A DNA stretch of 53,004 bases from positions 1 through 53,004 of the forward strand of contig JACSRI010000069.1 in assembly GCA_014879845.1 (NCBI GenBank). Reading direction: 5' to 3'. The notes beneath the pieces are model-generated. The model saw only the letters and a list, made by a program, of their open reading frames with translations, did no database searches and had not been told where the DNA came from. Source of the DNA: Opitutaceae bacterium (lineage in GTDB: Bacteria > Verrucomicrobiota > Verrucomicrobiia > Opitutales > Opitutaceae). Made by a program: the position numbers and the translations under genes. Positions 1 to 53,004 of the stretch are shown piece by piece. The stretch's first letter is position 1. Each line of letters starts with the position of its first letter.

Positions 1-1
1 C

Positions 2-1123
2 GCGGTGCTCACGCGCGTCGCCGAGCCCGTGCTCGCCGCCCTGGCCGAGTGTCGGTTGCGGGAACGCCTGCCCGTCCATGCCTGGGAGAGGGATCGCGCG
101 GCGTTTACGCACCTCGAGGCCTTCGGGCGCACCTTCGCCGGCATCGCGCCCTGGCTCGAACTCGGGCCGGACGAGACGCCTGAGGGACTCGAGCGCGCGC
201 GGTTCATCGACCTGACGACACGCGCCCTCGTGCAGGCGACCGACCCGGCCTCGGCGGATTTTCTCAATTTCGGCAACGGCGGCGGACAACCGCTGGTCGA
301 CACGGCCTTTCTTGCCCACGGGCTGCTGCGTGCCCGCACCCAGGTTTGGCCGCGCCTCGACGAGACGCAGCGCGGCCGGGTGCTGGCAGCGCTCGCGAGC
401 TCGCGCGTGATCAAGCCGGGCCAGAGCAACTGGCTGTTGTTCTCCGCCATGGTCGAGGCCGCGCTATGGGAGTTGTCCGAGGCCTGCGAGATGGCGCCGA
501 TCGAGACCGCCGTGCAGCGCCACTTGGAATGGTATCTCGGTGACGGCACCTATGGCGACGGCCCGGAACTCCATTGGGACTATTACAACAGCTACGTCAT
601 CCAGCCCATGCTCGTGGACGTCCTGCGTGTATGCGCGCGCCGCGGACACCCGCTCGGCGACCACCTGCCCATGGTGCTCGAGCGCGCCCGGCGCTATGCC
701 GCGGTGCAGGAGCGCCTGATCTCGCCGGAAGGGACTTTCCCGATCATCGGCCGATCGAGCGCCTATCGGTTCGGCGCGTTCCAGCACCTCGCCCAGATGG
801 CGCTGCAGCATGAACTCCCCGCGGATCTCCCGCCGGCGGCGGTGCGCAGCGGGCTCACGGCCGTGGTGCGACGCATGAGCGAGGCACCCGGGATGTTCGA
901 CGCCGCCGGCTGGCTGCAAGTCGGCGCGGTGGGGCACCAGCCGTCGATCCGAGAACACTACATCGCGACAGGCAGTCTGTACCTTTGCCTCACCGGATTG
1001 GTGCATCTCGGGCTCCCCGCCGACGATCCCTTCTGGACCGCCCCCGCGATGCCGTGGACGCAGGCGCGGGTGTGGTCCGGCGACGACGTCGCGGCGGACC
1101 AAGCGCTGCGCGAGCGGCGTTGA
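2..1123 (+). CDS. DUF2264 domain protein, 5'-truncated
   Basis: The frame is open back to the window edge, so the N-terminus is missing; the GTG at 5 is probably internal. About 373 codons remain, and single-domain DUF2264 proteins run to roughly 400, so only a short piece is lost. The residues fit DUF2264: 'NFGNGGGQPLVDTAFLAHGLL' spread near residues 90-110, a 'NWLLFSAMVEAALW' segment near 142, 'YGDGPELHWDYYNSYVIQPM' near 183, and 'IGRSSAYRFGAFQHLAQ' near 250. DUF2264 is predicted to form an alpha/alpha-barrel and often lies beside GH88/GH105 genes in pectin or ulvan loci; a GH105-like gene follows 103 bp downstream on the same strand. The exact reaction is not established for this family, so I infer only a role in uronic-acid polysaccharide breakdown. 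Confidence 0.85.
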   Translation, partial: AVLTRVAEPVLAALAECRLRERLPVHAWERDRAAFTHLEAFGRTFAGIAPWLELGPDETPEGLERARFIDLTTRALVQATDPASADFLNFGNGGGQPLVDTAFLAHGLLRARTQVWPRLDETQRGRVLAALASSRVIKPGQSNWLLFSAMVEAALWELSEACEMAPIETAVQRHLEWYLGDGTYGDGPELHWDYYNSYVIQPMLVDVLRVCARRGHPLGDHLPMVLERARRYAAVQERLISPEGTFPIIGRSSAYRFGAFQHLAQMALQHELPADLPPAAVRSGLTAVVRRMSEAPGMFDAAGWLQVGAVGHQPSIREHYIATGSLYLCLTGLVHLGLPADDPFWTAPAMPWTQARVWSGDDVAADQALRERR

Positions 1124-1226
1124 GATCCCCCGAGGCGGACCTCAGACCGGACCGTTCGTCGTGTGCTCCACAGTGAGACACGCAAACCGCCGGACACACG
1201 CTGGCACCCATCGCAGAGTCGTCGGC

Positions 1227-2333
1227 ATGCCCCCGCCCGTTTTGCCCCGCGTGCTGATGCTCGCCGGCGTGATGGTGATCGCCGCCGGCCAGGTGGTATG
1301 CGCGGCGCAGGAGAACCCATTTGCCTCCTGGCCCGAGACGTCCGACCCGCGCCACGTGGGTGCGCGCGTGGCCGCGCGATTCCTCGAGACGCCCCACATG
1401 TTCCTGCCATCCAGCGGCACGATCCACTATGCGGAGATCTGCGCCTGGTACGGAGCCCTCACCTTTGCCCGGGAAGTCGGCGATGAGGCACTGGGCCGCC
1501 GGCTCGCCGCGCGCTTCGAGCCCCTCCATGGCGCCGAGCAGGCCTACGTGCCGCCGGTTGACCATGTCGACCATTCCGTCTTCGGCGTCGTGCCTCTGGA
1601 GCTCTACCTCCAACACGGCCGCGTGCGCGACCGCACGCTCGGCCTGGCCTTCGCCGACGGCCAGTGGGACCGCCCGCGCCCCGACGGTCTGACCAACCAG
1701 GCGCGGTTCTGGATCGACGACATGTACATGATCACCGCGCTCCAGACGCAGGCCGCGCGCGCGACAGGTTCAGCCCACTATCTCGACCGCACGTCCTCCG
1801 CGATGGTTGCCTACCTCGACCGCCTGCAGCGACCCAATGGCCTCTTCTACCACGCGCCGGACACCCCGTTCTTCTGGGGTCGGGGCAACGGCTGGATGGC
1901 TGCGGGCATGAGTGAGCTTCTGCGCGAGCTTCCGGAGGACCATCGTGATCGCGCCCGCATCCTCGGCGGCTACCACCAGATGATGCGCACGCTCCTGGAC
2001 CACCAAGGCGCAGACGGGATGTGGCGCCAACTCATCGACCAACCCGAGGCGTGGCCCGAATCGTCCTGCACGGGCATGTTCACCTTCGCTTTCGTGACCG
2101 GGGTCGACCACGGGTGGCTCGAGTCGGCCAGCTACGGCCCAGCGGCACGACGCGCGTGGCTCGCGCTCACCACCTACATCGACGAGCACGGCGACGTGCG
2201 CGAGGTGTGTGTCGGGACCGGCACCAAGGACGACCGCCAATACTATCTCGACCGACCGCGCGCCACCGGGGACTTTCACGGCCAGGCTCCCGTGCTCTGG
2301 TGTGCCACGGCGCTCCTGCGCGCGCACCGATGA
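1227..2333 (+). CDS. Secreted GH88/GH105-family unsaturated glucuronyl/rhamnogalacturonyl hydrolase
   Basis: A 368-residue (alpha/alpha)6-barrel enzyme expected to cleave the 4,5-unsaturated uronic acid left by polysaccharide lyases from the end of an oligosaccharide. Family signs: 'FWIDDMYM' at about 161-168, whose Asp (164/165) matches the catalytic Asp of YteR-type enzymes; 'WGRGNGWMAAGMSELL' near 215-230; 'WRQLID...ESSCTGMFTFAF' near 265-290. I choose the ATG at 1227 because it starts directly on a signal peptide (hydrophobic stretch 8-24, likely cut after CAA at about 27); the upstream GTG at 1161 would add 22 non-hydrophobic residues. It follows the DUF2264 gene on the same strand, a pairing known from pectin and ulvan loci. 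GH88 versus GH105 cannot be settled by eye. Confidence 0.88.
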   Translation: MPPPVLPRVLMLAGVMVIAAGQVVCAAQENPFASWPETSDPRHVGARVAARFLETPHMFLPSSGTIHYAEICAWYGALTFAREVGDEALGRRLAARFEPLHGAEQAYVPPVDHVDHSVFGVVPLELYLQHGRVRDRTLGLAFADGQWDRPRPDGLTNQARFWIDDMYMITALQTQAARATGSAHYLDRTSSAMVAYLDRLQRPNGLFYHAPDTPFFWGRGNGWMAAGMSELLRELPEDHRDRARILGGYHQMMRTLLDHQGADGMWRQLIDQPEAWPESSCTGMFTFAFVTGVDHGWLESASYGPAARRAWLALTTYIDEHGDVREVCVGTGTKDDRQYYLDRPRATGDFHGQAPVLWCATALLRAHR

Positions 2334-2409
2334 TCGGCGGCGTCGCGCGCGGACCCGGAGTTTGGAGATTCCTGTCTCGCCGCGCCGGCCCCAATCTCGC
2401 GCCGCTTCC

Positions 2410-4653
2410 ATGAAACTCCGGACCAAGACGTGGATCGTCGTGCTCGCTGCGCTCGCAGTCACGGTGGCGCTCATGCTGGCGATCGCCAGCCGCACCGTGC
2501 TCCGGAGCTTCGGAAGCCTCGAGCACGAACAGCTCGTGCGCGACGTCGAGCGCGTGCAGGGGCTGCTCACGCGCCAGACCGACGAGGTCGAGCGCATCGC
2601 GCGCGACTACGGGGAGTGGGGCGACACCGTCCTCTACGCGCGAGGAGAGATGCCGGATTATCCCACGGAAAACTGGCTCGGCGACTCCCTCGAGAATCTC
2701 CGCGTCAACACCATGCTCGTCTTCACCGTGGAGGGCAGGCTCGCCGGCGGCGTTTTGCACGCGCCCGGCACCGAGGCCACCACCCCGGCCGACCCGGACT
2801 TCGCCGGCACCTTCGCGCGCGACGTCGACGCCGTGCTCGGCGATGCCGCCGGCGCGACGCGCCCCAGGGGCGCCCGCCTCATCGCCGGCGAACCCTGGAT
2901 GATCGCCTGCGTTCCCCTGCTGGAGCCCGACAGCGATGGCCGGCCGGCCGGCGCACTCGTCGTCGGCCGACGGATGGACGGAGCGTTCACCACCGAGATC
3001 TCCACACTCGCGCGCCTTCCAGTGGCCATGCACGCCGGCGGCATGGACGAGGAACCCGGCGTATCCGACATGCGCTTCGATTCGATCGACCAAGGCGGCG
3101 TGCTCGTGGCCCGCCCGACGGACGACACGCTCGTCGCGCACATTCCCGTGCGCGACCCATCCGGCGCAGCCATCGCCACCTTGCACGTCGTGCTGGACCG
3201 TCCCATCCACGCCGAGGCCGGACGCACGGTCCTGCTGATCGTCCTGCAATCCGCCGGCATCGCGCTGCTGTGCGGCGTGGTTTTCCACATGCTGCTCGGC
3301 CGCGCGGTCGTCTCGCGCGTCGAGGCGATGCACGCGGCCATCAATCGCGTGGGCAAGAAGGACGACCTCTCCGTGCGTGTCCCCGCCCGGGGCGACGACG
3401 AGATCGCCGGCCTGGGCCAGGCGCTCAACACCATGCTCGACACCCTGGCGCGCAGCCGCGGCGAACGCGAAGCGGCCCATCGCGAGCGCGAGAAGCTCAA
3501 CGAACAGCTCGTGCAGGCGCAGAAGATGGAGGCCCTGGGCGACTTCGCCGGCGGCATCGCGCACGACTTCAACAACTGCCTCACCACGATCACCGGTTGG
3601 GTCAGCATGGTGCGCGAGGATCTGCCCGAGGACAGCGAGCACCGCGAGAACCTCGGCCTCGCCCTCGCCTCCGCCACCCACGCTTCCGCCGTCGTGCGGC
3701 AGCTCCTCGTCTACAGCCGCCAAGGCGAGCCCACCCTCGCCGCCGTGTCGCTGCGCGACGTGCTGGCCAGCTCCCTGCAACTGCTGCGCTCGGCCCTGCC
3801 CAAATCGATCCAGCTCAACCTCGCCACCACCGGAGACGACGACGTGGTCCTCGCCGATGCCACGCAGCTCAAGCAGATCGTGCTCAACCTCGCGAAGAAC
3901 GCCGCCGACGCGATCGACCCGCCCGGCCGCATCACACTCTCGCTCTCGGCCATCACGCTGCCGTCATCCGACGCGCCCGGCCAGGCCGGCTCACTCCCGA
4001 GCGGCCGCTACGCCCACCTCACCGTGCACGACACCGGCACCGGCATCCACCCCGAGCATCTCGAGCGCATCTTCGATCCCTTCTTCACCACCAAGCCCGC
4101 GGGCAAGGGCACCGGCCTCGGGCTCGCGGTGGTGCGCAGCGTGGTGCTGCGCCATCGCGGCGCCGTCGCGGTCACCAGCCCTCCCGGCGATGGCGCGACG
4201 TTCCACGTCTACCTCCCGCTCCATGCCGAGGCCGCCGTCGCCGCCCCGATCGACGCCGGTCCGCCGCCGACGGGATGCCGCGTCCTCGTGGTCGACGACG
4301 ACGCCGGCGTGCTGCGCGTGATCGCGCGCCTCGTCACCAATTTCGGATACACCGTGACCACGGCCTCCCACGGCCTCGAGGCGTGGGACCTCTTCACCTC
4401 CGCGCCGCAGCCCTTTGAGATCGTCCTGACCGACCTCACCATGCCCCACCTCGGCGGCATGCAGCTCGGTGAGCGCATCTTCAACTCCGACCGACCGGCC
4501 GCCGTGGTGCTGATGTCCGCCTACGCGTCCACGCTCGATCCCGCCCAATTGCGCCGCGCCGGCTTCGCCGACCTGTTGCCCAAGCCGGTCGACTCCGCGA
4601 GCCTCAGGCTCACCCTCGCCCGCGCGCGCCAGGTCGCCGAGCGCCGCCGCTGA
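2410..4653 (+). CDS. Membrane-bound hybrid sensor histidine kinase/response regulator with CHASE4-like sensor
   Basis: The protein has 747 residues. Order of parts: transmembrane segment 1 at 7-29; an extracytoplasmic sensor at about 40-270 whose 'DYGEWGDTVLYARG' near 66-79 resembles CHASE4; transmembrane segment 2 at about 273-297; a HAMP-like linker to about 350; a short coiled coil; a HisKA box 'GGIAHDFNNC' with phospho-acceptor His385; HATPase_c with an N box 'NAADAI' near 500 and 'GTGLGLAVV' near 566; and a C-terminal receiver domain starting 'VLVVDDD' near 625, with phospho-acceptor Asp675 in 'LTDLTMP' and the 'LPKPVD' lysine near 726. The start at ATG 2410 puts the first membrane helix at the N-terminus. 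No separate output domain is present, so signal probably passes on by phosphorelay to another protein. The ligand is unknown; adjacency to the uronide genes could suggest a carbohydrate cue but does not show it. Confidence 0.93.
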   Translation: MKLRTKTWIVVLAALAVTVALMLAIASRTVLRSFGSLEHEQLVRDVERVQGLLTRQTDEVERIARDYGEWGDTVLYARGEMPDYPTENWLGDSLENLRVNTMLVFTVEGRLAGGVLHAPGTEATTPADPDFAGTFARDVDAVLGDAAGATRPRGARLIAGEPWMIACVPLLEPDSDGRPAGALVVGRRMDGAFTTEISTLARLPVAMHAGGMDEEPGVSDMRFDSIDQGGVLVARPTDDTLVAHIPVRDPSGAAIATLHVVLDRPIHAEAGRTVLLIVLQSAGIALLCGVVFHMLLGRAVVSRVEAMHAAINRVGKKDDLSVRVPARGDDEIAGLGQALNTMLDTLARSRGEREAAHREREKLNEQLVQAQKMEALGDFAGGIAHDFNNCLTTITGWVSMVREDLPEDSEHRENLGLALASATHASAVVRQLLVYSRQGEPTLAAVSLRDVLASSLQLLRSALPKSIQLNLATTGDDDVVLADATQLKQIVLNLAKNAADAIDPPGRITLSLSAITLPSSDAPGQAGSLPSGRYAHLTVHDTGTGIHPEHLERIFDPFFTTKPAGKGTGLGLAVVRSVVLRHRGAVAVTSPPGDGATFHVYLPLHAEAAVAAPIDAGPPPTGCRVLVVDDDAGVLRVIARLVTNFGYTVTTASHGLEAWDLFTSAPQPFEIVLTDLTMPHLGGMQLGERIFNSDRPAAVVLMSAYASTLDPAQLRRAGFADLLPKPVDSASLRLTLARARQVAERRR

Positions 4654-4668
4654 GCCGCGGCCTCCGCC

Positions 4669-5280
4669 TCAGCGGTTCTCGGTCCAGTCAAAGTCCATCT
4701 GTCGCGCCGTGCGCTCGGCCAGCGCACGACCGACGAGCCGCTCGACCACGTGCAGGCTCACATCGATGCCGGCCGAGATGCCGGCCGACGTGACCACACG
4801 TCCCTGGTCGACCCAACGCAGACCCGCGCGCCCCACGACCTGCACTGCGGGAAACTGCCGCCGCATGTCGTCGAGGTCCTCCCATTGGGTTGTCGCCGTG
4901 CACCCGTCCAACAAACCCGCCTGCGCGAGCAGGAAGGACCCTGTGCAGATCGACACGGTGAGTTCGCTCCGCCCCGCCGCGTCGGCGATCCAGACCGCCA
5001 CCTCGGGCCGCGCCAGCTCGCGCGTGACCACGCCGCCGGGCACCACGAGGACATCGATCGACGGATGATGGCCGAAATCGTGGTCCGGCGACAACGCGAG
5101 TCCGGCCCGCGCACGCACCGGCACCGCGCGGCTTGCGATTGTGAACACGCGGAAGGGCGCCGGCTCCGCCGGAGCCACGCGCGCCGCCATGCGCGAGGCG
5201 GTGGTGAAAACCTCATACGGCCCCGCGAAATCCAGCACCTCCACTTCGTCGTAGATCAGGATGCCCACGTTTCGTGTCAT
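4669..5280 (-). CDS. DJ-1/PfpI family protein (isonitrile hydratase/GlxA N-domain-like)
   Basis: A 203-residue single-domain protein of the class I glutamine amidotransferase-like fold. It begins 'RNVGILIYDEVEVLDFAGPYEVF', typical of the isonitrile hydratase and AraC-linked GATase branch, and has 'IDVLVVPGG' near 75-83. The nucleophile-elbow cysteine is Cys112 in 'SICTGSFLLAQAGLLDG'. A C-terminal AraC helix-turn-helix, present in GlxA-type regulators, is absent, so it is more likely an enzyme than a transcription factor. I choose the ATG at 5280; the longer frame adds 53 Arg/Ser-rich residues that look non-coding. It is convergent with the kinase gene (15 bp between stops) and divergent from the PilT genes. 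The substrate cannot be named from sequence. Confidence 0.85.
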   Translation of the reverse strand: MTRNVGILIYDEVEVLDFAGPYEVFTTASRMAARVAPAEPAPFRVFTIASRAVPVRARAGLALSPDHDFGHHPSIDVLVVPGGVVTRELARPEVAVWIADAAGRSELTVSICTGSFLLAQAGLLDGCTATTQWEDLDDMRRQFPAVQVVGRAGLRWVDQGRVVTSAGISAGIDVSLHVVERLVGRALAERTARQMDFDWTENR

Positions 5281-5480
5281 GCGGACTGAAACGGCACGAG
5301 GCGCCCCGGCGGTCAAGCCCCGCGTCGGCGGGCGCCGGCCGCGCCTCCACGAGGCCGCGTGGAGATTCGCCGGAGACTCCGCTCCAGATCGCCGCCTGCG
5401 CGCCGAAAGGAGGGAGGGAAACCACGCATCCCCCGCCACGCCGAATCAGCCTCCGCTGCTTCGCCGGCATTTCACATTCC

Positions 5481-6863
5481 ATGAACAACGGCATCCGCTG
5501 GCTCGCCTGGCTCTGCGTCGAGAAGGGGCTCTGCAGCCCCGCGCAGTGCCGCCGCGCGCTCGAGCAGGTCGGCCCGCAGGCGGACCTGCTCGGCTATGCC
5601 CAGCACCTGCTCAACACGGGCGTGGTCGCGGACCTGCCCGTCCTCGAGGAACTCGCCAACATCGCGCACGCACGCACGGGCGGCGAGGGTCCGCCGCAGG
5701 ATCCCTTCGCGAGCCGCCCGGCGCGAGCCGCCACGCCGGGCACGATGCCCAGCGTCGGCCTCGTGTTCGCCGAACTCGGCGCCATGCCCGACGAGGAGGT
5801 CGCCTCCGGGCTGCGCGAATTGCTGCGCGCGACCGCCCGCTTCGGCGCGAGCGACCTGCACCTCACCACCGGCGCCCGGCCGTTCGTGCGCAAGCACCGC
5901 GAGATCGTCTACCTCACCGACTATACGCTCACGCCCGACGACGCCCTCCGCCTGAATGTCGCCCTGCTCTCCAGCGGCCAGAAGCGCACCTACCTCCTGC
6001 GCAAGGACTATGACTTCGCCCTGGCCCTGAGCGACAGCGAGCGCTACCGGGTCAACCTCATGTTCCACAAGAACGGCGCGGCCGGGGCCTACCGTATCGT
6101 CGCGCCGGAGACGAAGTCGCTCGCCGACCTCGGCTTCGCCGCCCACCTGCCGACGATCGAGAAGCTCCTCTCCTACCACAACGGCCTCATCCTCGTCACC
6201 GGCCCCGTCGGCTCGGGCAAGACCACGACCCTCGCGTCCATGGTCGACACGCTCAACACCACGCGCACCGACCACATCATCACGGTCGAGGACCCCATCG
6301 AGGTCGTGCAGCCGCCCAAGGGCTGCAACGTCACGCAGCGCGAGGTCGGCCCGCACACCAAGTCGTTCTTCACCGCGCTCAAGGGCGCCCTGCGCGAGGA
6401 TCCCGACGTGATCGTCATCGGCGAGCTCCGCGACCTGGAGACGATCGAGATGGCCATCACCGCGAGCGAGACCGGGCACCTTGTCATCGGCACGATGCAC
6501 ACGAGCGACGCCGCCACCACGCTCAACCGCATCCTCGACGTCTTCCCGCCCGCCCAGCAGACGCAGATCCGCGCCAGCGTGGCCGAGAGCCTGCGCGGCA
6601 TCGTCTGCCAGCGGCTGCTCCCCGGCACGAGCGGCGGCCTCGTCCTCGCCTGCGAGATCCTCGTGAGCAACATCGCGATCCAAAACCTCATCCGCGACGG
6701 CAAGACCCAGGGCCTGCGCAACACCATGGAGACCGGTGCGCGCGACGGCATGTGCCTGATGGATACGGTCGTGTTCAATCTCTGGCAGGAGCGCAAGGTC
6801 TCGACCGAGACCGCGCACGCCAACATCGCCAACCGCGTGATCCGCGCGAAGCTCTCCGCCTGA
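5481..6863 (+). CDS. PilT/GspE-family ATPase with N-terminal extension
   Basis: The protein has 460 residues, about 100 more than usual PilT (~345-370). Residues 1-110 form a helical extension ('WLAWLCVEKGLCSPAQCRRALEQ') reminiscent of the small N-terminal domains of secretion ATPases. The PilT core begins near 118 with 'LRELLRATARFGASDLHLT'. The Walker A motif GPVGSGKTTT starts at residue 241; next come the Asp box 'TVEDPIEVV', the Walker B region 'DPDVIVIGELRD' and the His box 'HLVIGTMHT'. Family role: a hexameric motor that depolymerises the type IV pilus for twitching or DNA uptake. Only 2 bp separate it from the next PilT gene, so the two are almost surely co-transcribed. The ATG at 5481 is chosen because the upstream frame is Arg/Pro-rich. 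Which of the pair is the retraction ATPase is unclear. Confidence 0.88.
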   Translation: MNNGIRWLAWLCVEKGLCSPAQCRRALEQVGPQADLLGYAQHLLNTGVVADLPVLEELANIAHARTGGEGPPQDPFASRPARAATPGTMPSVGLVFAELGAMPDEEVASGLRELLRATARFGASDLHLTTGARPFVRKHREIVYLTDYTLTPDDALRLNVALLSSGQKRTYLLRKDYDFALALSDSERYRVNLMFHKNGAAGAYRIVAPETKSLADLGFAAHLPTIEKLLSYHNGLILVTGPVGSGKTTTLASMVDTLNTTRTDHIITVEDPIEVVQPPKGCNVTQREVGPHTKSFFTALKGALREDPDVIVIGELRDLETIEMAITASETGHLVIGTMHTSDAATTLNRILDVFPPAQQTQIRASVAESLRGIVCQRLLPGTSGGLVLACEILVSNIAIQNLIRDGKTQGLRNTMETGARDGMCLMDTVVFNLWQERKVSTETAHANIANRVIRAKLSA

Positions 6864-6865
6864 CC

Positions 6866-7942
6866 ATGGCCGCCGTCGACGCCCTGTTGCGCACCATGCT
6901 CGAGCGCGGAGGCTCCGACCTCCACCTCACCGTCGGCCTGCCGCCCAAGGCGCGCATCTCCGGCGCGCTCGTGCCGATCGGCGAGACCCCCATCGAGCCG
7001 CAGACGATGGAGGCGTTGCTCAAGGAGATCTGTCCGGAGAAACGCTGGGCGGACTTTCTCGAGCGCAAGGACCTCGACCTCGCCCACGAGATCGCGGGGC
7101 TCGCGCGCTTCCGCGCCAACTTCCTCTACAACTATTGGGGCCAGGCCGCCGTCTTCCGCCAGATCCCGGCCAAGATCCTCTCCTTCGACGACCTCAAGCT
7201 GCCCGAGCAGCTCAAGCGTCTCTGCCACCTGCGCGAAGGCCTGGTGGTCGTGACCGGCCCGACCGGCAGCGGCAAGTCGACCACGCTCGCCGCGATGATC
7301 GACTACATCAACACGAACCTCGCCCGGCACATCATCACGATCGAGGACCCGATCGAGTTCGTGCACCCGGTGAAGCAGAGCGTGATCGTGCACCGCGAGG
7401 TCGGCGAGCACACTGAATCGTTCGCCGCCGCGCTCAAGGGCGCGATGCGCCACGATCCGGACATCATCCTGCTCGGCGAGATGCGCGAGATGGAGACGAT
7501 CAAGCTCGCGATCTCCTGCGCCTCGATGGGCATGCTCGTCTTCGGCACGCTGCACACGAACAACGCCGCGAAGACCGTCGACCGCATCATCAACACCTTC
7601 CCCGCCGACGAGCAGAACCAGGTGCGCGTGATGCTCTCGAGCTGCCTCGCCGGCGTGGTCGCGCAGCTGCTCTGTCGCCGCGTGCCCAAGGGCCGCTGCG
7701 CCGTGCACGAGATCCTGCTCCCGCACGAGGCCCTGCCCAACACCATCCGCTCCGGCCAGATCGCCAACATCAAGGCGATCATCGAGGCCGGCAGCGCCGA
7801 CGGCATGATCACCATGGACAACAGCCTCATGGCGCGCGTGAAGGATGGCACGATCGAGGCGAAGGAAGCCTACATGAAGGCCGCGAACAAGGCGCTCTTC
7901 GCGCCGCTGCTCAAGCCGGGCGAGATCGGCGCGGAGCACTGA
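6866..7942 (+). CDS. Type IV pilus twitching motility ATPase PilT/PilU-like
   Basis: A 358-residue protein of normal PilT length. It starts 'AAVDALLRTMLERGGSDLHLTVG', the usual PilT N-terminal entry. Key motifs: Walker A GPTGSGKSTT from residue 131; Asp box 'TIEDPIEFVH'; Walker B region 'DPDIILLGEMREMETI'; His box 'LVFGTLHTNNAAKTVDRIIN'; then 'FPADEQNQVRVMLSSCLAGVVAQLL'. The retraction-linked motif AIRNLIRE is replaced here by 'LPNTIRSGQIANIKAII'. The ATG at 6866 lies 2 bp after the stop of the upstream PilT gene. The organisation resembles pilT-pilU pairs, in which both motors act together; no pilin, PilB, PilC or secretin gene is in the window, so the pilus machine must be encoded elsewhere. 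Confidence 0.9.
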   Translation: MAAVDALLRTMLERGGSDLHLTVGLPPKARISGALVPIGETPIEPQTMEALLKEICPEKRWADFLERKDLDLAHEIAGLARFRANFLYNYWGQAAVFRQIPAKILSFDDLKLPEQLKRLCHLREGLVVVTGPTGSGKSTTLAAMIDYINTNLARHIITIEDPIEFVHPVKQSVIVHREVGEHTESFAAALKGAMRHDPDIILLGEMREMETIKLAISCASMGMLVFGTLHTNNAAKTVDRIINTFPADEQNQVRVMLSSCLAGVVAQLLCRRVPKGRCAVHEILLPHEALPNTIRSGQIANIKAIIEAGSADGMITMDNSLMARVKDGTIEAKEAYMKAANKALFAPLLKPGEIGAEH

Positions 7943-7962
7943 GACGACAGTCAAGGCCGGCG

Positions 7963-8700
7963 CTACCCGAGCCCGCGGATGTAGCGCCGCCGCTTGGACG
8001 GCACAGCCGGTGCGTTGTCGGAGAACCGCCGCACGATGGCCGCATCCGGCAGCGGCGCGATGTCGCGATGGTGCCGCCGCCCCGCCCGCGCCGGATCGCG
8101 CGCGATGTCGAGGTGGAACTGCTGCATGCGGTCAAACACCGCGAGCAGCTGCTCCGGCCGCTCATAGAGGTCGAGCCCGTGGCGCTCGAGCGCGACCAGC
8201 GTCTCGTGCACGGCCTCGAGCGTGGAGAGGCACCCGGCCTGCGGCTGGCGCTTGATCACGTAGCGACTCGGTGCCGAGGCCGTGAATACGATGCGTGGCA
8301 GCCGCTGCAGCGCGGGCGAGAGCTTGAGCATCTTGCGCGCGCAGGTCCACGTCGCGTCGAGGACGAAGACGACGAGCCGCCGGCCGCCGAGATCCACCGG
8401 GGTGAGTTCACCGCGCGAGAGATTGCGCGCGCCCTCGCCCGGATAGAGCAGCACCGGATACCACGCCGGATCGGCAAGGATCGCCTGCACGGCCGGATGT
8501 GCGTCGCACTCCAGCGCCATGTGCACCTCGCTGTCCGCGAGACACAGGTGGGTGAGCCGGCCGGTCGCAGCTTTCTCCTGCTTCCACTCCTTCGGATGCA
8601 TGAGCAGCACGAAACGCGTGCGCGTGTGCATCGGCTCGATCGAGGTGCACCAGCAGTGCGCCTTCGGCCAGAAGCATCGATAACACATCTCACGGCTCAT
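7963..8700 (-). CDS. DTW-domain tRNA-uridine aminocarboxypropyltransferase
   Basis: A 245-residue DTW-domain protein. Enzymes of this family (TapT/YfiP and relatives) transfer the 3-amino-3-carboxypropyl group of S-adenosylmethionine to a uridine of tRNA, giving acp3U. The N-terminus has the paired cysteines typical of the family (Cys6, Cys9, Cys16, Cys18 in 'CYRCFWPKAHCWC'), 'LLMHPKEWKQEKAATGRLTHL' follows at 32-52, and the DTW signature is 'DATW' at 115-118. The C-terminal ~50 residues are basic. It converges on the PilT operon with 20 bp between stops and follows a small unknown gene on the same strand. Which tRNA position is modified cannot be told from the sequence. Confidence 0.88.
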   Translation of the reverse strand: MSREMCYRCFWPKAHCWCTSIEPMHTRTRFVLLMHPKEWKQEKAATGRLTHLCLADSEVHMALECDAHPAVQAILADPAWYPVLLYPGEGARNLSRGELTPVDLGGRRLVVFVLDATWTCARKMLKLSPALQRLPRIVFTASAPSRYVIKRQPQAGCLSTLEAVHETLVALERHGLDLYERPEQLLAVFDRMQQFHLDIARDPARAGRRHHRDIAPLPDAAIVRRFSDNAPAVPSKRRRYIRGLG

Positions 8701-8731
8701 CCGGCCCAGTCCATGGCAAGACTGGGTCCGG
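8701..8731 (-). terminator. Stem-loop between the small unknown gene and the DTW gene
   Basis: An inverted repeat with arms 8701-8711 and 8720-8731 gives an 11-bp stem with one bulged base and an 8-nt loop. It sits directly before the DTW-gene start codon and 30 bp after the stop of the unknown gene at 8761. There is no T-run, so it may be a weak terminator, a processing site or a structure affecting DTW translation. Confidence 0.4.
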
Positions 8732-8760
8732 GTGAACCTCGAAGTCGTCGACGCGCCGGC

Positions 8761-9213
8761 TCAGCGCTCGTCTTGGTCGCAGGCCGGGCTTTGCATGTCT
8801 CCGTGCGCCTCATCTCCGGCGGGTGGCGCGAAGTGATCGTCGACCTGCACACCCGCCTCCTGTAGGGCCTGCCGCACCGGCTGCTGAAAACGCGCCTTCA
8901 CCTCGGCGAGGTCGAAGACGACATCGCCCTCCGGCACGTCGAGCGCGTAGCCGATCACGTCGGCTAGATCGATGATGTCCTCGTCCGAGAAATGCTCCTC
9001 GATGACGGACTGGTGGCCGAGCAGCGCCGTGAGCGTGGGCCACGGGCGGCCGGCATCGTCGTCGGCGCGCTTCAGGCTCACGGGCCCGCGCAAACGGCCG
9101 CGTGCGATGCGCGCCGCGAAATCGCCGAGGCGCTCGTGCGCGAAGGCGAGATTGGCGAGGTGCGCCTGGCGGAGCAGGACCTCGCGCTGTTGTAGAAGTT
9201 TCGAGAGTCTCAT
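8761..9213 (-). CDS. Unknown 150-residue protein, paralogue A of a tandem pair
   Basis: I do not recognise this family. The protein is soluble-looking and acidic at its C-terminus, with no signal peptide or membrane helix. It is clearly homologous to the product of 9799-10254: by eye about 85 of the first ~127 positions are identical. The best-conserved stretches are 'LLRQAHLANLAFA', 'RLGDF', 'LRGPV-LKRAD', 'GHQSVI-EHF-DEDIIDLADV-GYALD' and 'ALxEAGxxVD'; the tails after residue ~127 diverge but both stay Asp/Glu-rich. The His-rich and acidic core could bind a metal or a nucleic acid, but this is speculation. The start at 9213 is supported by a GGAG at a good distance and by the shared leader. 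The frame extends upstream to 9432 but has no homology there. Confidence 0.8.
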   Translation of the reverse strand: MRLSKLLQQREVLLRQAHLANLAFAHERLGDFAARIARGRLRGPVSLKRADDDAGRPWPTLTALLGHQSVIEEHFSDEDIIDLADVIGYALDVPEGDVVFDLAEVKARFQQPVRQALQEAGVQVDDHFAPPAGDEAHGDMQSPACDQDER

Positions 9214-9258
9214 GAGCGTTATCTCCGTGTGTTTGCCGACGTTACGTTGAACCACTCC
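9214..9258 (-). promoter_or_regulatory. Leader of paralogue A, shared with paralogue B
   Basis: Read on the minus strand, the ~45 bases before the start codon contain 'GGAGTGGTTCAACG', 'TCGG', 'ACACGGAG' and 'AACGCTC' directly before ATG. The same blocks in the same order precede paralogue B at 10255-10293, with a 5-base insertion (a repeated AACGT) and a few changes here. GGAG acts as the probable ribosome-binding site. The conservation may reflect a recent duplication or a functional leader. Confidence 0.6.
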
Positions 9259-9798
9259 TGATGCCTTGTTTTCTCGTGCGCGCGGACCGGGTCGCCCCGC
9301 TCCGCGCCGCGAATCCCGGCGCGCCGCCCCGGAGCCATGGCTCCGCCCGACGCGGTGATCCGCGAAAAATCCACAATCAAAGATCAATCGGTAGCCTGAC
9401 GGACTGCCTGTCTTTGCTTCGATCCCTGGCAACGAACCTGAATCGACTGCTGCCTGTCCTGACCTCGAACCCTGTCAAAGTCACTGACGCTGCAAGTCCA
9501 CTGTCTCGCTGTCGTACCGGGCGCGCGATTTCTCAATCACGGTCCCGATGATGTGATCGGACGCCATCACCACGGACTTGAATCCCGCGGCGCGCAAGGA
9601 CGAATTTTTGATGCAGCAGAACCATCAATGAACAAAGATGGACACGGCCGTCACACACGCCCATGCGGCCGTCGTCTCCACCCTGCGAATCGGTGCCTGG
9701 TCACCACGCGTGGCAAAGCTCGGCACCTTCACTCGGGCATCCGTGTCTATCCATCCCTCCCTGCGGGATCCGTGGTTACTCGACGGCATTGATCCGGA
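9259..9798. other. Gap of about 540 bp between the two paralogues
   Basis: The stretch is less GC-rich than its surroundings and I find no convincing gene. It holds a perfect 16-bp palindrome, CGGAGCCATGGCTCCG at 9330-9345, with no loop or T-run. Short frames here lack a ribosome-binding site and coding composition. The promoter of paralogue A presumably lies near 9260-9330. Confidence 0.5.
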
Positions 9799-10254
9799 CT
9801 AGAGTTCGTCGTCGTCGCAGGTCGAGCTGTGGAGATTTCCGTGGTGCCCCTCGCCCGGGGACGGCGGCAGAGAGCGCTCGTCGACGCCGATGCCGGCCTC
9901 CTCCAGCGCGAGCCGCACCGGCCGACGGAAGAGTGTCTCGAGCTCGGACAGGTCGAAGACGATCTCCGGCTCGATCGCGTCGAGGGCATACCCGACGACG
10001 TCGGCCAGATCGATGATGTCCTCGTCGGTGAAATGCTCGTCGATGACCGACTGGTGTCCGTAGAGCGGAATGAGCACCGGCCAGTCGCGGCCGTGCTCGG
10101 GGTCGGCCCGCTTGAGGAGGACCGGGCCCCGCAGGCCGGCGCGCGCGATGCGCACGACGAAATCCCCGAGGCGATCGTAGGCAAAGGCGAGGTTGGCGAG
10201 GTGGGCCTGCCGGAGCAGGGCCTGCCGCTGGGCCAGGAGAGCTGTGAGTTTCAT
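9799..10254 (-). CDS. Unknown 151-residue protein, paralogue B of a tandem pair
   Basis: Homologue of the product of 8761-9213, co-oriented and 585 bp upstream of it. It shares the core 'LLRQAHLANLAFAYDRLGDF', 'LRGPVLLKRAD', 'GHQSVIDEHFTDEDIIDLAD' and 'GYALD'. The predicted secondary structure is mostly helical. The C-terminus (130-151) is His-, Ser- and Asp-rich and ends 'CDDDEL'. There is no signal peptide. The ATG at 10254 has a GGAGG 7-8 bases upstream within the leader common to both copies. Two diverged copies with intact frames and conserved leaders argue that this is a real, functioning family; I cannot assign a function. Confidence 0.82.
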   Translation of the reverse strand: MKLTALLAQRQALLRQAHLANLAFAYDRLGDFVVRIARAGLRGPVLLKRADPEHGRDWPVLIPLYGHQSVIDEHFTDEDIIDLADVVGYALDAIEPEIVFDLSELETLFRRPVRLALEEAGIGVDERSLPPSPGEGHHGNLHSSTCDDDEL

Positions 10255-10293
10255 GAGCGTTCCTCCGTGTTGTTACCGACGTTGAACCACTCC
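10255..10293 (-). promoter_or_regulatory. Leader of paralogue B, shared with paralogue A
   Basis: Carries the same block order as 9214-9258: 'GGAGTGGTTCAACG', 'TCGG', 'ACACGGAGG', 'AACGCTC', ATG. The similarity stops just beyond the GGAGTGG block, so the conserved unit is the 5' untranslated region plus the coding sequence rather than a long upstream promoter region. Confidence 0.6.
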
Positions 10294-10546
10294 CGATACC
10301 TGAGACGCACGAACACCGGCGTTTCTTGGCCCGTGTCGCTGCCTCCCGACTCGATCGCGAACCCTTCTCTGAGCTACTGATCGACGGACTCTCACCTGTA
10401 CTTGAACCGCAAATGGGCGCGGACGCAAACGCCCGCCCCACGGATCGCCCGGCTGCAGCGAGCATGCGCTTCGCGGCTCCAAACCGCCCGCTCGTCCCAG
10501 GGCGGCTGCGCCGCCCGGGAAAAGCGCCAGGGTGTGGCGTGTCATC

Positions 10547-10804
10547 ATGAACACAGCACCCACCGGACAATTCGCTTCGCCGCAGGCGGCCCAGGCCGCG
10601 CTGTCGGACGAGGCCCTCTGCGCGCGGATCGCCGCGATGCGCACGCAGATGCTCACGGTCTGTGCATGGACGCACCGGATCAAATACGAGGGCGAATGGA
10701 TGCCGCCCGACCTCTTCCTGCATCGTTGTCTCCAGATTCCCATCACGCACGGCATCGCGCCGGACGTGGTCGACCTGGTGCTGGGCGACATCCCGGCCGC
10801 GTAG
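10547..10804 (+). CDS. Unknown small protein (85 aa)
   Basis: I do not recognise it. The protein starts 'NTAPTGQFASPQAAQAALSD' and has a helical middle, 'ALCARIAAMRTQMLTVCAWTHRI', and 'YEGEWMPPDLFLHRCLQIPITHG' near 50-72; three Cys and three His are present. There is no signal peptide or membrane segment. The ATG at 10547 is preferred over an in-frame GTG at 10532. It diverges from paralogue B (292 bp apart) and ends before a strong hairpin. A 7-bp-stem hairpin (GGGCGGC/GCCGCCC, 10500-10516) lies about 30 bp before the start. Codon use is like that of neighbouring genes, which supports it being real. Confidence 0.6.
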   Translation: MNTAPTGQFASPQAAQAALSDEALCARIAAMRTQMLTVCAWTHRIKYEGEWMPPDLFLHRCLQIPITHGIAPDVVDLVLGDIPAA

Positions 10805-10812
10805 AAAACACG

Positions 10813-10846
10813 GCGGCCGGGCCCGCACCCTGGCAGGCCCGGCCGC
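10813..10846 (-). terminator. Intrinsic terminator between convergent genes
   Basis: A perfect 11-bp GC stem (arms 10813-10823 and 10836-10846, 12-nt loop). On the minus strand it is followed within 3 bases by TTTT, so it best serves the Ig-protein gene ending at 10866; it may also stop the plus-strand 85-aa gene. Confidence 0.7.
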
Positions 10847-10865
10847 GGAATCGCGCGGCGCAGGT

Positions 10866-12365
10866 TCAGCGCACCTCGTAGACCTCGACGAGGGCGATGC
10901 CGACCTCGCGATTCACGCCACTCACCACGGCCGTGTAGGCACCGGGCGGCAGCGTGGCGATGACCGCGGAGTCGCGCAGGCCGGGCGGGAGACGGAACGC
11001 ACCGACCAGCTCTCCCGTCTCCACGACGTCCTCGTCGTCGCCCCACACCTCATTGGTGATGAAGGCATCGCGATCGCCCGCGCGATAGATGGCGATGCGC
11101 GTGCGCGCGAGGGCGCGCGGCAGGCCGAACTTCAGTGAGAGCGTCGGGCCGATACCGCGGATCAGGACGGTGTTGGACGTGGTGCCGCTGATGACGAAAC
11201 CGGCGGCGAGGACCTTCTCGTCTGCGCCGACCCAGGCGCGGGCCGACAGGTTGACCAGCTCGGTCGTCGGCGCCTCGAGGTCGGCGTCGTAGACCTCGGC
11301 GAGCGCCACACCACTCCCGTCGTCCTCACCGGTGACCCAGGCCGTGTAGAGGCCGGCCTCGAGCGTGGTGGCGAGCGCCGCGTCGGCGGAGTCGATCGGC
11401 AGCTGGAAGGCCCCGACATCGGTGAACGCCTGCACCAGCTCCGGCGTGCCGCCCCAGTCGAGGTTTTCCTCGAGCTTGTGGCCGAAGCGGTGGTTGAGCG
11501 TGAGCGTCGGATCCGGGAGGCTGTTGGCCACGCCGAACTTCGTGCCCAGCGTGGGGCCGATGCCGCGGAGCAACACGCGCTTGGCGCCGTCGCCCCCGAT
11601 GACCAGACCGACGATCATGCGCTCGGCGCCCGTCCCGACCACGCCGCGGGCGGAGAGGTTCACCAGCCGGGCGTCGGTGTGTATGCGCAATGTGGCGACA
11701 TAGCGGGCCAGCAGGCCGGAGGCATCGCTGACCTCGACGCTGTACGTGCCCGCAGCCGTGGTGCCGGCATTGGCGATGGCGAGCGACGACTGCGTGCCGA
11801 CCGGGCGCGCGCGCCCGTGGAAACGCCACACATACGTGAGCGCGTCGGCGCCGCCGGTGACCGCAAACGTCACGTCGCCGCCGTTGTCGACGAGTTGGCT
11901 GGCCGGACCGGTCACGCCGACGAGCGAGTCGGAGGCGACGGAGAGCGTCGCAGGGAGCGACCGCACCCAGCCCGGGCCCCAGCGCACCACGACCGAATAC
12001 ATGCCGGCGTGGCGGAAAGCCACGTCCTCGAGCACCAGCGTGGCGTCCGTCGCACCATCGATCGGATGGCCGTTGAAGAGCCACTGGTAGAGAATGGGTT
12101 CGGGCTGGACGAACTGGATATCGGGATCCGGCACCGCGACCACGGTGAAGGTCACATCACTTCCGGGAGCGACGATCTGGGAGTCGGGTTGATCGGTGAT
12201 GACCGGCGGCGTGCCCTTGGCATCGCGCTCGCCGTGTCCACCCCACCACCAGCGCGAGCCGGCGGCAAATGACGCGGGATCAGCCGAGACGATGGGCACG
12301 ACAAGGGAACACGCGAGGCTCAGCGCGGCCCCCAGGAGGAATGATCGGGCAAGGGAGGTCTTCAT
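10866..12365 (-). CDS. Secreted Ig-like domain protein with two C-terminal ~130-residue repeats
   Basis: The protein has 499 residues with a signal peptide (hydrophobic 9-26, likely cut near 'VSA-DP'). Two Ig-like domains follow: about 52-145 ('PPVITDQPDSQIVAPGSDVTF', 'YQWLFNGHPI', 'AGMYSVVV') and about 148-230 ('YVWRFHGR', 'AGTYSVEV'). Then come two tandem repeats, about 233-368 and 371-499. Each begins 'LVNLSARxxVG', continues 'VLxRGIGPTLxxKFG', has 'VGAFxLP' in the middle and ends 'GxALxEVY'. This repeat type is common in secreted proteins of Verrucomicrobiota, but I know of no established role. It is probably a surface or extracellular binding or structural protein. The start at 12365 gives the signal peptide; the longer frame to 12638 does not. 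A terminator hairpin follows the stop. Confidence 0.82.
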   Translation of the reverse strand: MKTSLARSFLLGAALSLACSLVVPIVSADPASFAAGSRWWWGGHGERDAKGTPPVITDQPDSQIVAPGSDVTFTVVAVPDPDIQFVQPEPILYQWLFNGHPIDGATDATLVLEDVAFRHAGMYSVVVRWGPGWVRSLPATLSVASDSLVGVTGPASQLVDNGGDVTFAVTGGADALTYVWRFHGRARPVGTQSSLAIANAGTTAAGTYSVEVSDASGLLARYVATLRIHTDARLVNLSARGVVGTGAERMIVGLVIGGDGAKRVLLRGIGPTLGTKFGVANSLPDPTLTLNHRFGHKLEENLDWGGTPELVQAFTDVGAFQLPIDSADAALATTLEAGLYTAWVTGEDDGSGVALAEVYDADLEAPTTELVNLSARAWVGADEKVLAAGFVISGTTSNTVLIRGIGPTLSLKFGLPRALARTRIAIYRAGDRDAFITNEVWGDDEDVVETGELVGAFRLPPGLRDSAVIATLPPGAYTAVVSGVNREVGIALVEVYEVR

Positions 12366-12576
12366 GACAACAAGCAGGTTCCTCGAAGATGCATCTGCGG
12401 AACGCCGGTTACGATAAGGCCCGGACCGGCCCACGGCAATCGCCGCGACACCCCACGGGGGGCCGTGGCGCCCGGCGTCGATGACGCTGGGCCGGTCGGC
12501 CCGGGTCGGGCGGGCCATGGTGTTTCCTCCGCTGATCCCGTAGGATGGACGCAACAACAACAAACAGACCACATCC

Positions 12577-12888
12577 ATGAGCACCCCCACCCGCTCCATC
12601 TTCTCGGCCTCCATCGGACCCGCCCTCACGCTGTCCACGGCCGTCAGTGCCTACGTCAACGGCCCCCTCGCCGCCATGACGACCGTCGCGTTCGGCCTCA
12701 CGGTTGTCTGGGGCATCGTCGAGATTGCCCTGCTTTCCTACACACCGATCGCCTCGATCGACCTTGACGGTCCGTCCGCGCTCGAGTCCGAGGCCAGTCA
12801 CGATTCCGCCCGTCTCACGGACACGGCGTCCGACAAGATCGTCCCGTTTTCCGACCCGAACCCGGAGCACGCCCGGCGTGCGGCCTGA
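12577..12888 (+). CDS. Small single-pass membrane protein of unknown function (103 aa)
   Basis: I do not recognise it. Residues about 33-54 ('AMTTVAFGLTVVWGIVEIALLSY') form one clear transmembrane helix, and the weakly hydrophobic N-terminus may associate with the membrane. The C-terminal half (55-103) is hydrophilic and rich in Asp, Ser and Glu. The gene diverges from the Ig-protein gene (211 bp apart), has no obvious Shine-Dalgarno sequence (the leader is A/C-rich), and ends in front of a hairpin shared with the convergent GH2 gene. Confidence 0.6.
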   Translation: MSTPTRSIFSASIGPALTLSTAVSAYVNGPLAAMTTVAFGLTVVWGIVEIALLSYTPIASIDLDGPSALESEASHDSARLTDTASDKIVPFSDPNPEHARRAA

Positions 12889-12912
12889 ACCGAATCCCAC
12901 CTAGGAACAAGA

Positions 12913-12943
12913 CGGCCGGCGGCACCGCGAGGTCCGCCGGCCG
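12913..12943. terminator. Bidirectional hairpin between convergent genes
   Basis: Arms CGGCCGGCGG (12913-12922) and CCGCCGGCCG (12934-12943) form a perfect 10-bp stem with an 11-nt loop. No T-run follows on either strand, so it may rely on stem strength. It sits between the stops of the small membrane-protein gene and the GH2 gene. Confidence 0.55.
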
Positions 12944-12965
12944 ATGATTGTACCGGGTGCGCGCC

Positions 12966-15755
12966 TCAGCGCCCGGCCTCGCGCGCCTGAACGACCGCGC
13001 GCGCGGGAGCGAGTCCCTCGGCCGTCGCCGAAAGCACGATCTCGCCCGGGCCACCCGTCGACTGGACGATGACCTGGGCCAGGCCATTGAAGACCGACCG
13101 CGACCAGGGCGGCGGCGGCGTGCTGAGCCGCCATGCGGCCGGGTGTACCTGACGGATAGCCTCGCGCGCGGACCACTCGGCGAAACGCGCGGCCTCGACG
13201 CGCAGGACATTCCCGGTTGACTGCAACGCCAGGTCCGCCAGCGCGACCTCGGCCCGCGCCTGCGCGGGCGTGGCGTCGCGCATGAGCACGCGGCCGTTGA
13301 GCGTGACGGTCTGCCTCGGCCCGAGTGCATTGAGCAGCAGCGTGGCCGAGCCTCCCGACGGGACGGCCGGCGCATCAAACGTCGCCTCGAATACGATCGG
13401 CCCCTCCGTCACGGCGGCCTCCGGCGGCGCCCACGTCCCGAGCGGCACGGACGCGACCGTCGCGACGAAGACATCGGGTTCGTGGCTGGATGGGTCGCCG
13501 TTGCCCACGCCCATGATCCGGCCAGGACCGCTGATAGCGAAGGTCACGCGCGCGTTGGCGGTCGGCACGATGCGACCGACCGCATCACGCACGTCGACCG
13601 TGACCACGGCGATGTCGCGGCCGTCCGCCGTCAGCGTCGCGCGATCCGGCGTGAGCGCCACGGCGGCCGCCGCATCAGTCGTCTCCACGCGCGCCACCGC
13701 GATCTCGCGGCCGCCGCGGTACCCGCGGGCCACGAGCGCGCCCGGCGCGTAACGCACCGGCCACGCAAGGTGGCCGTTCACCGGCATGCGCTGTCGGCCG
13801 AGCGAGATGTCGTTGAGGAAGAGTTCGACTTCCTCGCAATTGCTGTGCGCGCGCACCTCGATCGCCTCGCCCTCCCGCCCCGGCCAATTCCAGTGCGGGA
13901 AGAGATGAAGCACCGTCTCGTCGCTCCACCAGCTCTTCAGGTAGTAGAAACCGTCCTTCGGAAAACCGCAGGTATCGAGGATGCCGAACTGCGAGCTGAT
14001 CGCCGGCCAGCCGAACGGCACCGGCTCGCCGCGGTAGTCAAAACCCGTCCAGTAGACCACGCCGGCCGCCCACGGGCGCGCGGCATAGAACTGCCAGCCG
14101 AGCTCGGCATTGCCTCCCGAGGAACCGTCGGCCACAGGCGCGAGATGGCAGCGCGCTCGGTCGTCGACATACACGCCGCGCGTGCCCTGCGTCGTGGTCT
14201 CCTCGGTTCCGACGATGATCTGTTGCGGGAAAAGCCGGTGCTGTTCGTCCACGCGCGCCTGCTTGATGTAGTTCACGCCGGCGACATCGACAGTCGTCGA
14301 GGTGCCACCCCAACCACCGGAGATCGCGACGGTCGTGCGGCGGGTCGGGTCGAGGCGCCGCGCGAAGTCCTGCATCGTGGTGGTGATGCGCGCGCCCTTG
14401 ATGTTGCCCTCGATGGCCCACTCCTCGTTCCCGAGCGACCAGAGGATCACGCTCGGGTGATTGCGGTCGCGCCGGATCATCTGCTCGAGCGGGCGGAGGT
14501 GAAACTCATTGATGCCCTGCAGGCGGGTCTCGTCGATGACGAGCATGCCGAGCCGGTCGCAGGCGTCGAGCAGCTCGGGTGTGGGCGGATGATGCGAGGT
14601 GCGGTAGGTGTTCGAGCCCATCGCCTGAAGTGCGCGGATGCGCCACTCCTGCATCGCATCGGGCAGGGCGACACCAATGCCGGCGTGGTCCTGGTGGTTG
14701 TTCGTGCCCTTGATCGTCACGCGCTCGCCGTTGAGAAAGAAGCCGCGGTCGGGGTCGAAATGGATCGTGCGGATGCCGAACGGCGTCGTGTATCGGTCGA
14801 CTGGATGCCCGTCGCGCAGGACGGTCGTCTCAAGGCGGTACATGTGCGGCGCCACGAGCGACCAGAGCTGCGGGGCCCGCACCGCGAGGACCTCCTCGCG
14901 CACCGAACGGGCGCCGGCGGCAAGCGCCGCCGGCGCCGGGTTGCCCGTGCGCGCGACAGACAGGCCGGCGGGATCAAAGATTTCGTGCACCAGGGCCACA
15001 TCGGCGGGTGCGCGGCCCTCGTTGGCCACCGTGGTTTCGATGGTGAGCCGGGCCGAACCCTCGACGAGGTCCGTGCGCACCCAGGTGCCGAACTGCGCGA
15101 CGTGCACGGGATCCGTCTTGAGCAGCCAGACGTGGCGGTAGATGCCCGCGCCCTCATAGTACCAGCCCTCCTCCATCGAGGCGTCGACGCGCACGGCGAC
15201 GACGTTGTCCCCGCCGTAGTTGAGATAGTCCGACACGTCGTAGCTGGCTGCGGCGTAACCGCCGGGCTCCTCGCCGACGAAGAAGCCGTTCACGAAGACC
15301 CGGGCCGCCCGGTAGATGCCGTCGAACTCGATGCGGATCCGACGGCCGAGATCGCTCTCCGGAATCGCGAAATGCCGGCGATACCAGCCCACGCTCGTCT
15401 CGGGAAAGCGCGGCCCCACGGCCTTGTAGCCGTGGCTGTGACTGCCGCGCGCATCGAACGGCACCTCCACCGCCCAGTCGTGCGGCACGTCGACCTGACG
15501 CCAGCCGCGGTCGTCGAACGCCGCGGACGCCGCGCCGTCGCCGTATCCGGTTTTTGCCAGATACGAGAAGAAGCCGGTCGCATGGCCAAAATCGCGCGCC
15601 GGATCGGACGCATGACCGAGCGCGAAACGCCAGCCAGCGTCGAATGGGATGCGCTCACGGCCAGCCGGCTCGGACGCGCTGACACGAAGGACGCTGAGTG
15701 TCGTGGCCGACACAACCAGCGCGCAGATCAGACCAAAGCGAAGAAGGCGGGGCAT
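12966..15755 (-). CDS. Secreted GH2-family beta-galactosidase/beta-glucuronidase-like enzyme
   Basis: The protein has 929 residues. Signal peptide at 1-28; GH2 sugar-binding jelly-roll at about 35-210 ('FDAGWRFALG', 'VDVPHDWAVE', 'GWYRRHF'); Ig-like domain at about 215-325; TIM barrel at about 330-620. The acid/base is Glu444 in 'WSLGNEEW', and the likely nucleophile is Glu518 (or Glu519) in 'IIVGTEETTTQ'. A DUF4982-like domain follows ('REGEAIEVRAHSNCEEVELFLND'), then an invasin-like Ig domain ('LTADGRDIAVVTVDVRDAxGR', 'NGDPSSHEPD') and a ~130-residue C-terminal beta domain. Such enzymes are exported and remove non-reducing beta-galactose or beta-glucuronic acid from plant or algal glycans; the exact sugar cannot be read. 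The ATG at 15755 starts the signal peptide. It is divergent from the Kelch gene. Confidence 0.92.
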   Translation of the reverse strand: MPRLLRFGLICALVVSATTLSVLRVSASEPAGRERIPFDAGWRFALGHASDPARDFGHATGFFSYLAKTGYGDGAASAAFDDRGWRQVDVPHDWAVEVPFDARGSHSHGYKAVGPRFPETSVGWYRRHFAIPESDLGRRIRIEFDGIYRAARVFVNGFFVGEEPGGYAAASYDVSDYLNYGGDNVVAVRVDASMEEGWYYEGAGIYRHVWLLKTDPVHVAQFGTWVRTDLVEGSARLTIETTVANEGRAPADVALVHEIFDPAGLSVARTGNPAPAALAAGARSVREEVLAVRAPQLWSLVAPHMYRLETTVLRDGHPVDRYTTPFGIRTIHFDPDRGFFLNGERVTIKGTNNHQDHAGIGVALPDAMQEWRIRALQAMGSNTYRTSHHPPTPELLDACDRLGMLVIDETRLQGINEFHLRPLEQMIRRDRNHPSVILWSLGNEEWAIEGNIKGARITTTMQDFARRLDPTRRTTVAISGGWGGTSTTVDVAGVNYIKQARVDEQHRLFPQQIIVGTEETTTQGTRGVYVDDRARCHLAPVADGSSGGNAELGWQFYAARPWAAGVVYWTGFDYRGEPVPFGWPAISSQFGILDTCGFPKDGFYYLKSWWSDETVLHLFPHWNWPGREGEAIEVRAHSNCEEVELFLNDISLGRQRMPVNGHLAWPVRYAPGALVARGYRGGREIAVARVETTDAAAAVALTPDRATLTADGRDIAVVTVDVRDAVGRIVPTANARVTFAISGPGRIMGVGNGDPSSHEPDVFVATVASVPLGTWAPPEAAVTEGPIVFEATFDAPAVPSGGSATLLLNALGPRQTVTLNGRVLMRDATPAQARAEVALADLALQSTGNVLRVEAARFAEWSAREAIRQVHPAAWRLSTPPPPWSRSVFNGLAQVIVQSTGGPGEIVLSATAEGLAPARAVVQAREAGR

Positions 15756-15880
15756 TTCCGGGAGATGATTTATCGATATACCACTGTAAAGCCAAAGTGC
15801 CGCCGGTGCGTGTCTTTTTCGGCCCGACATACTGCGTTTCGGCCTCGGCGCACCCCGCCAGATCGTCGGGAATAGACAGC

Positions 15881-16963
15881 ATGAACCTCTGCTGTTTTCA
15901 GGCCATCAGGCCCGTGCTTGCCGGACTCGCCGCAGCGCTGGTCCTCCTGGATTTGTCTGCCGCCTCCGAGAAAGATTCGAAGTCCCCTCTGATCAAGGTC
16001 GCAGAATACCGTCTGCAGCAGGCGCGGCAGGGCGCGGCCTGCGCCATCCTCGACCAGGGCATCTATGTTTTCGGGGGTGCGGCGGTCATCGACGGTTTGC
16101 TTCCAGCCCGGGAACTCGCCGTGCGGGACGGTGAGCTGCAGGTTCGTCGCTCCTTCCAGTCGGTACCCGCAGCGCGCGCGGGCATCACCGAGGTGGAGAT
16201 CCTGGATACAGTCACGGCCACGGTGAAATCGGCGCCCGGCACGCTGCTCATCCGACGCTACCACGCCGTGATCGAGCATCGAGGGAAGTTCTTCATCTTC
16301 GGCGGCCAGTGCGACGGAGCGGACGCCGCCGCCTTCGAGCGTCGGGTGGAGATCTACGATCCCGCCACCGGCGAGGTTTCGTTCGGCCCGGACATGCCCG
16401 AGCCGAGGTACGGGATGGCCGCCGTGAAACTCGGGGCTAAGGCCTATCTGATCGGCGGAACCAAGTTCAAATCCGGCTCGATCAAGGCACAGACCAATCG
16501 GACGGACGTCTTCGACCTCGAGCTCCGCACCTGGACGCAAGGTCCGCCCATGCCAACGCCGCGCGAGGCCCGGGCGGAGGTCGTCGGCGAGTTTATCCTC
16601 GTGGTGGGAGGATACCGCAGCCGCAAGGCGGTCGACGCGGTGGAGATGTTCGTGCCGGGCGAGGACAAATGGAAGACGTTGCCTCCACTGGGGCGTCCTG
16701 TCGGCGCCCATGCGCTCGTGCTTCTCGGGGATCGACTGTTTCTATTCGGGGACTATTCGGACCTGGGCTCCGTGGTCGCCTACAACTTGCGGACGCGCAA
16801 CACCGAGGATGTGCGCGCCGGCTTCGAGGGCGTGCGTTACGGTTGCGCGGCTGTAGTGGGCGAACGCATCTACGTGTTCGGCGGAAACTCGGGTGTCGGC
16901 CTCGGGACCGAGACGGACCTCATCCAGGTCTTCGCACGCAATCCCGCCTTCGCATCACCCTAG
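15881..16963 (+). CDS. Secreted Kelch-repeat beta-propeller protein
   Basis: The protein has 360 residues. The N-terminus is hydrophobic (10-27) and reads as a signal peptide cut near 'SAA-SEK'. About six Kelch blades follow, each with a hydrophobic run ending in a diglycine or similar: 'GIYVFGG', 'KFFIFGGQ', 'KAYLIGG', 'FILVVGGYRSR', 'RLFLFGDYSD' and 'RIYVFGGNSG'; a complete six-bladed propeller is likely. Kelch propellers bind proteins or glycans, and some are sialate mutarotases (NanM-like) or galactose-oxidase-like; the Cys-Tyr cofactor residues of galactose oxidase are not evident. The MOSC gene starts 19 bp after its stop, so the two may be co-transcribed. The function is open. Confidence 0.8.
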   Translation: MNLCCFQAIRPVLAGLAAALVLLDLSAASEKDSKSPLIKVAEYRLQQARQGAACAILDQGIYVFGGAAVIDGLLPARELAVRDGELQVRRSFQSVPAARAGITEVEILDTVTATVKSAPGTLLIRRYHAVIEHRGKFFIFGGQCDGADAAAFERRVEIYDPATGEVSFGPDMPEPRYGMAAVKLGAKAYLIGGTKFKSGSIKAQTNRTDVFDLELRTWTQGPPMPTPREARAEVVGEFILVVGGYRSRKAVDAVEMFVPGEDKWKTLPPLGRPVGAHALVLLGDRLFLFGDYSDLGSVVAYNLRTRNTEDVRAGFEGVRYGCAAVVGERIYVFGGNSGVGLGTETDLIQVFARNPAFASP

Positions 16964-16982
16964 CCGGATTCTGCGGTCCACC

Positions 16983-17591
16983 ATGTCCTGGACATTCGCC
17001 GCGCTCGACGCCCGCCTCGCCGCGCTGCCGCCATCTCACAATCACGAGGGCATCGTGACCTGCGTCTGCGTCCGGCCCGATCTCGATCAGCGTGCGTTTC
17101 CCGACGTGCTCGAACTCTGCCCACGGCGCGGCGCAATCGGCGATCGCTGGAAACGGCGCACCTGGATGTATCTTCCCGACGGACACCCCGATCCGCGCGT
17201 TCAGGTGGCGATCGCCCACGCGCCGACGATCGCGCTGATCCAGGACCTGACAGGAAACCCGGGCCATCCCGGCGACACGCTCCTCGTCGACCTGGACCTG
17301 AGCGTCGCCAACGTGCCCGCCGGCACCCGCCTGCGCGTCGGCACGAGCATCCTCGAGGTGTCCGACGTCGAAAACGACGGCTGCGCGAAATTCGCCGCGC
17401 GTCACGGCGCCGAGGTGCTCGCGTGGATACGCGCGCCCACGAATCGCTCGCGCCGCCTCCGCGGTCTGTTTGCGCAAGTGATCCATGGAGGCGTTGTCCG
17501 TCGCGGCGACGCGGTCGAAGTCGTGCGACGCACCGCTCCCGGCGCCAACGCCCCGATCACCACAGACCCGCCAGCGGACCGCTCTCGCTGA
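16983..17591 (+). CDS. MOSC domain-containing protein
   Basis: A 202-residue protein whose fold matches the MOSC domain (C-terminal domain of molybdenum cofactor sulfurase, also found alone in YiiM-like proteins). The conserved cysteine is Cys134 in 'ENDGCAKFAARHG', preceded by 'DLDLSVANVPAGTRLRVG' (104-120) and followed by 'LRGLFAQVIHGGVVRRGDAVEVVRR' near 160-185. MOSC proteins are thought to handle sulfur or pterin-metal groups; YiiM detoxifies N-hydroxylated bases. The residue range 50-66 ('GAIGDRWKRRTW') also fits. Its 3' end overlaps the stop of the convergent unknown gene by 35 bp. The molecular substrate is not deducible. Confidence 0.8.
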   Translation: MSWTFAALDARLAALPPSHNHEGIVTCVCVRPDLDQRAFPDVLELCPRRGAIGDRWKRRTWMYLPDGHPDPRVQVAIAHAPTIALIQDLTGNPGHPGDTLLVDLDLSVANVPAGTRLRVGTSILEVSDVENDGCAKFAARHGAEVLAWIRAPTNRSRRLRGLFAQVIHGGVVRRGDAVEVVRRTAPGANAPITTDPPADRSR

Positions 17592-18213
17592 ACCGGAAGG
17601 CCGTGCGCACGGCGCCAAAGGCCTCGATCAACTCGCGTGGAGATCCTGCGCGCGGAAACTCGAGTTCGAGCGTCGCGCCCGTGCACCGCACCACAGCCTC
17701 CACTCCCGGCACCTGCACGGTGCACATCGAGCAGTCGGCCGGATAGGCGACGGTCAGCCGCGCCGGCTCGGGCAGGGCCTCGACGGCATCGATCACCGCC
17801 TCGACCGACACCCCGCGACTCAGCGTGAAGACAAGCCGCGAGAAGGTCCCGGCAAAGACGCTCTCGCAGGCCTCGCCCTGGACGAACGCCGCATCACGCA
17901 CATCCCGCAGGGTCCGCGCCACCCCATAGGTCGACGGATCGGCGGGATCGAGCGCCCACGCGATCTCGAGGGAGAAATCGCGAGCCAGCAGGAGCGCGCC
18001 GGCTGTGCCCGTCTCCAGCCGCAACTCGCTGCGCCGGTAACCACACGCCGTCCGCACGCGCTGAAACCACGACTCGGCCTCCTCGGCGATGTCGTCCGCC
18101 GCGATGCGCGCGAAAAACGCCTCGGTCGCGGGGTTGACCGCATCCGGCACGGTGTGCCGCCCCTTGTGAAAGCCGCGCAGGCGCTTCACGACGCCGCCCG
18201 AGACGCCGACCAT
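17557..18213 (-). CDS. Unknown 218-residue protein
   Basis: I do not recognise a domain. The protein is probably cytoplasmic: no signal peptide or membrane segment. It has 'AFFARIAADDIAEEAESWFQRVRTACGYRRSELRLE' near residues 33-68, a beta-rich middle ('FSRLVFTLSRGVSVEAVIDAVEALP'), then 'PADCSMCTVQVPGVEAVVRCTGATLELEFP' with a Cys-x-x-Cys (near 160-165), and it ends 'GPLAGLW'. The start is set at ATG 18213; upstream residues in the same frame (to 18414) look non-coding and would run into the SDR promoter region. It overlaps the MOSC gene tail to tail by 35 bp and is divergent from the SDR gene. Confidence 0.65.
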   Translation of the reverse strand: MVGVSGGVVKRLRGFHKGRHTVPDAVNPATEAFFARIAADDIAEEAESWFQRVRTACGYRRSELRLETGTAGALLLARDFSLEIAWALDPADPSTYGVARTLRDVRDAAFVQGEACESVFAGTFSRLVFTLSRGVSVEAVIDAVEALPEPARLTVAYPADCSMCTVQVPGVEAVVRCTGATLELEFPRAGSPRELIEAFGAVRTAFRFSESGPLAGLW

Positions 18214-18401
18214 GCTGACCGCGGCGAGCGTGCCCGAGGGGAATTCCGATGAAGCAACCACGCCCCCAAGGAGGCGCCCCGGCACGCCGGCGGCGAGCGC
18301 GGAGTGCGGCCGGCCGCGCCTTCGGCGCAATCGCACTGTCCGAGGCGGCACCCCGCCTTTTGCGTTGGCGCGTCCCGCGCCGGATGGTGCGCTGATGCCC
18401 G

Positions 18402-19712
18402 ATGGGCACCCCAACCCGCGAAGCCCTGGTGACCGGCGCAGCCGGCTTCATCGGCCGGCGCGTCGTATCGGAATTGTCGCGCCGCGGCTGGCGCGTGCGA
18501 GCGTTCATCCACCATGCGGACGCGCCGGATTTCTCCGCATGCGAGGGCGTCGTGATGCTCGTCGGGGACGTGCGCGATCCCGCCGCGGTGTCGGCCGCCC
18601 TGGCCGGTACTGACGCCGCCATCAGCCTTGCCGCCTGCAAGATGGACGAACCCGAGAGCGAGGCGACCAACGTCGGCGGGGCCCGCCATCTCGTTGACGC
18701 GGCTCGCGCGGCGGGCGTGACGCGGATCATCAACGTCAGCACGCAATCGGCCAAGCTCCCGCGCCCCGGCGTCTACGGCCGCACCAAGCGCGCCGCCGAC
18801 GAGGCCTTTGCCGCGTCCGGCCTCGTCGTGACCACGCTGCGCCCGAGCCTGGTCTACGGTGCAGACGACCCCGGCGTGTTCGGCACGGTCCAGCGTTTCG
18901 TCGATCGGCTGCCGGTGGTACCGGTCTGTGGGGATGGTCGCTGGCTGTCGGCGCCCGTGCACGTGGAGGACGTCGCCCGGGTCATCGTCGATTGCCTCGA
19001 GACGCCGTCCACCGTGGGAAACACCTACGACATCGCCGGCCCCGACCTCCTGCCCTTCGACGCGCTCATCGACCAGATCGCAGCGCACCTCGGACGACGC
19101 CGCCCGACGTTCCACCTGCCGCTCGCCCTCGCGCTGCCGGCGGTGCGCATCCTGCGGACGCTCTGGCCGCGTGCGCCGATCTCCGTCAGCAACGTGCTCG
19201 GCTCCACCCAGGACACCGCGATCGACCCCGCGCCGGCCCTCCGCGATCTCGCCTTCGCACCGCGGCCGCTCGCGCGCGGACTGCACGAGGTTTTTGGCTC
19301 CGCGTCCGATCGCGCCTGGCACGCGGAGGCGCGGGCCCTCGCTCACCATCTCCTGCACGTCGAACCGTCGCCCGAGCTGCGCGATCGCTACATCGAGGCC
19401 GCACGACACCTTTTCGGAGAAACGCCCGGCCCTGCGACGGACTTTGTCCGGCGTCACCCGTGGTCGCTGCGCTGGCTCGAGGCGGCGCAAGGCCTGATGC
19501 GCCCGCGCTGTGGTTTGCGCCAGCGTCTGCTGCTCATGGCGGCGATCCTCGAGGCCACGCCCGAGCACGCCGCCTGGTTCCTCCAGCCGCCGCCCACTCG
19601 CATGCGCCTGTTCGCCGGCCTGGCCTGGCGCGCGTGCGCGAGTGCCGCGAAAATCCTGGGTGGCATGGCCCTGCTGCCGTTTGTCCCCCGAGCCGATGAA
19701 CGTGGACGCTGA
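18402..19712 (+). CDS. NAD(P)-dependent epimerase/dehydratase (extended SDR) with C-terminal extension
   Basis: The protein has 436 residues. A Rossmann fold at about 7-250 carries the glycine-rich loop 'GAAGFIG' at 12-18, an acidic 'GDVRD' near 55-59 and the catalytic Tyr125-x-x-x-Lys129 in 'YGRTK', with Ser113/Thr114 before it. The family acts on nucleotide sugars, sterols or quinone-linked substrates (a NDUFA9-like branch is similar). Residues about 300-436 form an additional helical region, not part of the usual SDR, with a hydrophobic stretch near 410-428. Its last 17 bases overlap the start of the GMC oxidoreductase gene, so the two are translationally coupled. I infer a two-step oxidation or epimerisation of a shared substrate, whose identity is unknown. 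Confidence 0.85.
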   Translation: MGTPTREALVTGAAGFIGRRVVSELSRRGWRVRAFIHHADAPDFSACEGVVMLVGDVRDPAAVSAALAGTDAAISLAACKMDEPESEATNVGGARHLVDAARAAGVTRIINVSTQSAKLPRPGVYGRTKRAADEAFAASGLVVTTLRPSLVYGADDPGVFGTVQRFVDRLPVVPVCGDGRWLSAPVHVEDVARVIVDCLETPSTVGNTYDIAGPDLLPFDALIDQIAAHLGRRRPTFHLPLALALPAVRILRTLWPRAPISVSNVLGSTQDTAIDPAPALRDLAFAPRPLARGLHEVFGSASDRAWHAEARALAHHLLHVEPSPELRDRYIEAARHLFGETPGPATDFVRRHPWSLRWLEAAQGLMRPRCGLRQRLLLMAAILEATPEHAAWFLQPPPTRMRLFAGLAWRACASAAKILGGMALLPFVPRADERGR

Positions 19713-21306
19713 CGTGATCGTGGTCGGCTCGGGCCCGGCGGGCGCGCAGGCGGCCGAGACGCTCGTGGAGCAAGGATGTCGTGTCCTCATGCTCGATACG
19801 GGCACGACCGCGGCGCCCGGCACCGCGGCGCCGCGGGGCGCCTTCCTCGACCTGCGCCGACACGACCGGGCACAGCATCGCTACTTCCTCGGCGACGACT
19901 TCTCCGGCGTGCCGCTCGCACGGCTCGGCGCGGCGCCCCAGGTCACGCCGCCGCGCCGGCATGTGCTGCAGTTGGCTGCCGGATACGCCGGCATCCTGGC
20001 TGAAGACTTTGCCGCCCTCGAGAGCCATGCGCTCGGCGGACTCGGCGCCGCGTGGGGTGCGGTGAGTTTCCCGTTCACCGACGGCGAGCTGCGCCAGGCC
20101 GGCTTCACTCCGGTGGAGCTGCGACCCGCCTACGAACGCGTGGCACGGCGCATCGGCATCAGCGGATCCCACGACGACACGGCGGCCTGGGTCGGCCCGC
20201 TCGAGTCGCTGCAGCCCCCGCTGCCCCTCGACCACAACGCCTCCGCCCTGCTCGCCGCCTACACGCGCCAGCGCTCCGCGCTGCACCGCCGGCGCGTGCG
20301 TGTCGGGCTACCGATGCTCGCGGCCCTCTCACAGCCGCTCGACGAGCGGCCGGCGCACGATCTCGCCGACATGGACTTCTGGGGCGACTCCGGCGGGAGC
20401 GTGTATCGCCCCGAGCTGACGGTGCGGCGGCTGCAACGACACGATGGGTTCCGCTACGCCCCGGGATGGCTGGTGACGCGTTTCGCCGAATCGTCCGACC
20501 GCCTGGTCAGCGTCACGGCAAGGGCGGTCGCCGACGGCGAGGAGCGAACCTTCAGCGCGCGGCAGGTGTTTCTCGCCGCCGGCGCGCTCGGCACCACGCG
20601 CATCGTGCTCGAGTCGTTCCGCGAGATCGCCCGCGAAGTCCCGCTCGTGTGCAACGCGCACCTCTACGTGCCCTGCGTGCACCTGCGCCAACTCGGCCGT
20701 CCGCACATCGAGCGCTGCCACAGCCTTGCGCAACTCACGATGCTGCACGACCCGACCGGCGACAGCAGCGCGCTCGTGCAGGCGCAGATGTATTCGTATC
20801 GCTCGCTCCTGCTCTTTCGCCTGCTCAAGGAGTCGCCGCTGCCCGCGCGCGACTCCCTCTGGATCATGCGGGCGTTGGCGCCGGCCTTTGTCATCTGGGC
20901 GCTCGAGGAGGAGGATCGTCCGGCCGCCGGGCGCTTCTGTCGTCTCGCGCCGCGCGCCGACGGCGGCACGGTGCTCGAAGTGGTGGCACCCGATTCCCCC
21001 GACGTGGAGGCACGGAAACGCGACAGGCAGGGCGCGCTGCTGTGGGCCATGCGGCGGCTCGGGGCGTGGCCGATCCGTCGCGTTCACTCCGGCCCGGGTT
21101 CGAGCCTGCACTACGGAGGCCAGTTCCCCATCAGCGGGCGCGACGAGCCGTTCACGACCGACACCGCGGGTCGGCTGCACGGCACGCGCCAGGTCTTCAT
21201 CGGCGACGGCTCGGCTTTCCGTTATCTGCCGGCGAAGGGCCTGACCTTCACGCTCATGGCCAACGCCGATCGCGTCGCGTGCGGGATGGTCCGGTGTGGA
21301 CGTTGA
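19696..21306 (+). CDS. GMC-family FAD-dependent oxidoreductase
   Basis: The protein has 536 residues. The N-terminal FAD-binding fold is 'DVIVVGSGPAGAQAAETLVEQGCRVLMLD' (6-34), with GxGxxG at 12-17. An 'AGALGTTRIVLES' segment (near 295-307) matches the GMC middle signature. The C-terminal GMC domain has His472 in 'GSSLHYGGQ', and 'VFIGDGSAFRYLPAKGLTFTLMANADRVA' (near 501-529). GMC enzymes oxidise alcohols, sugars or sterols, passing electrons to oxygen, quinone or a cytochrome. The gene overlaps the upstream SDR gene by 17 bp and the downstream STT3-like gene by up to 11 bp, so the three form one operon. No Tat signal is visible, so it is probably cytoplasmic or membrane-peripheral. Confidence 0.85.
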   Translation: MNVDADVIVVGSGPAGAQAAETLVEQGCRVLMLDTGTTAAPGTAAPRGAFLDLRRHDRAQHRYFLGDDFSGVPLARLGAAPQVTPPRRHVLQLAAGYAGILAEDFAALESHALGGLGAAWGAVSFPFTDGELRQAGFTPVELRPAYERVARRIGISGSHDDTAAWVGPLESLQPPLPLDHNASALLAAYTRQRSALHRRRVRVGLPMLAALSQPLDERPAHDLADMDFWGDSGGSVYRPELTVRRLQRHDGFRYAPGWLVTRFAESSDRLVSVTARAVADGEERTFSARQVFLAAGALGTTRIVLESFREIAREVPLVCNAHLYVPCVHLRQLGRPHIERCHSLAQLTMLHDPTGDSSALVQAQMYSYRSLLLFRLLKESPLPARDSLWIMRALAPAFVIWALEEEDRPAAGRFCRLAPRADGGTVLEVVAPDSPDVEARKRDRQGALLWAMRRLGAWPIRRVHSGPGSSLHYGGQFPISGRDEPFTTDTAGRLHGTRQVFIGDGSAFRYLPAKGLTFTLMANADRVACGMVRCGR

Positions 21307-23758
21307 CGCAGCCATGCGGGCACCGAAGGATCGACCCGTGATCTCGCCTGCGCGCCGCTACGCGCCCACGCTCGCCTGGCTCGTGCCACTGATCGTCGCC
21401 CTGGCTTTCGCCGGCTGGGATGCGCGGGGCCGCGTGCAGCGCTGCCTGGAGTTGAGCGGCCACTACGGCGTCGCCGTCAACGCGCCGGCCCTCGATGCCG
21501 GGTCGACGACCGGATACGCGCTGGAGCGCCGGAGCCTGATTCCCCCGGTCACCGCCCCGGATGCGTTGCACTGGGTGATGCAGACCCAGGCGATGTCCGC
21601 GCGCGGCGACTGGCGCGTCAGGCATGTCGCCTACGACAACGCGCCGCCCGGACGCCCCGTCCACTGGGGCGCGCCCTATCGCTGGTGGTTGCTCACTCTC
21701 GCGCACATCGATCGAGTCTGCACCGGCGCACCTCTGCCCCTCGCGATCGAGCGCAGCGCGCTCTGGGCCGGACCGGTCCTCCTCGGCCTGGCCCTGATCG
21801 CGGTGATGCCTTTTGTCGCACGCCGGTTCGGTGCACTCGCCGCGCTCGTCGTCGTCGCCGGGTGGCTCGGGTGCGAGCCGTTCTCGGTCCAATTCATGGC
21901 GGGCAACGCCGACCATCACGCGCCTGTCACCCTCTGTGCGATCGCCACCGTGCTGCTGCTCATGCGCGGCAGCGACGTATCCGACTCACGCCTCCCGCAG
22001 TGGCACGCGGCGTCGGCGCTCGCCGGTGCGTTCGGTCTCTGGCTCAGCGCCGCCACGATGGTGCCGGTGCTGCTCGGGATCGCGCTCGGCGGCGGTGCCG
22101 CCGCCCTGCTCGGCCGAGGGTCGCGTACTCCCGCCGAAGCCTGCGCTGCAGCACGGGCCTGGCGTTGGTGGGGCGCCATCGGCGGCGCGGGCGCGATGCT
22201 GGCGTGGGCGATTGAATACCTGCCCGGCCACGCGGCCTGGCGCCTCGAGGTGATTCACCCGATCTACGCGCTCGCGTGGTGGGCGGGCGGCGAGCTGTTG
22301 GCCGCGATCACGCGCCTCTGCTGCACGCCACGCCCGCGGCTGAAGCCGCGCGACATCGCCGGGGCGCTCGTCGCGGCCGCCGTCGCGGTGTTGCCCGGCG
22401 TGGTGATCGCCATCCGGGGCACGGCGGTGTTTCTTGTCGCCGATCCGTTCCTGAGCGCGCTGCACGGCGACTACATCGCCGAGTTCCAGAGTCTCGGTCG
22501 ATTCCTGGCCGGACGGACGCTCGATCTGGCGCTCGTCGGGCGCTTCGCACCGGCGCTGCTGTTTATACTGGCGCTCATCTTCCTGGCGCGCCGATGCCGC
22601 ACCTCCGCCGCGCGGCACGAACTCGCGGTCGCGGCAGGGGCGGCCTGCACCATGTTCGCGCTCGCCGTGGTCCAGATCCGCTGGTGGGGAGCCGCGAGCG
22701 GACTCGGCCTGCTCCTCGTCGCCGCCGCGCTGCGCACGACCGGGGGAACGCGCCGGATGTGGCCCACTGCCGCCGTCGCGGCGCTGGCGCTCCTGCCCGG
22801 ACTCATCCACGCCGCGCGTTCCGCGTCCCTCGCGGCCGAGCCCACCGCGAGCGACGTTCGCCGGCTCGCCGAGCGCGATCTCGCCCATCGCCTGCGCCTT
22901 CGCACGGCCGGCGAGCCGCTCGTCATCGCCGCGACACCGGAAGAGACCACGAGCCTGATCCATTTCGCCGGCGCGCGCGGCCTGGGCACGATGTATTGGG
23001 AAAACATCGACGGCCTCAAGACGACCGCCGCGCTCCTCGGCGCCCGGACTCCCGACGCGGCACGCGCGATCGCCGAGCAGGCCGGCGTGACACACCTCGT
23101 GCTCTTCTCCTGGGATCCGAGCGATGCCTCGTGCGTGCGCCTCCATCGTGGGCTCACGCCCGCGGCGCCCGTGCCCACGGACGCCTTCGTCGAACAGCTC
23201 AAGCACGGCCGGGTCCCGCCCTGGCTCAAGCCGCTGGCCCACCGCCTGCCCGAACACCCGCTTCTTCACGGCGAGGTCGTGCGCGTGTTCGAGGTGGTGG
23301 CGTCGCGGCCCCCCGCGCGCGTGACCGTCGACGCCGCGGCGTACCTGATGGAAATGGGCCGCACTTCCGAGGCGGGCGCACTCGAGCCCGCGCTCGCGAC
23401 GTTTGCCGACGACCTCGCCGCCCAGGCGACACTCGCGATGATGCAGGCGCGCCGCAAAGATGCGCGCGCGTTCACGACCACGTCCGGGCGTGTCTCCGCC
23501 CTGCTCGAGGGCGGCGGCGCCCTCCCTCTCGAGGATCACCTGCGTGTGGTGACCGTGCTCGCGATTGCCGGAAGTGAGCGTCGCGCCGCGACCGAATTGA
23601 GCCGCGCCCTTGCCAGCGCAGACGCTCGTGCGATCCGCCACCTGAGCGCAGGCTCGCTCTCGGACCTGCTCGAGTTGACCGCCGCGCTGGCTGTTCCGTG
23701 GCCGGACAACACGCTGCGCGCCCTCGCCGAGGGGCTCACGCCGGGCGGCGCCCGCTGA
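21296..23758 (+). CDS. STT3/oligosaccharyltransferase-like GT-C membrane protein
   Basis: About 820 residues (814 if the ATG at 21314 is used; neither start has a strong ribosome-binding site). Many hydrophobic segments lie between residues 22 and 510, in the manner of a GT-C glycosyltransferase. The first large loop has 'DALHWVMQTQAMSARGDWRV' and 'NAPPGRPVHWGAPYRWW', resembling the 'D-YYHxR ... PxGR' loop of COG1287 proteins. 'GNADHHA' (Asp206, His207, His208) matches their DHH motif. Residues 530-820 are soluble, with helical repeat-like segments ('AAYLMEMGRTSEAGALEPALATF'). Such enzymes transfer lipid-linked sugars to exported acceptors. It ends 9 bp from the convergent TMTC-like gene. Assignment to GT-C is fairly firm; the acceptor is unknown. 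Confidence 0.7.
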   Translation: MDVDAAMRAPKDRPVISPARRYAPTLAWLVPLIVALAFAGWDARGRVQRCLELSGHYGVAVNAPALDAGSTTGYALERRSLIPPVTAPDALHWVMQTQAMSARGDWRVRHVAYDNAPPGRPVHWGAPYRWWLLTLAHIDRVCTGAPLPLAIERSALWAGPVLLGLALIAVMPFVARRFGALAALVVVAGWLGCEPFSVQFMAGNADHHAPVTLCAIATVLLLMRGSDVSDSRLPQWHAASALAGAFGLWLSAATMVPVLLGIALGGGAAALLGRGSRTPAEACAAARAWRWWGAIGGAGAMLAWAIEYLPGHAAWRLEVIHPIYALAWWAGGELLAAITRLCCTPRPRLKPRDIAGALVAAAVAVLPGVVIAIRGTAVFLVADPFLSALHGDYIAEFQSLGRFLAGRTLDLALVGRFAPALLFILALIFLARRCRTSAARHELAVAAGAACTMFALAVVQIRWWGAASGLGLLLVAAALRTTGGTRRMWPTAAVAALALLPGLIHAARSASLAAEPTASDVRRLAERDLAHRLRLRTAGEPLVIAATPEETTSLIHFAGARGLGTMYWENIDGLKTTAALLGARTPDAARAIAEQAGVTHLVLFSWDPSDASCVRLHRGLTPAAPVPTDAFVEQLKHGRVPPWLKPLAHRLPEHPLLHGEVVRVFEVVASRPPARVTVDAAAYLMEMGRTSEAGALEPALATFADDLAAQATLAMMQARRKDARAFTTTSGRVSALLEGGGALPLEDHLRVVTVLAIAGSERRAATELSRALASADARAIRHLSAGSLSDLLELTAALAVPWPDNTLRALAEGLTPGGAR

Positions 23759-23767
23759 GGCAGCCAC

Positions 23768-25786
23768 TCAGGGCACGGGGCCGAGGCGCCCGATTCCGTC
23801 GCGCGCCGGCCGGTAGCCGGGATCGAGCCGCAGCGCGGCCTCGAACTGCGCGCGCGCCTCGCTGGGTTTCCCGATCAGGACCAGCGCGTATCCGAGATTC
23901 GTATGCGTGCGCGGATCCGGCGCGAAGCGCAGGGACTCGCGAAACGCCGCGGCGGCCTCGTCGGTCCGCTGGGAGAGGAGCAGCGCGTTGCCGAGATTGG
24001 TCAGGGCGGCGGCGTAGTCCGGCCGCAGGCGCACGGCCTCGCGCAGGGCGGTGATCGCCTCGGGCAACCGACGCGCCTGCGCGAGCGCGTCGCCGAGGTT
24101 GAAGAACGCCTCGGCATCCGCCGGGCTCAGCCGCGCCGCCTCCCGGTAGTGCTCGATCGCCTCGTCCAGGCGGCCGGTGCGCAGGAGCTGCCGGGCCAGT
24201 CCGGTGTGCGCGGGCGCGAACTGCGGCGCCGCCGCCACCGCGCGGGTGTACCACGCGATCGACTCGGTCTGGGCGCCGGTCTCGGCCAGGGCGTTGGCGA
24301 GGTTGAGCTGCGTGAGCACGCTGTCGGGCGCGAGCCGCAGCGCCTCGCGGTACATCCCGATCGCCTCGCCGCGCCGGCCGGCGAAGTCGAGGGCGACAGC
24401 GAAGTCGTGCGCCACCTCGGGCACGCCGGGCTGGAGGCGCCACGCCTCCTCGAGATGCGGGACGGCCTCGGCGTGCCGGAAGACGCGCGAGAGTTCGGCG
24501 CCGAGGTTGCCCTGGGCCCGGGCATTGGCCGGCATCTTTCGCACCGTGTCCGACCAGAGGCCGACAGCCGTGCGGTAGTCGGCATTGCGCGCGATCGAGC
24601 CCGCGGTGAGCGCGACGAGGAGCGGCCCGACGCCGAACCACATCCGGTGCCCGAATCTCCGATACGTCCCTCCGACAACCACGACGATCAGCGCGGCCGC
24701 GGGCAGATACATGCGATGCTCAAACATCGCGTCAGCAATGGGCACAAAACTCGAGGTCGGCGCGAGCACACCGAGGGCCGCCAGCGCCGCAAAGGCCGCG
24801 AGCGAACGTCGGACCAGACCATAACCGACCGCGCCCAGCAACGCCGCGATCACCGCCGCCTGAGGGAGCACGGCCGCCCACGTCGGCTGCGGCAGGTTTC
24901 TCCCGTAGTCGAAGACCAGCGACACCGGCCAGATGACCAGCCGCAGGTAGTGCACGAGCGCACGGCACTGCAGCAGCGTGTATTCCCACGGGGTGAAACC
25001 CGAGTCGCCGGCCCAGGTGCCGCCGCGGTTCTGCGTGCCGAGGATGAGCCAGGCGAGCGGCAGCCACGAGGCCACGAGCGCGACGTGGAACAGCCCTCGC
25101 CGGCGCCAGACCTCGCGCCACGACCCGGCCACGAACAACCGGTCGTGGAACGCAAGCAGCACGGGGATGGCCGCGCTGAACTCCTTCGCTCCGACACCGA
25201 GCCAGCAGGCGGCGACGGCGGCGCCGAGCCAGCCGCGCGGGCGGGTCGACTCGAGGCTGCGCAGCCAGGCGTAGAGCGCGAGCAGCACAAAGAGGCTGCC
25301 GAGGCCTTCGGCGCGCTGGGAAACGTAGGTCACGCCCGCCGTCATGAGCGGATGCGCGACCCACAGCAGCGCCGTCGCCCCGGCGATCGCGCTCGCGTCA
25401 CCCGGCTGCGCGACCCGCCGCGCCTGCACGAGCGCGCGGCGCACCACCCCGAAGAGCGTGAAGGCACACAGGAGATGGACGGCGAGATTGACGACGTGGT
25501 AGCCGCGCACATCCGTACCGTGCATGGCGTAGTTGAACGCAAATGACAGATTGGTCAGCGGACGCCCGGTGACGGGCAGGCCGTGGATCGGCGGCGACAG
25601 CACCTCGCCGGGCGGCCAGAGGCGCCGGATCGTGGGGTTTTCCAGGATCGACCCGCGGTCGTCGAAGACGAGCTCCGCCTGAAACGTGCCGTGGTAGGCG
25701 ACCAGTGCGGTGAGCACGAGCGCGGCGAGCCACCAGCCGACTCGCACCCCGCCAACCGGAGTCGGTGCTGGATGCGGGGTCTTCAT
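23768..25786 (-). CDS. TMTC-like membrane protein with TPR tail, copy 2
   Basis: The protein has 672 residues. Residues 1-395 hold about ten transmembrane segments; the first loop has 'ELVFDDRGSILENPTIR' with Asp42-Asp43, then 'GRPLTNLSFAFNYAMHG' and 'GYHVVNLAVHLL', a layout matching animal TMTC proteins, which are O-mannosyltransferases of cadherins. Residues about 400-665 are eight or so TPR motifs (for example 'AEAFFNLGDALAQARRLPEAI'). It is often auto-annotated merely as a TPR protein. It overlaps the stop of the upstream paralogue by 4 bp (ATGA), showing translational coupling. The inferred role is sugar transfer from a polyprenyl-phosphate donor to exported proteins; no activity can be proven from sequence. 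Confidence 0.8.
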   Translation of the reverse strand: MKTPHPAPTPVGGVRVGWWLAALVLTALVAYHGTFQAELVFDDRGSILENPTIRRLWPPGEVLSPPIHGLPVTGRPLTNLSFAFNYAMHGTDVRGYHVVNLAVHLLCAFTLFGVVRRALVQARRVAQPGDASAIAGATALLWVAHPLMTAGVTYVSQRAEGLGSLFVLLALYAWLRSLESTRPRGWLGAAVAACWLGVGAKEFSAAIPVLLAFHDRLFVAGSWREVWRRRGLFHVALVASWLPLAWLILGTQNRGGTWAGDSGFTPWEYTLLQCRALVHYLRLVIWPVSLVFDYGRNLPQPTWAAVLPQAAVIAALLGAVGYGLVRRSLAAFAALAALGVLAPTSSFVPIADAMFEHRMYLPAAALIVVVVGGTYRRFGHRMWFGVGPLLVALTAGSIARNADYRTAVGLWSDTVRKMPANARAQGNLGAELSRVFRHAEAVPHLEEAWRLQPGVPEVAHDFAVALDFAGRRGEAIGMYREALRLAPDSVLTQLNLANALAETGAQTESIAWYTRAVAAAPQFAPAHTGLARQLLRTGRLDEAIEHYREAARLSPADAEAFFNLGDALAQARRLPEAITALREAVRLRPDYAAALTNLGNALLLSQRTDEAAAAFRESLRFAPDPRTHTNLGYALVLIGKPSEARAQFEAALRLDPGYRPARDGIGRLGPVP

Positions 25787-27777
25787 GGACGAACCTCCGT
25801 CTCCGCTCCCCCGGCACGCAGGATCGCCCGCGCCTGCTCGAGGTTGGCGCGCACCGCCGCGTCGCCGGGACGCTGGCGCAAAATCGTCTCGTATTCGGCG
25901 ATCGCCTCACGCGTACGACCCGCGACGAGCAGGGCATTCGCGAGATTGGCGCGGGCCGCGACGTGCGCGGGCGCGTGGCGCACGACCTCGCTGTAGGCCG
26001 CGATCGCCGCCGGAAAATCTCCGGAACGCGCGAGCGCGTTGCCGAGGGCGAACCGAGCGTCCACCGAGTCGGACAGACCCGCCACGGCACGCTGCAACGG
26101 CGCGACCGCATCCGCGGGTCTGTCGAGGGCAAGGAGCGCGAGCCCGAGGTTGAGTTCCACGTCGACGGCTCCGGGCTGGAGCCGCAGCGCCTCGCGATAC
26201 TCGGCCACCGCCTCGCCGGGACGGCCGAGGCGCACGAGGGTGTTGCCCAGGTTCAACCGCGCGTCGGCCCAGGTCGGCTCCAGCCGCACGGCCGCGCCCA
26301 GATGCTCAAAGGCTTCCGCGGATCGTCCGAGGCCGGCCAGCGCGACGCCGAGGTTGTAGTGCGCGGAAGCATGATCTGGATACAAACGCAGCGCCTCGCG
26401 GAAACTGGCCATGGCCTCCTCGACACGCCCCTCCTGGGCGAGCGCGGTGCCGAGATTGGTGTGGGCGCGGGTGTTGCCGGGATGTCTTGCGACGGTGTCG
26501 GCCCAGAGGTCGACCGCGGTGTGGTAGTCGCGGTTGCGGGCAAACGTCGTCGCGCCGAGCGCGACCGCCGCCGCCAGACCACACACAAACGCGACACGCG
26601 GGCGCAACCGACTCGCCCCGTGCGCCGCGAGCGTCACGAGCGCCACGAGCGGCAGGTACATGCGGTGCTCGGCCACGGTCTGGCTCGTCACGGGAAACAC
26701 ACTCGAACTGGGTGCGAGGAAGAGGAAAAACCACGCTCCGAGAAATCCCGCCGCCGGGGCACGCACGATCGCCCATGCGGTCGTGCCGAGCAGCGCCACC
26801 ACCAGCAGCGCCTGCGCGCCGACCTCGCGGAGTCCAGCGACGAGCGAAGTGCCGTAGTCGAACGTCAGCCCGACCGGCCAGGCCGCGAGGCCGAGGTAGC
26901 GCACGATCGCGCCAGCCTGGGTCAGCAGGTAGTCCCAGCGTGAGGTCACGACGGCAAATCCGGCTGAGCCACCGCGGCTGTCGGCACCGATGATCAAGAC
27001 CGCGAGCAGCACCCATGAGGCCGCGTGCGCGAGGTGCCATCGCCAACGGCGTTTCCACGCCTCGCGAAACGAGCCGCTGACAAAGGTGCGATCGAAGAGG
27101 AGGACGACCAGCGGCACGACCGCCGCCGTCTCCTTGGTCGCCACGGCGAGAAAACACACCACGACACCGAGGCCGTGCCAGCGCCAGGCCGCGGCGGGCG
27201 CTCGCGCCTCCACGCCGCGCACGAAGGCGTAGAGACAGAGCAGCGCCAGGCACGCGGCGAGCGACTCCGCCCGCTGCACGGTGTAGGTGACGGCCGACGT
27301 GGTGAGCGGGTGCACGCCCCAGAGGAGTGCGACACCCGCGGCGATGAGTTCCGGGGACGCGGCCACGACCACCTCGGCCGGGCGCCCCCATGTGAGAACG
27401 CGACGTACGAGCGCGAAGACAAGGAGTGCCGCGGCGACGTGGATCGCGAGATTGGTCGCGTGGTAGCCCTCCACGGCGAGGCCGCCGACGGCGTAGTTGA
27501 TCGCAAATGACACATTGAGCACCGGCCGGCCGCCCACCGTCTGGCCGTCGGCGTCTGGCGGCGTGAGGACACCGTCGGAAGGGCTGAGACTGCGGATAGT
27601 GGGGTTGTCGACGATCGAGCCCTGATCATCGAAGACGAACGGCCCATGCAGACTGTTCGCGTAGGCCGCGACGATCGCGAGGACGACGAGCGCGATCCAT
27701 CCACCGACGGGCACGCGCCGCGCGGCCGGCGGCCGGGCAGGCGGGCGGTGCTGGGGTCGCTTCGACATCGGGCGCAT
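25783..27777 (-). CDS. TMTC-like membrane protein with TPR tail, copy 1
   Basis: A 664-residue paralogue of the downstream gene. The cytoplasmic start is basic and proline-rich (1-24), followed by a transmembrane helix (27-42) and 'PFVFDDQGSIVDNPTIR' with Asp50-Asp51, then 'GRPVLNVSFAINYAVGG' and 'GYHATNLAIHV'. About ten membrane segments continue to about residue 405, and roughly seven TPRs fill 409-650 ('AHTNLGTALAQEGRVEEAMASFREALRLYPDHA'). The start could be ATG 27777 or ATG 27768; upstream in-frame sequence to 27990 looks non-coding. The gene is 209 bp downstream of the GT2 gene and overlaps copy 2 by 4 bp. The two copies are clearly diverged, so they may prefer different acceptors. Confidence 0.8.
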   Translation of the reverse strand: MRPMSKRPQHRPPARPPAARRVPVGGWIALVVLAIVAAYANSLHGPFVFDDQGSIVDNPTIRSLSPSDGVLTPPDADGQTVGGRPVLNVSFAINYAVGGLAVEGYHATNLAIHVAAALLVFALVRRVLTWGRPAEVVVAASPELIAAGVALLWGVHPLTTSAVTYTVQRAESLAACLALLCLYAFVRGVEARAPAAAWRWHGLGVVVCFLAVATKETAAVVPLVVLLFDRTFVSGSFREAWKRRWRWHLAHAASWVLLAVLIIGADSRGGSAGFAVVTSRWDYLLTQAGAIVRYLGLAAWPVGLTFDYGTSLVAGLREVGAQALLVVALLGTTAWAIVRAPAAGFLGAWFFLFLAPSSSVFPVTSQTVAEHRMYLPLVALVTLAAHGASRLRPRVAFVCGLAAAVALGATTFARNRDYHTAVDLWADTVARHPGNTRAHTNLGTALAQEGRVEEAMASFREALRLYPDHASAHYNLGVALAGLGRSAEAFEHLGAAVRLEPTWADARLNLGNTLVRLGRPGEAVAEYREALRLQPGAVDVELNLGLALLALDRPADAVAPLQRAVAGLSDSVDARFALGNALARSGDFPAAIAAYSEVVRHAPAHVAARANLANALLVAGRTREAIAEYETILRQRPGDAAVRANLEQARAILRAGGAETEVRP

Positions 27778-27906
27778 GCTGGATGGGCGGCGACACGCGT
27801 GCAACGATCGACCCTCCCTCACACCGGGTAACCGCTGCAGCCAGGCGCCGTCGCGTTTCTGTAGATCCGCGCTCCGGCGCGGCCGCGAATGCCTCCACGT
27901 GGTTGC

Positions 27907-27926
27907 GGCGGTGCGGGAGCACCGCC
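27907..27926. terminator. Hairpin between the GT2 and TMTC-like genes
   Basis: GGCGGTGC (27907-27914) and GCACCGCC (27919-27926) pair perfectly around a 4-nt loop. No T-run follows, so termination would be weak; it may set the ratio of GT2 to TMTC-like transcripts. Confidence 0.35.
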
Positions 27927-27986
27927 CTCCGTCCTGACATGCGATCGCAGGAAACCACACTCTCCACCACATCACATCCGATCGCG

Positions 27987-28709
27987 TCAACGCGTGCGGG
28001 CGAAACGCACGCGGAGCATCACCGCCACGGCGACAAGTCCGTCGCGCCAGCGGATCTTCTTGCCCTCGGCCAACGTGCGTGGGCGGTAGGAAATAGGCAC
28101 CTCGCGGATGGCACAGCCGCGCCGCAGGAGGCGACCGGTGAGCTCGGCGCAGAAGGCGAACCCGTCGCAGCGCAGGCCCAACGACCGCATCACATCCGCG
28201 CGCACGATCTTGAAGCCGGTCGACTCGTCGGTGAGATTCGCCCCGAAGATCAGGTTGGCGGCGGCGCTGAGCAGCCGGCCGCCCCAGTAGAAGGCAAAGC
28301 TCGAGCGCGGATTCGCGCGCAGATTGCGCGAGCCATAGACCGCATCGATGCGCGAATCGGCAAACGGCGCGAGCAGCGCGGGATATTCCGCCGGGTCGTA
28401 CTCGAGGTCGGCGTCCTGCACGAGGATCACGTCGCCCGTCGCGCCGGCGAGCCCGGTCCGGATCGCCGCGCCCTTGCCGCGCGACTGTTCATGGCGCAAG
28501 GCGCGCACGAGACCCGGACGCTGTCGCACGATCTCCGCCAGGATCGAGGGTGTGGCATCGCACGACCCGTCGTCGACCACGAGGATCTCATGCGCGAGCC
28601 CGGTGTCGGCGACGCGCGTGACGACGGTGGCCAGCGTCGCAGCCTCATCGCGGGCGGGGATGATCACGGAAAGGCGCACAGGGAGCGGGTGTCTCGCATG
28701 GACACGCAT
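27987..28709 (-). CDS. GT2 glycosyltransferase, polyprenyl-phosphate sugar synthase-like
   Basis: A 240-residue GT-A fold enzyme. It opens '[18 protein letters not shown]' (13-30) and has '[16 protein letters not shown]' (42-57), '[30 protein letters not shown]' with the metal-binding Asp99-x-Asp101, and '[10 protein letters not shown]' near 160. This is the dolichyl-phosphate-mannose or polyprenyl-phosphate-glucose synthase type, making a lipid-linked monosaccharide on the cytoplasmic face. No C-terminal membrane helices are present, as in the short DPM1-like enzymes. It lies upstream of two TMTC-like genes, whose animal relatives use dolichyl-phosphate mannose, a suggestive pairing. The start codon is 2 bp past the T-run of the receptor-gene terminator, and its only good Shine-Dalgarno sequence lies in the terminator arm. 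Confidence 0.87.
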
Positions 28710-28710
28710 C

Positions 28711-28747
28711 AAAAAGAGACTCCCCCACCCTGCGGTGGAGGAGTCTC
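28711..28747 (-). terminator. Intrinsic terminator of the first TonB-receptor gene
   Basis: Minus-strand hairpin with 14-bp arms (28734-28747 and 28716-28729, one mismatch) around a 4-nt loop, followed at once by TTTTT (28711-28715). It lies 33 bp past the receptor stop codon. Its distal arm contains GGGGGAG, 10 bases before the GT2 start codon. Confidence 0.9.
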
Positions 28748-28780
28748 GAGACGCAATATCTACTGCAGACAAACGACGAC

Positions 28781-31700
28781 TCAGAACGTGAACGTCGCCG
28801 TGAGGTAGACCTGACGGGGGTCCACGATACGGTAGGCGGTCACCGTGCCGTCGTAATTGTACCCGACCGGCCGCAGTCCTCCGCTTTCGAATACGTCGCG
28901 GATGTTGAGCTGGACCTTCATGCCGTACTTGTTGTCGAACACCCGGGTCGTGTAGGAGGCCCAGAAGTCGAAGTAGGTCTCGGCCTCGACATAGATCGGG
29001 CGATCGAGGTCGGAGACGATGAGCTGACCCGCGCGAGCCGGATCGTCGACTTCCTTGCCGTAGTACCCCGAGATGGCCTCATCCTCCCAGCGGAATGCAC
29101 CGCCGATGGCCAGGCCCTTGAGGCGCCCCTCCTGGAACGCATAGTTCGTCAGGATGTTCGCGCGATAGGGACGCTGATTTGGCGTGGGCAGGCCGCTGAG
29201 CGCCTCGGCCTCGGCACGCTGCGTGAGGATGTTGGCCTCGTAGTAATCCTGCGGATTGCGTGAGCCCGGATTGTTGTCGCTCCAGAGATAGCCCGGGAGC
29301 GTGTTGCCGAATCCGTATCCATTCCAGAAGTTCGACAGGTCGGCGGCACGGCCTGTCCCTGACGAGTTGTAGTTGAGGGTTACATTCGTGAGATCGCGCC
29401 GATCTGCCGGCGCCGCGTCGATCCAGGCCTGTGGCACGCGCACCGTGCGCCAATACTCTTCACGACCTCCCGAGGCACCCGGCAGGACCCAGGCCGCCCA
29501 CTCCTGGTTGATGCCGGAGTAGATGGTTTCCTGCTTTGAGGCCGTGAACTTGAGGTTCCAGTTCGGCAGCGGATTGTAGATGATTTGGAACTCCATGCCT
29601 TCGGCCGCGATGTCCTGCGTGCCGCGGACGTTGAGCCCCTGATCGGCCGGCCAGTTGATCGTCATCTCCGGGCCGCCCCAGCCAAGGTTGAGCAGTTCCT
29701 CGATACGCGCCTCCTGCGCGGCGGTGCGCGGACGCACCGTGGCGTTCATGAAGTTCACGCTGGTGTCCTCGCCGTCGAGGTAACGCACCACAGCCTCGGC
29801 CCAGTTGCGCACGTAGGTCTGCTCGAGGAAGAACGTGCGGTCCATGAGCGTGTTGCCCACGCGCGAGTCCTTCGACTCGTTTTCGAACCAGTTGAGGCGG
29901 GCAACAAGCTTGTTTTGAAACATCGATACGCCGATGCCGTAGTCCTTGCCGGAGCCGGCCGGGTCGGGCAGCGCGTTGCCGAAGAAGTCGTGTGAAACGG
30001 TGGGCGGAGCCGGGAAGTTGGTCGCGTCGTTGTAGGTGAGGCTCAACTCGCCGCCGTCCCACTTCAGAACCTTGGCTACGACGCCAAAGGAACGTGTATC
30101 CACTTCGATCTCCTGCTTCGGTCCCCAGAACTTTTTGTAGATGTCGAGATCGTAGGCGAGGCCGTTGACGAACCAATCCGCCTGCGCAAGGTCAACCGGG
30201 GTCGTGCGCGACGAACTCTTGTCCCGACGGATTCCGCCGGTGAAGATGAGCCGGTCGCCCAGCAGGTAGCTCTGGATGCCGAGCGTCATCGAATCGAGGA
30301 CGCGCTGGTTCGCGAGGGAGCCCGCCCACCAGAGTTCGGTGCTCATCTCGACGTTGGCGTTCTCCCAGACGCCGGTGTTCCAGTTGTAGGTCGGGATCGC
30401 GAAGTCCGTCTGGCCTCCGCCACCGTAGACGCCGGCGTTGGCCCAGTAGCCGACGTTCTGCGTGATCTGACCCACGGGTCCGGTCACGGTGACCGCGGCA
30501 TTCGGAGCGGTCGGTGTGTCGGTGCTGGTGACGTTGATCGAGGCGGGATGCCCGAAGTAATACTGGCGCAGGCGGGAGGCATTGCCGCCGTTCTGCGCGT
30601 AGCTCCACGACCCGCCGGCGGCCGGCGGGAAATAGCGCGCATCACCACCGGTGACGGCCTGACGTGAACGCGTCTGGTACTGAATGCGGTCCTGGCGGGT
30701 GTAGATGCCCATCAGGCGATGGCGACCGATCCACCGCGTCCAGCCATCCTTCTTGGTGAAGTCGAGGTCGTAGGCGAGTCCGGCCCGGATGTTGTCGTTG
30801 TCCTCCGGGTTGGTGTAGGTATCGACCTCGAAGTCCTCCAGGTAGGGGATTCCGAAATACGGGTTGGCCGTGCCGTCGGCGAGATACAGGTTGGTGTCGA
30901 CCCAGAGACGCGCGCCGGTCTGCTGGCCCACGTTGTAGTTGTTCATCGCATCGGCGCGCTGGCTGAACCATCCGAGCTGGAGGTTCAGGTTCGAGAGGAT
31001 CTCCTGCGAGAACTCGATGTTCATCGTCTTCACAGTGAGGTCGCCGGAGTTCGGCGAAGCCGTGTTGATCTTTTCCCAGTCATAGATCGATTTGTCGTTC
31101 ACGCCGGAGAAGATGTAGTTGCTCGGGATGAGCGGGCGGCCATCGGGAAGGAACGGCTGGCTGGCCCAGGCTGTGGACCGCGTGTTGCGCCCACGCTCGA
31201 GGATGCGCCATTGGGCGGCGGTGCGGTTGGTGATGTTGGCCGCCGTGTTGGGCAGTCCACCCTGCGCCACCGTACCAACGTTGACATTCCACGGTAGGTA
31301 TTGGGCGCTGCCCTGGCTGATCGCGAGCGGGCTCAGGCCGCGGCTCCACTCCAGCGATCTGACGAAGAGCGGGTTGGTCGCACCGTAGCCGCCACCACCA
31401 CCGCTGGTCACGGGCACCATGCTGAAGCCTGCCGTCATCATGTTCGCGGCGCCGTTGATCGTGTTGGCCCCGCTTGCATGCGTCGGGGAGTTGTAGGTTC
31501 CGGCGGTCGACCCGGAGTTCACCATGCCGCCGGGGGCGTGAATGGCGGCATTGAAACCATCTGAGACGGCGGAAAGCACATACGGTCCCTTGCGCTCTCC
31601 GGTGTCGAGGTAGGTGACCATACGCGTGACCGGGTTCCAGACGGGCCGGCCATCCTCGATCCAAGGCGAGACGTAGTCCTGCGGCGTCAGGTAGTTGGCT

Positions 31701-32647
31701 CGGCGGCTGAACGAGTCGTAGTACTCGTAGTTCGCATTGATCGTGGTCTTCGGGAACGGCTTGAAGGTGATCGCGGCGTAGTAGCGGTCGGTCCACTCAC
31801 CCGAGGGCTTGCGCTGGAAGCCGCGCTTGTCGTAGAGGGCCGCTCCATACACGGCGAGCTTGCCATCGATGAGCGTCTTGTTGCCGGAGATGCTCACGCG
31901 CTCGGAGCCCCAGCTGCCGATGCGCATCTCGACCTGGCCGCCGTTCTTGTCGACCACGGCGGTGGCGCGCGACTGATTGACGATGCCGGCCGGGCTGCCG
32001 AAGCCGAAGAGCATGGAGTTCGGGCCGCGGTTGATCTCGACGCTGTTCGTGTTGTAGGTGTCGAAGGGCAGGCGCTGGACGGTCGGATAGTAGTCGACGG
32101 TGTTGTCGACTGAATCCAGGCCGCGCACGCGGGTGGCGTTGGCCGCGGTCCAGACGGTGCCCGGATCGTTGGCGAAGCCGTGGCCGGCGCCCACGTCGTG
32201 GACGGTGCCGCGGTTGACGACGCCGGAGCCCTCGGTGCGGGTGTAGGTGTTGAGACCCTCGGTGTTGGCCTCATACATGAACACGTCGTGCACGTCGACC
32301 GACGCGGTGTCGACCAGCTGCTGCTTGGTCACGACGGTGATCGAGGAGGCGAGATCGGAGACGTTGGAATTGAGGCGGCTGCCGGCGAGGGTGTTTTCAG
32401 CGTAGTATCCGATATCCTTGGACGCATCGACCACGAAGGGCGAGAGCGTCACGACATCCTCGTCGGTGTCCGCGGCCGGGGCCGCCGCGACCGGAGCGGT
32501 CGCCGGAGCAGGCGGGTTTTCCGGGGTGTCGGCGGCAGGTTTGGCTGTCTCCTGCGCGATGGCGCCAGTCAGTGTCACCGCGAGCGATCCGAGCAGGACC
32601 ACGAGGCGGCGCACGCATGCACTTTCTGCGTTTTGGTGTCTGGTCAT
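28781..32647 (-). CDS. TonB-dependent outer-membrane receptor (1288 aa)
   Basis: Outer-membrane transporter for a TonB-energised ligand, probably a glycan or siderophore. Signal peptide at 1-31 (likely cut at 'AIA-QE'); a Pro/Ala-rich linker at 32-62; then '[16 protein letters not shown]' and '[13 protein letters not shown]', the entry typical of Opitutaceae receptors; plug domain at about 85-230 ('[31 protein letters not shown]', '[22 protein letters not shown]'); beta-barrel to the C-terminus, ending 'YLTATFTF' with the terminal Phe needed for barrel insertion. No N-terminal carboxypeptidase-like or secretin domain is present. It is a paralogue of the receptor at 34633. The start at ATG 32647 is fixed by the signal peptide and by AGGA five bases upstream. 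The substrate cannot be told. Confidence 0.92.
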
Positions 32648-33394
32648 GAGTATCCTGATTGCAGTCTGGATGTGGAGGGCACCGAACCGGGGCCCGGCCG
32701 GGAGGGCTCCAAGCGGAGTCGCACGGCGGGTCCGGACGGATCGATGGAAGGGCAAAGCGGCCGATGCTCGGCGGGAGAGGACGGGGAGTGGCGAGGCGGG
32801 CGCGCGCACGCGGCGCGAAAGCGATCGAAAAGCGAGGGCTCACCTCACCGGATCAACGCAAGATCGATGTATTGGGCAGTGGACGAGACGCTGACTGACG
32901 TTGGCGGACTCGGGGACGGAACGACAGGGGAAGCGTATCCGCGTGGTGGAGATGTATCAGGGAAGGCCGGGGGGCCGACGTCTTCCATGCATCCGGGGAC
33001 GCAGACGCGAGGGACAGAAAACAGGGGAACCGAACGAATTGGGTGGATGTAACTTCCTCCATTTCCCGGATGAGCCAAGTGCCCACGGCGCCGGACAGTC
33101 AGACAGCACCACCCGTCGAACGACCGTCGGGCGACATCGCCGGCCGGACTCCCACCGACACGGCGCGAGGTACGGCTGTCTGGTGAGGACTCCACAGACC
33201 GGGAAACACGTCCGAAGCGTCGACCAGCCTCGCGTGGGCGAGCGCGGAGAGCCCCGCCGATGCGCAGCGAGTCCCGCCGCCCCGGGGTCTTGTGCACAGC
33301 GAAGCCTACCTGACCGTCAGAAATCCGCGCCTCAGATTGACGCACTCCGGACGACCAGCATGCTGCTCCCGTCTTTCCGGAGTCTCGACCCCCT
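32648..33394. promoter_or_regulatory. Long divergent intergenic region with the first receptor leader
   Basis: 747 bp without a convincing gene. On the minus strand three blocks match the leader of the second receptor: TGCAGTCTGGAT read on the plus strand (32660-32671; same distance, 13 bases, from the start codon, 11 of 12 identical), ATCGATG plus TTGGG (32863-32876), and GGATGAGCCAAG (33068-33079, identical 12-mer). The last two keep their mutual spacing (205 versus 203 bp). The probable ribosome-binding site is AGGA five bases before the receptor ATG. The promoter of the plus-strand gene at 33395 must also lie here, but I cannot point to it. Confidence 0.55.
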
Positions 33395-34333
33395 GTGCGT
33401 TTCACCCTCGCCACTACCCTATCCGCGTTCGCCTGGGGAACACTCCATCTCGTCCACGCTCCCACGGCGGTGGCCGATAGTCATGTCGCCGTGCGTGCTT
33501 TCGCCGACGAGGCGTACATCGCGCGCAAGTTCGGTCCCGATGGCCCCAAGCTCGAGACCTACGTCTTCCTGGAGGGCCGGTACTACCCGGGTGCGACCGT
33601 CGATCGCTCGCTCAGCCGCATGCCCTTCAGGTCGATCGCCGAGATGCTGGCGCGCGATCTCGCGCGGCAAAACTACCGCCCGGCGAAAGAACTCAAGTCG
33701 GCTGATCTGCTCATCCTCGTGCATTGGGGTACGACCCTGCCGAATACCGGCATCAACGAGATGACCGCGCGCACCTACGTCGGCGCCTCGCCGGAACAGG
33801 CGGCCGCAGCCCAGGAACGGAGCCTCAACGCCCAGTTCAACGTGACCACGGAATCCCCTGACGCCGATCCCGCGACCCAGGGACTCGACGACTTCACAAG
33901 CACCGACGACATGTGGGGCGACGTTCACTTCAACGCGATGGAGAACATGAACGAGCGCATCGCTGCGGACATGAACTCGAAATCGAACGCGGAACTCCTG
34001 GGCTACCGGTCCGACCTCAGTCGGTACAACTCAAGCGCCTTCACGCGGGAGGAGGAGCGGACCCTGCGACTCGACCTTTCGACCGAGCGATACTTCATCA
34101 TCATGAAGGCGTTCGACCTCAAGACCCTCGGCAAGGACGCCAAACCGGTTTGGACCGTGTATCTCAACACGCGCTCACCCGGGATCAACTTCGCCACCGC
34201 CGTCGGTCGACTCGGTCATGCAGGATCCCGGTATTTCGGCCTGCAAAACGATCGGGTGACAAGCGTGCGCACCAAGGATCCGACGGGGACGGTCACGATC
34301 GAGCCGGCCATCATCCTCGGTTTCGAAGAGTGA
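33395..34333 (+). CDS. Unknown exported protein (312 aa)
   Basis: I do not recognise it. It starts at a GTG with a signal peptide (hydrophobic 5-22, likely cut near 'AVA-DSH'), so it is periplasmic or outer-membrane-associated. The remainder is hydrophilic: 'FLEGRYYPGATVDRSLSRMPFRSIAEMLARDLARQNYRPA' near 58-97, 'ADLLILVHWGTTLPNTG' near 103-119, an Asn/Asp/Met-rich middle, and 'PVWTVYLNTRSPGINFATAVGRLG' near 247-270. The layout (a residue-level 'ADLLILVHWG' after 'RDLARQNYRPA') resembles DUF4136-type lipoproteins with an ageing-resistant beta-sandwich, but no lipobox is present. It sits between two TonB receptor genes on the opposite strand, so it has its own promoter. Confidence 0.75.
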   Translation: MRFTLATTLSAFAWGTLHLVHAPTAVADSHVAVRAFADEAYIARKFGPDGPKLETYVFLEGRYYPGATVDRSLSRMPFRSIAEMLARDLARQNYRPAKELKSADLLILVHWGTTLPNTGINEMTARTYVGASPEQAAAAQERSLNAQFNVTTESPDADPATQGLDDFTSTDDMWGDVHFNAMENMNERIAADMNSKSNAELLGYRSDLSRYNSSAFTREEERTLRLDLSTERYFIIMKAFDLKTLGKDAKPVWTVYLNTRSPGINFATAVGRLGHAGSRYFGLQNDRVTSVRTKDPTGTVTIEPAIILGFEE

Positions 34334-34564
34334 TACTTGTCTCGATCGGACCGTCCTGACGGCCGGCAGTCGCGACTCTCGCGCCGCCAGTGACCGTGCG
34401 ACAGGTCGACCGGGAATGCCGCTCGGGCGCGTCGACGCGGAGCCGAACTCATGCAGCCTGCCGCAGCCGCCGACGTCATGAGGCGGCTGGGACGCTGCCC
34501 TTGCTGGCACGGCCTCGTGACCTCGGCCGCTGCGAGGCGACTCTGCACGCACCCGCATCCGACC
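34334..34564. other. Short non-coding stretch after the exported-protein gene
   Basis: About 230 bp between the stop at 34333 and the terminator at 34565. I see no gene and no repeat in it; small frames here have no ribosome-binding site. Confidence 0.5.
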
Positions 34565-34597
34565 AAAAAAGCGCCCCGACCTCTCGGTCGGGGCGCT
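34565..34597 (-). terminator. Intrinsic terminator of the second TonB-receptor gene
   Basis: Perfect 12-bp stem AGCGCCCCGACC/GGTCGGGGCGCT (34570-34581 and 34586-34597) with a TCTC loop (plus-strand reading), followed on the minus strand by six Ts (34565-34570). It lies 35 bp past the receptor stop codon. Confidence 0.95.
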
Positions 34598-34632
34598 GGT
34601 CGAAACCCAAGTACTGAGTCCTGCGAGTCAGC

Positions 34633-37600
34633 TCAGAAGTCGAACTTCGCGGACAGGATGAAGCGCCGCGGATCGATGATGCGGTACGAGTTGGGCGAGC
34701 CGTCGAGGTTGACACCCACGACCTGGAGGTCGCCGCTCTCGGCCACGTTCTCGATGTTGAGCTGGACCTTCATGCGCACCTTGTCGTCGAAGATCTTGGT
34801 CGAGTAGCTGATCCAGAGATCGAGGTAGGTGTTGGCCGAGTCGTAGATCGGACGAGTCGTGTCGGAGAGCACCAGGTCAGGCGAACTGGTGGCGGGGTTC
34901 GGCTTGCCGTAGTAGCCGATGATCGACTTGTCCTCCCAGCGCAGGCTGCCACCCACGCCGGTGCCACGCAGGGTGCCTTCCTGGAAGCTGTAGTTGCTGA
35001 GCAGCGTCCAGCGGTACTTGCGCTGCCCTGGAGCGGCCTGGCCCTCGAGATCCTTGTCGGCGAGCTCGTTCGGGACCACGACGTTGTTGTAGTAGGTCCG
35101 CACGCTCTCGTTGCCATTCACTTCCCCAAGGTAGACGGCGGTGGTGTAGCCGTAGCTGTCCCAGAAGTTGGTCAAGTTGACCTCGCGACCGTTGTCGCGG
35201 GTGTAGGTGGCCAGGCTCTGGTACTGGGGCAGGAGGAAGTCGGCCGCCTGGGCATCATCCCAGACCGCAGTCCGCTCGGCCTTCCAGGCATCGAACTCGC
35301 GGAGCACATCGGAATAGACCGTCTCCTGCTCGCCGAAGGTCGCCTTGATCGACCAGTTGCGGGTCGGGTTGTAGGTCACCTGGACCTCCATGCCTTCCGC
35401 CACGGCGGAACGGGTCGAGGCGATGCTGCCGACTTCGCCGTAGTAGTTCCACGCCTGTCCCCAAATCACCTCGGTGGCGTCCCGAACGGCCTCCTCCTCG
35501 TCAGTCGAGAGTGCCAGGTTCCATTGATCCACATCGATCGGATCGTGACCCATGTTGATGCGCGCAATGGTCCGGGCCCACTCGCGGAACTGGTCGCGGT
35601 CGACCTGGTCGCGGAAGCGGCTGAATGCGACACTGTTCGCGGTGCGCTCATACATGTTGGACGCCTCGAACCAGTTGATCCGGGCGAACAGCTTGTTGTC
35701 GAAGAGCGAGAACTGGAAGCCCCAGTCTTCGCCTTCTCCGGTCGGCTTCGGGAGCGAGTTGCCGAAGGCATCGACCTGGGCCGAGAGCGGCGGATTGAAG
35801 TTGTCCGACTTGTTGTAGCTGAAGCCGAGGCTGTTGACGAACTGCCAGAACTGCGAGCCGTCCTGGGCGCGACGCTCGATGCTGCTCCAGCCCAGGAACG
35901 GCCGAAGGACGGCGCCGTAGGTGGACGTGTCGCCGCTGAGCTTGTCCCAGTAGTTCCAACGGTTGAGCACGGTTTTGGTCTGGTAGACACCGTTGACCCA
36001 CTTCTCCGGGTTCGTCATCGCGCGAGCGATCTCTGGACCACCGGCATAGGCGCGGAGGACGTCGTTGCTGGTGTTGCGAGCCTGATAGTCGTCGTTGCGG
36101 AAGCCAATCGTCGTGATGAGCCGGTCGTTCCAGAGATGGCTGGTGAGGCCGAAGCTGAGCGAGTCGACCTCGCGCTTGCTGGCGCCGGTGGAGGCATCCA
36201 TGTCGATATACTCGTGCGTGATGCCCATGTTCTGCCAGGAGCGGGAATCGAAATTCCAGACCTGGATATCACCGGTGGCGCTCTTCGCGTTGCGGTAGCG
36301 GCCGGAGGCACGGGTGACCGCACCCGTCGTCGCGTCGCCCGGCGCGGCGAGGTAGTAGAAGCGCTGGGCGCCGCGGTTCTGGTAGCTCCAGCCGGTCGGG
36401 GTGCCGTCAGCGCGATTGTTCGGGTTGGCCGACCAGAAGATCATGCCATCCTCGGCCTCGTCACTGTCGGTGACGTACATGCGCTGGCGGATGAGCGTGG
36501 TCTTGTCCAGCTGGCGGGAGAAGACGCCGAGCAGCTGATGGCGACCAAGCCACTTGGTCCATCCTTCGTTGCGAGTGAAGTCCGGCGTGTAGGCCATCAT
36601 GGCGCGCACGTTGTCGTTGACCCGCTCGTTGATGAACTGGTCGGGATCGAAGTCGGTCATGTAGGGCAGGCCGAAGTACGGATTGGCCCGGCCGTCCGGC
36701 AGCCTGACGTTCGTGTCGACGAAGAGGGTCGCGACGTTGAGCTGCGACACCGTGTAGTTGGAGAGCGACTCGTAGTCCTGGTAGAACCATCCGGCGGCGA
36801 AGGTCAGGTTGTCCAGGAGCTGCTGCTCGAACTCGATATTCAGCGTGGTGTTGTCCGCCTCGCCGAAGTTCATCGAGAGGGTGTTGATCTTCTCCCAGTC
36901 GTAGATGGATTTGTCCGTCACGCCCGGGTAGCGGTACTGGCCGACACCGTTGCCGGTGGCCGTCCAGAAGTTGGATACGGTCCAGGACGTGTCGTAGGCC
37001 GCGGCATTGACCGGGTCCTGGAAGATGGTGTTCTCCGAGGCCGGGTAGACCGGGGCGTTGGCCTCGGGATTCGTCGCCGTGCCGTAGACCTGGCGATAAC
37101 GCTCGACCTGCGGGTAGAACCAGTTGGCCAGTTCACCCTGGTCGACCTGCTGGAGCGGGCGCGAGGTGGTGATGAGACCGAGGCCCGGGGTGTAGAGGGC
37201 CGACCGGGTGTCTGTCAGCGCGCTCGCACCGAAGATGTTGACGCCATTGTACTGGGTCCGCGCCGCGTTCCAGAGCGACGCATTGTAGTTCGGCAGCGAC
37301 TCGATGTAGGCGCGTGTCTCCAGAATGCGCGGGTTGGGAACGGCCGTGGAGCCGGCACGCATGGCGAGGACGCCGGCATTCTGGCCGTTGCGGGTGATCT
37401 GACCGGTCGTCGGATCATAGGTCGGCGATCCGGCGCTGCGCCACTGCGTGACGGAGTCGCGCGGGGTGAGCGTATTGGGACGACTGTTCTCGTTGTGGAA
37501 GTCCTCGATGCTGGCCCGCAGCGTCGTCTTGGAGAATGGCTTGAAGGTCAGCGCGCCATACATGCGGCGCGTGTCGTCGTAGGAGGGCTCGCGTTCGAAG

Positions 37601-38412
37601 GCGCGATCGTCGTAGAGCGCGGCGCCGAAGAGCGCGAGCTTGCCCTCGATGATGGACTTGTTGAACGAGAAGTTGCCGCGCATCGAGCCGTTGTGGTCGG
37701 TGCGGAAACCGACCGAGAGCGAGTCCCGGTCGAGGGCCGCCTGCGAACTCGACTGGTTGACGATGCCGGCCGCGCTACCCATGCCGAAGAGCATGGAGTT
37801 CGGACCGCGGCTGATCTCGACCGACTGGACATTGTAGGAGTCCATGGGGACGGCCGAGATCGACGGGTAGTAGTTCTGCGACGAGTCGGGGATGCCGAGA
37901 CCGCGGACGCGGTTAGCCGTCGCGTTGGTCTGCGGCGTGCCGCTGCCGCCCTGGGTGAAGCCCGCGTTGACGTCGACCACACCGTCATTGCGCAGCGACT
38001 GCACGGCGGGTGTGTAGGTCGAGGATCCCTCGGTGTTGGCCTCGTAACGGAAGACGTCGTTGATGTCGGTGGAGGCTGTATCCTCCATCTGCTGCAACGT
38101 CACGACGGTGATCGAGGCACCGAGATCGGCCACCTTGGTGGCCATGCGACTGCCGGCCAGCGTGTTCTCAGCATAGTATCCAACGTCCTTGGACGCATCG
38201 ACGACGAACGGGGAGAGCGTGATGATATCCTCCTCCTCTTCGGCGGGCACCGGGGTGACTGCAGGCGTGGCCGCCGGCGTTTCGGTGGGCGATGCGGGTT
38301 GAGGAGCCCGGGTCTCCTGGGCCCGGACTCCATTCAAAGCCATGGCAAGCGATCCGATCAGGACCGCGAGCCGGCGAACATGCGTGGTTTTGCCGTCATT
38401 CAGTTTCATCAT
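34633..38412 (-). CDS. TonB-dependent outer-membrane receptor (1259 aa)
   Basis: Paralogue of the receptor at 28781. Signal peptide at 1-32 (likely cut at 'VRA-QE'); a Pro/Thr/Ala-rich linker; '[16 protein letters not shown]' and '[13 protein letters not shown]' near 62-90; plug domain ('ASITVVTLQQMEDTASTDINDVFRYEANTEG', '[23 protein letters not shown]') to about residue 230; a beta-barrel that ends 'FILSAKFDF' with a terminal Phe. Both receptors share the plug and the last segments best, while the loops differ, so they probably import different ligands. The start is ATG 38412 (an ATG at 38409 also possible); AGGA lies five bases before 38412, the same spacing as in the other receptor. A perfect terminator follows. 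Confidence 0.92.
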   Translation of the reverse strand: MMKLNDGKTTHVRRLAVLIGSLAMALNGVRAQETRAPQPASPTETPAATPAVTPVPAEEEEDIITLSPFVVDASKDVGYYAENTLAGSRMATKVADLGASITVVTLQQMEDTASTDINDVFRYEANTEGSSTYTPAVQSLRNDGVVDVNAGFTQGGSGTPQTNATANRVRGLGIPDSSQNYYPSISAVPMDSYNVQSVEISRGPNSMLFGMGSAAGIVNQSSSQAALDRDSLSVGFRTDHNGSMRGNFSFNKSIIEGKLALFGAALYDDRAFEREPSYDDTRRMYGALTFKPFSKTTLRASIEDFHNENSRPNTLTPRDSVTQWRSAGSPTYDPTTGQITRNGQNAGVLAMRAGSTAVPNPRILETRAYIESLPNYNASLWNAARTQYNGVNIFGASALTDTRSALYTPGLGLITTSRPLQQVDQGELANWFYPQVERYRQVYGTATNPEANAPVYPASENTIFQDPVNAAAYDTSWTVSNFWTATGNGVGQYRYPGVTDKSIYDWEKINTLSMNFGEADNTTLNIEFEQQLLDNLTFAAGWFYQDYESLSNYTVSQLNVATLFVDTNVRLPDGRANPYFGLPYMTDFDPDQFINERVNDNVRAMMAYTPDFTRNEGWTKWLGRHQLLGVFSRQLDKTTLIRQRMYVTDSDEAEDGMIFWSANPNNRADGTPTGWSYQNRGAQRFYYLAAPGDATTGAVTRASGRYRNAKSATGDIQVWNFDSRSWQNMGITHEYIDMDASTGASKREVDSLSFGLTSHLWNDRLITTIGFRNDDYQARNTSNDVLRAYAGGPEIARAMTNPEKWVNGVYQTKTVLNRWNYWDKLSGDTSTYGAVLRPFLGWSSIERRAQDGSQFWQFVNSLGFSYNKSDNFNPPLSAQVDAFGNSLPKPTGEGEDWGFQFSLFDNKLFARINWFEASNMYERTANSVAFSRFRDQVDRDQFREWARTIARINMGHDPIDVDQWNLALSTDEEEAVRDATEVIWGQAWNYYGEVGSIASTRSAVAEGMEVQVTYNPTRNWSIKATFGEQETVYSDVLREFDAWKAERTAVWDDAQAADFLLPQYQSLATYTRDNGREVNLTNFWDSYGYTTAVYLGEVNGNESVRTYYNNVVVPNELADKDLEGQAAPGQRKYRWTLLSNYSFQEGTLRGTGVGGSLRWEDKSIIGYYGKPNPATSSPDLVLSDTTRPIYDSANTYLDLWISYSTKIFDDKVRMKVQLNIENVAESGDLQVVGVNLDGSPNSYRIIDPRRFILSAKFDF

Positions 38413-38905
38413 GTCTCTCCTAGCTGCAGTTTGGATTTGCCAGAGGCCGACGCGGGACACGGTGCCGGGAATGTAGACGAGCCCGAAGAGGGCTTCGTGT
38501 TCCGATCGGAAAGGGATGGGGGTGATGCGAACATCCGGCTCGAGTCTTCAGGTGAAGCCTCAGGAGCACAGAGGGCGCGACGAAAGGGTATCGATGAGTG
38601 TTGGGGGCGAAGGCGGGTGAGGCGGCCGTTCGCCGGGGTGAAATGGTACTGGGGAAGTGGGTGACTGCAAATTTCGCACACTGCGCTGGCAGGGACCGAG
38701 ACCGAACTCCAAGCTCGGGCGACATCCAACGAACGCATGCGGACGACGGGGGGAAAGAATCAGGGAGTGCGGTCACCTTTTGCCGATGCGGGGGATGAGC
38801 CAAGCGTGCCGGGACTCTGACAGTAAGACCATGCACCGTCCCGCGACGGCCCCGCGCAGGCCGAGGGCGTTTGACGTGGCGCCGGCGAGCGGGTGGAGTG
38901 GGCGC
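38413..38905. promoter_or_regulatory. Divergent region with the second receptor leader
   Basis: 493 bp between the receptor (minus) and the class II aldolase-like gene (plus). It contains TGCAGTTTGGAT (38425-38436), ATCGATG and TTGGG (38590-38605) and GGATGAGCCAAG (38793-38804), matching the blocks upstream of the first receptor. The distal 12-mer lies about 100 bp before the aldolase start codon, so it could affect both genes. GGAG precedes the aldolase ATG by 7-10 bases. No gene is seen. Confidence 0.55.
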
Positions 38906-40189
38906 ATGGATTCCAGCTGGCTGCATCCCCGCGACGAACTGGTCCGCACGATGGAGCGGATTTATCGCTACCGCATGACGACGACGTCAGGCGGCAATCT
39001 CTCGATCCGCGAGCCGGATGGCTCGATCTGGATCACGCCCTCGCGTGTCGACAAGGGCCGCCTGCAGGCCAGCGACATCGTGTGCGTGCGCGGCGACGGG
39101 AAGCGCGAGGGCCTGCACCCACCGTCGTCGGAGTTTCCCTTTCATCGTGAGATCTACCAGCGCCGGCCCGACATCGGCGCGATCGTTCACGCCCATCCGG
39201 GTGCGCTCGTGGCCTACTCGATCTGCCGCAAACTCCCGGATACACGCGTGCAGACACACGCGTTCGAGGTGTGCGGTCGTGTCGCATACGCACCGTATGC
39301 GTGCCCGGGCGGCGAGGCGCTCGGGCGCAACATCGCGGAGGAGTTCGCGGCCGGCGCGGATTGCGTGATGCTGGAAAACCACGGTGTAGTCATCGGCGGT
39401 CGCGACCTGCGCGAGGCGTTCCAGCGGTTCGAGACGCTCGAGTTCGTCGCCCAGACCCTGGTCAAGGCCTCGGCGCTCGGTGAGGTGCAGGTTCTCGACG
39501 ACGCGGTGCTGCGCGAGCAGCCCGTGCCGGAGTTTGCCCCGCTGGCGCCCGCGCCGGTGTCGAATCCGGAGAAGGCACTGCGCACGCAGCTGTGCGAATT
39601 CGTCCATCGCGCCTACCGGCAGCGACTGCTGATCAGCACGGCCGGCGCGCTCTCGGCGCGGCTCGACGCGAGTCAGTTTCTCATCACGCCGCGGCGCCGC
39701 GACCGACTCGAACTCGAGGCACCCGGCATCGTGCGTGCGACCGCGCAGGGTTGTGAGGCCGGCAAGAGCCCGAGCCGCGCCGCGCGCCTGCATGCGCTCG
39801 TCTACGAGCAGCACCCGGCGGTCGGTGCCGTGATCTGCGCGCAGCCCGCGCACGCGAGCGCGTTCTGCATGACGCGCGCGGCGCTGAGCTCGCGCACGAT
39901 TCCCGAGAGTTATCTCGTGCTGCGCGAGGTTCCGCGCCTGCCGTTCGCGTGCATCGTGCGCGACGCAGCTGCCATCGCCAGCCGTCTCTCGCTCCAGTCC
40001 TGTCCAGTGCTGCTGATAGAGAACGAGGGCGCCGTGGTCGTCGGCCGCGACCTGCTCGAGGCGTTTGATCGCCTGGAGGTGCTGGAGGCGACGGCGGAGG
40101 CGATCCTGATGAGCCGCCCGCTCGGGCCGCTCGTGCCGATGCCGGAGTCGGCGCTGGCCGAGCTGCGCCAGGCCTTCGGGATCGATTGA
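38906..40189 (+). CDS. Class II aldolase/adducin-like protein with two tandem domains, second one degenerate
   Basis: The protein has 427 residues, about twice a normal class II aldolase (~215). The first domain (about 8-210) is intact: 'TTTSGGNLSIR' (25-35), catalytic Glu76 in 'PSSEFPFH', zinc ligands His95 and His97 in 'VHAHPG', and His159 in 'ENHGVVIGG'. The second domain (about 225-420) keeps the fold ('ISTAGALSARLD', 'LITPRRRDRLEL', 'IENEGAVVVGRDLLEAFDRLEVLEATA') but has Ala for the catalytic Glu ('PSRAARLH'), Cys and Gln for the two His ('VICAQPA') and Glu for the third. It should be unable to bind zinc in the usual way. The first half may cleave or isomerise a sugar phosphate; the second may be structural or regulatory. 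The ATG at 38906 has GGAG upstream. Confidence 0.85.
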   Translation: MDSSWLHPRDELVRTMERIYRYRMTTTSGGNLSIREPDGSIWITPSRVDKGRLQASDIVCVRGDGKREGLHPPSSEFPFHREIYQRRPDIGAIVHAHPGALVAYSICRKLPDTRVQTHAFEVCGRVAYAPYACPGGEALGRNIAEEFAAGADCVMLENHGVVIGGRDLREAFQRFETLEFVAQTLVKASALGEVQVLDDAVLREQPVPEFAPLAPAPVSNPEKALRTQLCEFVHRAYRQRLLISTAGALSARLDASQFLITPRRRDRLELEAPGIVRATAQGCEAGKSPSRAARLHALVYEQHPAVGAVICAQPAHASAFCMTRAALSSRTIPESYLVLREVPRLPFACIVRDAAAIASRLSLQSCPVLLIENEGAVVVGRDLLEAFDRLEVLEATAEAILMSRPLGPLVPMPESALAELRQAFGID

Positions 40190-40216
40190 GCCTGGCGCGC
40201 CGGCGCGAAGCCCCGG

Positions 40217-40834
40217 TCAGGCCGGTCGCACGCGCGGCAGTTCACCATCGGCGCGGCGCGCACGCGCGCGGCGGGTCGCTGCCGCGATCGGCGCCCGGAT
40301 CGCGCCGTGGTAGAGTGCGAGAAACACGATCATGCCCGCCGCTGCGTAGAGCGCGCCCTCGAACGTGGTCGGGACGGCGGGTTTGAACGCGCCCCAGGTC
40401 GCCCGGGCGATCTCGACGTCGACGTGTTCCAAGAAGACAAACGGCCGCGACCACGGCGTGGCGTTGCGCAGGGCCGCGACGGCGGCGGACAGGTCGTCCA
40501 CCCGCGTGATCGCGCCGGCCACGATGTCACCCATGCGCGCCATCACCGTGTCGGCCGAGGCCTGCGCCCGCGTGGCAAACGCCGAGACACTCTCGCCCGC
40601 CTGCTCCGCGACGTGCTCGAACTGCCGGAGCTGGCGCGTGGCCTCGTCGAGATGGCCGCCGAGCCGCTGAAAATACTGCTGCATGAACTCGGGCGCCTGC
40701 GAGAACACCACCGCGCCCGCGACGCACAGCACCCGGTCGAGCAAGGTCTCGCCCGTACGCCCGATCATCTGAAACGGCTTGGTCCAGCCCACGCGCGCAC
40801 TCTCGACGACAGCCCGCGCGGGCGCAAGCCGCAT
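40217..40834 (-). CDS. DUF2937 family membrane protein
   Basis: The family is recognised from the sequence 'LLDRVLCVAGAVVFSQAPEFMQQYFQRLGGHLDEATRQLRQFE', where DUF2937 proteins have a membrane helix followed by a QYxQRLGGxLDE segment. A central amphipathic helix-rich region (about 75-130) and a second membrane helix near 160-180 ('FEGALYAAAGMIVFLALYHG') follow. The length is 205 residues from ATG 40834, or 183 from the ATG at 40768, which better matches the usual family length (~170); neither start has a clear ribosome-binding site. The C-terminal tail is Arg/Ala-rich. The function of DUF2937 is unknown. It is convergent with the class II aldolase gene (27 bp between stops) and divergent from the M16 protease gene. 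Confidence 0.78.
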   Translation of the reverse strand: MRLAPARAVVESARVGWTKPFQMIGRTGETLLDRVLCVAGAVVFSQAPEFMQQYFQRLGGHLDEATRQLRQFEHVAEQAGESVSAFATRAQASADTVMARMGDIVAGAITRVDDLSAAVAALRNATPWSRPFVFLEHVDVEIARATWGAFKPAVPTTFEGALYAAAGMIVFLALYHGAIRAPIAAATRRARARRADGELPRVRPA

Positions 40835-40952
40835 GGCGCCCGATCCGACCGCGCGTCGGACGGATTCGGTTGAACCTGGGGCATGTTCGCACACCTTCGG
40901 TGCACGCGCGGCAACCCGCGCCCCCGAACCGACGTCACGCTCTCGACCGGAC

Positions 40953-43832
40953 ATGAGACTCCCAGCGCCACGCCCCATCTTCGCGGTCTTCACCTTCGCC
41001 CTGCTGGCCGCGATCGCACCGCGCCTCGTCGCCGCGCCAGCCGAGGTGCCGGGTCCGCGCGCCGGCAAGTGGGCCCACGAATACACCACCCTCGCGCCCG
41101 ACGCGCGCGTGGTCTGGGGCCGCCTCGACAACGGCGTGCGTTACGCGCTCCTGCCCCACCGCGGCGTCCCCGGCAGCGTGGCCATGCGCCTGGTCATGCT
41201 CTCCGGCTCGCTCGACGAGACCGATCGCGAGCGCGGCATCGCCCACTTCACCGAGCACATGGTGTTTCGCGGCACGCGGCGTTTCAAATACGAGGAGATG
41301 GTCGGTTTCTTCCAGAAACTCGGCATGGAGTACGGCAGCGACGTGAACGCGGTGACGTCGTTCGACTACACCGCCTACATGCTCGAGTTCCGCGACAACA
41401 ACCCGGACCTGCTCCACCAGGGCCTGATGTTGCTGCGCGACTTTTCCGACAGCGCCGAATTCGACGCCGGCTACATCGAGCATGAGCGCGGAGTGATCCT
41501 GAGCGAACTCCGGCTGACCTCCGGCGGCCTGTCGGGCGAGAACCTCGCCTCCTACCTGCCGCTCGTCTACCGCGGCACCAAGCTGCAAGAGCGCGCGCCC
41601 ATCGGCCTGGCCGAGCAGATCCGCACGTTTACGCGCGAACAGTTCCTGGAGTTCTACCGGCGCTGTTATCGCCCCGATCTCGCCGTCGTCGTGGTCGTCG
41701 GCGATATCGACGTCGGCGCCGTCACCGACCTGATCCGCACCGAGTTCGGCGCCATCGCGGCGCGCACCGATCCGGTGACGACCCGCCAGGAGGGCAAACT
41801 CGACTCGCGCAAGGCGCTGCGCGCCACCGTGCTGCCGATCTCCGACGTCGGCGGCATCGAGGTGGCGGCCACCTCCGTGGTCAAGCCGCCGGCGCGACCT
41901 GATTCCCTCGAGCGGCTGATCGAGCGCCAGCGCCGCACGTTCGTGATGTCCCTGCTCTCCGACCGCATCGAGCAGACCCTGCCCGGCGGCGAGGGCGCCA
42001 GCTACCAGGTGCTCGCCGGCTTCGAGACGGCCGAGGCGCGCGCGGCGGGCGGACCCGAGGACTGGGATGCGACCGTGACCGGGCTCGACGAGGTGATCCG
42101 CGCCACCTACGAGAGCGGGTTCGCCGCGCGCGAGATCGACCAGCTCAAGCGCCACTACGCCATGCTCTCGACCTTCATGATCGAGCAGGCCGAGACGATG
42201 GACCCGACCGGGCTGGCGGGCGAACTCGTTGACTCGATCACCGAGCACAGGGTGTTCATCGGGTTCGAGCAGACCTGGCGGACCTTCTTCGACTGGCTCG
42301 CGCGCGTCACGCCGCAGGAGCTGCTCCAGACCTACCGCAACTGCTGGGACCTCGAGCGCATGGCCTTTCACATCTCCGGCGAGGCCGAGATCAAGGGCGG
42401 CGAGTCGGCCGTGCTCAAGCGCCTCGCCGACGTGCGCAAGGGCAAGATCCGCACGGTGCGCATGGAGACGCGCGACGAGTCGGTCTTCACCCTCCTGAGG
42501 TGGGGCGCGCCCACGCCCGTGGTCGAGCGCGGCGAGGTGCCCGAGCTCGGCGCGAAGATGTATCGGTTCGGCAACAACGTGCGGCTCAACTTCATCCCGC
42601 GGCGCAACGAGCCCGGCCTGGTGCAGGCGTTCGTGCGCGTGGGCAACGGCGTGCTCGACATGCCCGGCGACCAGCCCGCGCTCAAGGAGTTCGCCCTGCA
42701 GACGCTGCTGGCCAGCGGCGCCGGCCGTTACACCAGCGAGCAGGTCGGCGAGATCGTCAGCGACCACATGCTCGCGTTCAGCTTCGACCTGGAGGACCAC
42801 GACGCCTTCACCTTCCGCGGCTACACGCGCACGGAGGACTTCCGCGCCTTCCTCGGCGTGGTGACCGAGTTCCTGCACAAGCCGCGCTTCGACACCTACC
42901 TGCACCGCTCGGTCAAGCTCGTGGCGGCGCTGCAGCGCGCGCTCGGCGGGCTCGGCATGGGCCAGGGCGTGCGCGAGCTCGAGGACCACCTTTTCCGGGG
43001 CGATGCCCGATTCACCTGGGGCACGGTCAACAACTACCTCGGCCTGAGCCTGCTCGACGTGCGCAACTGGATACAGCCCCAGCTCACCGGCGGCTATCTC
43101 GAGGTGACGGTCGTGGGCGACATCGAGGAGAAGGCGCTGCTCGACCTCGTCTCGCGCACGCTCGGCTCGCTGCCCGTGCGCGCCGCGTCGAAGGTCATGG
43201 CCCGCACGCCCGCCCCCGTCGCGGTGACCGCCCCGGCGGGCTTCCAGCGCATCGAGTTCGTGGGAGAACAGCACCAGGCCATGGTCATCGGCACCTGGCC
43301 CGTGCCGGGCGCCACATCCGTGCGCGACTCTGTGGCCGTGCACGTCCTCGCCCGCGTCATGGACATCCGCATACGCGAGCAGGTGCGCGACGACCTCGGC
43401 CTCGCCTACAGCCCGAGCACGCAGTTCGACGAGTTCGACGGGTTCGCGGACTTCGGCCTGCTGCAGACGATGGTCGACTGTGCGCCCGGCGACTCCACGC
43501 GCATCGCCGAGCTCATCGCCTCGATCAGCGCCTCGGCGGCCCAGTCGGGCGTGACGCCCGGAGAGTTCCAGGGTGCGCTCGGGGTCTTCAAGAGCCAGAT
43601 CCGCCGCGCCTTCCTCGAGAACGGTTTCCTGCTCAAGCACTTCAGCCGGGCCCAGGAGAATCCCCAGTCGATCGACGACCTCATCGCCGCCTCGAAGGAC
43701 CTCTTCGACTCGATCACGATCGAGGAGGTCAACGCCTGGGCCGCCCGGGTCCTGCCCGCAGGCAACTGCCGCACCGCCGCGATCGTGCCCAAGCCGTTCG
43801 TCGGCATCCTGCAGACCGGCAAGCAGCCGTAG
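40953..43832 (+). CDS. Periplasmic M16 family zinc peptidase (PqqL/pitrilysin-like)
   Basis: The protein has 959 residues. Signal peptide at 1-30. The N-terminal M16 domain has the inverted zinc motif His98-x-x-Glu101-His102 in 'AHFTEHMVFRGT' and the third ligand Glu178 in 'EHERGVILSE', so it should be active. A second, non-catalytic M16 half starts near 530 ('NNVRLNFIPRRNEPGLVQAFVRVG') and two more homologous lobes complete the clam-shell typical of this ~900-residue family. A 'LGLAYSPSTQFDEFDGFADF' stretch near 820 is the usual Arg/Tyr-type substrate-binding area. Such enzymes degrade peptides in the periplasm. The ATG at 40953 is chosen for the signal peptide. Downstream are phosphate genes on the same strand, 118 bp away, probably unrelated. 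Confidence 0.92.
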   Translation: MRLPAPRPIFAVFTFALLAAIAPRLVAAPAEVPGPRAGKWAHEYTTLAPDARVVWGRLDNGVRYALLPHRGVPGSVAMRLVMLSGSLDETDRERGIAHFTEHMVFRGTRRFKYEEMVGFFQKLGMEYGSDVNAVTSFDYTAYMLEFRDNNPDLLHQGLMLLRDFSDSAEFDAGYIEHERGVILSELRLTSGGLSGENLASYLPLVYRGTKLQERAPIGLAEQIRTFTREQFLEFYRRCYRPDLAVVVVVGDIDVGAVTDLIRTEFGAIAARTDPVTTRQEGKLDSRKALRATVLPISDVGGIEVAATSVVKPPARPDSLERLIERQRRTFVMSLLSDRIEQTLPGGEGASYQVLAGFETAEARAAGGPEDWDATVTGLDEVIRATYESGFAAREIDQLKRHYAMLSTFMIEQAETMDPTGLAGELVDSITEHRVFIGFEQTWRTFFDWLARVTPQELLQTYRNCWDLERMAFHISGEAEIKGGESAVLKRLADVRKGKIRTVRMETRDESVFTLLRWGAPTPVVERGEVPELGAKMYRFGNNVRLNFIPRRNEPGLVQAFVRVGNGVLDMPGDQPALKEFALQTLLASGAGRYTSEQVGEIVSDHMLAFSFDLEDHDAFTFRGYTRTEDFRAFLGVVTEFLHKPRFDTYLHRSVKLVAALQRALGGLGMGQGVRELEDHLFRGDARFTWGTVNNYLGLSLLDVRNWIQPQLTGGYLEVTVVGDIEEKALLDLVSRTLGSLPVRAASKVMARTPAPVAVTAPAGFQRIEFVGEQHQAMVIGTWPVPGATSVRDSVAVHVLARVMDIRIREQVRDDLGLAYSPSTQFDEFDGFADFGLLQTMVDCAPGDSTRIAELIASISASAAQSGVTPGEFQGALGVFKSQIRRAFLENGFLLKHFSRAQENPQSIDDLIAASKDLFDSITIEEVNAWAARVLPAGNCRTAAIVPKPFVGILQTGKQP

Positions 43833-43950
43833 CGCCGCCTCCGGCCGCCGCGTCGGGTGAGGCGGGGCGCCGGGCCGGCCGGGGTCGGGCGGCATTTCGC
43901 CAAGGTTTCGGCTTCGCCCCGCCGAACTTCGTCACCTAAATGGCACCGAG

Positions 43951-44586
43951 ATGTCCCTGCGCAAACTCCTCGGTAAAGACGAAAAGTTCTACGATCTCCT
44001 CGAAGCCAGCGCCGAGGAAGCCAAGACGAGCACTTCCCTGCTCGCCCGCTACCTGCAGACCATCGACGACCTGGCCAAGCGGCAGAACCTCGACGAGTTC
44101 GTGCTCAGCCGCCGCAAGGACAAGCGCATCACCACCGAGATCACCGAGGAGCTGTGCCGCACGTTCGTCACGCCGCTGGAGCGCGAGGACATCGAGGCGC
44201 TCTCCCGCGCGCTCTACCGCATCCCCAAGGGCGTGGAGAAGATCGTCGAGCGCATGTCGATCCACCCGGGCCCGATCCCGCAGCGGTATTTCTCCCGCCA
44301 GATCGAGCTGATCTCCCAGTCGGCCGATGCCGTGATTTTCATGGTCAAGCAGCTGCGCCGCGGCACGCAGCTCGAGAAAGTGCAGGACGCCAACAGCCGC
44401 CTCCAGCACGCCGAGGGCGAGGCCGACAAGGTCATGCTCGAGCTCATCCGCGAGGTCTACCTCAGCGCCCGCGACGGCAAGGAGTACGCGGTGCTGCGCG
44501 AGATGTTCGAGCTGTTCGAGAAGGTCATCGACCGCTGCCGCGACGCCGGGAATATCGTGCTCCAGATCGTCCTGAAGTACTCCTGA
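43951..44586 (+). CDS. DUF47 family phosphate-transport regulator (PhoU-like)
   Basis: A 211-residue, wholly helical protein with the DUF47/TIGR00153 pattern: 'DEKFYDLLEASAEEAKTSTSLLARYL' near 10-35, 'LCRTFVTPLEREDIEALSRALYRIPKGVEKI' near 67-97, and a C-terminal 'FELFEKVIDRCRDAGNIVLQIVLKYS'. It is related to PhoU and nearly always sits next to a PiT transporter; here the pit gene begins 14 bp after its stop. It is thought to regulate PiT activity. Cytoplasmic. No clear ribosome-binding site precedes the ATG at 43951. No canonical GTCAC array was found upstream of it, only a lone GTCAC. Confidence 0.92.
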   Translation: MSLRKLLGKDEKFYDLLEASAEEAKTSTSLLARYLQTIDDLAKRQNLDEFVLSRRKDKRITTEITEELCRTFVTPLEREDIEALSRALYRIPKGVEKIVERMSIHPGPIPQRYFSRQIELISQSADAVIFMVKQLRRGTQLEKVQDANSRLQHAEGEADKVMLELIREVYLSARDGKEYAVLREMFELFEKVIDRCRDAGNIVLQIVLKYS

Positions 44587-44599
44587 GCCGCCGCCGGTC

Positions 44600-45664
44600 A
44601 TGACGCTCGTCCTTCTCGTCCTCCTGGCCGCGCTGGCCTTCGAGTACATCAACGGCTTTCACGACGCCGCCAACGCCATCGCCACGGTGGTTTCGACGCG
44701 CGTGCTCACCCCGCGGCAAGCCATCGCGCTCGCGGCGTTCTTCAACCTGGTCGGCGCGTTCATCGGCGTCGGCGTGGCCAAGACCATCTCGAGCGGCCTG
44801 GTCGACGCCGAGGCGGTGACGACGGTGACGGTGTTCTCCGCCCTCACCGGGGCGATCATCTGGAACCTCATTACCTGGTGGCTCGGCCTGCCCTCGAGCT
44901 CCAGTCACGCGCTCATCGGCGGCCTGTGCGGCGCTGCGCTCGCCACTTCGGATGGGCACTGGCACGTGCTGCACTGGTCCCTGATCGAAGGCGACAAGCA
45001 CGTCGGCCTCTGGCCCAAGGTCGTGCTCCCGATGGTCACGTCCCCGATCATCGGCTTCATCGTCGCGATGCTGATCATGTCGGTCCTCTACATCGCGCTG
45101 CGCAAGGCGACCCCGCGGTTCGTGAACATGGTCTTCGGCAAAGCCCAGATCATCAGCGCCGCTGGCATGGGCCTGAGCCACGGCTCCAACGACGCGCAGA
45201 AGACGATGGGCATCATGACGCTCGCCCTCTTCACGGCGACGCAGGGCGGTCTGTTCGCGGACCTGCCGGCCTGGGCCGGATTCCTCCGCGTGGAGGGCAC
45301 GGACATCCCCAGCTGGATCATCGTCGCCTGCGCCGTGACCATGGCCGCGGGTACGGCCGGCGGCGGCTGGCGCATCATTCGCACCATGGGCCACAAGATG
45401 GTGAAACTGCAGCCCGTGCACGGTTTCGCCGCCGAGACAGCCGCCGCCGCGGTGATCCTCACCGCCTCGAGCCTGAAGATCCCGCTCTCCACCACCCACG
45501 TGATTTCGACGGCGATCATGGGCGTCGGCGCCACCAAACGCTTCAGCGCCGTGAAGTGGGGCGTGGTCGGCCGGATCGTCTGGGCCTGGGTGCTCACGCT
45601 GCCCATCACAGGCCTGCTCGGTTACGGCACCTACCGGATCTTCGCCGCGTTCGGGATGCACTGA
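44600..45664 (+). CDS. pit: Inorganic phosphate transporter, PiT family
   Basis: A 354-residue integral membrane protein with about ten helices. It carries both PiT signatures: 'INGFHDAANAIATVVSTRVL' near 19-38 and 'GLSHGSNDAQKTMGIM' near 192-207, whose Asn-Asp pairs bind phosphate, and an 'SSSHALIGGLCGAAL' segment near 98-112. It imports metal-phosphate or phosphate with protons or sodium as a constitutive low-affinity system. It is co-transcribed with the DUF47 gene upstream (14 bp). A short inverted repeat follows the stop codon. Length and motifs are complete. Confidence 0.95.
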   Translation: MTLVLLVLLAALAFEYINGFHDAANAIATVVSTRVLTPRQAIALAAFFNLVGAFIGVGVAKTISSGLVDAEAVTTVTVFSALTGAIIWNLITWWLGLPSSSSHALIGGLCGAALATSDGHWHVLHWSLIEGDKHVGLWPKVVLPMVTSPIIGFIVAMLIMSVLYIALRKATPRFVNMVFGKAQIISAAGMGLSHGSNDAQKTMGIMTLALFTATQGGLFADLPAWAGFLRVEGTDIPSWIIVACAVTMAAGTAGGGWRIIRTMGHKMVKLQPVHGFAAETAAAAVILTASSLKIPLSTTHVISTAIMGVGATKRFSAVKWGVVGRIVWAWVLTLPITGLLGYGTYRIFAAFGMH

Positions 45665-45675
45665 AGCCCTGCGCC

Positions 45676-45692
45676 CCGACCCCTGGGGTCGG
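45676..45692 (+). terminator. Inverted repeat after pit
   Basis: CCGACCCC, T, GGGGTCGG: an 8-bp palindromic stem about 11 bp past the pit stop codon, followed by AAATTT. As a hairpin its loop is very tight and the T-run short, so this is a weak terminator at best. Confidence 0.4.
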
Positions 45693-45712
45693 AAATTTAC
45701 GATGCAAGCGGC

Positions 45713-45727
45713 TGTCATTCAGTGACA
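45713..45727 (+). promoter_or_regulatory. Inverted repeat TGTCATTCAGTGACA, possible operator
   Basis: Half-sites TGTCA and TGACA surround a 5-bp spacer, about 175 bp before the outer-membrane barrel gene. TGTCA equals a half of the E. coli Pho box, but the arrangement here is inverted rather than direct. Confidence 0.35.
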
Positions 45728-45902
45728 AACGATACGGTCGCACACCGGAATTGAACAGTACAGGCATCCGGGGGTCAGATCTGGGATTCCGGAGCGATCG
45801 CGGGACAGGGATTCGACACCTCTGCACCGATGCCGCAGGCTGCCTTCCATGTTTGCCAGCACGCGGTGAACGATCCGAACCGGAACTCAAAACCACATAA
45901 GT

Positions 45903-46553
45903 ATGAAATCCAACACTCGTATCCTGAAGTTCCTCGCCGCCGCCGCGATCGCGGCCAGCACGGTCTCGGTCGCCTCGGCTGCCGGCCTGCTCGGCCAGCG
46001 CTACGCTGCCGGCACGTTTGACTGGGTCCTGTGGGACAATGACGAACTCCCCGGTGGCGACATCGACGACGGCAAGGGCATCAGCCTGACCCTCAACCAG
46101 CCGCTCTCGAGCAACGTCGATCTCTCGGTCGACTACAGCTACCTCGACACCGGTGGCTCGGTCGACTTCGGCGAGGGCGACATCTATGACTTCGATGCCA
46201 GCTCGCAGGCGCTGACCTTCAACGGCACGTTCTACATGCCGGCCAACGGCTTCAAGCCGTTCATCAAGGTCGGTGCCGGCTGGGCGTGGAACAAGGTCGA
46301 CGGCGACACCGACAACGACGCGGTCTACCAGATCGTGCCCGGCGTCGAGATCCCCGCCGGCCAGAAGGCGTCCCTCACGCTCTTCGCCGCCTGGCAGGAC
46401 TACTTCGACAACGAGGGCGAGGATGACGGCTCCTGGGACTTCGGCGCCCTCGCCGAGTTCGAGGTGAGCTCGAAGTGGAGCGTGCTCGTCCGCGGCACCG
46501 TGGACGACGACTCAAACTACGGCATCTCGGCCGGTGCCCTCGTGCGCTTCTGA
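45903..46553 (+). CDS. Small outer-membrane beta-barrel protein (216 aa)
   Basis: The signal peptide spans 1-26 (cut at 'ASA-AG'). The mature part alternates hydrophobic and polar residues, as expected for an eight-stranded OmpA/OmpW-type barrel: 'LTLNQPLSSNVDLSVDYSYLDTG', 'ALTFNGTFYMPANGFKPFIKVGAGWAWN' and 'WSVLVRGTVDDDSNYGISAGALVRF', ending in Phe as outer-membrane barrels do. Loops are rich in Asp and Gly, which could bind cations. It lies between pit and the phosphate porin with its own promoter region and a strong terminator after it. The substrate or role is unknown; the position suggests, without proof, a link to phosphate or ion stress. Confidence 0.85.
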   Translation: MKSNTRILKFLAAAAIAASTVSVASAAGLLGQRYAAGTFDWVLWDNDELPGGDIDDGKGISLTLNQPLSSNVDLSVDYSYLDTGGSVDFGEGDIYDFDASSQALTFNGTFYMPANGFKPFIKVGAGWAWNKVDGDTDNDAVYQIVPGVEIPAGQKASLTLFAAWQDYFDNEGEDDGSWDFGALAEFEVSSKWSVLVRGTVDDDSNYGISAGALVRF

Positions 46554-46590
46554 GCGCCGCAGAGCACCCACCGTCTTCCGCACTTCACGA

Positions 46591-46622
46591 CCGCGGCTCC
46601 TTCCCGGAGCCGCGGTTTTTTT
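46591..46622 (+). terminator. Intrinsic terminator after the small barrel gene
   Basis: Perfect 10-bp stem CCGCGGCTCC/GGAGCCGCGG (46591-46600, 46606-46615), 5-nt loop, then seven Ts (46616-46622). A textbook rho-independent terminator that separates the barrel gene from the porin. Confidence 0.97.
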
Positions 46623-46630
46623 GCGTCCGC

Positions 46631-46691
46631 GCCACCGCCTCGTGTCACGGAGTTGCCACGTTCGTAACACATCCGCCACCGATTCGTAACA
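46631..46691 (+). promoter_or_regulatory. Pho-box-like array upstream of the phosphate porin
   Basis: Repeats of G(T/C)(C/A)AC start at 46631 (GCCAC), 46644 (GTCAC), 46655 (GCCAC), 46664 (GTAAC), 46675 (GCCAC) and 46686 (GTAAC). The intervals are 13, 11, 9, 11 and 11 bp, about one helical turn each, as in PhoB/PhoP boxes (B. subtilis PhoP binds TTAACA-like repeats every ~11 bp). The array is 70-130 bp before the start codon. No PhoB gene is in the window. Confidence 0.6.
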
Positions 46692-46760
46692 ATCGGCGCC
46701 TACGATGGATCGGCTTGCCGGCCCGCCCGGCGGGCGCAGCCAAACCCAATCCACCATCGT

Positions 46761-48020
46761 ATGCGTTCACTCACCCAACGTCTCGCTGCCGTCGCCCTGT
46801 TTTCGGCGACTGCCGGCCTGGCCTTCGCTCAGGACAACAGTGCCCTGATCGACATGCTCGCCCGCAAGGGCATCATTACCGATCAGGAGGCCGAGGATTT
46901 GCGCGCCGACCTGTCGAAGGAGAACACGGCCGCCACGGTCTCGACCGCCAAGGGCAACTTCCTCGACAAGGTCACGCTCACCGGCCGCATCCAGACCCAG
47001 TATGTCGGCCTCTCGACCGACATCGACGGCACGGTCAACGACCCGGCCTCGACCAACCACTGGTTCATCCGCCGCGCCCGCATCGGCGTGAAGGCCAACT
47101 TCATGCAGGGCTTCTCCGGATACATCAACTGGGACGTCGGCGGCTCGTTCTTCGACGCGGCCCAGATCACCTGGAAATACAGTGACACGTTCTCGGTCGA
47201 CGGCGGCCTGCGCAAGGCGCCGATCGGCCTGGAGGAGTTCATCACCTCCTCGGGCTCGCTCAAGGCGATCGAGCGTTCCGGCGTGACCCGCTATTTCGTC
47301 GAGTCGAACAACGGCCGCCGCCTCGGCGCCGGCAAATACCGCCTCGGCCTCTGGGCGGTCGGTGGCAATCCCAAGCAGGGCTTCACCTACCAGCTCGCCG
47401 TGACCAACCCGGAGATGACCTCCACCGGCTCCGAGGCCGTCAACACCGGCAACGCCAGCAACAACGGCCAGGCCTTCTGGGCCCATGCCGCCTACCGCGG
47501 CGTCTTCACCGACGGCGCCTACATGGTCGGCGCCTCCGCCGGCTACCTGCCCCGCCAGGGTGGTCGCACGCCCGCGCTGGCCGGGTCGACCAAGGCCGAC
47601 CTCTCCGTCATGAATCTCATGACCGAGGTCACGATGGCCAAGAACTTCACCGTCGCCGCCGAATACTACTGGGGCAAGGTGGAGAACGGCGCCGGCAACG
47701 GCCAGACCGTCGATCCGTGGGGCTTCTACATCATGCCCTCCTACAAGCTCAGCCCGGCCTGGGAACTGGTCGCCCGCTACGGCTACGTCGACTCCGACGG
47801 CCGCGGCATCAACCTCTCCGACTCCGTGCGCAGCGCCCCCTCCGGCGGCACGATGAATAAGCTCACCGAGATGTACTTCGGCGGCACCTGGTATCTGCGC
47901 GGCAACGACGTGAAACTCTCGGCCGGCTACGTCTGGGGCCAGACCGAGGAGACCGTCGCCGGCGCGCCCGCCCAGGCCACGTCCAACGGCGTGCGCTCCC
48001 AGTTCCAGATCAACTTCTGA
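46761..48020 (+). CDS. OprP/OprO-type phosphate-selective porin
   Basis: The protein has 419 residues. Signal peptide at 1-23 ('AFA-QD'). Residues 26-60 form a short helical, coiled-coil-like segment ('[28 protein letters not shown]') common before such porins; the barrel runs from about 70 ('[13 protein letters not shown]') to the terminal 'SQFQINF'. Typical porin O/P motifs: '[13 protein letters not shown]', '[25 protein letters not shown]' and '[15 protein letters not shown]'. It probably takes phosphate or polyphosphate across the outer membrane. The pstS gene follows 41 bp on, so they form a transcript. The Pho-box-like array upstream suggests induction by phosphate starvation. Confidence 0.9.
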
Positions 48021-48061
48021 CCGACCCGTTCGCGAACCACGCCCATCCACCCACACTCACC

Positions 48062-49039
48062 ATGATGTCATCCGCCACTCTTCGCTCCCTGGCCGTGGCC
48101 GCCGCCCTGCTCGCAGGCACCGGCGCCGCCTTCGCCCAGGCCATCAAGCTCGACGGGGCCCTGCCCGACTACCAGCCGGTCAGCGGCATCTCGGGCAAAC
48201 TCGCCTCCATCGGCTCCGACACGCTCAACAATCTCATGACCTTCTGGGGCGAGGATTTCAAAAAGATCTACCCCGCCGTGACCGTCGAGATCGAGGGCAA
48301 GGGCTCCTCGACCGCCCCACCCGCGCTCATCGCCGGCACGGCCCAGATCGGCCCGATGTCGCGCAAGATGAAGGCCGAGGAGATCGACGCCTTCGAGAAG
48401 AAGTACGGCTACAAGCCCCGGCTCGTCGCCGTCGCCATCGACGCGCTCGCGGTCTATGTGCACAAGGACAACCCGATCCAGTCGCTCACGCTCCAGCAGG
48501 TTGACTCGATCTTCTCGTCCACGCGCAAGCGCGGCGGACAGGACATCTCGAACTGGGGCCAGCTCGGGCTCACCGGCGAGTGGGCCAAGAAGCCGATCTC
48601 GCTCTACGGCCGCAACAGCGCCTCGGGCACCTACGGCTTCTTTAAGGAGCACGCGCTCAAGAACGGCGACTACAAGGGCTCGGTGAAGGAACAGCCCGGC
48701 TCGGCCTCCGTGGTCCAGGGCGTGGAAAACGAGCTCGGCGGCGTCGGCTACTCCGGCATCGGTTACAAGACGTCCGGCGTCCGCGCGGTGCCGATCGCCG
48801 ACCGCGCCGGACCGATCGAGGCCACGCAGCAGAACGCGGAGACGTTCACCTACCCGATCTCCCGTTATCTCTACGTCTACATCAACGTGAACCCGTCCAC
48901 CGGCCCGGACCCGCTCGTACGTGAGTTCGTGCGCTTCGTGCTCTCGAAGGGCGGCCAGGACGACACGGTCAAGGACGGCTACTTCCCGCTGCCCGCCAAG
49001 AAGGCCGAGGAGTACCTGGTCAGCTCCGGCTGCAAGTAA
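48062..49039 (+). CDS. pstS: Phosphate-binding protein PstS
   Basis: The protein has 325 residues. Signal peptide at 1-26 ('AFA-QA'), no lipobox. It is a periplasmic type II binding protein with the phosphate-contact loops 'GSDTLNNL' (near 50-57) and '[25 protein letters not shown]' (near 79-103), and '[13 protein letters not shown]' (near 182-194), where Ser, Thr and Asp contact phosphate in homologues. It feeds the PstCA permease. It is co-transcribed with the porin. A strong hairpin lies 30 bp after the stop and a new Pho-box-like site before pstC, so PstS can be made in excess over the permease. The ATG at 48062 is followed by a second in-frame ATG at 48065. Confidence 0.95.
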
Positions 49040-49069
49040 CCGTCGGCGATCCCAGACGCGCGACCTTCA

Positions 49070-49099
49070 CAAGGGCCCGGCCGATCCGCCGGGCCCTTG
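49070..49099 (+). terminator. Hairpin between pstS and pstC
   Basis: Perfect 12-bp stem CAAGGGCCCGGC/GCCGGGCCCTTG (49070-49081, 49088-49099) with a 6-nt loop. Only TTG follows, so read-through may be partial, fitting a differential-expression element between the binding protein and permease genes. Confidence 0.75.
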
Positions 49100-49120
49100 T
49101 TGCTGGAAGGCCGGCCGCGC

Positions 49121-49150
49121 GTCACGCGATTGTAACACTCCGTCGTAACA
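49121..49150 (+). promoter_or_regulatory. Pho-box-like sites upstream of pstC
   Basis: GTCAC at 49121, GTAAC at 49132 and GTAAC at 49145 (intervals 11 and 13 bp), using the same words as the array before the porin gene. The site ends about 55 bp before the pstC start codon and follows the hairpin at 49070. Confidence 0.6.
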
Positions 49151-49206
49151 TTCGGCCTTGTCGGCTCCACCCGCCGCGCTGGTAGACCTAGGCCGCTCTC
49201 CCACCC

Positions 49207-51456
49207 ATGCCGCCCGAAACACAGGCTCCCGCCGCGCCTGCGCGCACCAATCCGCTGCTCCGCAAGGTCTCGCGACGCGTGAAACTCGCGGACCGGTTCG
49301 CCAATTTCACCATCCGCACCTGCGGGGTCGGCATCATCGCGATCGTCACGCTCATCTTTGTCTTCATCGGACTGGAGGCGCTGCCGCTCTTCCGCGGCGC
49401 CCAGCAGCAGCAGGTGTTCGAAAAGCCGCTGCCCGGGCTCGGAACCACCCAGCCGACGGACGTCCTCGCGCTCGGCGTGGATGAATACGAGACCCACGCC
49501 TATTTCGTCGACGCCGCCACGGGCTCCCTCCGCATCGTCGATCTCGCCACGCACGCCACCTCCGGCGAGTTCCCGCTCCCGTCCCTCGCCGGTACGCGCG
49601 CCACGGTGGCCTACCGCACACCCGCGCGCGACCGCCTCTTCATCGGCACGGCCGATGGCCGCGTGGTGCTCGCCCGCGTGCTCTTCGTGACCGACTACGC
49701 GCCCGACGGACGGCGCACGGTCACCGCACGGGCCAGCGAGGTCGGAGTGGTCACCGTCGCTGCAGGCGCGGCGATCACGCGCGTCCACGGCCGGCAAAAC
49801 AACAACGGTGACTACATCCTCGCCGCCGCCACGGCGGACGCACGCGTCTTCACCGCGCGTGTCATCGAGGACGAGCCGCCCGAGGAGCCCCGCCAGATCG
49901 GCGGCGCCTTCGCCGGCGCCGTCACCGCCCTGATCATCGACCACGAGGCCACCCGGCTCATGGTCGCCGACGAGGCGCCTCGCCTGCACCAGTATTACCT
50001 CGAGGAGGACCCCGAAGCGCCGTTCCGCTCCTATGCGATGACCGCGCGCATCACTGCGCTGGACTGGGCTATCGGCGACAACGCCCTGCTCCTCGGCTTC
50101 GCGAACGGCGCGGTCGAGTCGTGGTTCGGCGTGCGCGAGCAGCCGACTGACGTGCTCAAGCCGCTGCGCCGTATCCATGTCTTCAAGTCACTGCCCGCGA
50201 CGGTCACGGCGATCCAGCCCTCGGCCCGCGACAAGGGCTTCGCCGTGGGCGCGGCGGACGGCACGGTGCACCTGGACTTCACCACCTCCGAGCGAACGCT
50301 GCTCGAGGACCGGCTGGCGGCCGGCGTGCGGCATTTCGCCTACGCGCCCAAGCTCACGGCCCTGCTCACGCTCGACGCGGCCGGCTCGCTGCGCTTCACC
50401 CGCGTGCACAACCCGCACCCCGAGGTCTCGCTCAGGACGCTCTTCGGCAAGGTGCACTACGAGAACTACGACGAGCCGAGCTTCACTTGGCAGAGCACCG
50501 GAGGCACGGACGACTTCGAGAGCAAGCTCTCGCTCGTGCCGCTGCTCGTGGGCACGCTCAAGGGCGCGTTCTACGGGCTGTTCTTCGCCATCCCCATCGC
50601 GGTTTTCGCCGCGCTCTACACCTCGCAATTCATGTCGCCGGCGCTGCGTCGCACGGTGAAGCCGACGGTCGAGATCATGGCCGCGCTGCCCTCGGTCGTG
50701 ATCGGCTTCCTCGCCGGCCTCTGGCTCGCGCCCAAGCTCGAGGAGGCCATGGTCGGCACGCTCCTCGCCCTGCCCATCGTGCCGCTCCTCGTGCTCGCCG
50801 GCGCGGCCGGATGGATGATGTTGCCACGTTCCGTGCGCGCCCGGGTGCCCGAGGGCTGGGAGCTGTTTCTCGCCGTGCCCCTCGTCGCGGTCGGCGCGTG
50901 GCTGGCCCTGCAGCTCGGCCCCTGGGTCGAAGCCACACTGATGGCCGGCGACTACAAGCAGTGGGCCTACGACGTGTTCGGCAAGCAGGTGGAACAGCGC
51001 AACTCGATCGTCATCGGCATCGCCCTCGGTTTCGCCGTCATCCCGGTGATCTTCACCATCTCCGAGGATGCGTTCTCCAATGTGCCCGCGACGTTCCGCT
51101 CGGCCAGCTACGCGCTCGGCGCGAGCAGGTGGCAGACGGCTTGGCGCGTGATTCTACCAACGGCGAGCCCGGGCGTGTTTTCCGCCGTGATGATCGGTTT
51201 CGGCCGCGCCGTCGGCGAGACCATGATCGTGCTGATGGCGACGGGCAACACGCCGATCCTGAGCCTCAGTCCGTTCAATGGCATGCGCACGCTCTCGGCC
51301 AACATCGCGGTCGAGATCCCCGAGGCGCCCGCCGGAGGCACGCTTTACCGCGTGCTCTTCATCTCCGCGCTGCTGCTCTTCGCCCTCACCTTCCTGTGCA
51401 ACACGATCGCCGAGGTGGTGCGGCAGCGCCTGCGGCAGAAATACCAGGCCGTCTAG
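49207..51456 (+). CDS. pstC: Phosphate ABC transporter permease PstC with large periplasmic domain
   Basis: The protein has 749 residues, against ~320 in E. coli PstC. The first membrane helix (about 38-58, 'GIIAIVTLIFVFIGLEALPLF') is followed by a ~380-residue extracytoplasmic region (65-440). This region looks like a beta-propeller: repeated 'DRLFIGTADGRVVLARV', 'RLMVADEAPRLHQYYL', 'ALLLGFANGAVESWFG', 'GFAVGAADGTVHLDF' and 'KLTALLTLDAAGSLRFTRV'. Residues about 448-745 carry the permease core with the EAA-like loop 'SYALGASRWQTAWRVILPTASPGVF' and 'FGRAVGETMIVLMATG'. Large PstC proteins also occur in pseudomonads. pstA starts 12 bp downstream. The membrane topology of the insert is inferred. 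Confidence 0.92.
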   Translation: MPPETQAPAAPARTNPLLRKVSRRVKLADRFANFTIRTCGVGIIAIVTLIFVFIGLEALPLFRGAQQQQVFEKPLPGLGTTQPTDVLALGVDEYETHAYFVDAATGSLRIVDLATHATSGEFPLPSLAGTRATVAYRTPARDRLFIGTADGRVVLARVLFVTDYAPDGRRTVTARASEVGVVTVAAGAAITRVHGRQNNNGDYILAAATADARVFTARVIEDEPPEEPRQIGGAFAGAVTALIIDHEATRLMVADEAPRLHQYYLEEDPEAPFRSYAMTARITALDWAIGDNALLLGFANGAVESWFGVREQPTDVLKPLRRIHVFKSLPATVTAIQPSARDKGFAVGAADGTVHLDFTTSERTLLEDRLAAGVRHFAYAPKLTALLTLDAAGSLRFTRVHNPHPEVSLRTLFGKVHYENYDEPSFTWQSTGGTDDFESKLSLVPLLVGTLKGAFYGLFFAIPIAVFAALYTSQFMSPALRRTVKPTVEIMAALPSVVIGFLAGLWLAPKLEEAMVGTLLALPIVPLLVLAGAAGWMMLPRSVRARVPEGWELFLAVPLVAVGAWLALQLGPWVEATLMAGDYKQWAYDVFGKQVEQRNSIVIGIALGFAVIPVIFTISEDAFSNVPATFRSASYALGASRWQTAWRVILPTASPGVFSAVMIGFGRAVGETMIVLMATGNTPILSLSPFNGMRTLSANIAVEIPEAPAGGTLYRVLFISALLLFALTFLCNTIAEVVRQRLRQKYQAV

Positions 51457-51468
51457 CCCGCCACGCCC

Positions 51469-53004
51469 ATGGCCTCGTCCCTCCTTCACTCCGAATCGAT
51501 CCGCCACCGGCTCGCGCTCTTCGCCCGGCGCGGCGACGGCCTGATCTGGCTGACGTGCTCGGCCATCGGGCTATCCATCGCGCTCGTGCTCGGGCTGCTG
51601 CTCCTGGTCATGGCCAACGGCCTGGGCTATTTCTGGCCCGCTCCGGCCGCGACGGTCGAGCGTGCGACCGGCGCGCCGCTGCTGGGCACGATCTCCGCCC
51701 ACCAGGATGCGCGCCACAGCCCGTCGGGCGAGCTGCTCAAGACGGCGCAGACCCAGGTCAAGGTCGGCAACCGTGAGCTCTACGGCTTCGACTTCATCTG
51801 GGTACCCGACGAGGAGATACGGTCGATCACGCATGACGCCGCGGCCGTGCAGGTCGAGCGCCAGGAATACGGCGATTTTTTCGGCTTCCTCCGGCGCATC
51901 GAGCACAAGGGCGCGGCCATCGCCGAGGGTGCGCAGGCGTGGGCCTCGCTCCATCAGCACCACGGCGACACGCGCACGCTGGCCGAGCGCTCCGCCGCGA
52001 TGCAGAAGCACGACATCGGGGCGATCAACGCGCGCATCCAGAAGGAGGAGCTGCGCCTGCGCGTGCTCGCACGCCGTGCGGCGGAGAGCGGCCAACCCGT
52101 CGACACCGCGGTCGAGGCGTCGATTCGCGCGGAACTCGCCGACTTGCAGAAACGCTACGAGAGCCTGCGCGCCGAGGCGGCCTTCCTCTCCGAGCATGCG
52201 ATGGAGTACGCCGCCGTCTTCCAGACCGTGGACGGACAGGAGAAGGCGATCCCGCTCGCGCAGATCGTGCGTGCCTTCCGCCCGAACGAGATGACCTTCC
52301 TGCAGAAACTCGGCCACTACCTGGGCCGGGCCGCGGAGTTCGTGCACGGCGAGCCGCGGGAGTCCAACACCGAGGGCGGCGTCTTCCCGGCCATCTTCGG
52401 CACGGCCATGATGACGATCCTGATGTCGCTCATGGTGACGCCGTTCGGCGTGGTCGCGGCGTTCTACCTGCGTGAATACGCCAAGCAGGGGCCGGTCGTG
52501 CGCCTGGTGCGCATCGCCATCAACAACCTTGCCGGCGTGCCCTCGATCGTCTTCGGCGTGTTCGGCCTGGGCTTCTTCGTCTACTTCATCGGCGGAAGCA
52601 TCGATCGGCTCTTCTTCGCTGACATGCTGCCGACGCCGACCTTCGGCACGGGCGGCATCCTCTGGGCCTCGCTCACGCTCGCGCTACTGACCGTGCCGGT
52701 GGTGATCGTGGCGACGGAGGAATCGATCGCCGCCGTGCCGCGCGGCGCGCGGGAGGGCTCGCTCGCGCTGGGCGCCTCGAAGTTCCAGACGATCGTGCGC
52801 ATCGTGCTGCCGGCCTCCGTGCCCGGCATCCTCACCGGCGTGATCCTCGCCATGGCGCGCGGCGCCGGCGAGGTGGCGCCGCTCATGATCACCGGCGTGG
52901 TCAAGCTCGCGGCCGAGCTGCCCTTCGACAGCTCCTTCCCGTTCATGCACCTCGACCGGAAGTTCATGCACCTGGGCTTCCACATCTACGACGTCGGCTT
53001 CCAG
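51469..53004 (+). CDS. pstA: Phosphate ABC transporter permease PstA, cut by the window end
   Basis: 512 codons are visible without a stop, so the C-terminus lies beyond 53004. A membrane helix at about 26-48 is followed by an extracytoplasmic part (50-300) that includes a coiled-coil-like stretch (about 180-250: 'INARIQKEELRLRVLARRAAE', 'LADLQKRYESLRAEA'). The permease core begins near 300 ('FPAIFGTAMMTILMSLMVTPFGVVAAFYLREYA'), with 'NNLAGVPSIVFGVFGLGFFVYF' and the EAA loop 'GSLALGASKFQTIVRIVLPASVPGILTGVILAMARGAGEVAPLM'. Like its partner PstC it is longer than E. coli PstA (~296 aa). The ATG at 51469 is 12 bp after pstC. PstB and PhoU would be expected downstream. Confidence 0.93.
   Translation, partial: MASSLLHSESIRHRLALFARRGDGLIWLTCSAIGLSIALVLGLLLLVMANGLGYFWPAPAATVERATGAPLLGTISAHQDARHSPSGELLKTAQTQVKVGNRELYGFDFIWVPDEEIRSITHDAAAVQVERQEYGDFFGFLRRIEHKGAAIAEGAQAWASLHQHHGDTRTLAERSAAMQKHDIGAINARIQKEELRLRVLARRAAESGQPVDTAVEASIRAELADLQKRYESLRAEAAFLSEHAMEYAAVFQTVDGQEKAIPLAQIVRAFRPNEMTFLQKLGHYLGRAAEFVHGEPRESNTEGGVFPAIFGTAMMTILMSLMVTPFGVVAAFYLREYAKQGPVVRLVRIAINNLAGVPSIVFGVFGLGFFVYFIGGSIDRLFFADMLPTPTFGTGGILWASLTLALLTVPVVIVATEESIAAVPRGAREGSLALGASKFQTIVRIVLPASVPGILTGVILAMARGAGEVAPLMITGVVKLAAELPFDSSFPFMHLDRKFMHLGFHIYDVGFQ

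Follow-up and report, generated by a model that had tools for sequence, protein, structure and literature searches.

Two adjacent genes in the 53,004-nucleotide stretch of Opitutaceae DNA analysed here (the window) encode bacterial proteins very probably related to the animal TMTC enzymes, and genes of this kind were recurrently found beside genes for TonB-dependent receptors. We give an even chance to the reading that the pair are GT-C enzymes that use lipid-phosphate sugars, hold their TPR domains in the periplasm and modify envelope proteins, the neighbouring receptors first; its activity, donor, topology, acceptor and sugar are what we infer. Animal TMTC1–4 (CAZy family GT105) are described as O-mannosyltransferases of cadherin EC domains (PMC7801869). 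Full-length prokaryotic homologues, such as AMJ42_05695, have already been published in the same source, which presents them as uncharacterised proteins with the same domain plan; the sections of that account consulted give no gene context or client, whereas a recurring gene neighbourhood is described here. In a partial literature search, bacterial TMTC-like proteins were known by sequence, and no assigned role was found.

TMTC-like protein A (25,783–27,777, reverse strand; 664 aa) combines a predicted GT-C membrane domain (residues about 24–415) with a TPR tail. The gene for TMTC-like protein B (23,768–25,786, reverse strand; 672 aa) starts inside the last 4 bp of the gene for A, and its product shares 43% identity with A over the membrane domain and shows a weak PMT_2 match. 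Also on the reverse strand are a GT2 gene of the polyprenyl-phosphate-sugar synthase type (27,987–28,709; 240 aa) and the genes for TonB-dependent receptor 1 (28,781–32,614; Plug domain 27.7 bits, cut-off 23.9) and TonB-dependent receptor 2 (34,633–38,250; 42% identical to receptor 1). An intrinsic-terminator-like hairpin (28,716–28,747, reverse strand; 14 pairs, then TTTTT) separates receptor 1 from GT2. The forward strand carries an SDR/NAD-binding protein gene (18,402–19,712) upstream of the gene for an STT3-like GT-C protein (21,296–23,758; 820 aa), which is overlapped by a gene for an FAD-dependent, GMC-like oxidoreductase (19,696–21,306) and converges with the gene for B, 9 bp away. The gene positions given in an earlier note on this DNA were correct when open reading frames and coordinates were rechecked. 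Besides the window pair, the genome contains six further TMTC-like genes.

By its predicted structure, the membrane domain of A is a GT-C fold. The structure prediction proposed in the earlier note, run on A, returned a GT-C core: the model of residues 1–415 (pLDDT 88.6, pTM 0.89) matched Pmt4 and STT3 (Z 20.2 for both) and ArnT (Z 19.1–19.3), and all 50 fold matches listed were GT-C enzymes or their kin, e.g. PIG-U. The absence of a TMTC entry from this listing is uninformative, because only Foldseek's own ranks were aligned. For B, the identity to A suggests the same fold. The helices of the model are compatible with 11 membrane spans and a non-cytoplasmic TPR domain, as judged from the predicted structure, and many TPR models matched the C-terminal tails of both proteins, in agreement with the tails originally claimed for them. 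When solved structures were searched by sequence with the TMTC-like domain, neither the single sequence nor a 23-row profile retrieved a GT-C relative, the profile giving one unrelated match at 0.068. The GT-C relationship emerged from the predicted fold and not from sequence search.

Profile searches for the proposed relation to the TMTC and PMT families detected some relation, yet with weak support from any single profile. PF08409 (DUF1736) had no match in the window's own genome at E up to 1, and likewise none when the membrane domains of A and B were scanned alone. Among 45 relatives at E up to 1, it matched 8 weakly (best 0.0021) and PMT_2 matched 10 (best 2.3e-8); the corresponding numbers in the 23-row alignment were 2 and 8, respectively. 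The PMT profiles (PF13231/PF02366) stayed under their cut-off, with 20.5 against 26.1 bits for B and no match for A. Phylum-wide, at E 0.001, PF08409 had matches in 4 of 194 genomes, above cut-off in 2; the curated DUF1736 model is thus a poor guide for these bacteria.

Residue conservation was assessed in 45 aligned relatives and in the 23-row alignment (19 group-A rows and 4 distant paralogues). The FDD, GRPxxNxSF and GYHxxN motifs noticed earlier are present in A and B and are kept in both alignments, and further conserved motifs, QRxE, KE, FDY and EHR, were added here. The key residues in A are D50-D51, R84, E171, K215, D307-Y308 and E370-H371-R372. Across the 45 relatives, D50, R84, P85, N109, E171 and K215 were conserved in all, D51, D307 and Y308 in 44, and N88 and H106 in 43; D50, D51, P85, N109 and K215 were invariant in 23/23 rows, distant paralogues included. 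EHR was also present in 45/45 relatives, which is partly selection, because it belonged to the pattern used to retrieve the named loci; it occurred in 19/19 group-A rows of the 23-row alignment, which were not picked by EHR, and the four distant rows have DRY or DHF in its place.

These residues fit the DD pair, the EL2/EL3 acid-lysine pair and the AER arginine of TMTC as described in PMC7801869; the EL2 and EL3 positions were matched here by motif order and not by superposition. The window proteins thus resemble animal TMTC in their GT-C domain, first-loop acid pair and C-terminal TPR, and in having an EL2 acid (Glu, E171, here; Asp in TMTC1), an EL3 lysine and an EL5 arginine before TM10. 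They differ in EL4 (DY instead of DW), in EL1 (GRPxxN instead of SHKSYRP), in a DUF1736 score under the cut-off and in having receptor genes as neighbours. Predicted fold, motif conservation and TPR matches together uphold the proposed TMTC-like plan of a GT-C domain with catalytic motifs and a TPR tail.

The closest single Foldseek match of the A model, and the only one below 0.001, was ArnT with undecaprenyl phosphate, a bacterial enzyme with an undecaprenyl-phosphate-sugar donor. ArnT is not known to carry a TPR tail, and its acceptor is lipid A. The TMTC-like proteins could be GT-C glycosyltransferases that act on a lipid or polysaccharide, as ArnT does on lipid A or as others do on envelope glycans, with the TPR domain serving only to dock to envelope complexes and receptor adjacency reflecting a shared niche or regulation. 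This is possible, if rather unlikely. The ArnT match agrees with it, given that the fold cannot separate acceptors, and the TMTC family reaches as many as 25 matches in a single genome (fragments included), as families of envelope-glycan enzymes can. However, the combination of a GT-C domain and a TPR tail is that of TMTC, for which the acceptors known from PMC7801869 and PMC11292533, as far as those accounts were covered, are proteins, and the linkage detailed below is to receptors, whereas GT2, the sole type of sugar-lipid gene tested, was not enriched.

The protein encoded at 21,296–23,758 was rightly called STT3-like in the earlier note, as it matched PF02516 (STT3) above cut-off (26.7 against 24.5 bits); three relatives scanned at E 0.1 gave no PF02516 match. 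Its model, built from 4 sequences, has low confidence (pLDDT 63) and places an AglB-like globular domain at about residues 519–670 and a TPR-like tail at about 672–815, in which the protein seems to end. The structural matches are a lead, and a Z under about 13 may, by the tool's own note, reflect a common helical arrangement. The Pfam match and the low-confidence AglB-like domain liken the protein to STT3, AglB and PglB, from which it differs by the TPR-like tail and by an EL1 aspartate that is present in the window protein and missing from several of 11 family members. GTxYWEN occupies a possible place of the WWDYG motif.

For neighbourhood counts, TMTC-like genes were split by bit score into group A, with 74 genes forming 50 clusters, and group B, with 35 genes in as many clusters, disregarding contig ends. 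Rows that were short or represented the second fragment of a gene had first been dropped from the TMTC set (7 of 116), as had second fragments from the STT3-like set (4 of 34) and, for some genomes lacking TMTC-like matches, the GT2 rows. An STT3-like gene lay within 3 kb of 4 of the 50 group-A clusters, window included, against 0.11 expected. A GT2 gene lay within 3 kb of 2 of the 50 (0.60 expected, Poisson p 0.12) and adjoined the TMTC genes on 2 of 159 flank sides in the named loci. The synteny of GT2 and TMTC-like genes that the earlier note proposed to check therefore does not hold as a rule, and GT2 was rejected as a generally defining partner.

The window GT2 itself (PF00535, 100.8 bits) was of the type originally assigned, its best PDB match being dolichol monophosphate mannose synthase (5mlz, 2.1e-16). 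No curated equivalog model reached its cut-off (best AglJ, 99.1 against 325 bits). Its N-terminus is uncertain: alignments with most homologues begin at about residue 10–12, and translation may start downstream, near 28,679. A strict form of the earlier note's idea would have GT2 make polyprenyl-phosphate-mannose, with which the TMTC-like enzymes would O-mannosylate Ig-like proteins such as that at 10,866. The resemblance to the mannose synthase and the distance of 213 bp to the match of A favour this strict model, as do tight GT2 genes in G005 (115 bp), L051 (23 bp, convergent) and L053 (1 bp, a weak GT2 match), L051 being the row nearest to A by path on the tree. It is nonetheless highly improbable in view of the low GT2 counts and equivalog scores, and the Ig protein is at least 11 kb away and had no tblastn match in 22 loci. 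The SDR and GMC-like genes, formerly read as an operon belonging to the glycosylation system, were likewise rejected as components, since neither had a tblastn match at E 1e-6 in 22 loci, 12 of which held an STT3-like match; we treat them as local passengers. The SDR assignment was sound, but the GMC label was weak (PF05199, 19.3 bits against a cut-off of 24.6) for a protein with a clear FAD-binding domain.

On 23 of 159 flank sides a receptor gene adjoined a TMTC run, compared with 10 in 916 side-kb further out, an enrichment of about 13-fold (binomial p 1.6e-12) among non-independent loci. This count used 30 receptor queries that were not picked for adjacency and covered 79 named loci, of which 20 were positive; the other 59 had no receptor in the adjacent bin, some flanks being short. 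One L050 receptor scored for two runs, and one L099 gene was counted as two pieces. A first count, with queries partly chosen as adjacent, also gave 23 of 159 sides (21 loci) from a partly different set, the repeat gaining L099 and dropping L063 and L106. In the first count, a TMTC-like gene followed the receptor on the same strand 12 times and the reverse order occurred once, while 10 of the 23 adjacent receptors were divergent or convergent. The test within the window's own genome was weak: a receptor lay within 5 kb of 3 of 5 TMTC clusters (expected 0.52, p 0.016, window included). Among 14 receptor-1 homologues (E 1e-80 or better, 24 genomes including its own), 6 were immediately followed, in the same orientation, by a TMTC-like gene, in other genera too; in the window, GT2 intervenes between receptor 1 and A.

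The order of receptor, TMTC array and convergent STT3-like gene, seen in the window, recurred in three other genera; it was found in L127, L130/L050 (one place) and L132 and, with 3.3 kb in between, in L131, and in G003 the TMTC-like gene of this order belongs to the distant group. Seven loci share a different neighbourhood, behind one common gene, presumably for threonine synthase. On a quick tree of 129 rows, with labels from the first adjacency set and three rows labelled by hand, the receptor-adjacent state occurred in 26 rows and took 16 changes, at least 8 of them forced by starred branches; shuffled labels took 24.0, and 0 of 500 shuffles were as low as 16. One clade was adjacent to receptors that we take to be Oar-type in 7/7 rows and another to receptor 1/2 types in 5/6, while other receptor-1/2-adjacent rows, A included, fell outside the receptor clade.

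Terminator-like hairpins followed the receptor in 14/14 same-strand receptor-to-TMTC gaps tested, and were also present in the window between receptor 1 and GT2 and after receptor 2. Given these hairpins and the divergent or convergent receptors, a shared receptor-TMTC transcript cannot be assumed. Strong terminator-like hairpins behind receptors, together with the several orientations and the large size of both gene families, would also suit a genomic side effect, in which both families duplicate and settle in permissive places, such as those following strong receptor terminators, without a functional tie. We consider this improbable, because the flanks of the same loci lack receptor enrichment, two TMTC clades track a receptor type, the same-strand order is strongly one-sided, and the three-part order with the STT3-like gene recurs, in G003 even with a distant-group gene.

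The adjacency strengthens the earlier suggestion of TonB receptors as sensible test acceptors, and the recurrent neighbour makes them the proteins in which attached sugars should be sought first. A Ser/Thr/Pro-rich linker before the TonB box was dropped as the sugar-accepting site. Its content was compared between 17 receptors (receptor 2 and the TMTC-linked ones of Plug type, Oar-type excluded; L127 read in the wrong frame) and 13 of 29 others, the remaining 16 having no usable motif, and linkers beside TMTC genes were not significantly richer (p 0.34; 0.11 for Thr alone). A partial literature search, in which the two terms were not paired directly, found no description of TMTC-like genes next to TonB receptors.

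In the reading that we prefer, A and B would be inner-membrane GT-C glycosyltransferases working like animal TMTC and PMT. Their donor would be a sugar linked to polyprenyl phosphate, supplied by the local GT2 or by one elsewhere in the genome, and transfer would occur on the periplasmic side of the membrane. The two aspartates of the first loop would act where acceptor and metal bind, the arginine preceding TM10 would grip the lipid phosphate, and the TPR tail, lying in the periplasm, would select the acceptor among exported envelope proteins, the adjacent TonB-dependent or Oar-type receptors being the best candidates. The STT3-like protein may be a further transferase of lipid-linked sugar or may assist A and B on their clients. 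More tentatively, Opitutaceae might possess a modular system in which each such receptor has its own neighbouring GT-C-TPR enzyme, sometimes an STT3-TPR one, that glycosylates it in the periplasm, on its way to the outer membrane; receptor-dedicated enzymes would account for the large arrays of paralogues and for the correspondence between some enzyme clades and receptor types. General O-glycosylation at (D)(S/T)(A/I/L/V/M/T) is described for Bacteroidota (PMC8550257); the likeness would lie in O-linked sugars added to exported proteins in the periplasm.

Overall, the recurrent and statistically supported receptor neighbour provides a concrete client candidate for bacterial TMTC-like enzymes. 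If receptors are indeed glycosylated by dedicated enzymes, this would offer bacterial enzymes for structural and mechanistic work, shed light on how animal TMTC proteins choose clients through their TPR domains, and give the Verrucomicrobiota a further type of protein glycosylation.

On re-checking the window, the genes and coordinates of the earlier note, which had proposed a TMTC-type O-glycosylation locus, proved correct. The minus-strand genes TMTC-like A (25783-27777) and TMTC-like B (23768-25786) overlap by 4 bp, and an STT3-like gene (21296-23758, plus strand) converges on B with a gap of 9 bp. Upstream of A lies a GT2 gene (27987-28709, minus strand), followed further upstream on the same strand by two TonB-dependent receptor genes, receptor 1 (28781-32614) and receptor 2 (34633-38250), both with Plug matches above the cut-off. 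These receptors had been named just as possible acceptors; their presence is confirmed, and their gene linkage is added here. The window also contains a protein with one clear Ig_3 domain (10866-12638; 51.1 bits), which had zero tblastn matches across the 22 loci searched, and two adjacent, tandem type II/IV secretion ATPase genes (T2SSE; 5481-7942).

As single sequences, TMTC-like A and B (43% identity) matched TPR models, and B also matched PMT_2 weakly. The predicted structure of the A membrane domain (pLDDT 88.6, pTM 0.89) gave one Foldseek match below 0.001, ArnT with undecaprenyl phosphate; in structural alignment, all 50 of the rows listed were GT-C enzymes or their kin, headed by Pmt4 and STT3 (Z 20.2) and ArnT (Z 19.1-19.3). 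PMC7801869 gives the TMTC motifs as an EL1 DD, an EL2 acid, an EL3 lysine, an EL4 DW, an EL5 arginine, and SHKSYRP. We compared these, by order and context rather than by superposition, with two alignments, A1 (23 rows from whole genomes, including four distant paralogues) and A2 (45 rows from the window and named loci, the latter being 79 loci that represent the best 80 among 362 places confirmed across the genome collection). The counterparts were D50 and D51 (invariant in A1; 45/45 and 44/45 in A2), E171 (45/45 in A2), K215 (invariant in A1; 45/45 in A2), and R372 within EHR. EHR was found in all 19 group-A rows of A1, which were not chosen by it, and was replaced by DRY or DHF in the four distant rows; its occurrence in 45/45 rows of A2 is partly due to selection, because the DNA pattern used to retrieve the named loci included EHR. 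The animal DW is DY here (each residue 44/45 in A2), and GRPxxN takes the place of SHKSYRP (R84, 45/45 in A2).

The comparison with TMTC and PMT profiles bore out the proposal only in part. Besides the weak PMT_2 match of B, PMT_2 was detected at E up to 1 in 10 of the 45 relatives (best 2.3e-8) and 8 of the 23 in A1; the DUF1736 model had no match in the own genome and, at E up to 1, matched 8/45 and 2/23 relatives (best 0.0021). Given this weak profile support, we use the label "TMTC-like", not TMTC. The predicted helices and charge of A appear compatible with the 11-span TMTC plan, in which case the positive N-terminus would be cytoplasmic and the TPR tail periplasmic. The GT-C fold predicted for A, the motifs, and the TPR models uphold the core idea of TMTC-like enzymes, and these proteins are very probably GT-C glycosyltransferases. 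The own genome carries eight TMTC-like matches over five contigs, and 21 of the 38 genomes searched (own included) had a match at E 1e-5, with up to 25 per genome (fragments counted), frequently in tandem. By title, the 79 loci are mostly from Opitutaceae and other Verrucomicrobiota MAGs, with five labelled Myxococcales and one Pirellulales; PMC7801869 already reports full-length TMTC homologues from prokaryotes.

The 21296-23758 product exceeded the PF02516 cut-off, and three scanned relatives lacked an STT3 match at E 0.1. Its poor AlphaFold model (pLDDT 63, from 4 sequences) matched DPY19, AglB, STT3, and ArnT (Z ~12-14) from residue 16 to ~670 or 785; residues 519-670 matched the C-terminal domain of AglB (Z 11.4), and residues 672-815 matched TPR proteins. 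On this basis we regard the protein as a probable STT3-like enzyme that has a TPR-like tail of its own. The EL1 aspartate is present in this protein and missing from several of 11 family members. STT3-like genes lay within 3 kb of 4 of the 50 TMTC clusters of group A, separated by bit score from a distant group (window counted; expected 0.11). Two further STT3-like genes on own contigs (L181 on C183, L182 on C156) have long TonB receptor genes at distances of ~2 and 3.6 kb, and the stretches searched there had no TMTC-like match.

The best solved relative of GT2 was dolichol monophosphate mannose synthase (2.1e-16), and none of the named equivalog cut-offs was reached. Of the 24 other family genomes searched, 20 have a homologue (39-45% identity), another homologue besides the window gene lies on own contig C39 (43% identity), and genomes without TMTC-like matches are among those with homologues; the donor could therefore come from elsewhere. 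As a general rule, the GT2 context failed: GT2 lay within 3 kb of 2/50 group-A clusters (expected 0.60, p 0.12) and beside 2/159 flank sides of the named loci, little above the rate further out. The SDR/GMC context of the earlier note did not generalise either. The tight cases (window, genome G005, loci L051 and L053) may nevertheless be meaningful, since L051 is the row nearest TMTC-like A by tree path.

Receptor linkage was assessed on the 79 named loci, which hold 88 TMTC runs and 159 flank sides, using 30 queries not picked for adjacency and an adjacent bin of -400 to 600 bp. Adjacent receptor genes were found on 23 flank sides in 20 loci (one L050 receptor counted for two runs, one L099 gene as two pieces), compared with 10 over 916 side-kb at greater distances, a 13-fold enrichment (binomial p 1.6e-12, overstated because loci share ancestry); 59 of the 79 loci had none in this bin. 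In the own genome, three of five TMTC clusters had a receptor within 5 kb (p 0.016). On a quick tree of 129 rows (SH-aLRT support only; adjacency labels taken from an earlier query set, with three rows labelled manually), the receptor-adjacent state required 16 changes, at least eight forced by starred branches, versus a shuffle mean of 24.0 (0/500 shuffles as low). One clade was 7/7 adjacent to receptors that we take to be Oar-type (support 86) and another 5/6 adjacent to receptor-1/2 types (support 97); other adjacent rows, including TMTC-like A, fell elsewhere. With the earlier query set, receptor-then-TMTC on the same strand occurred 12 times, the reverse order once, and divergent and convergent arrangements five times each. 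Among receptor-1 homologues (E 1e-80 or better, 24 genomes including the own), 6/14 were immediately followed by a TMTC-like gene. An arrangement of receptor, then TMTC array, then convergent STT3-like gene is present in the window, L127 (G017), L130/L050 (one place, G023), and L132 (G003), the last with a distant-group TMTC-like gene; in L131 (G003), 3.3 kb separate the TMTC and STT3-like genes.

A terminator-like hairpin follows window receptor 1 (28747-28716, minus strand), receptor 2, and the receptor in all 14 same-strand receptor-to-TMTC gaps tested, with 0-2 out of 60 shuffles in each gap reaching the observed score. Enzyme-gene expression would need read-through or own promoters, and the hairpins speak against a simple receptor-enzyme operon. 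A sigma-70 scan detected no promoter, a result of little weight for promoters that depart from the consensus scanned. The TonB receptor genes share a regular layout at their ends, with a stop codon, ~30-60 nt, and then a strong hairpin with T-run (window 28716-28747, downstream of 34633, L050, L056, L112, L115, L120, L127, and L140), the stem being GAGCTCCCTC-type in several loci.

Other neighbourhoods were also observed. In L069, L071, L085, L089, L090, L096, and L097, the TMTC-like gene directly follows a putative threonine synthase gene (presumed from its N-terminus), with additional genes shared among these loci upstream and no adjacent receptor found. In L057, L067, L075, and L118 (labelled Myxococcales), a gene of ~960-980 aa precedes it; the one scanned (L118) encodes a sugar-binding-protein-like sensor domain, histidine kinase, and receiver. 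L072, L074, L080, L098, L106, and L116 apparently share one neighbourhood, in which proteins of one cluster recur, interpreted as large ribonucleotide reductase in the two members scanned (L072, L106). On one side of the TMTC pair in L009 (3397-13399, own contig C213) are a prolyl-oligopeptidase-like gene and, past it, a TonB receptor; on the other side are the type II secretion genes F and E.

In the proposed mechanism, GT2 (the window copy or one elsewhere) would load a sugar onto polyprenyl phosphate, the sugar-lipid would be flipped to face the periplasm, and the TMTC-like enzymes would pass the sugar to an exported protein gripped by the TPR tail. TonB receptors are beta-barrels, and the three Oar-type receptors scanned contain a CarboxypepD_reg domain, which is a beta-sandwich. 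Animal TMTC enzymes, as described in PMC11292533, modify beta-strands of Ig-like cadherin domains. We consider it rather likely that the acceptor is a protein; that the neighbouring receptor is the client may be so, and we put this forward tentatively and with some doubt. Of these findings, the link to the receptors is the one that is both new and testable.
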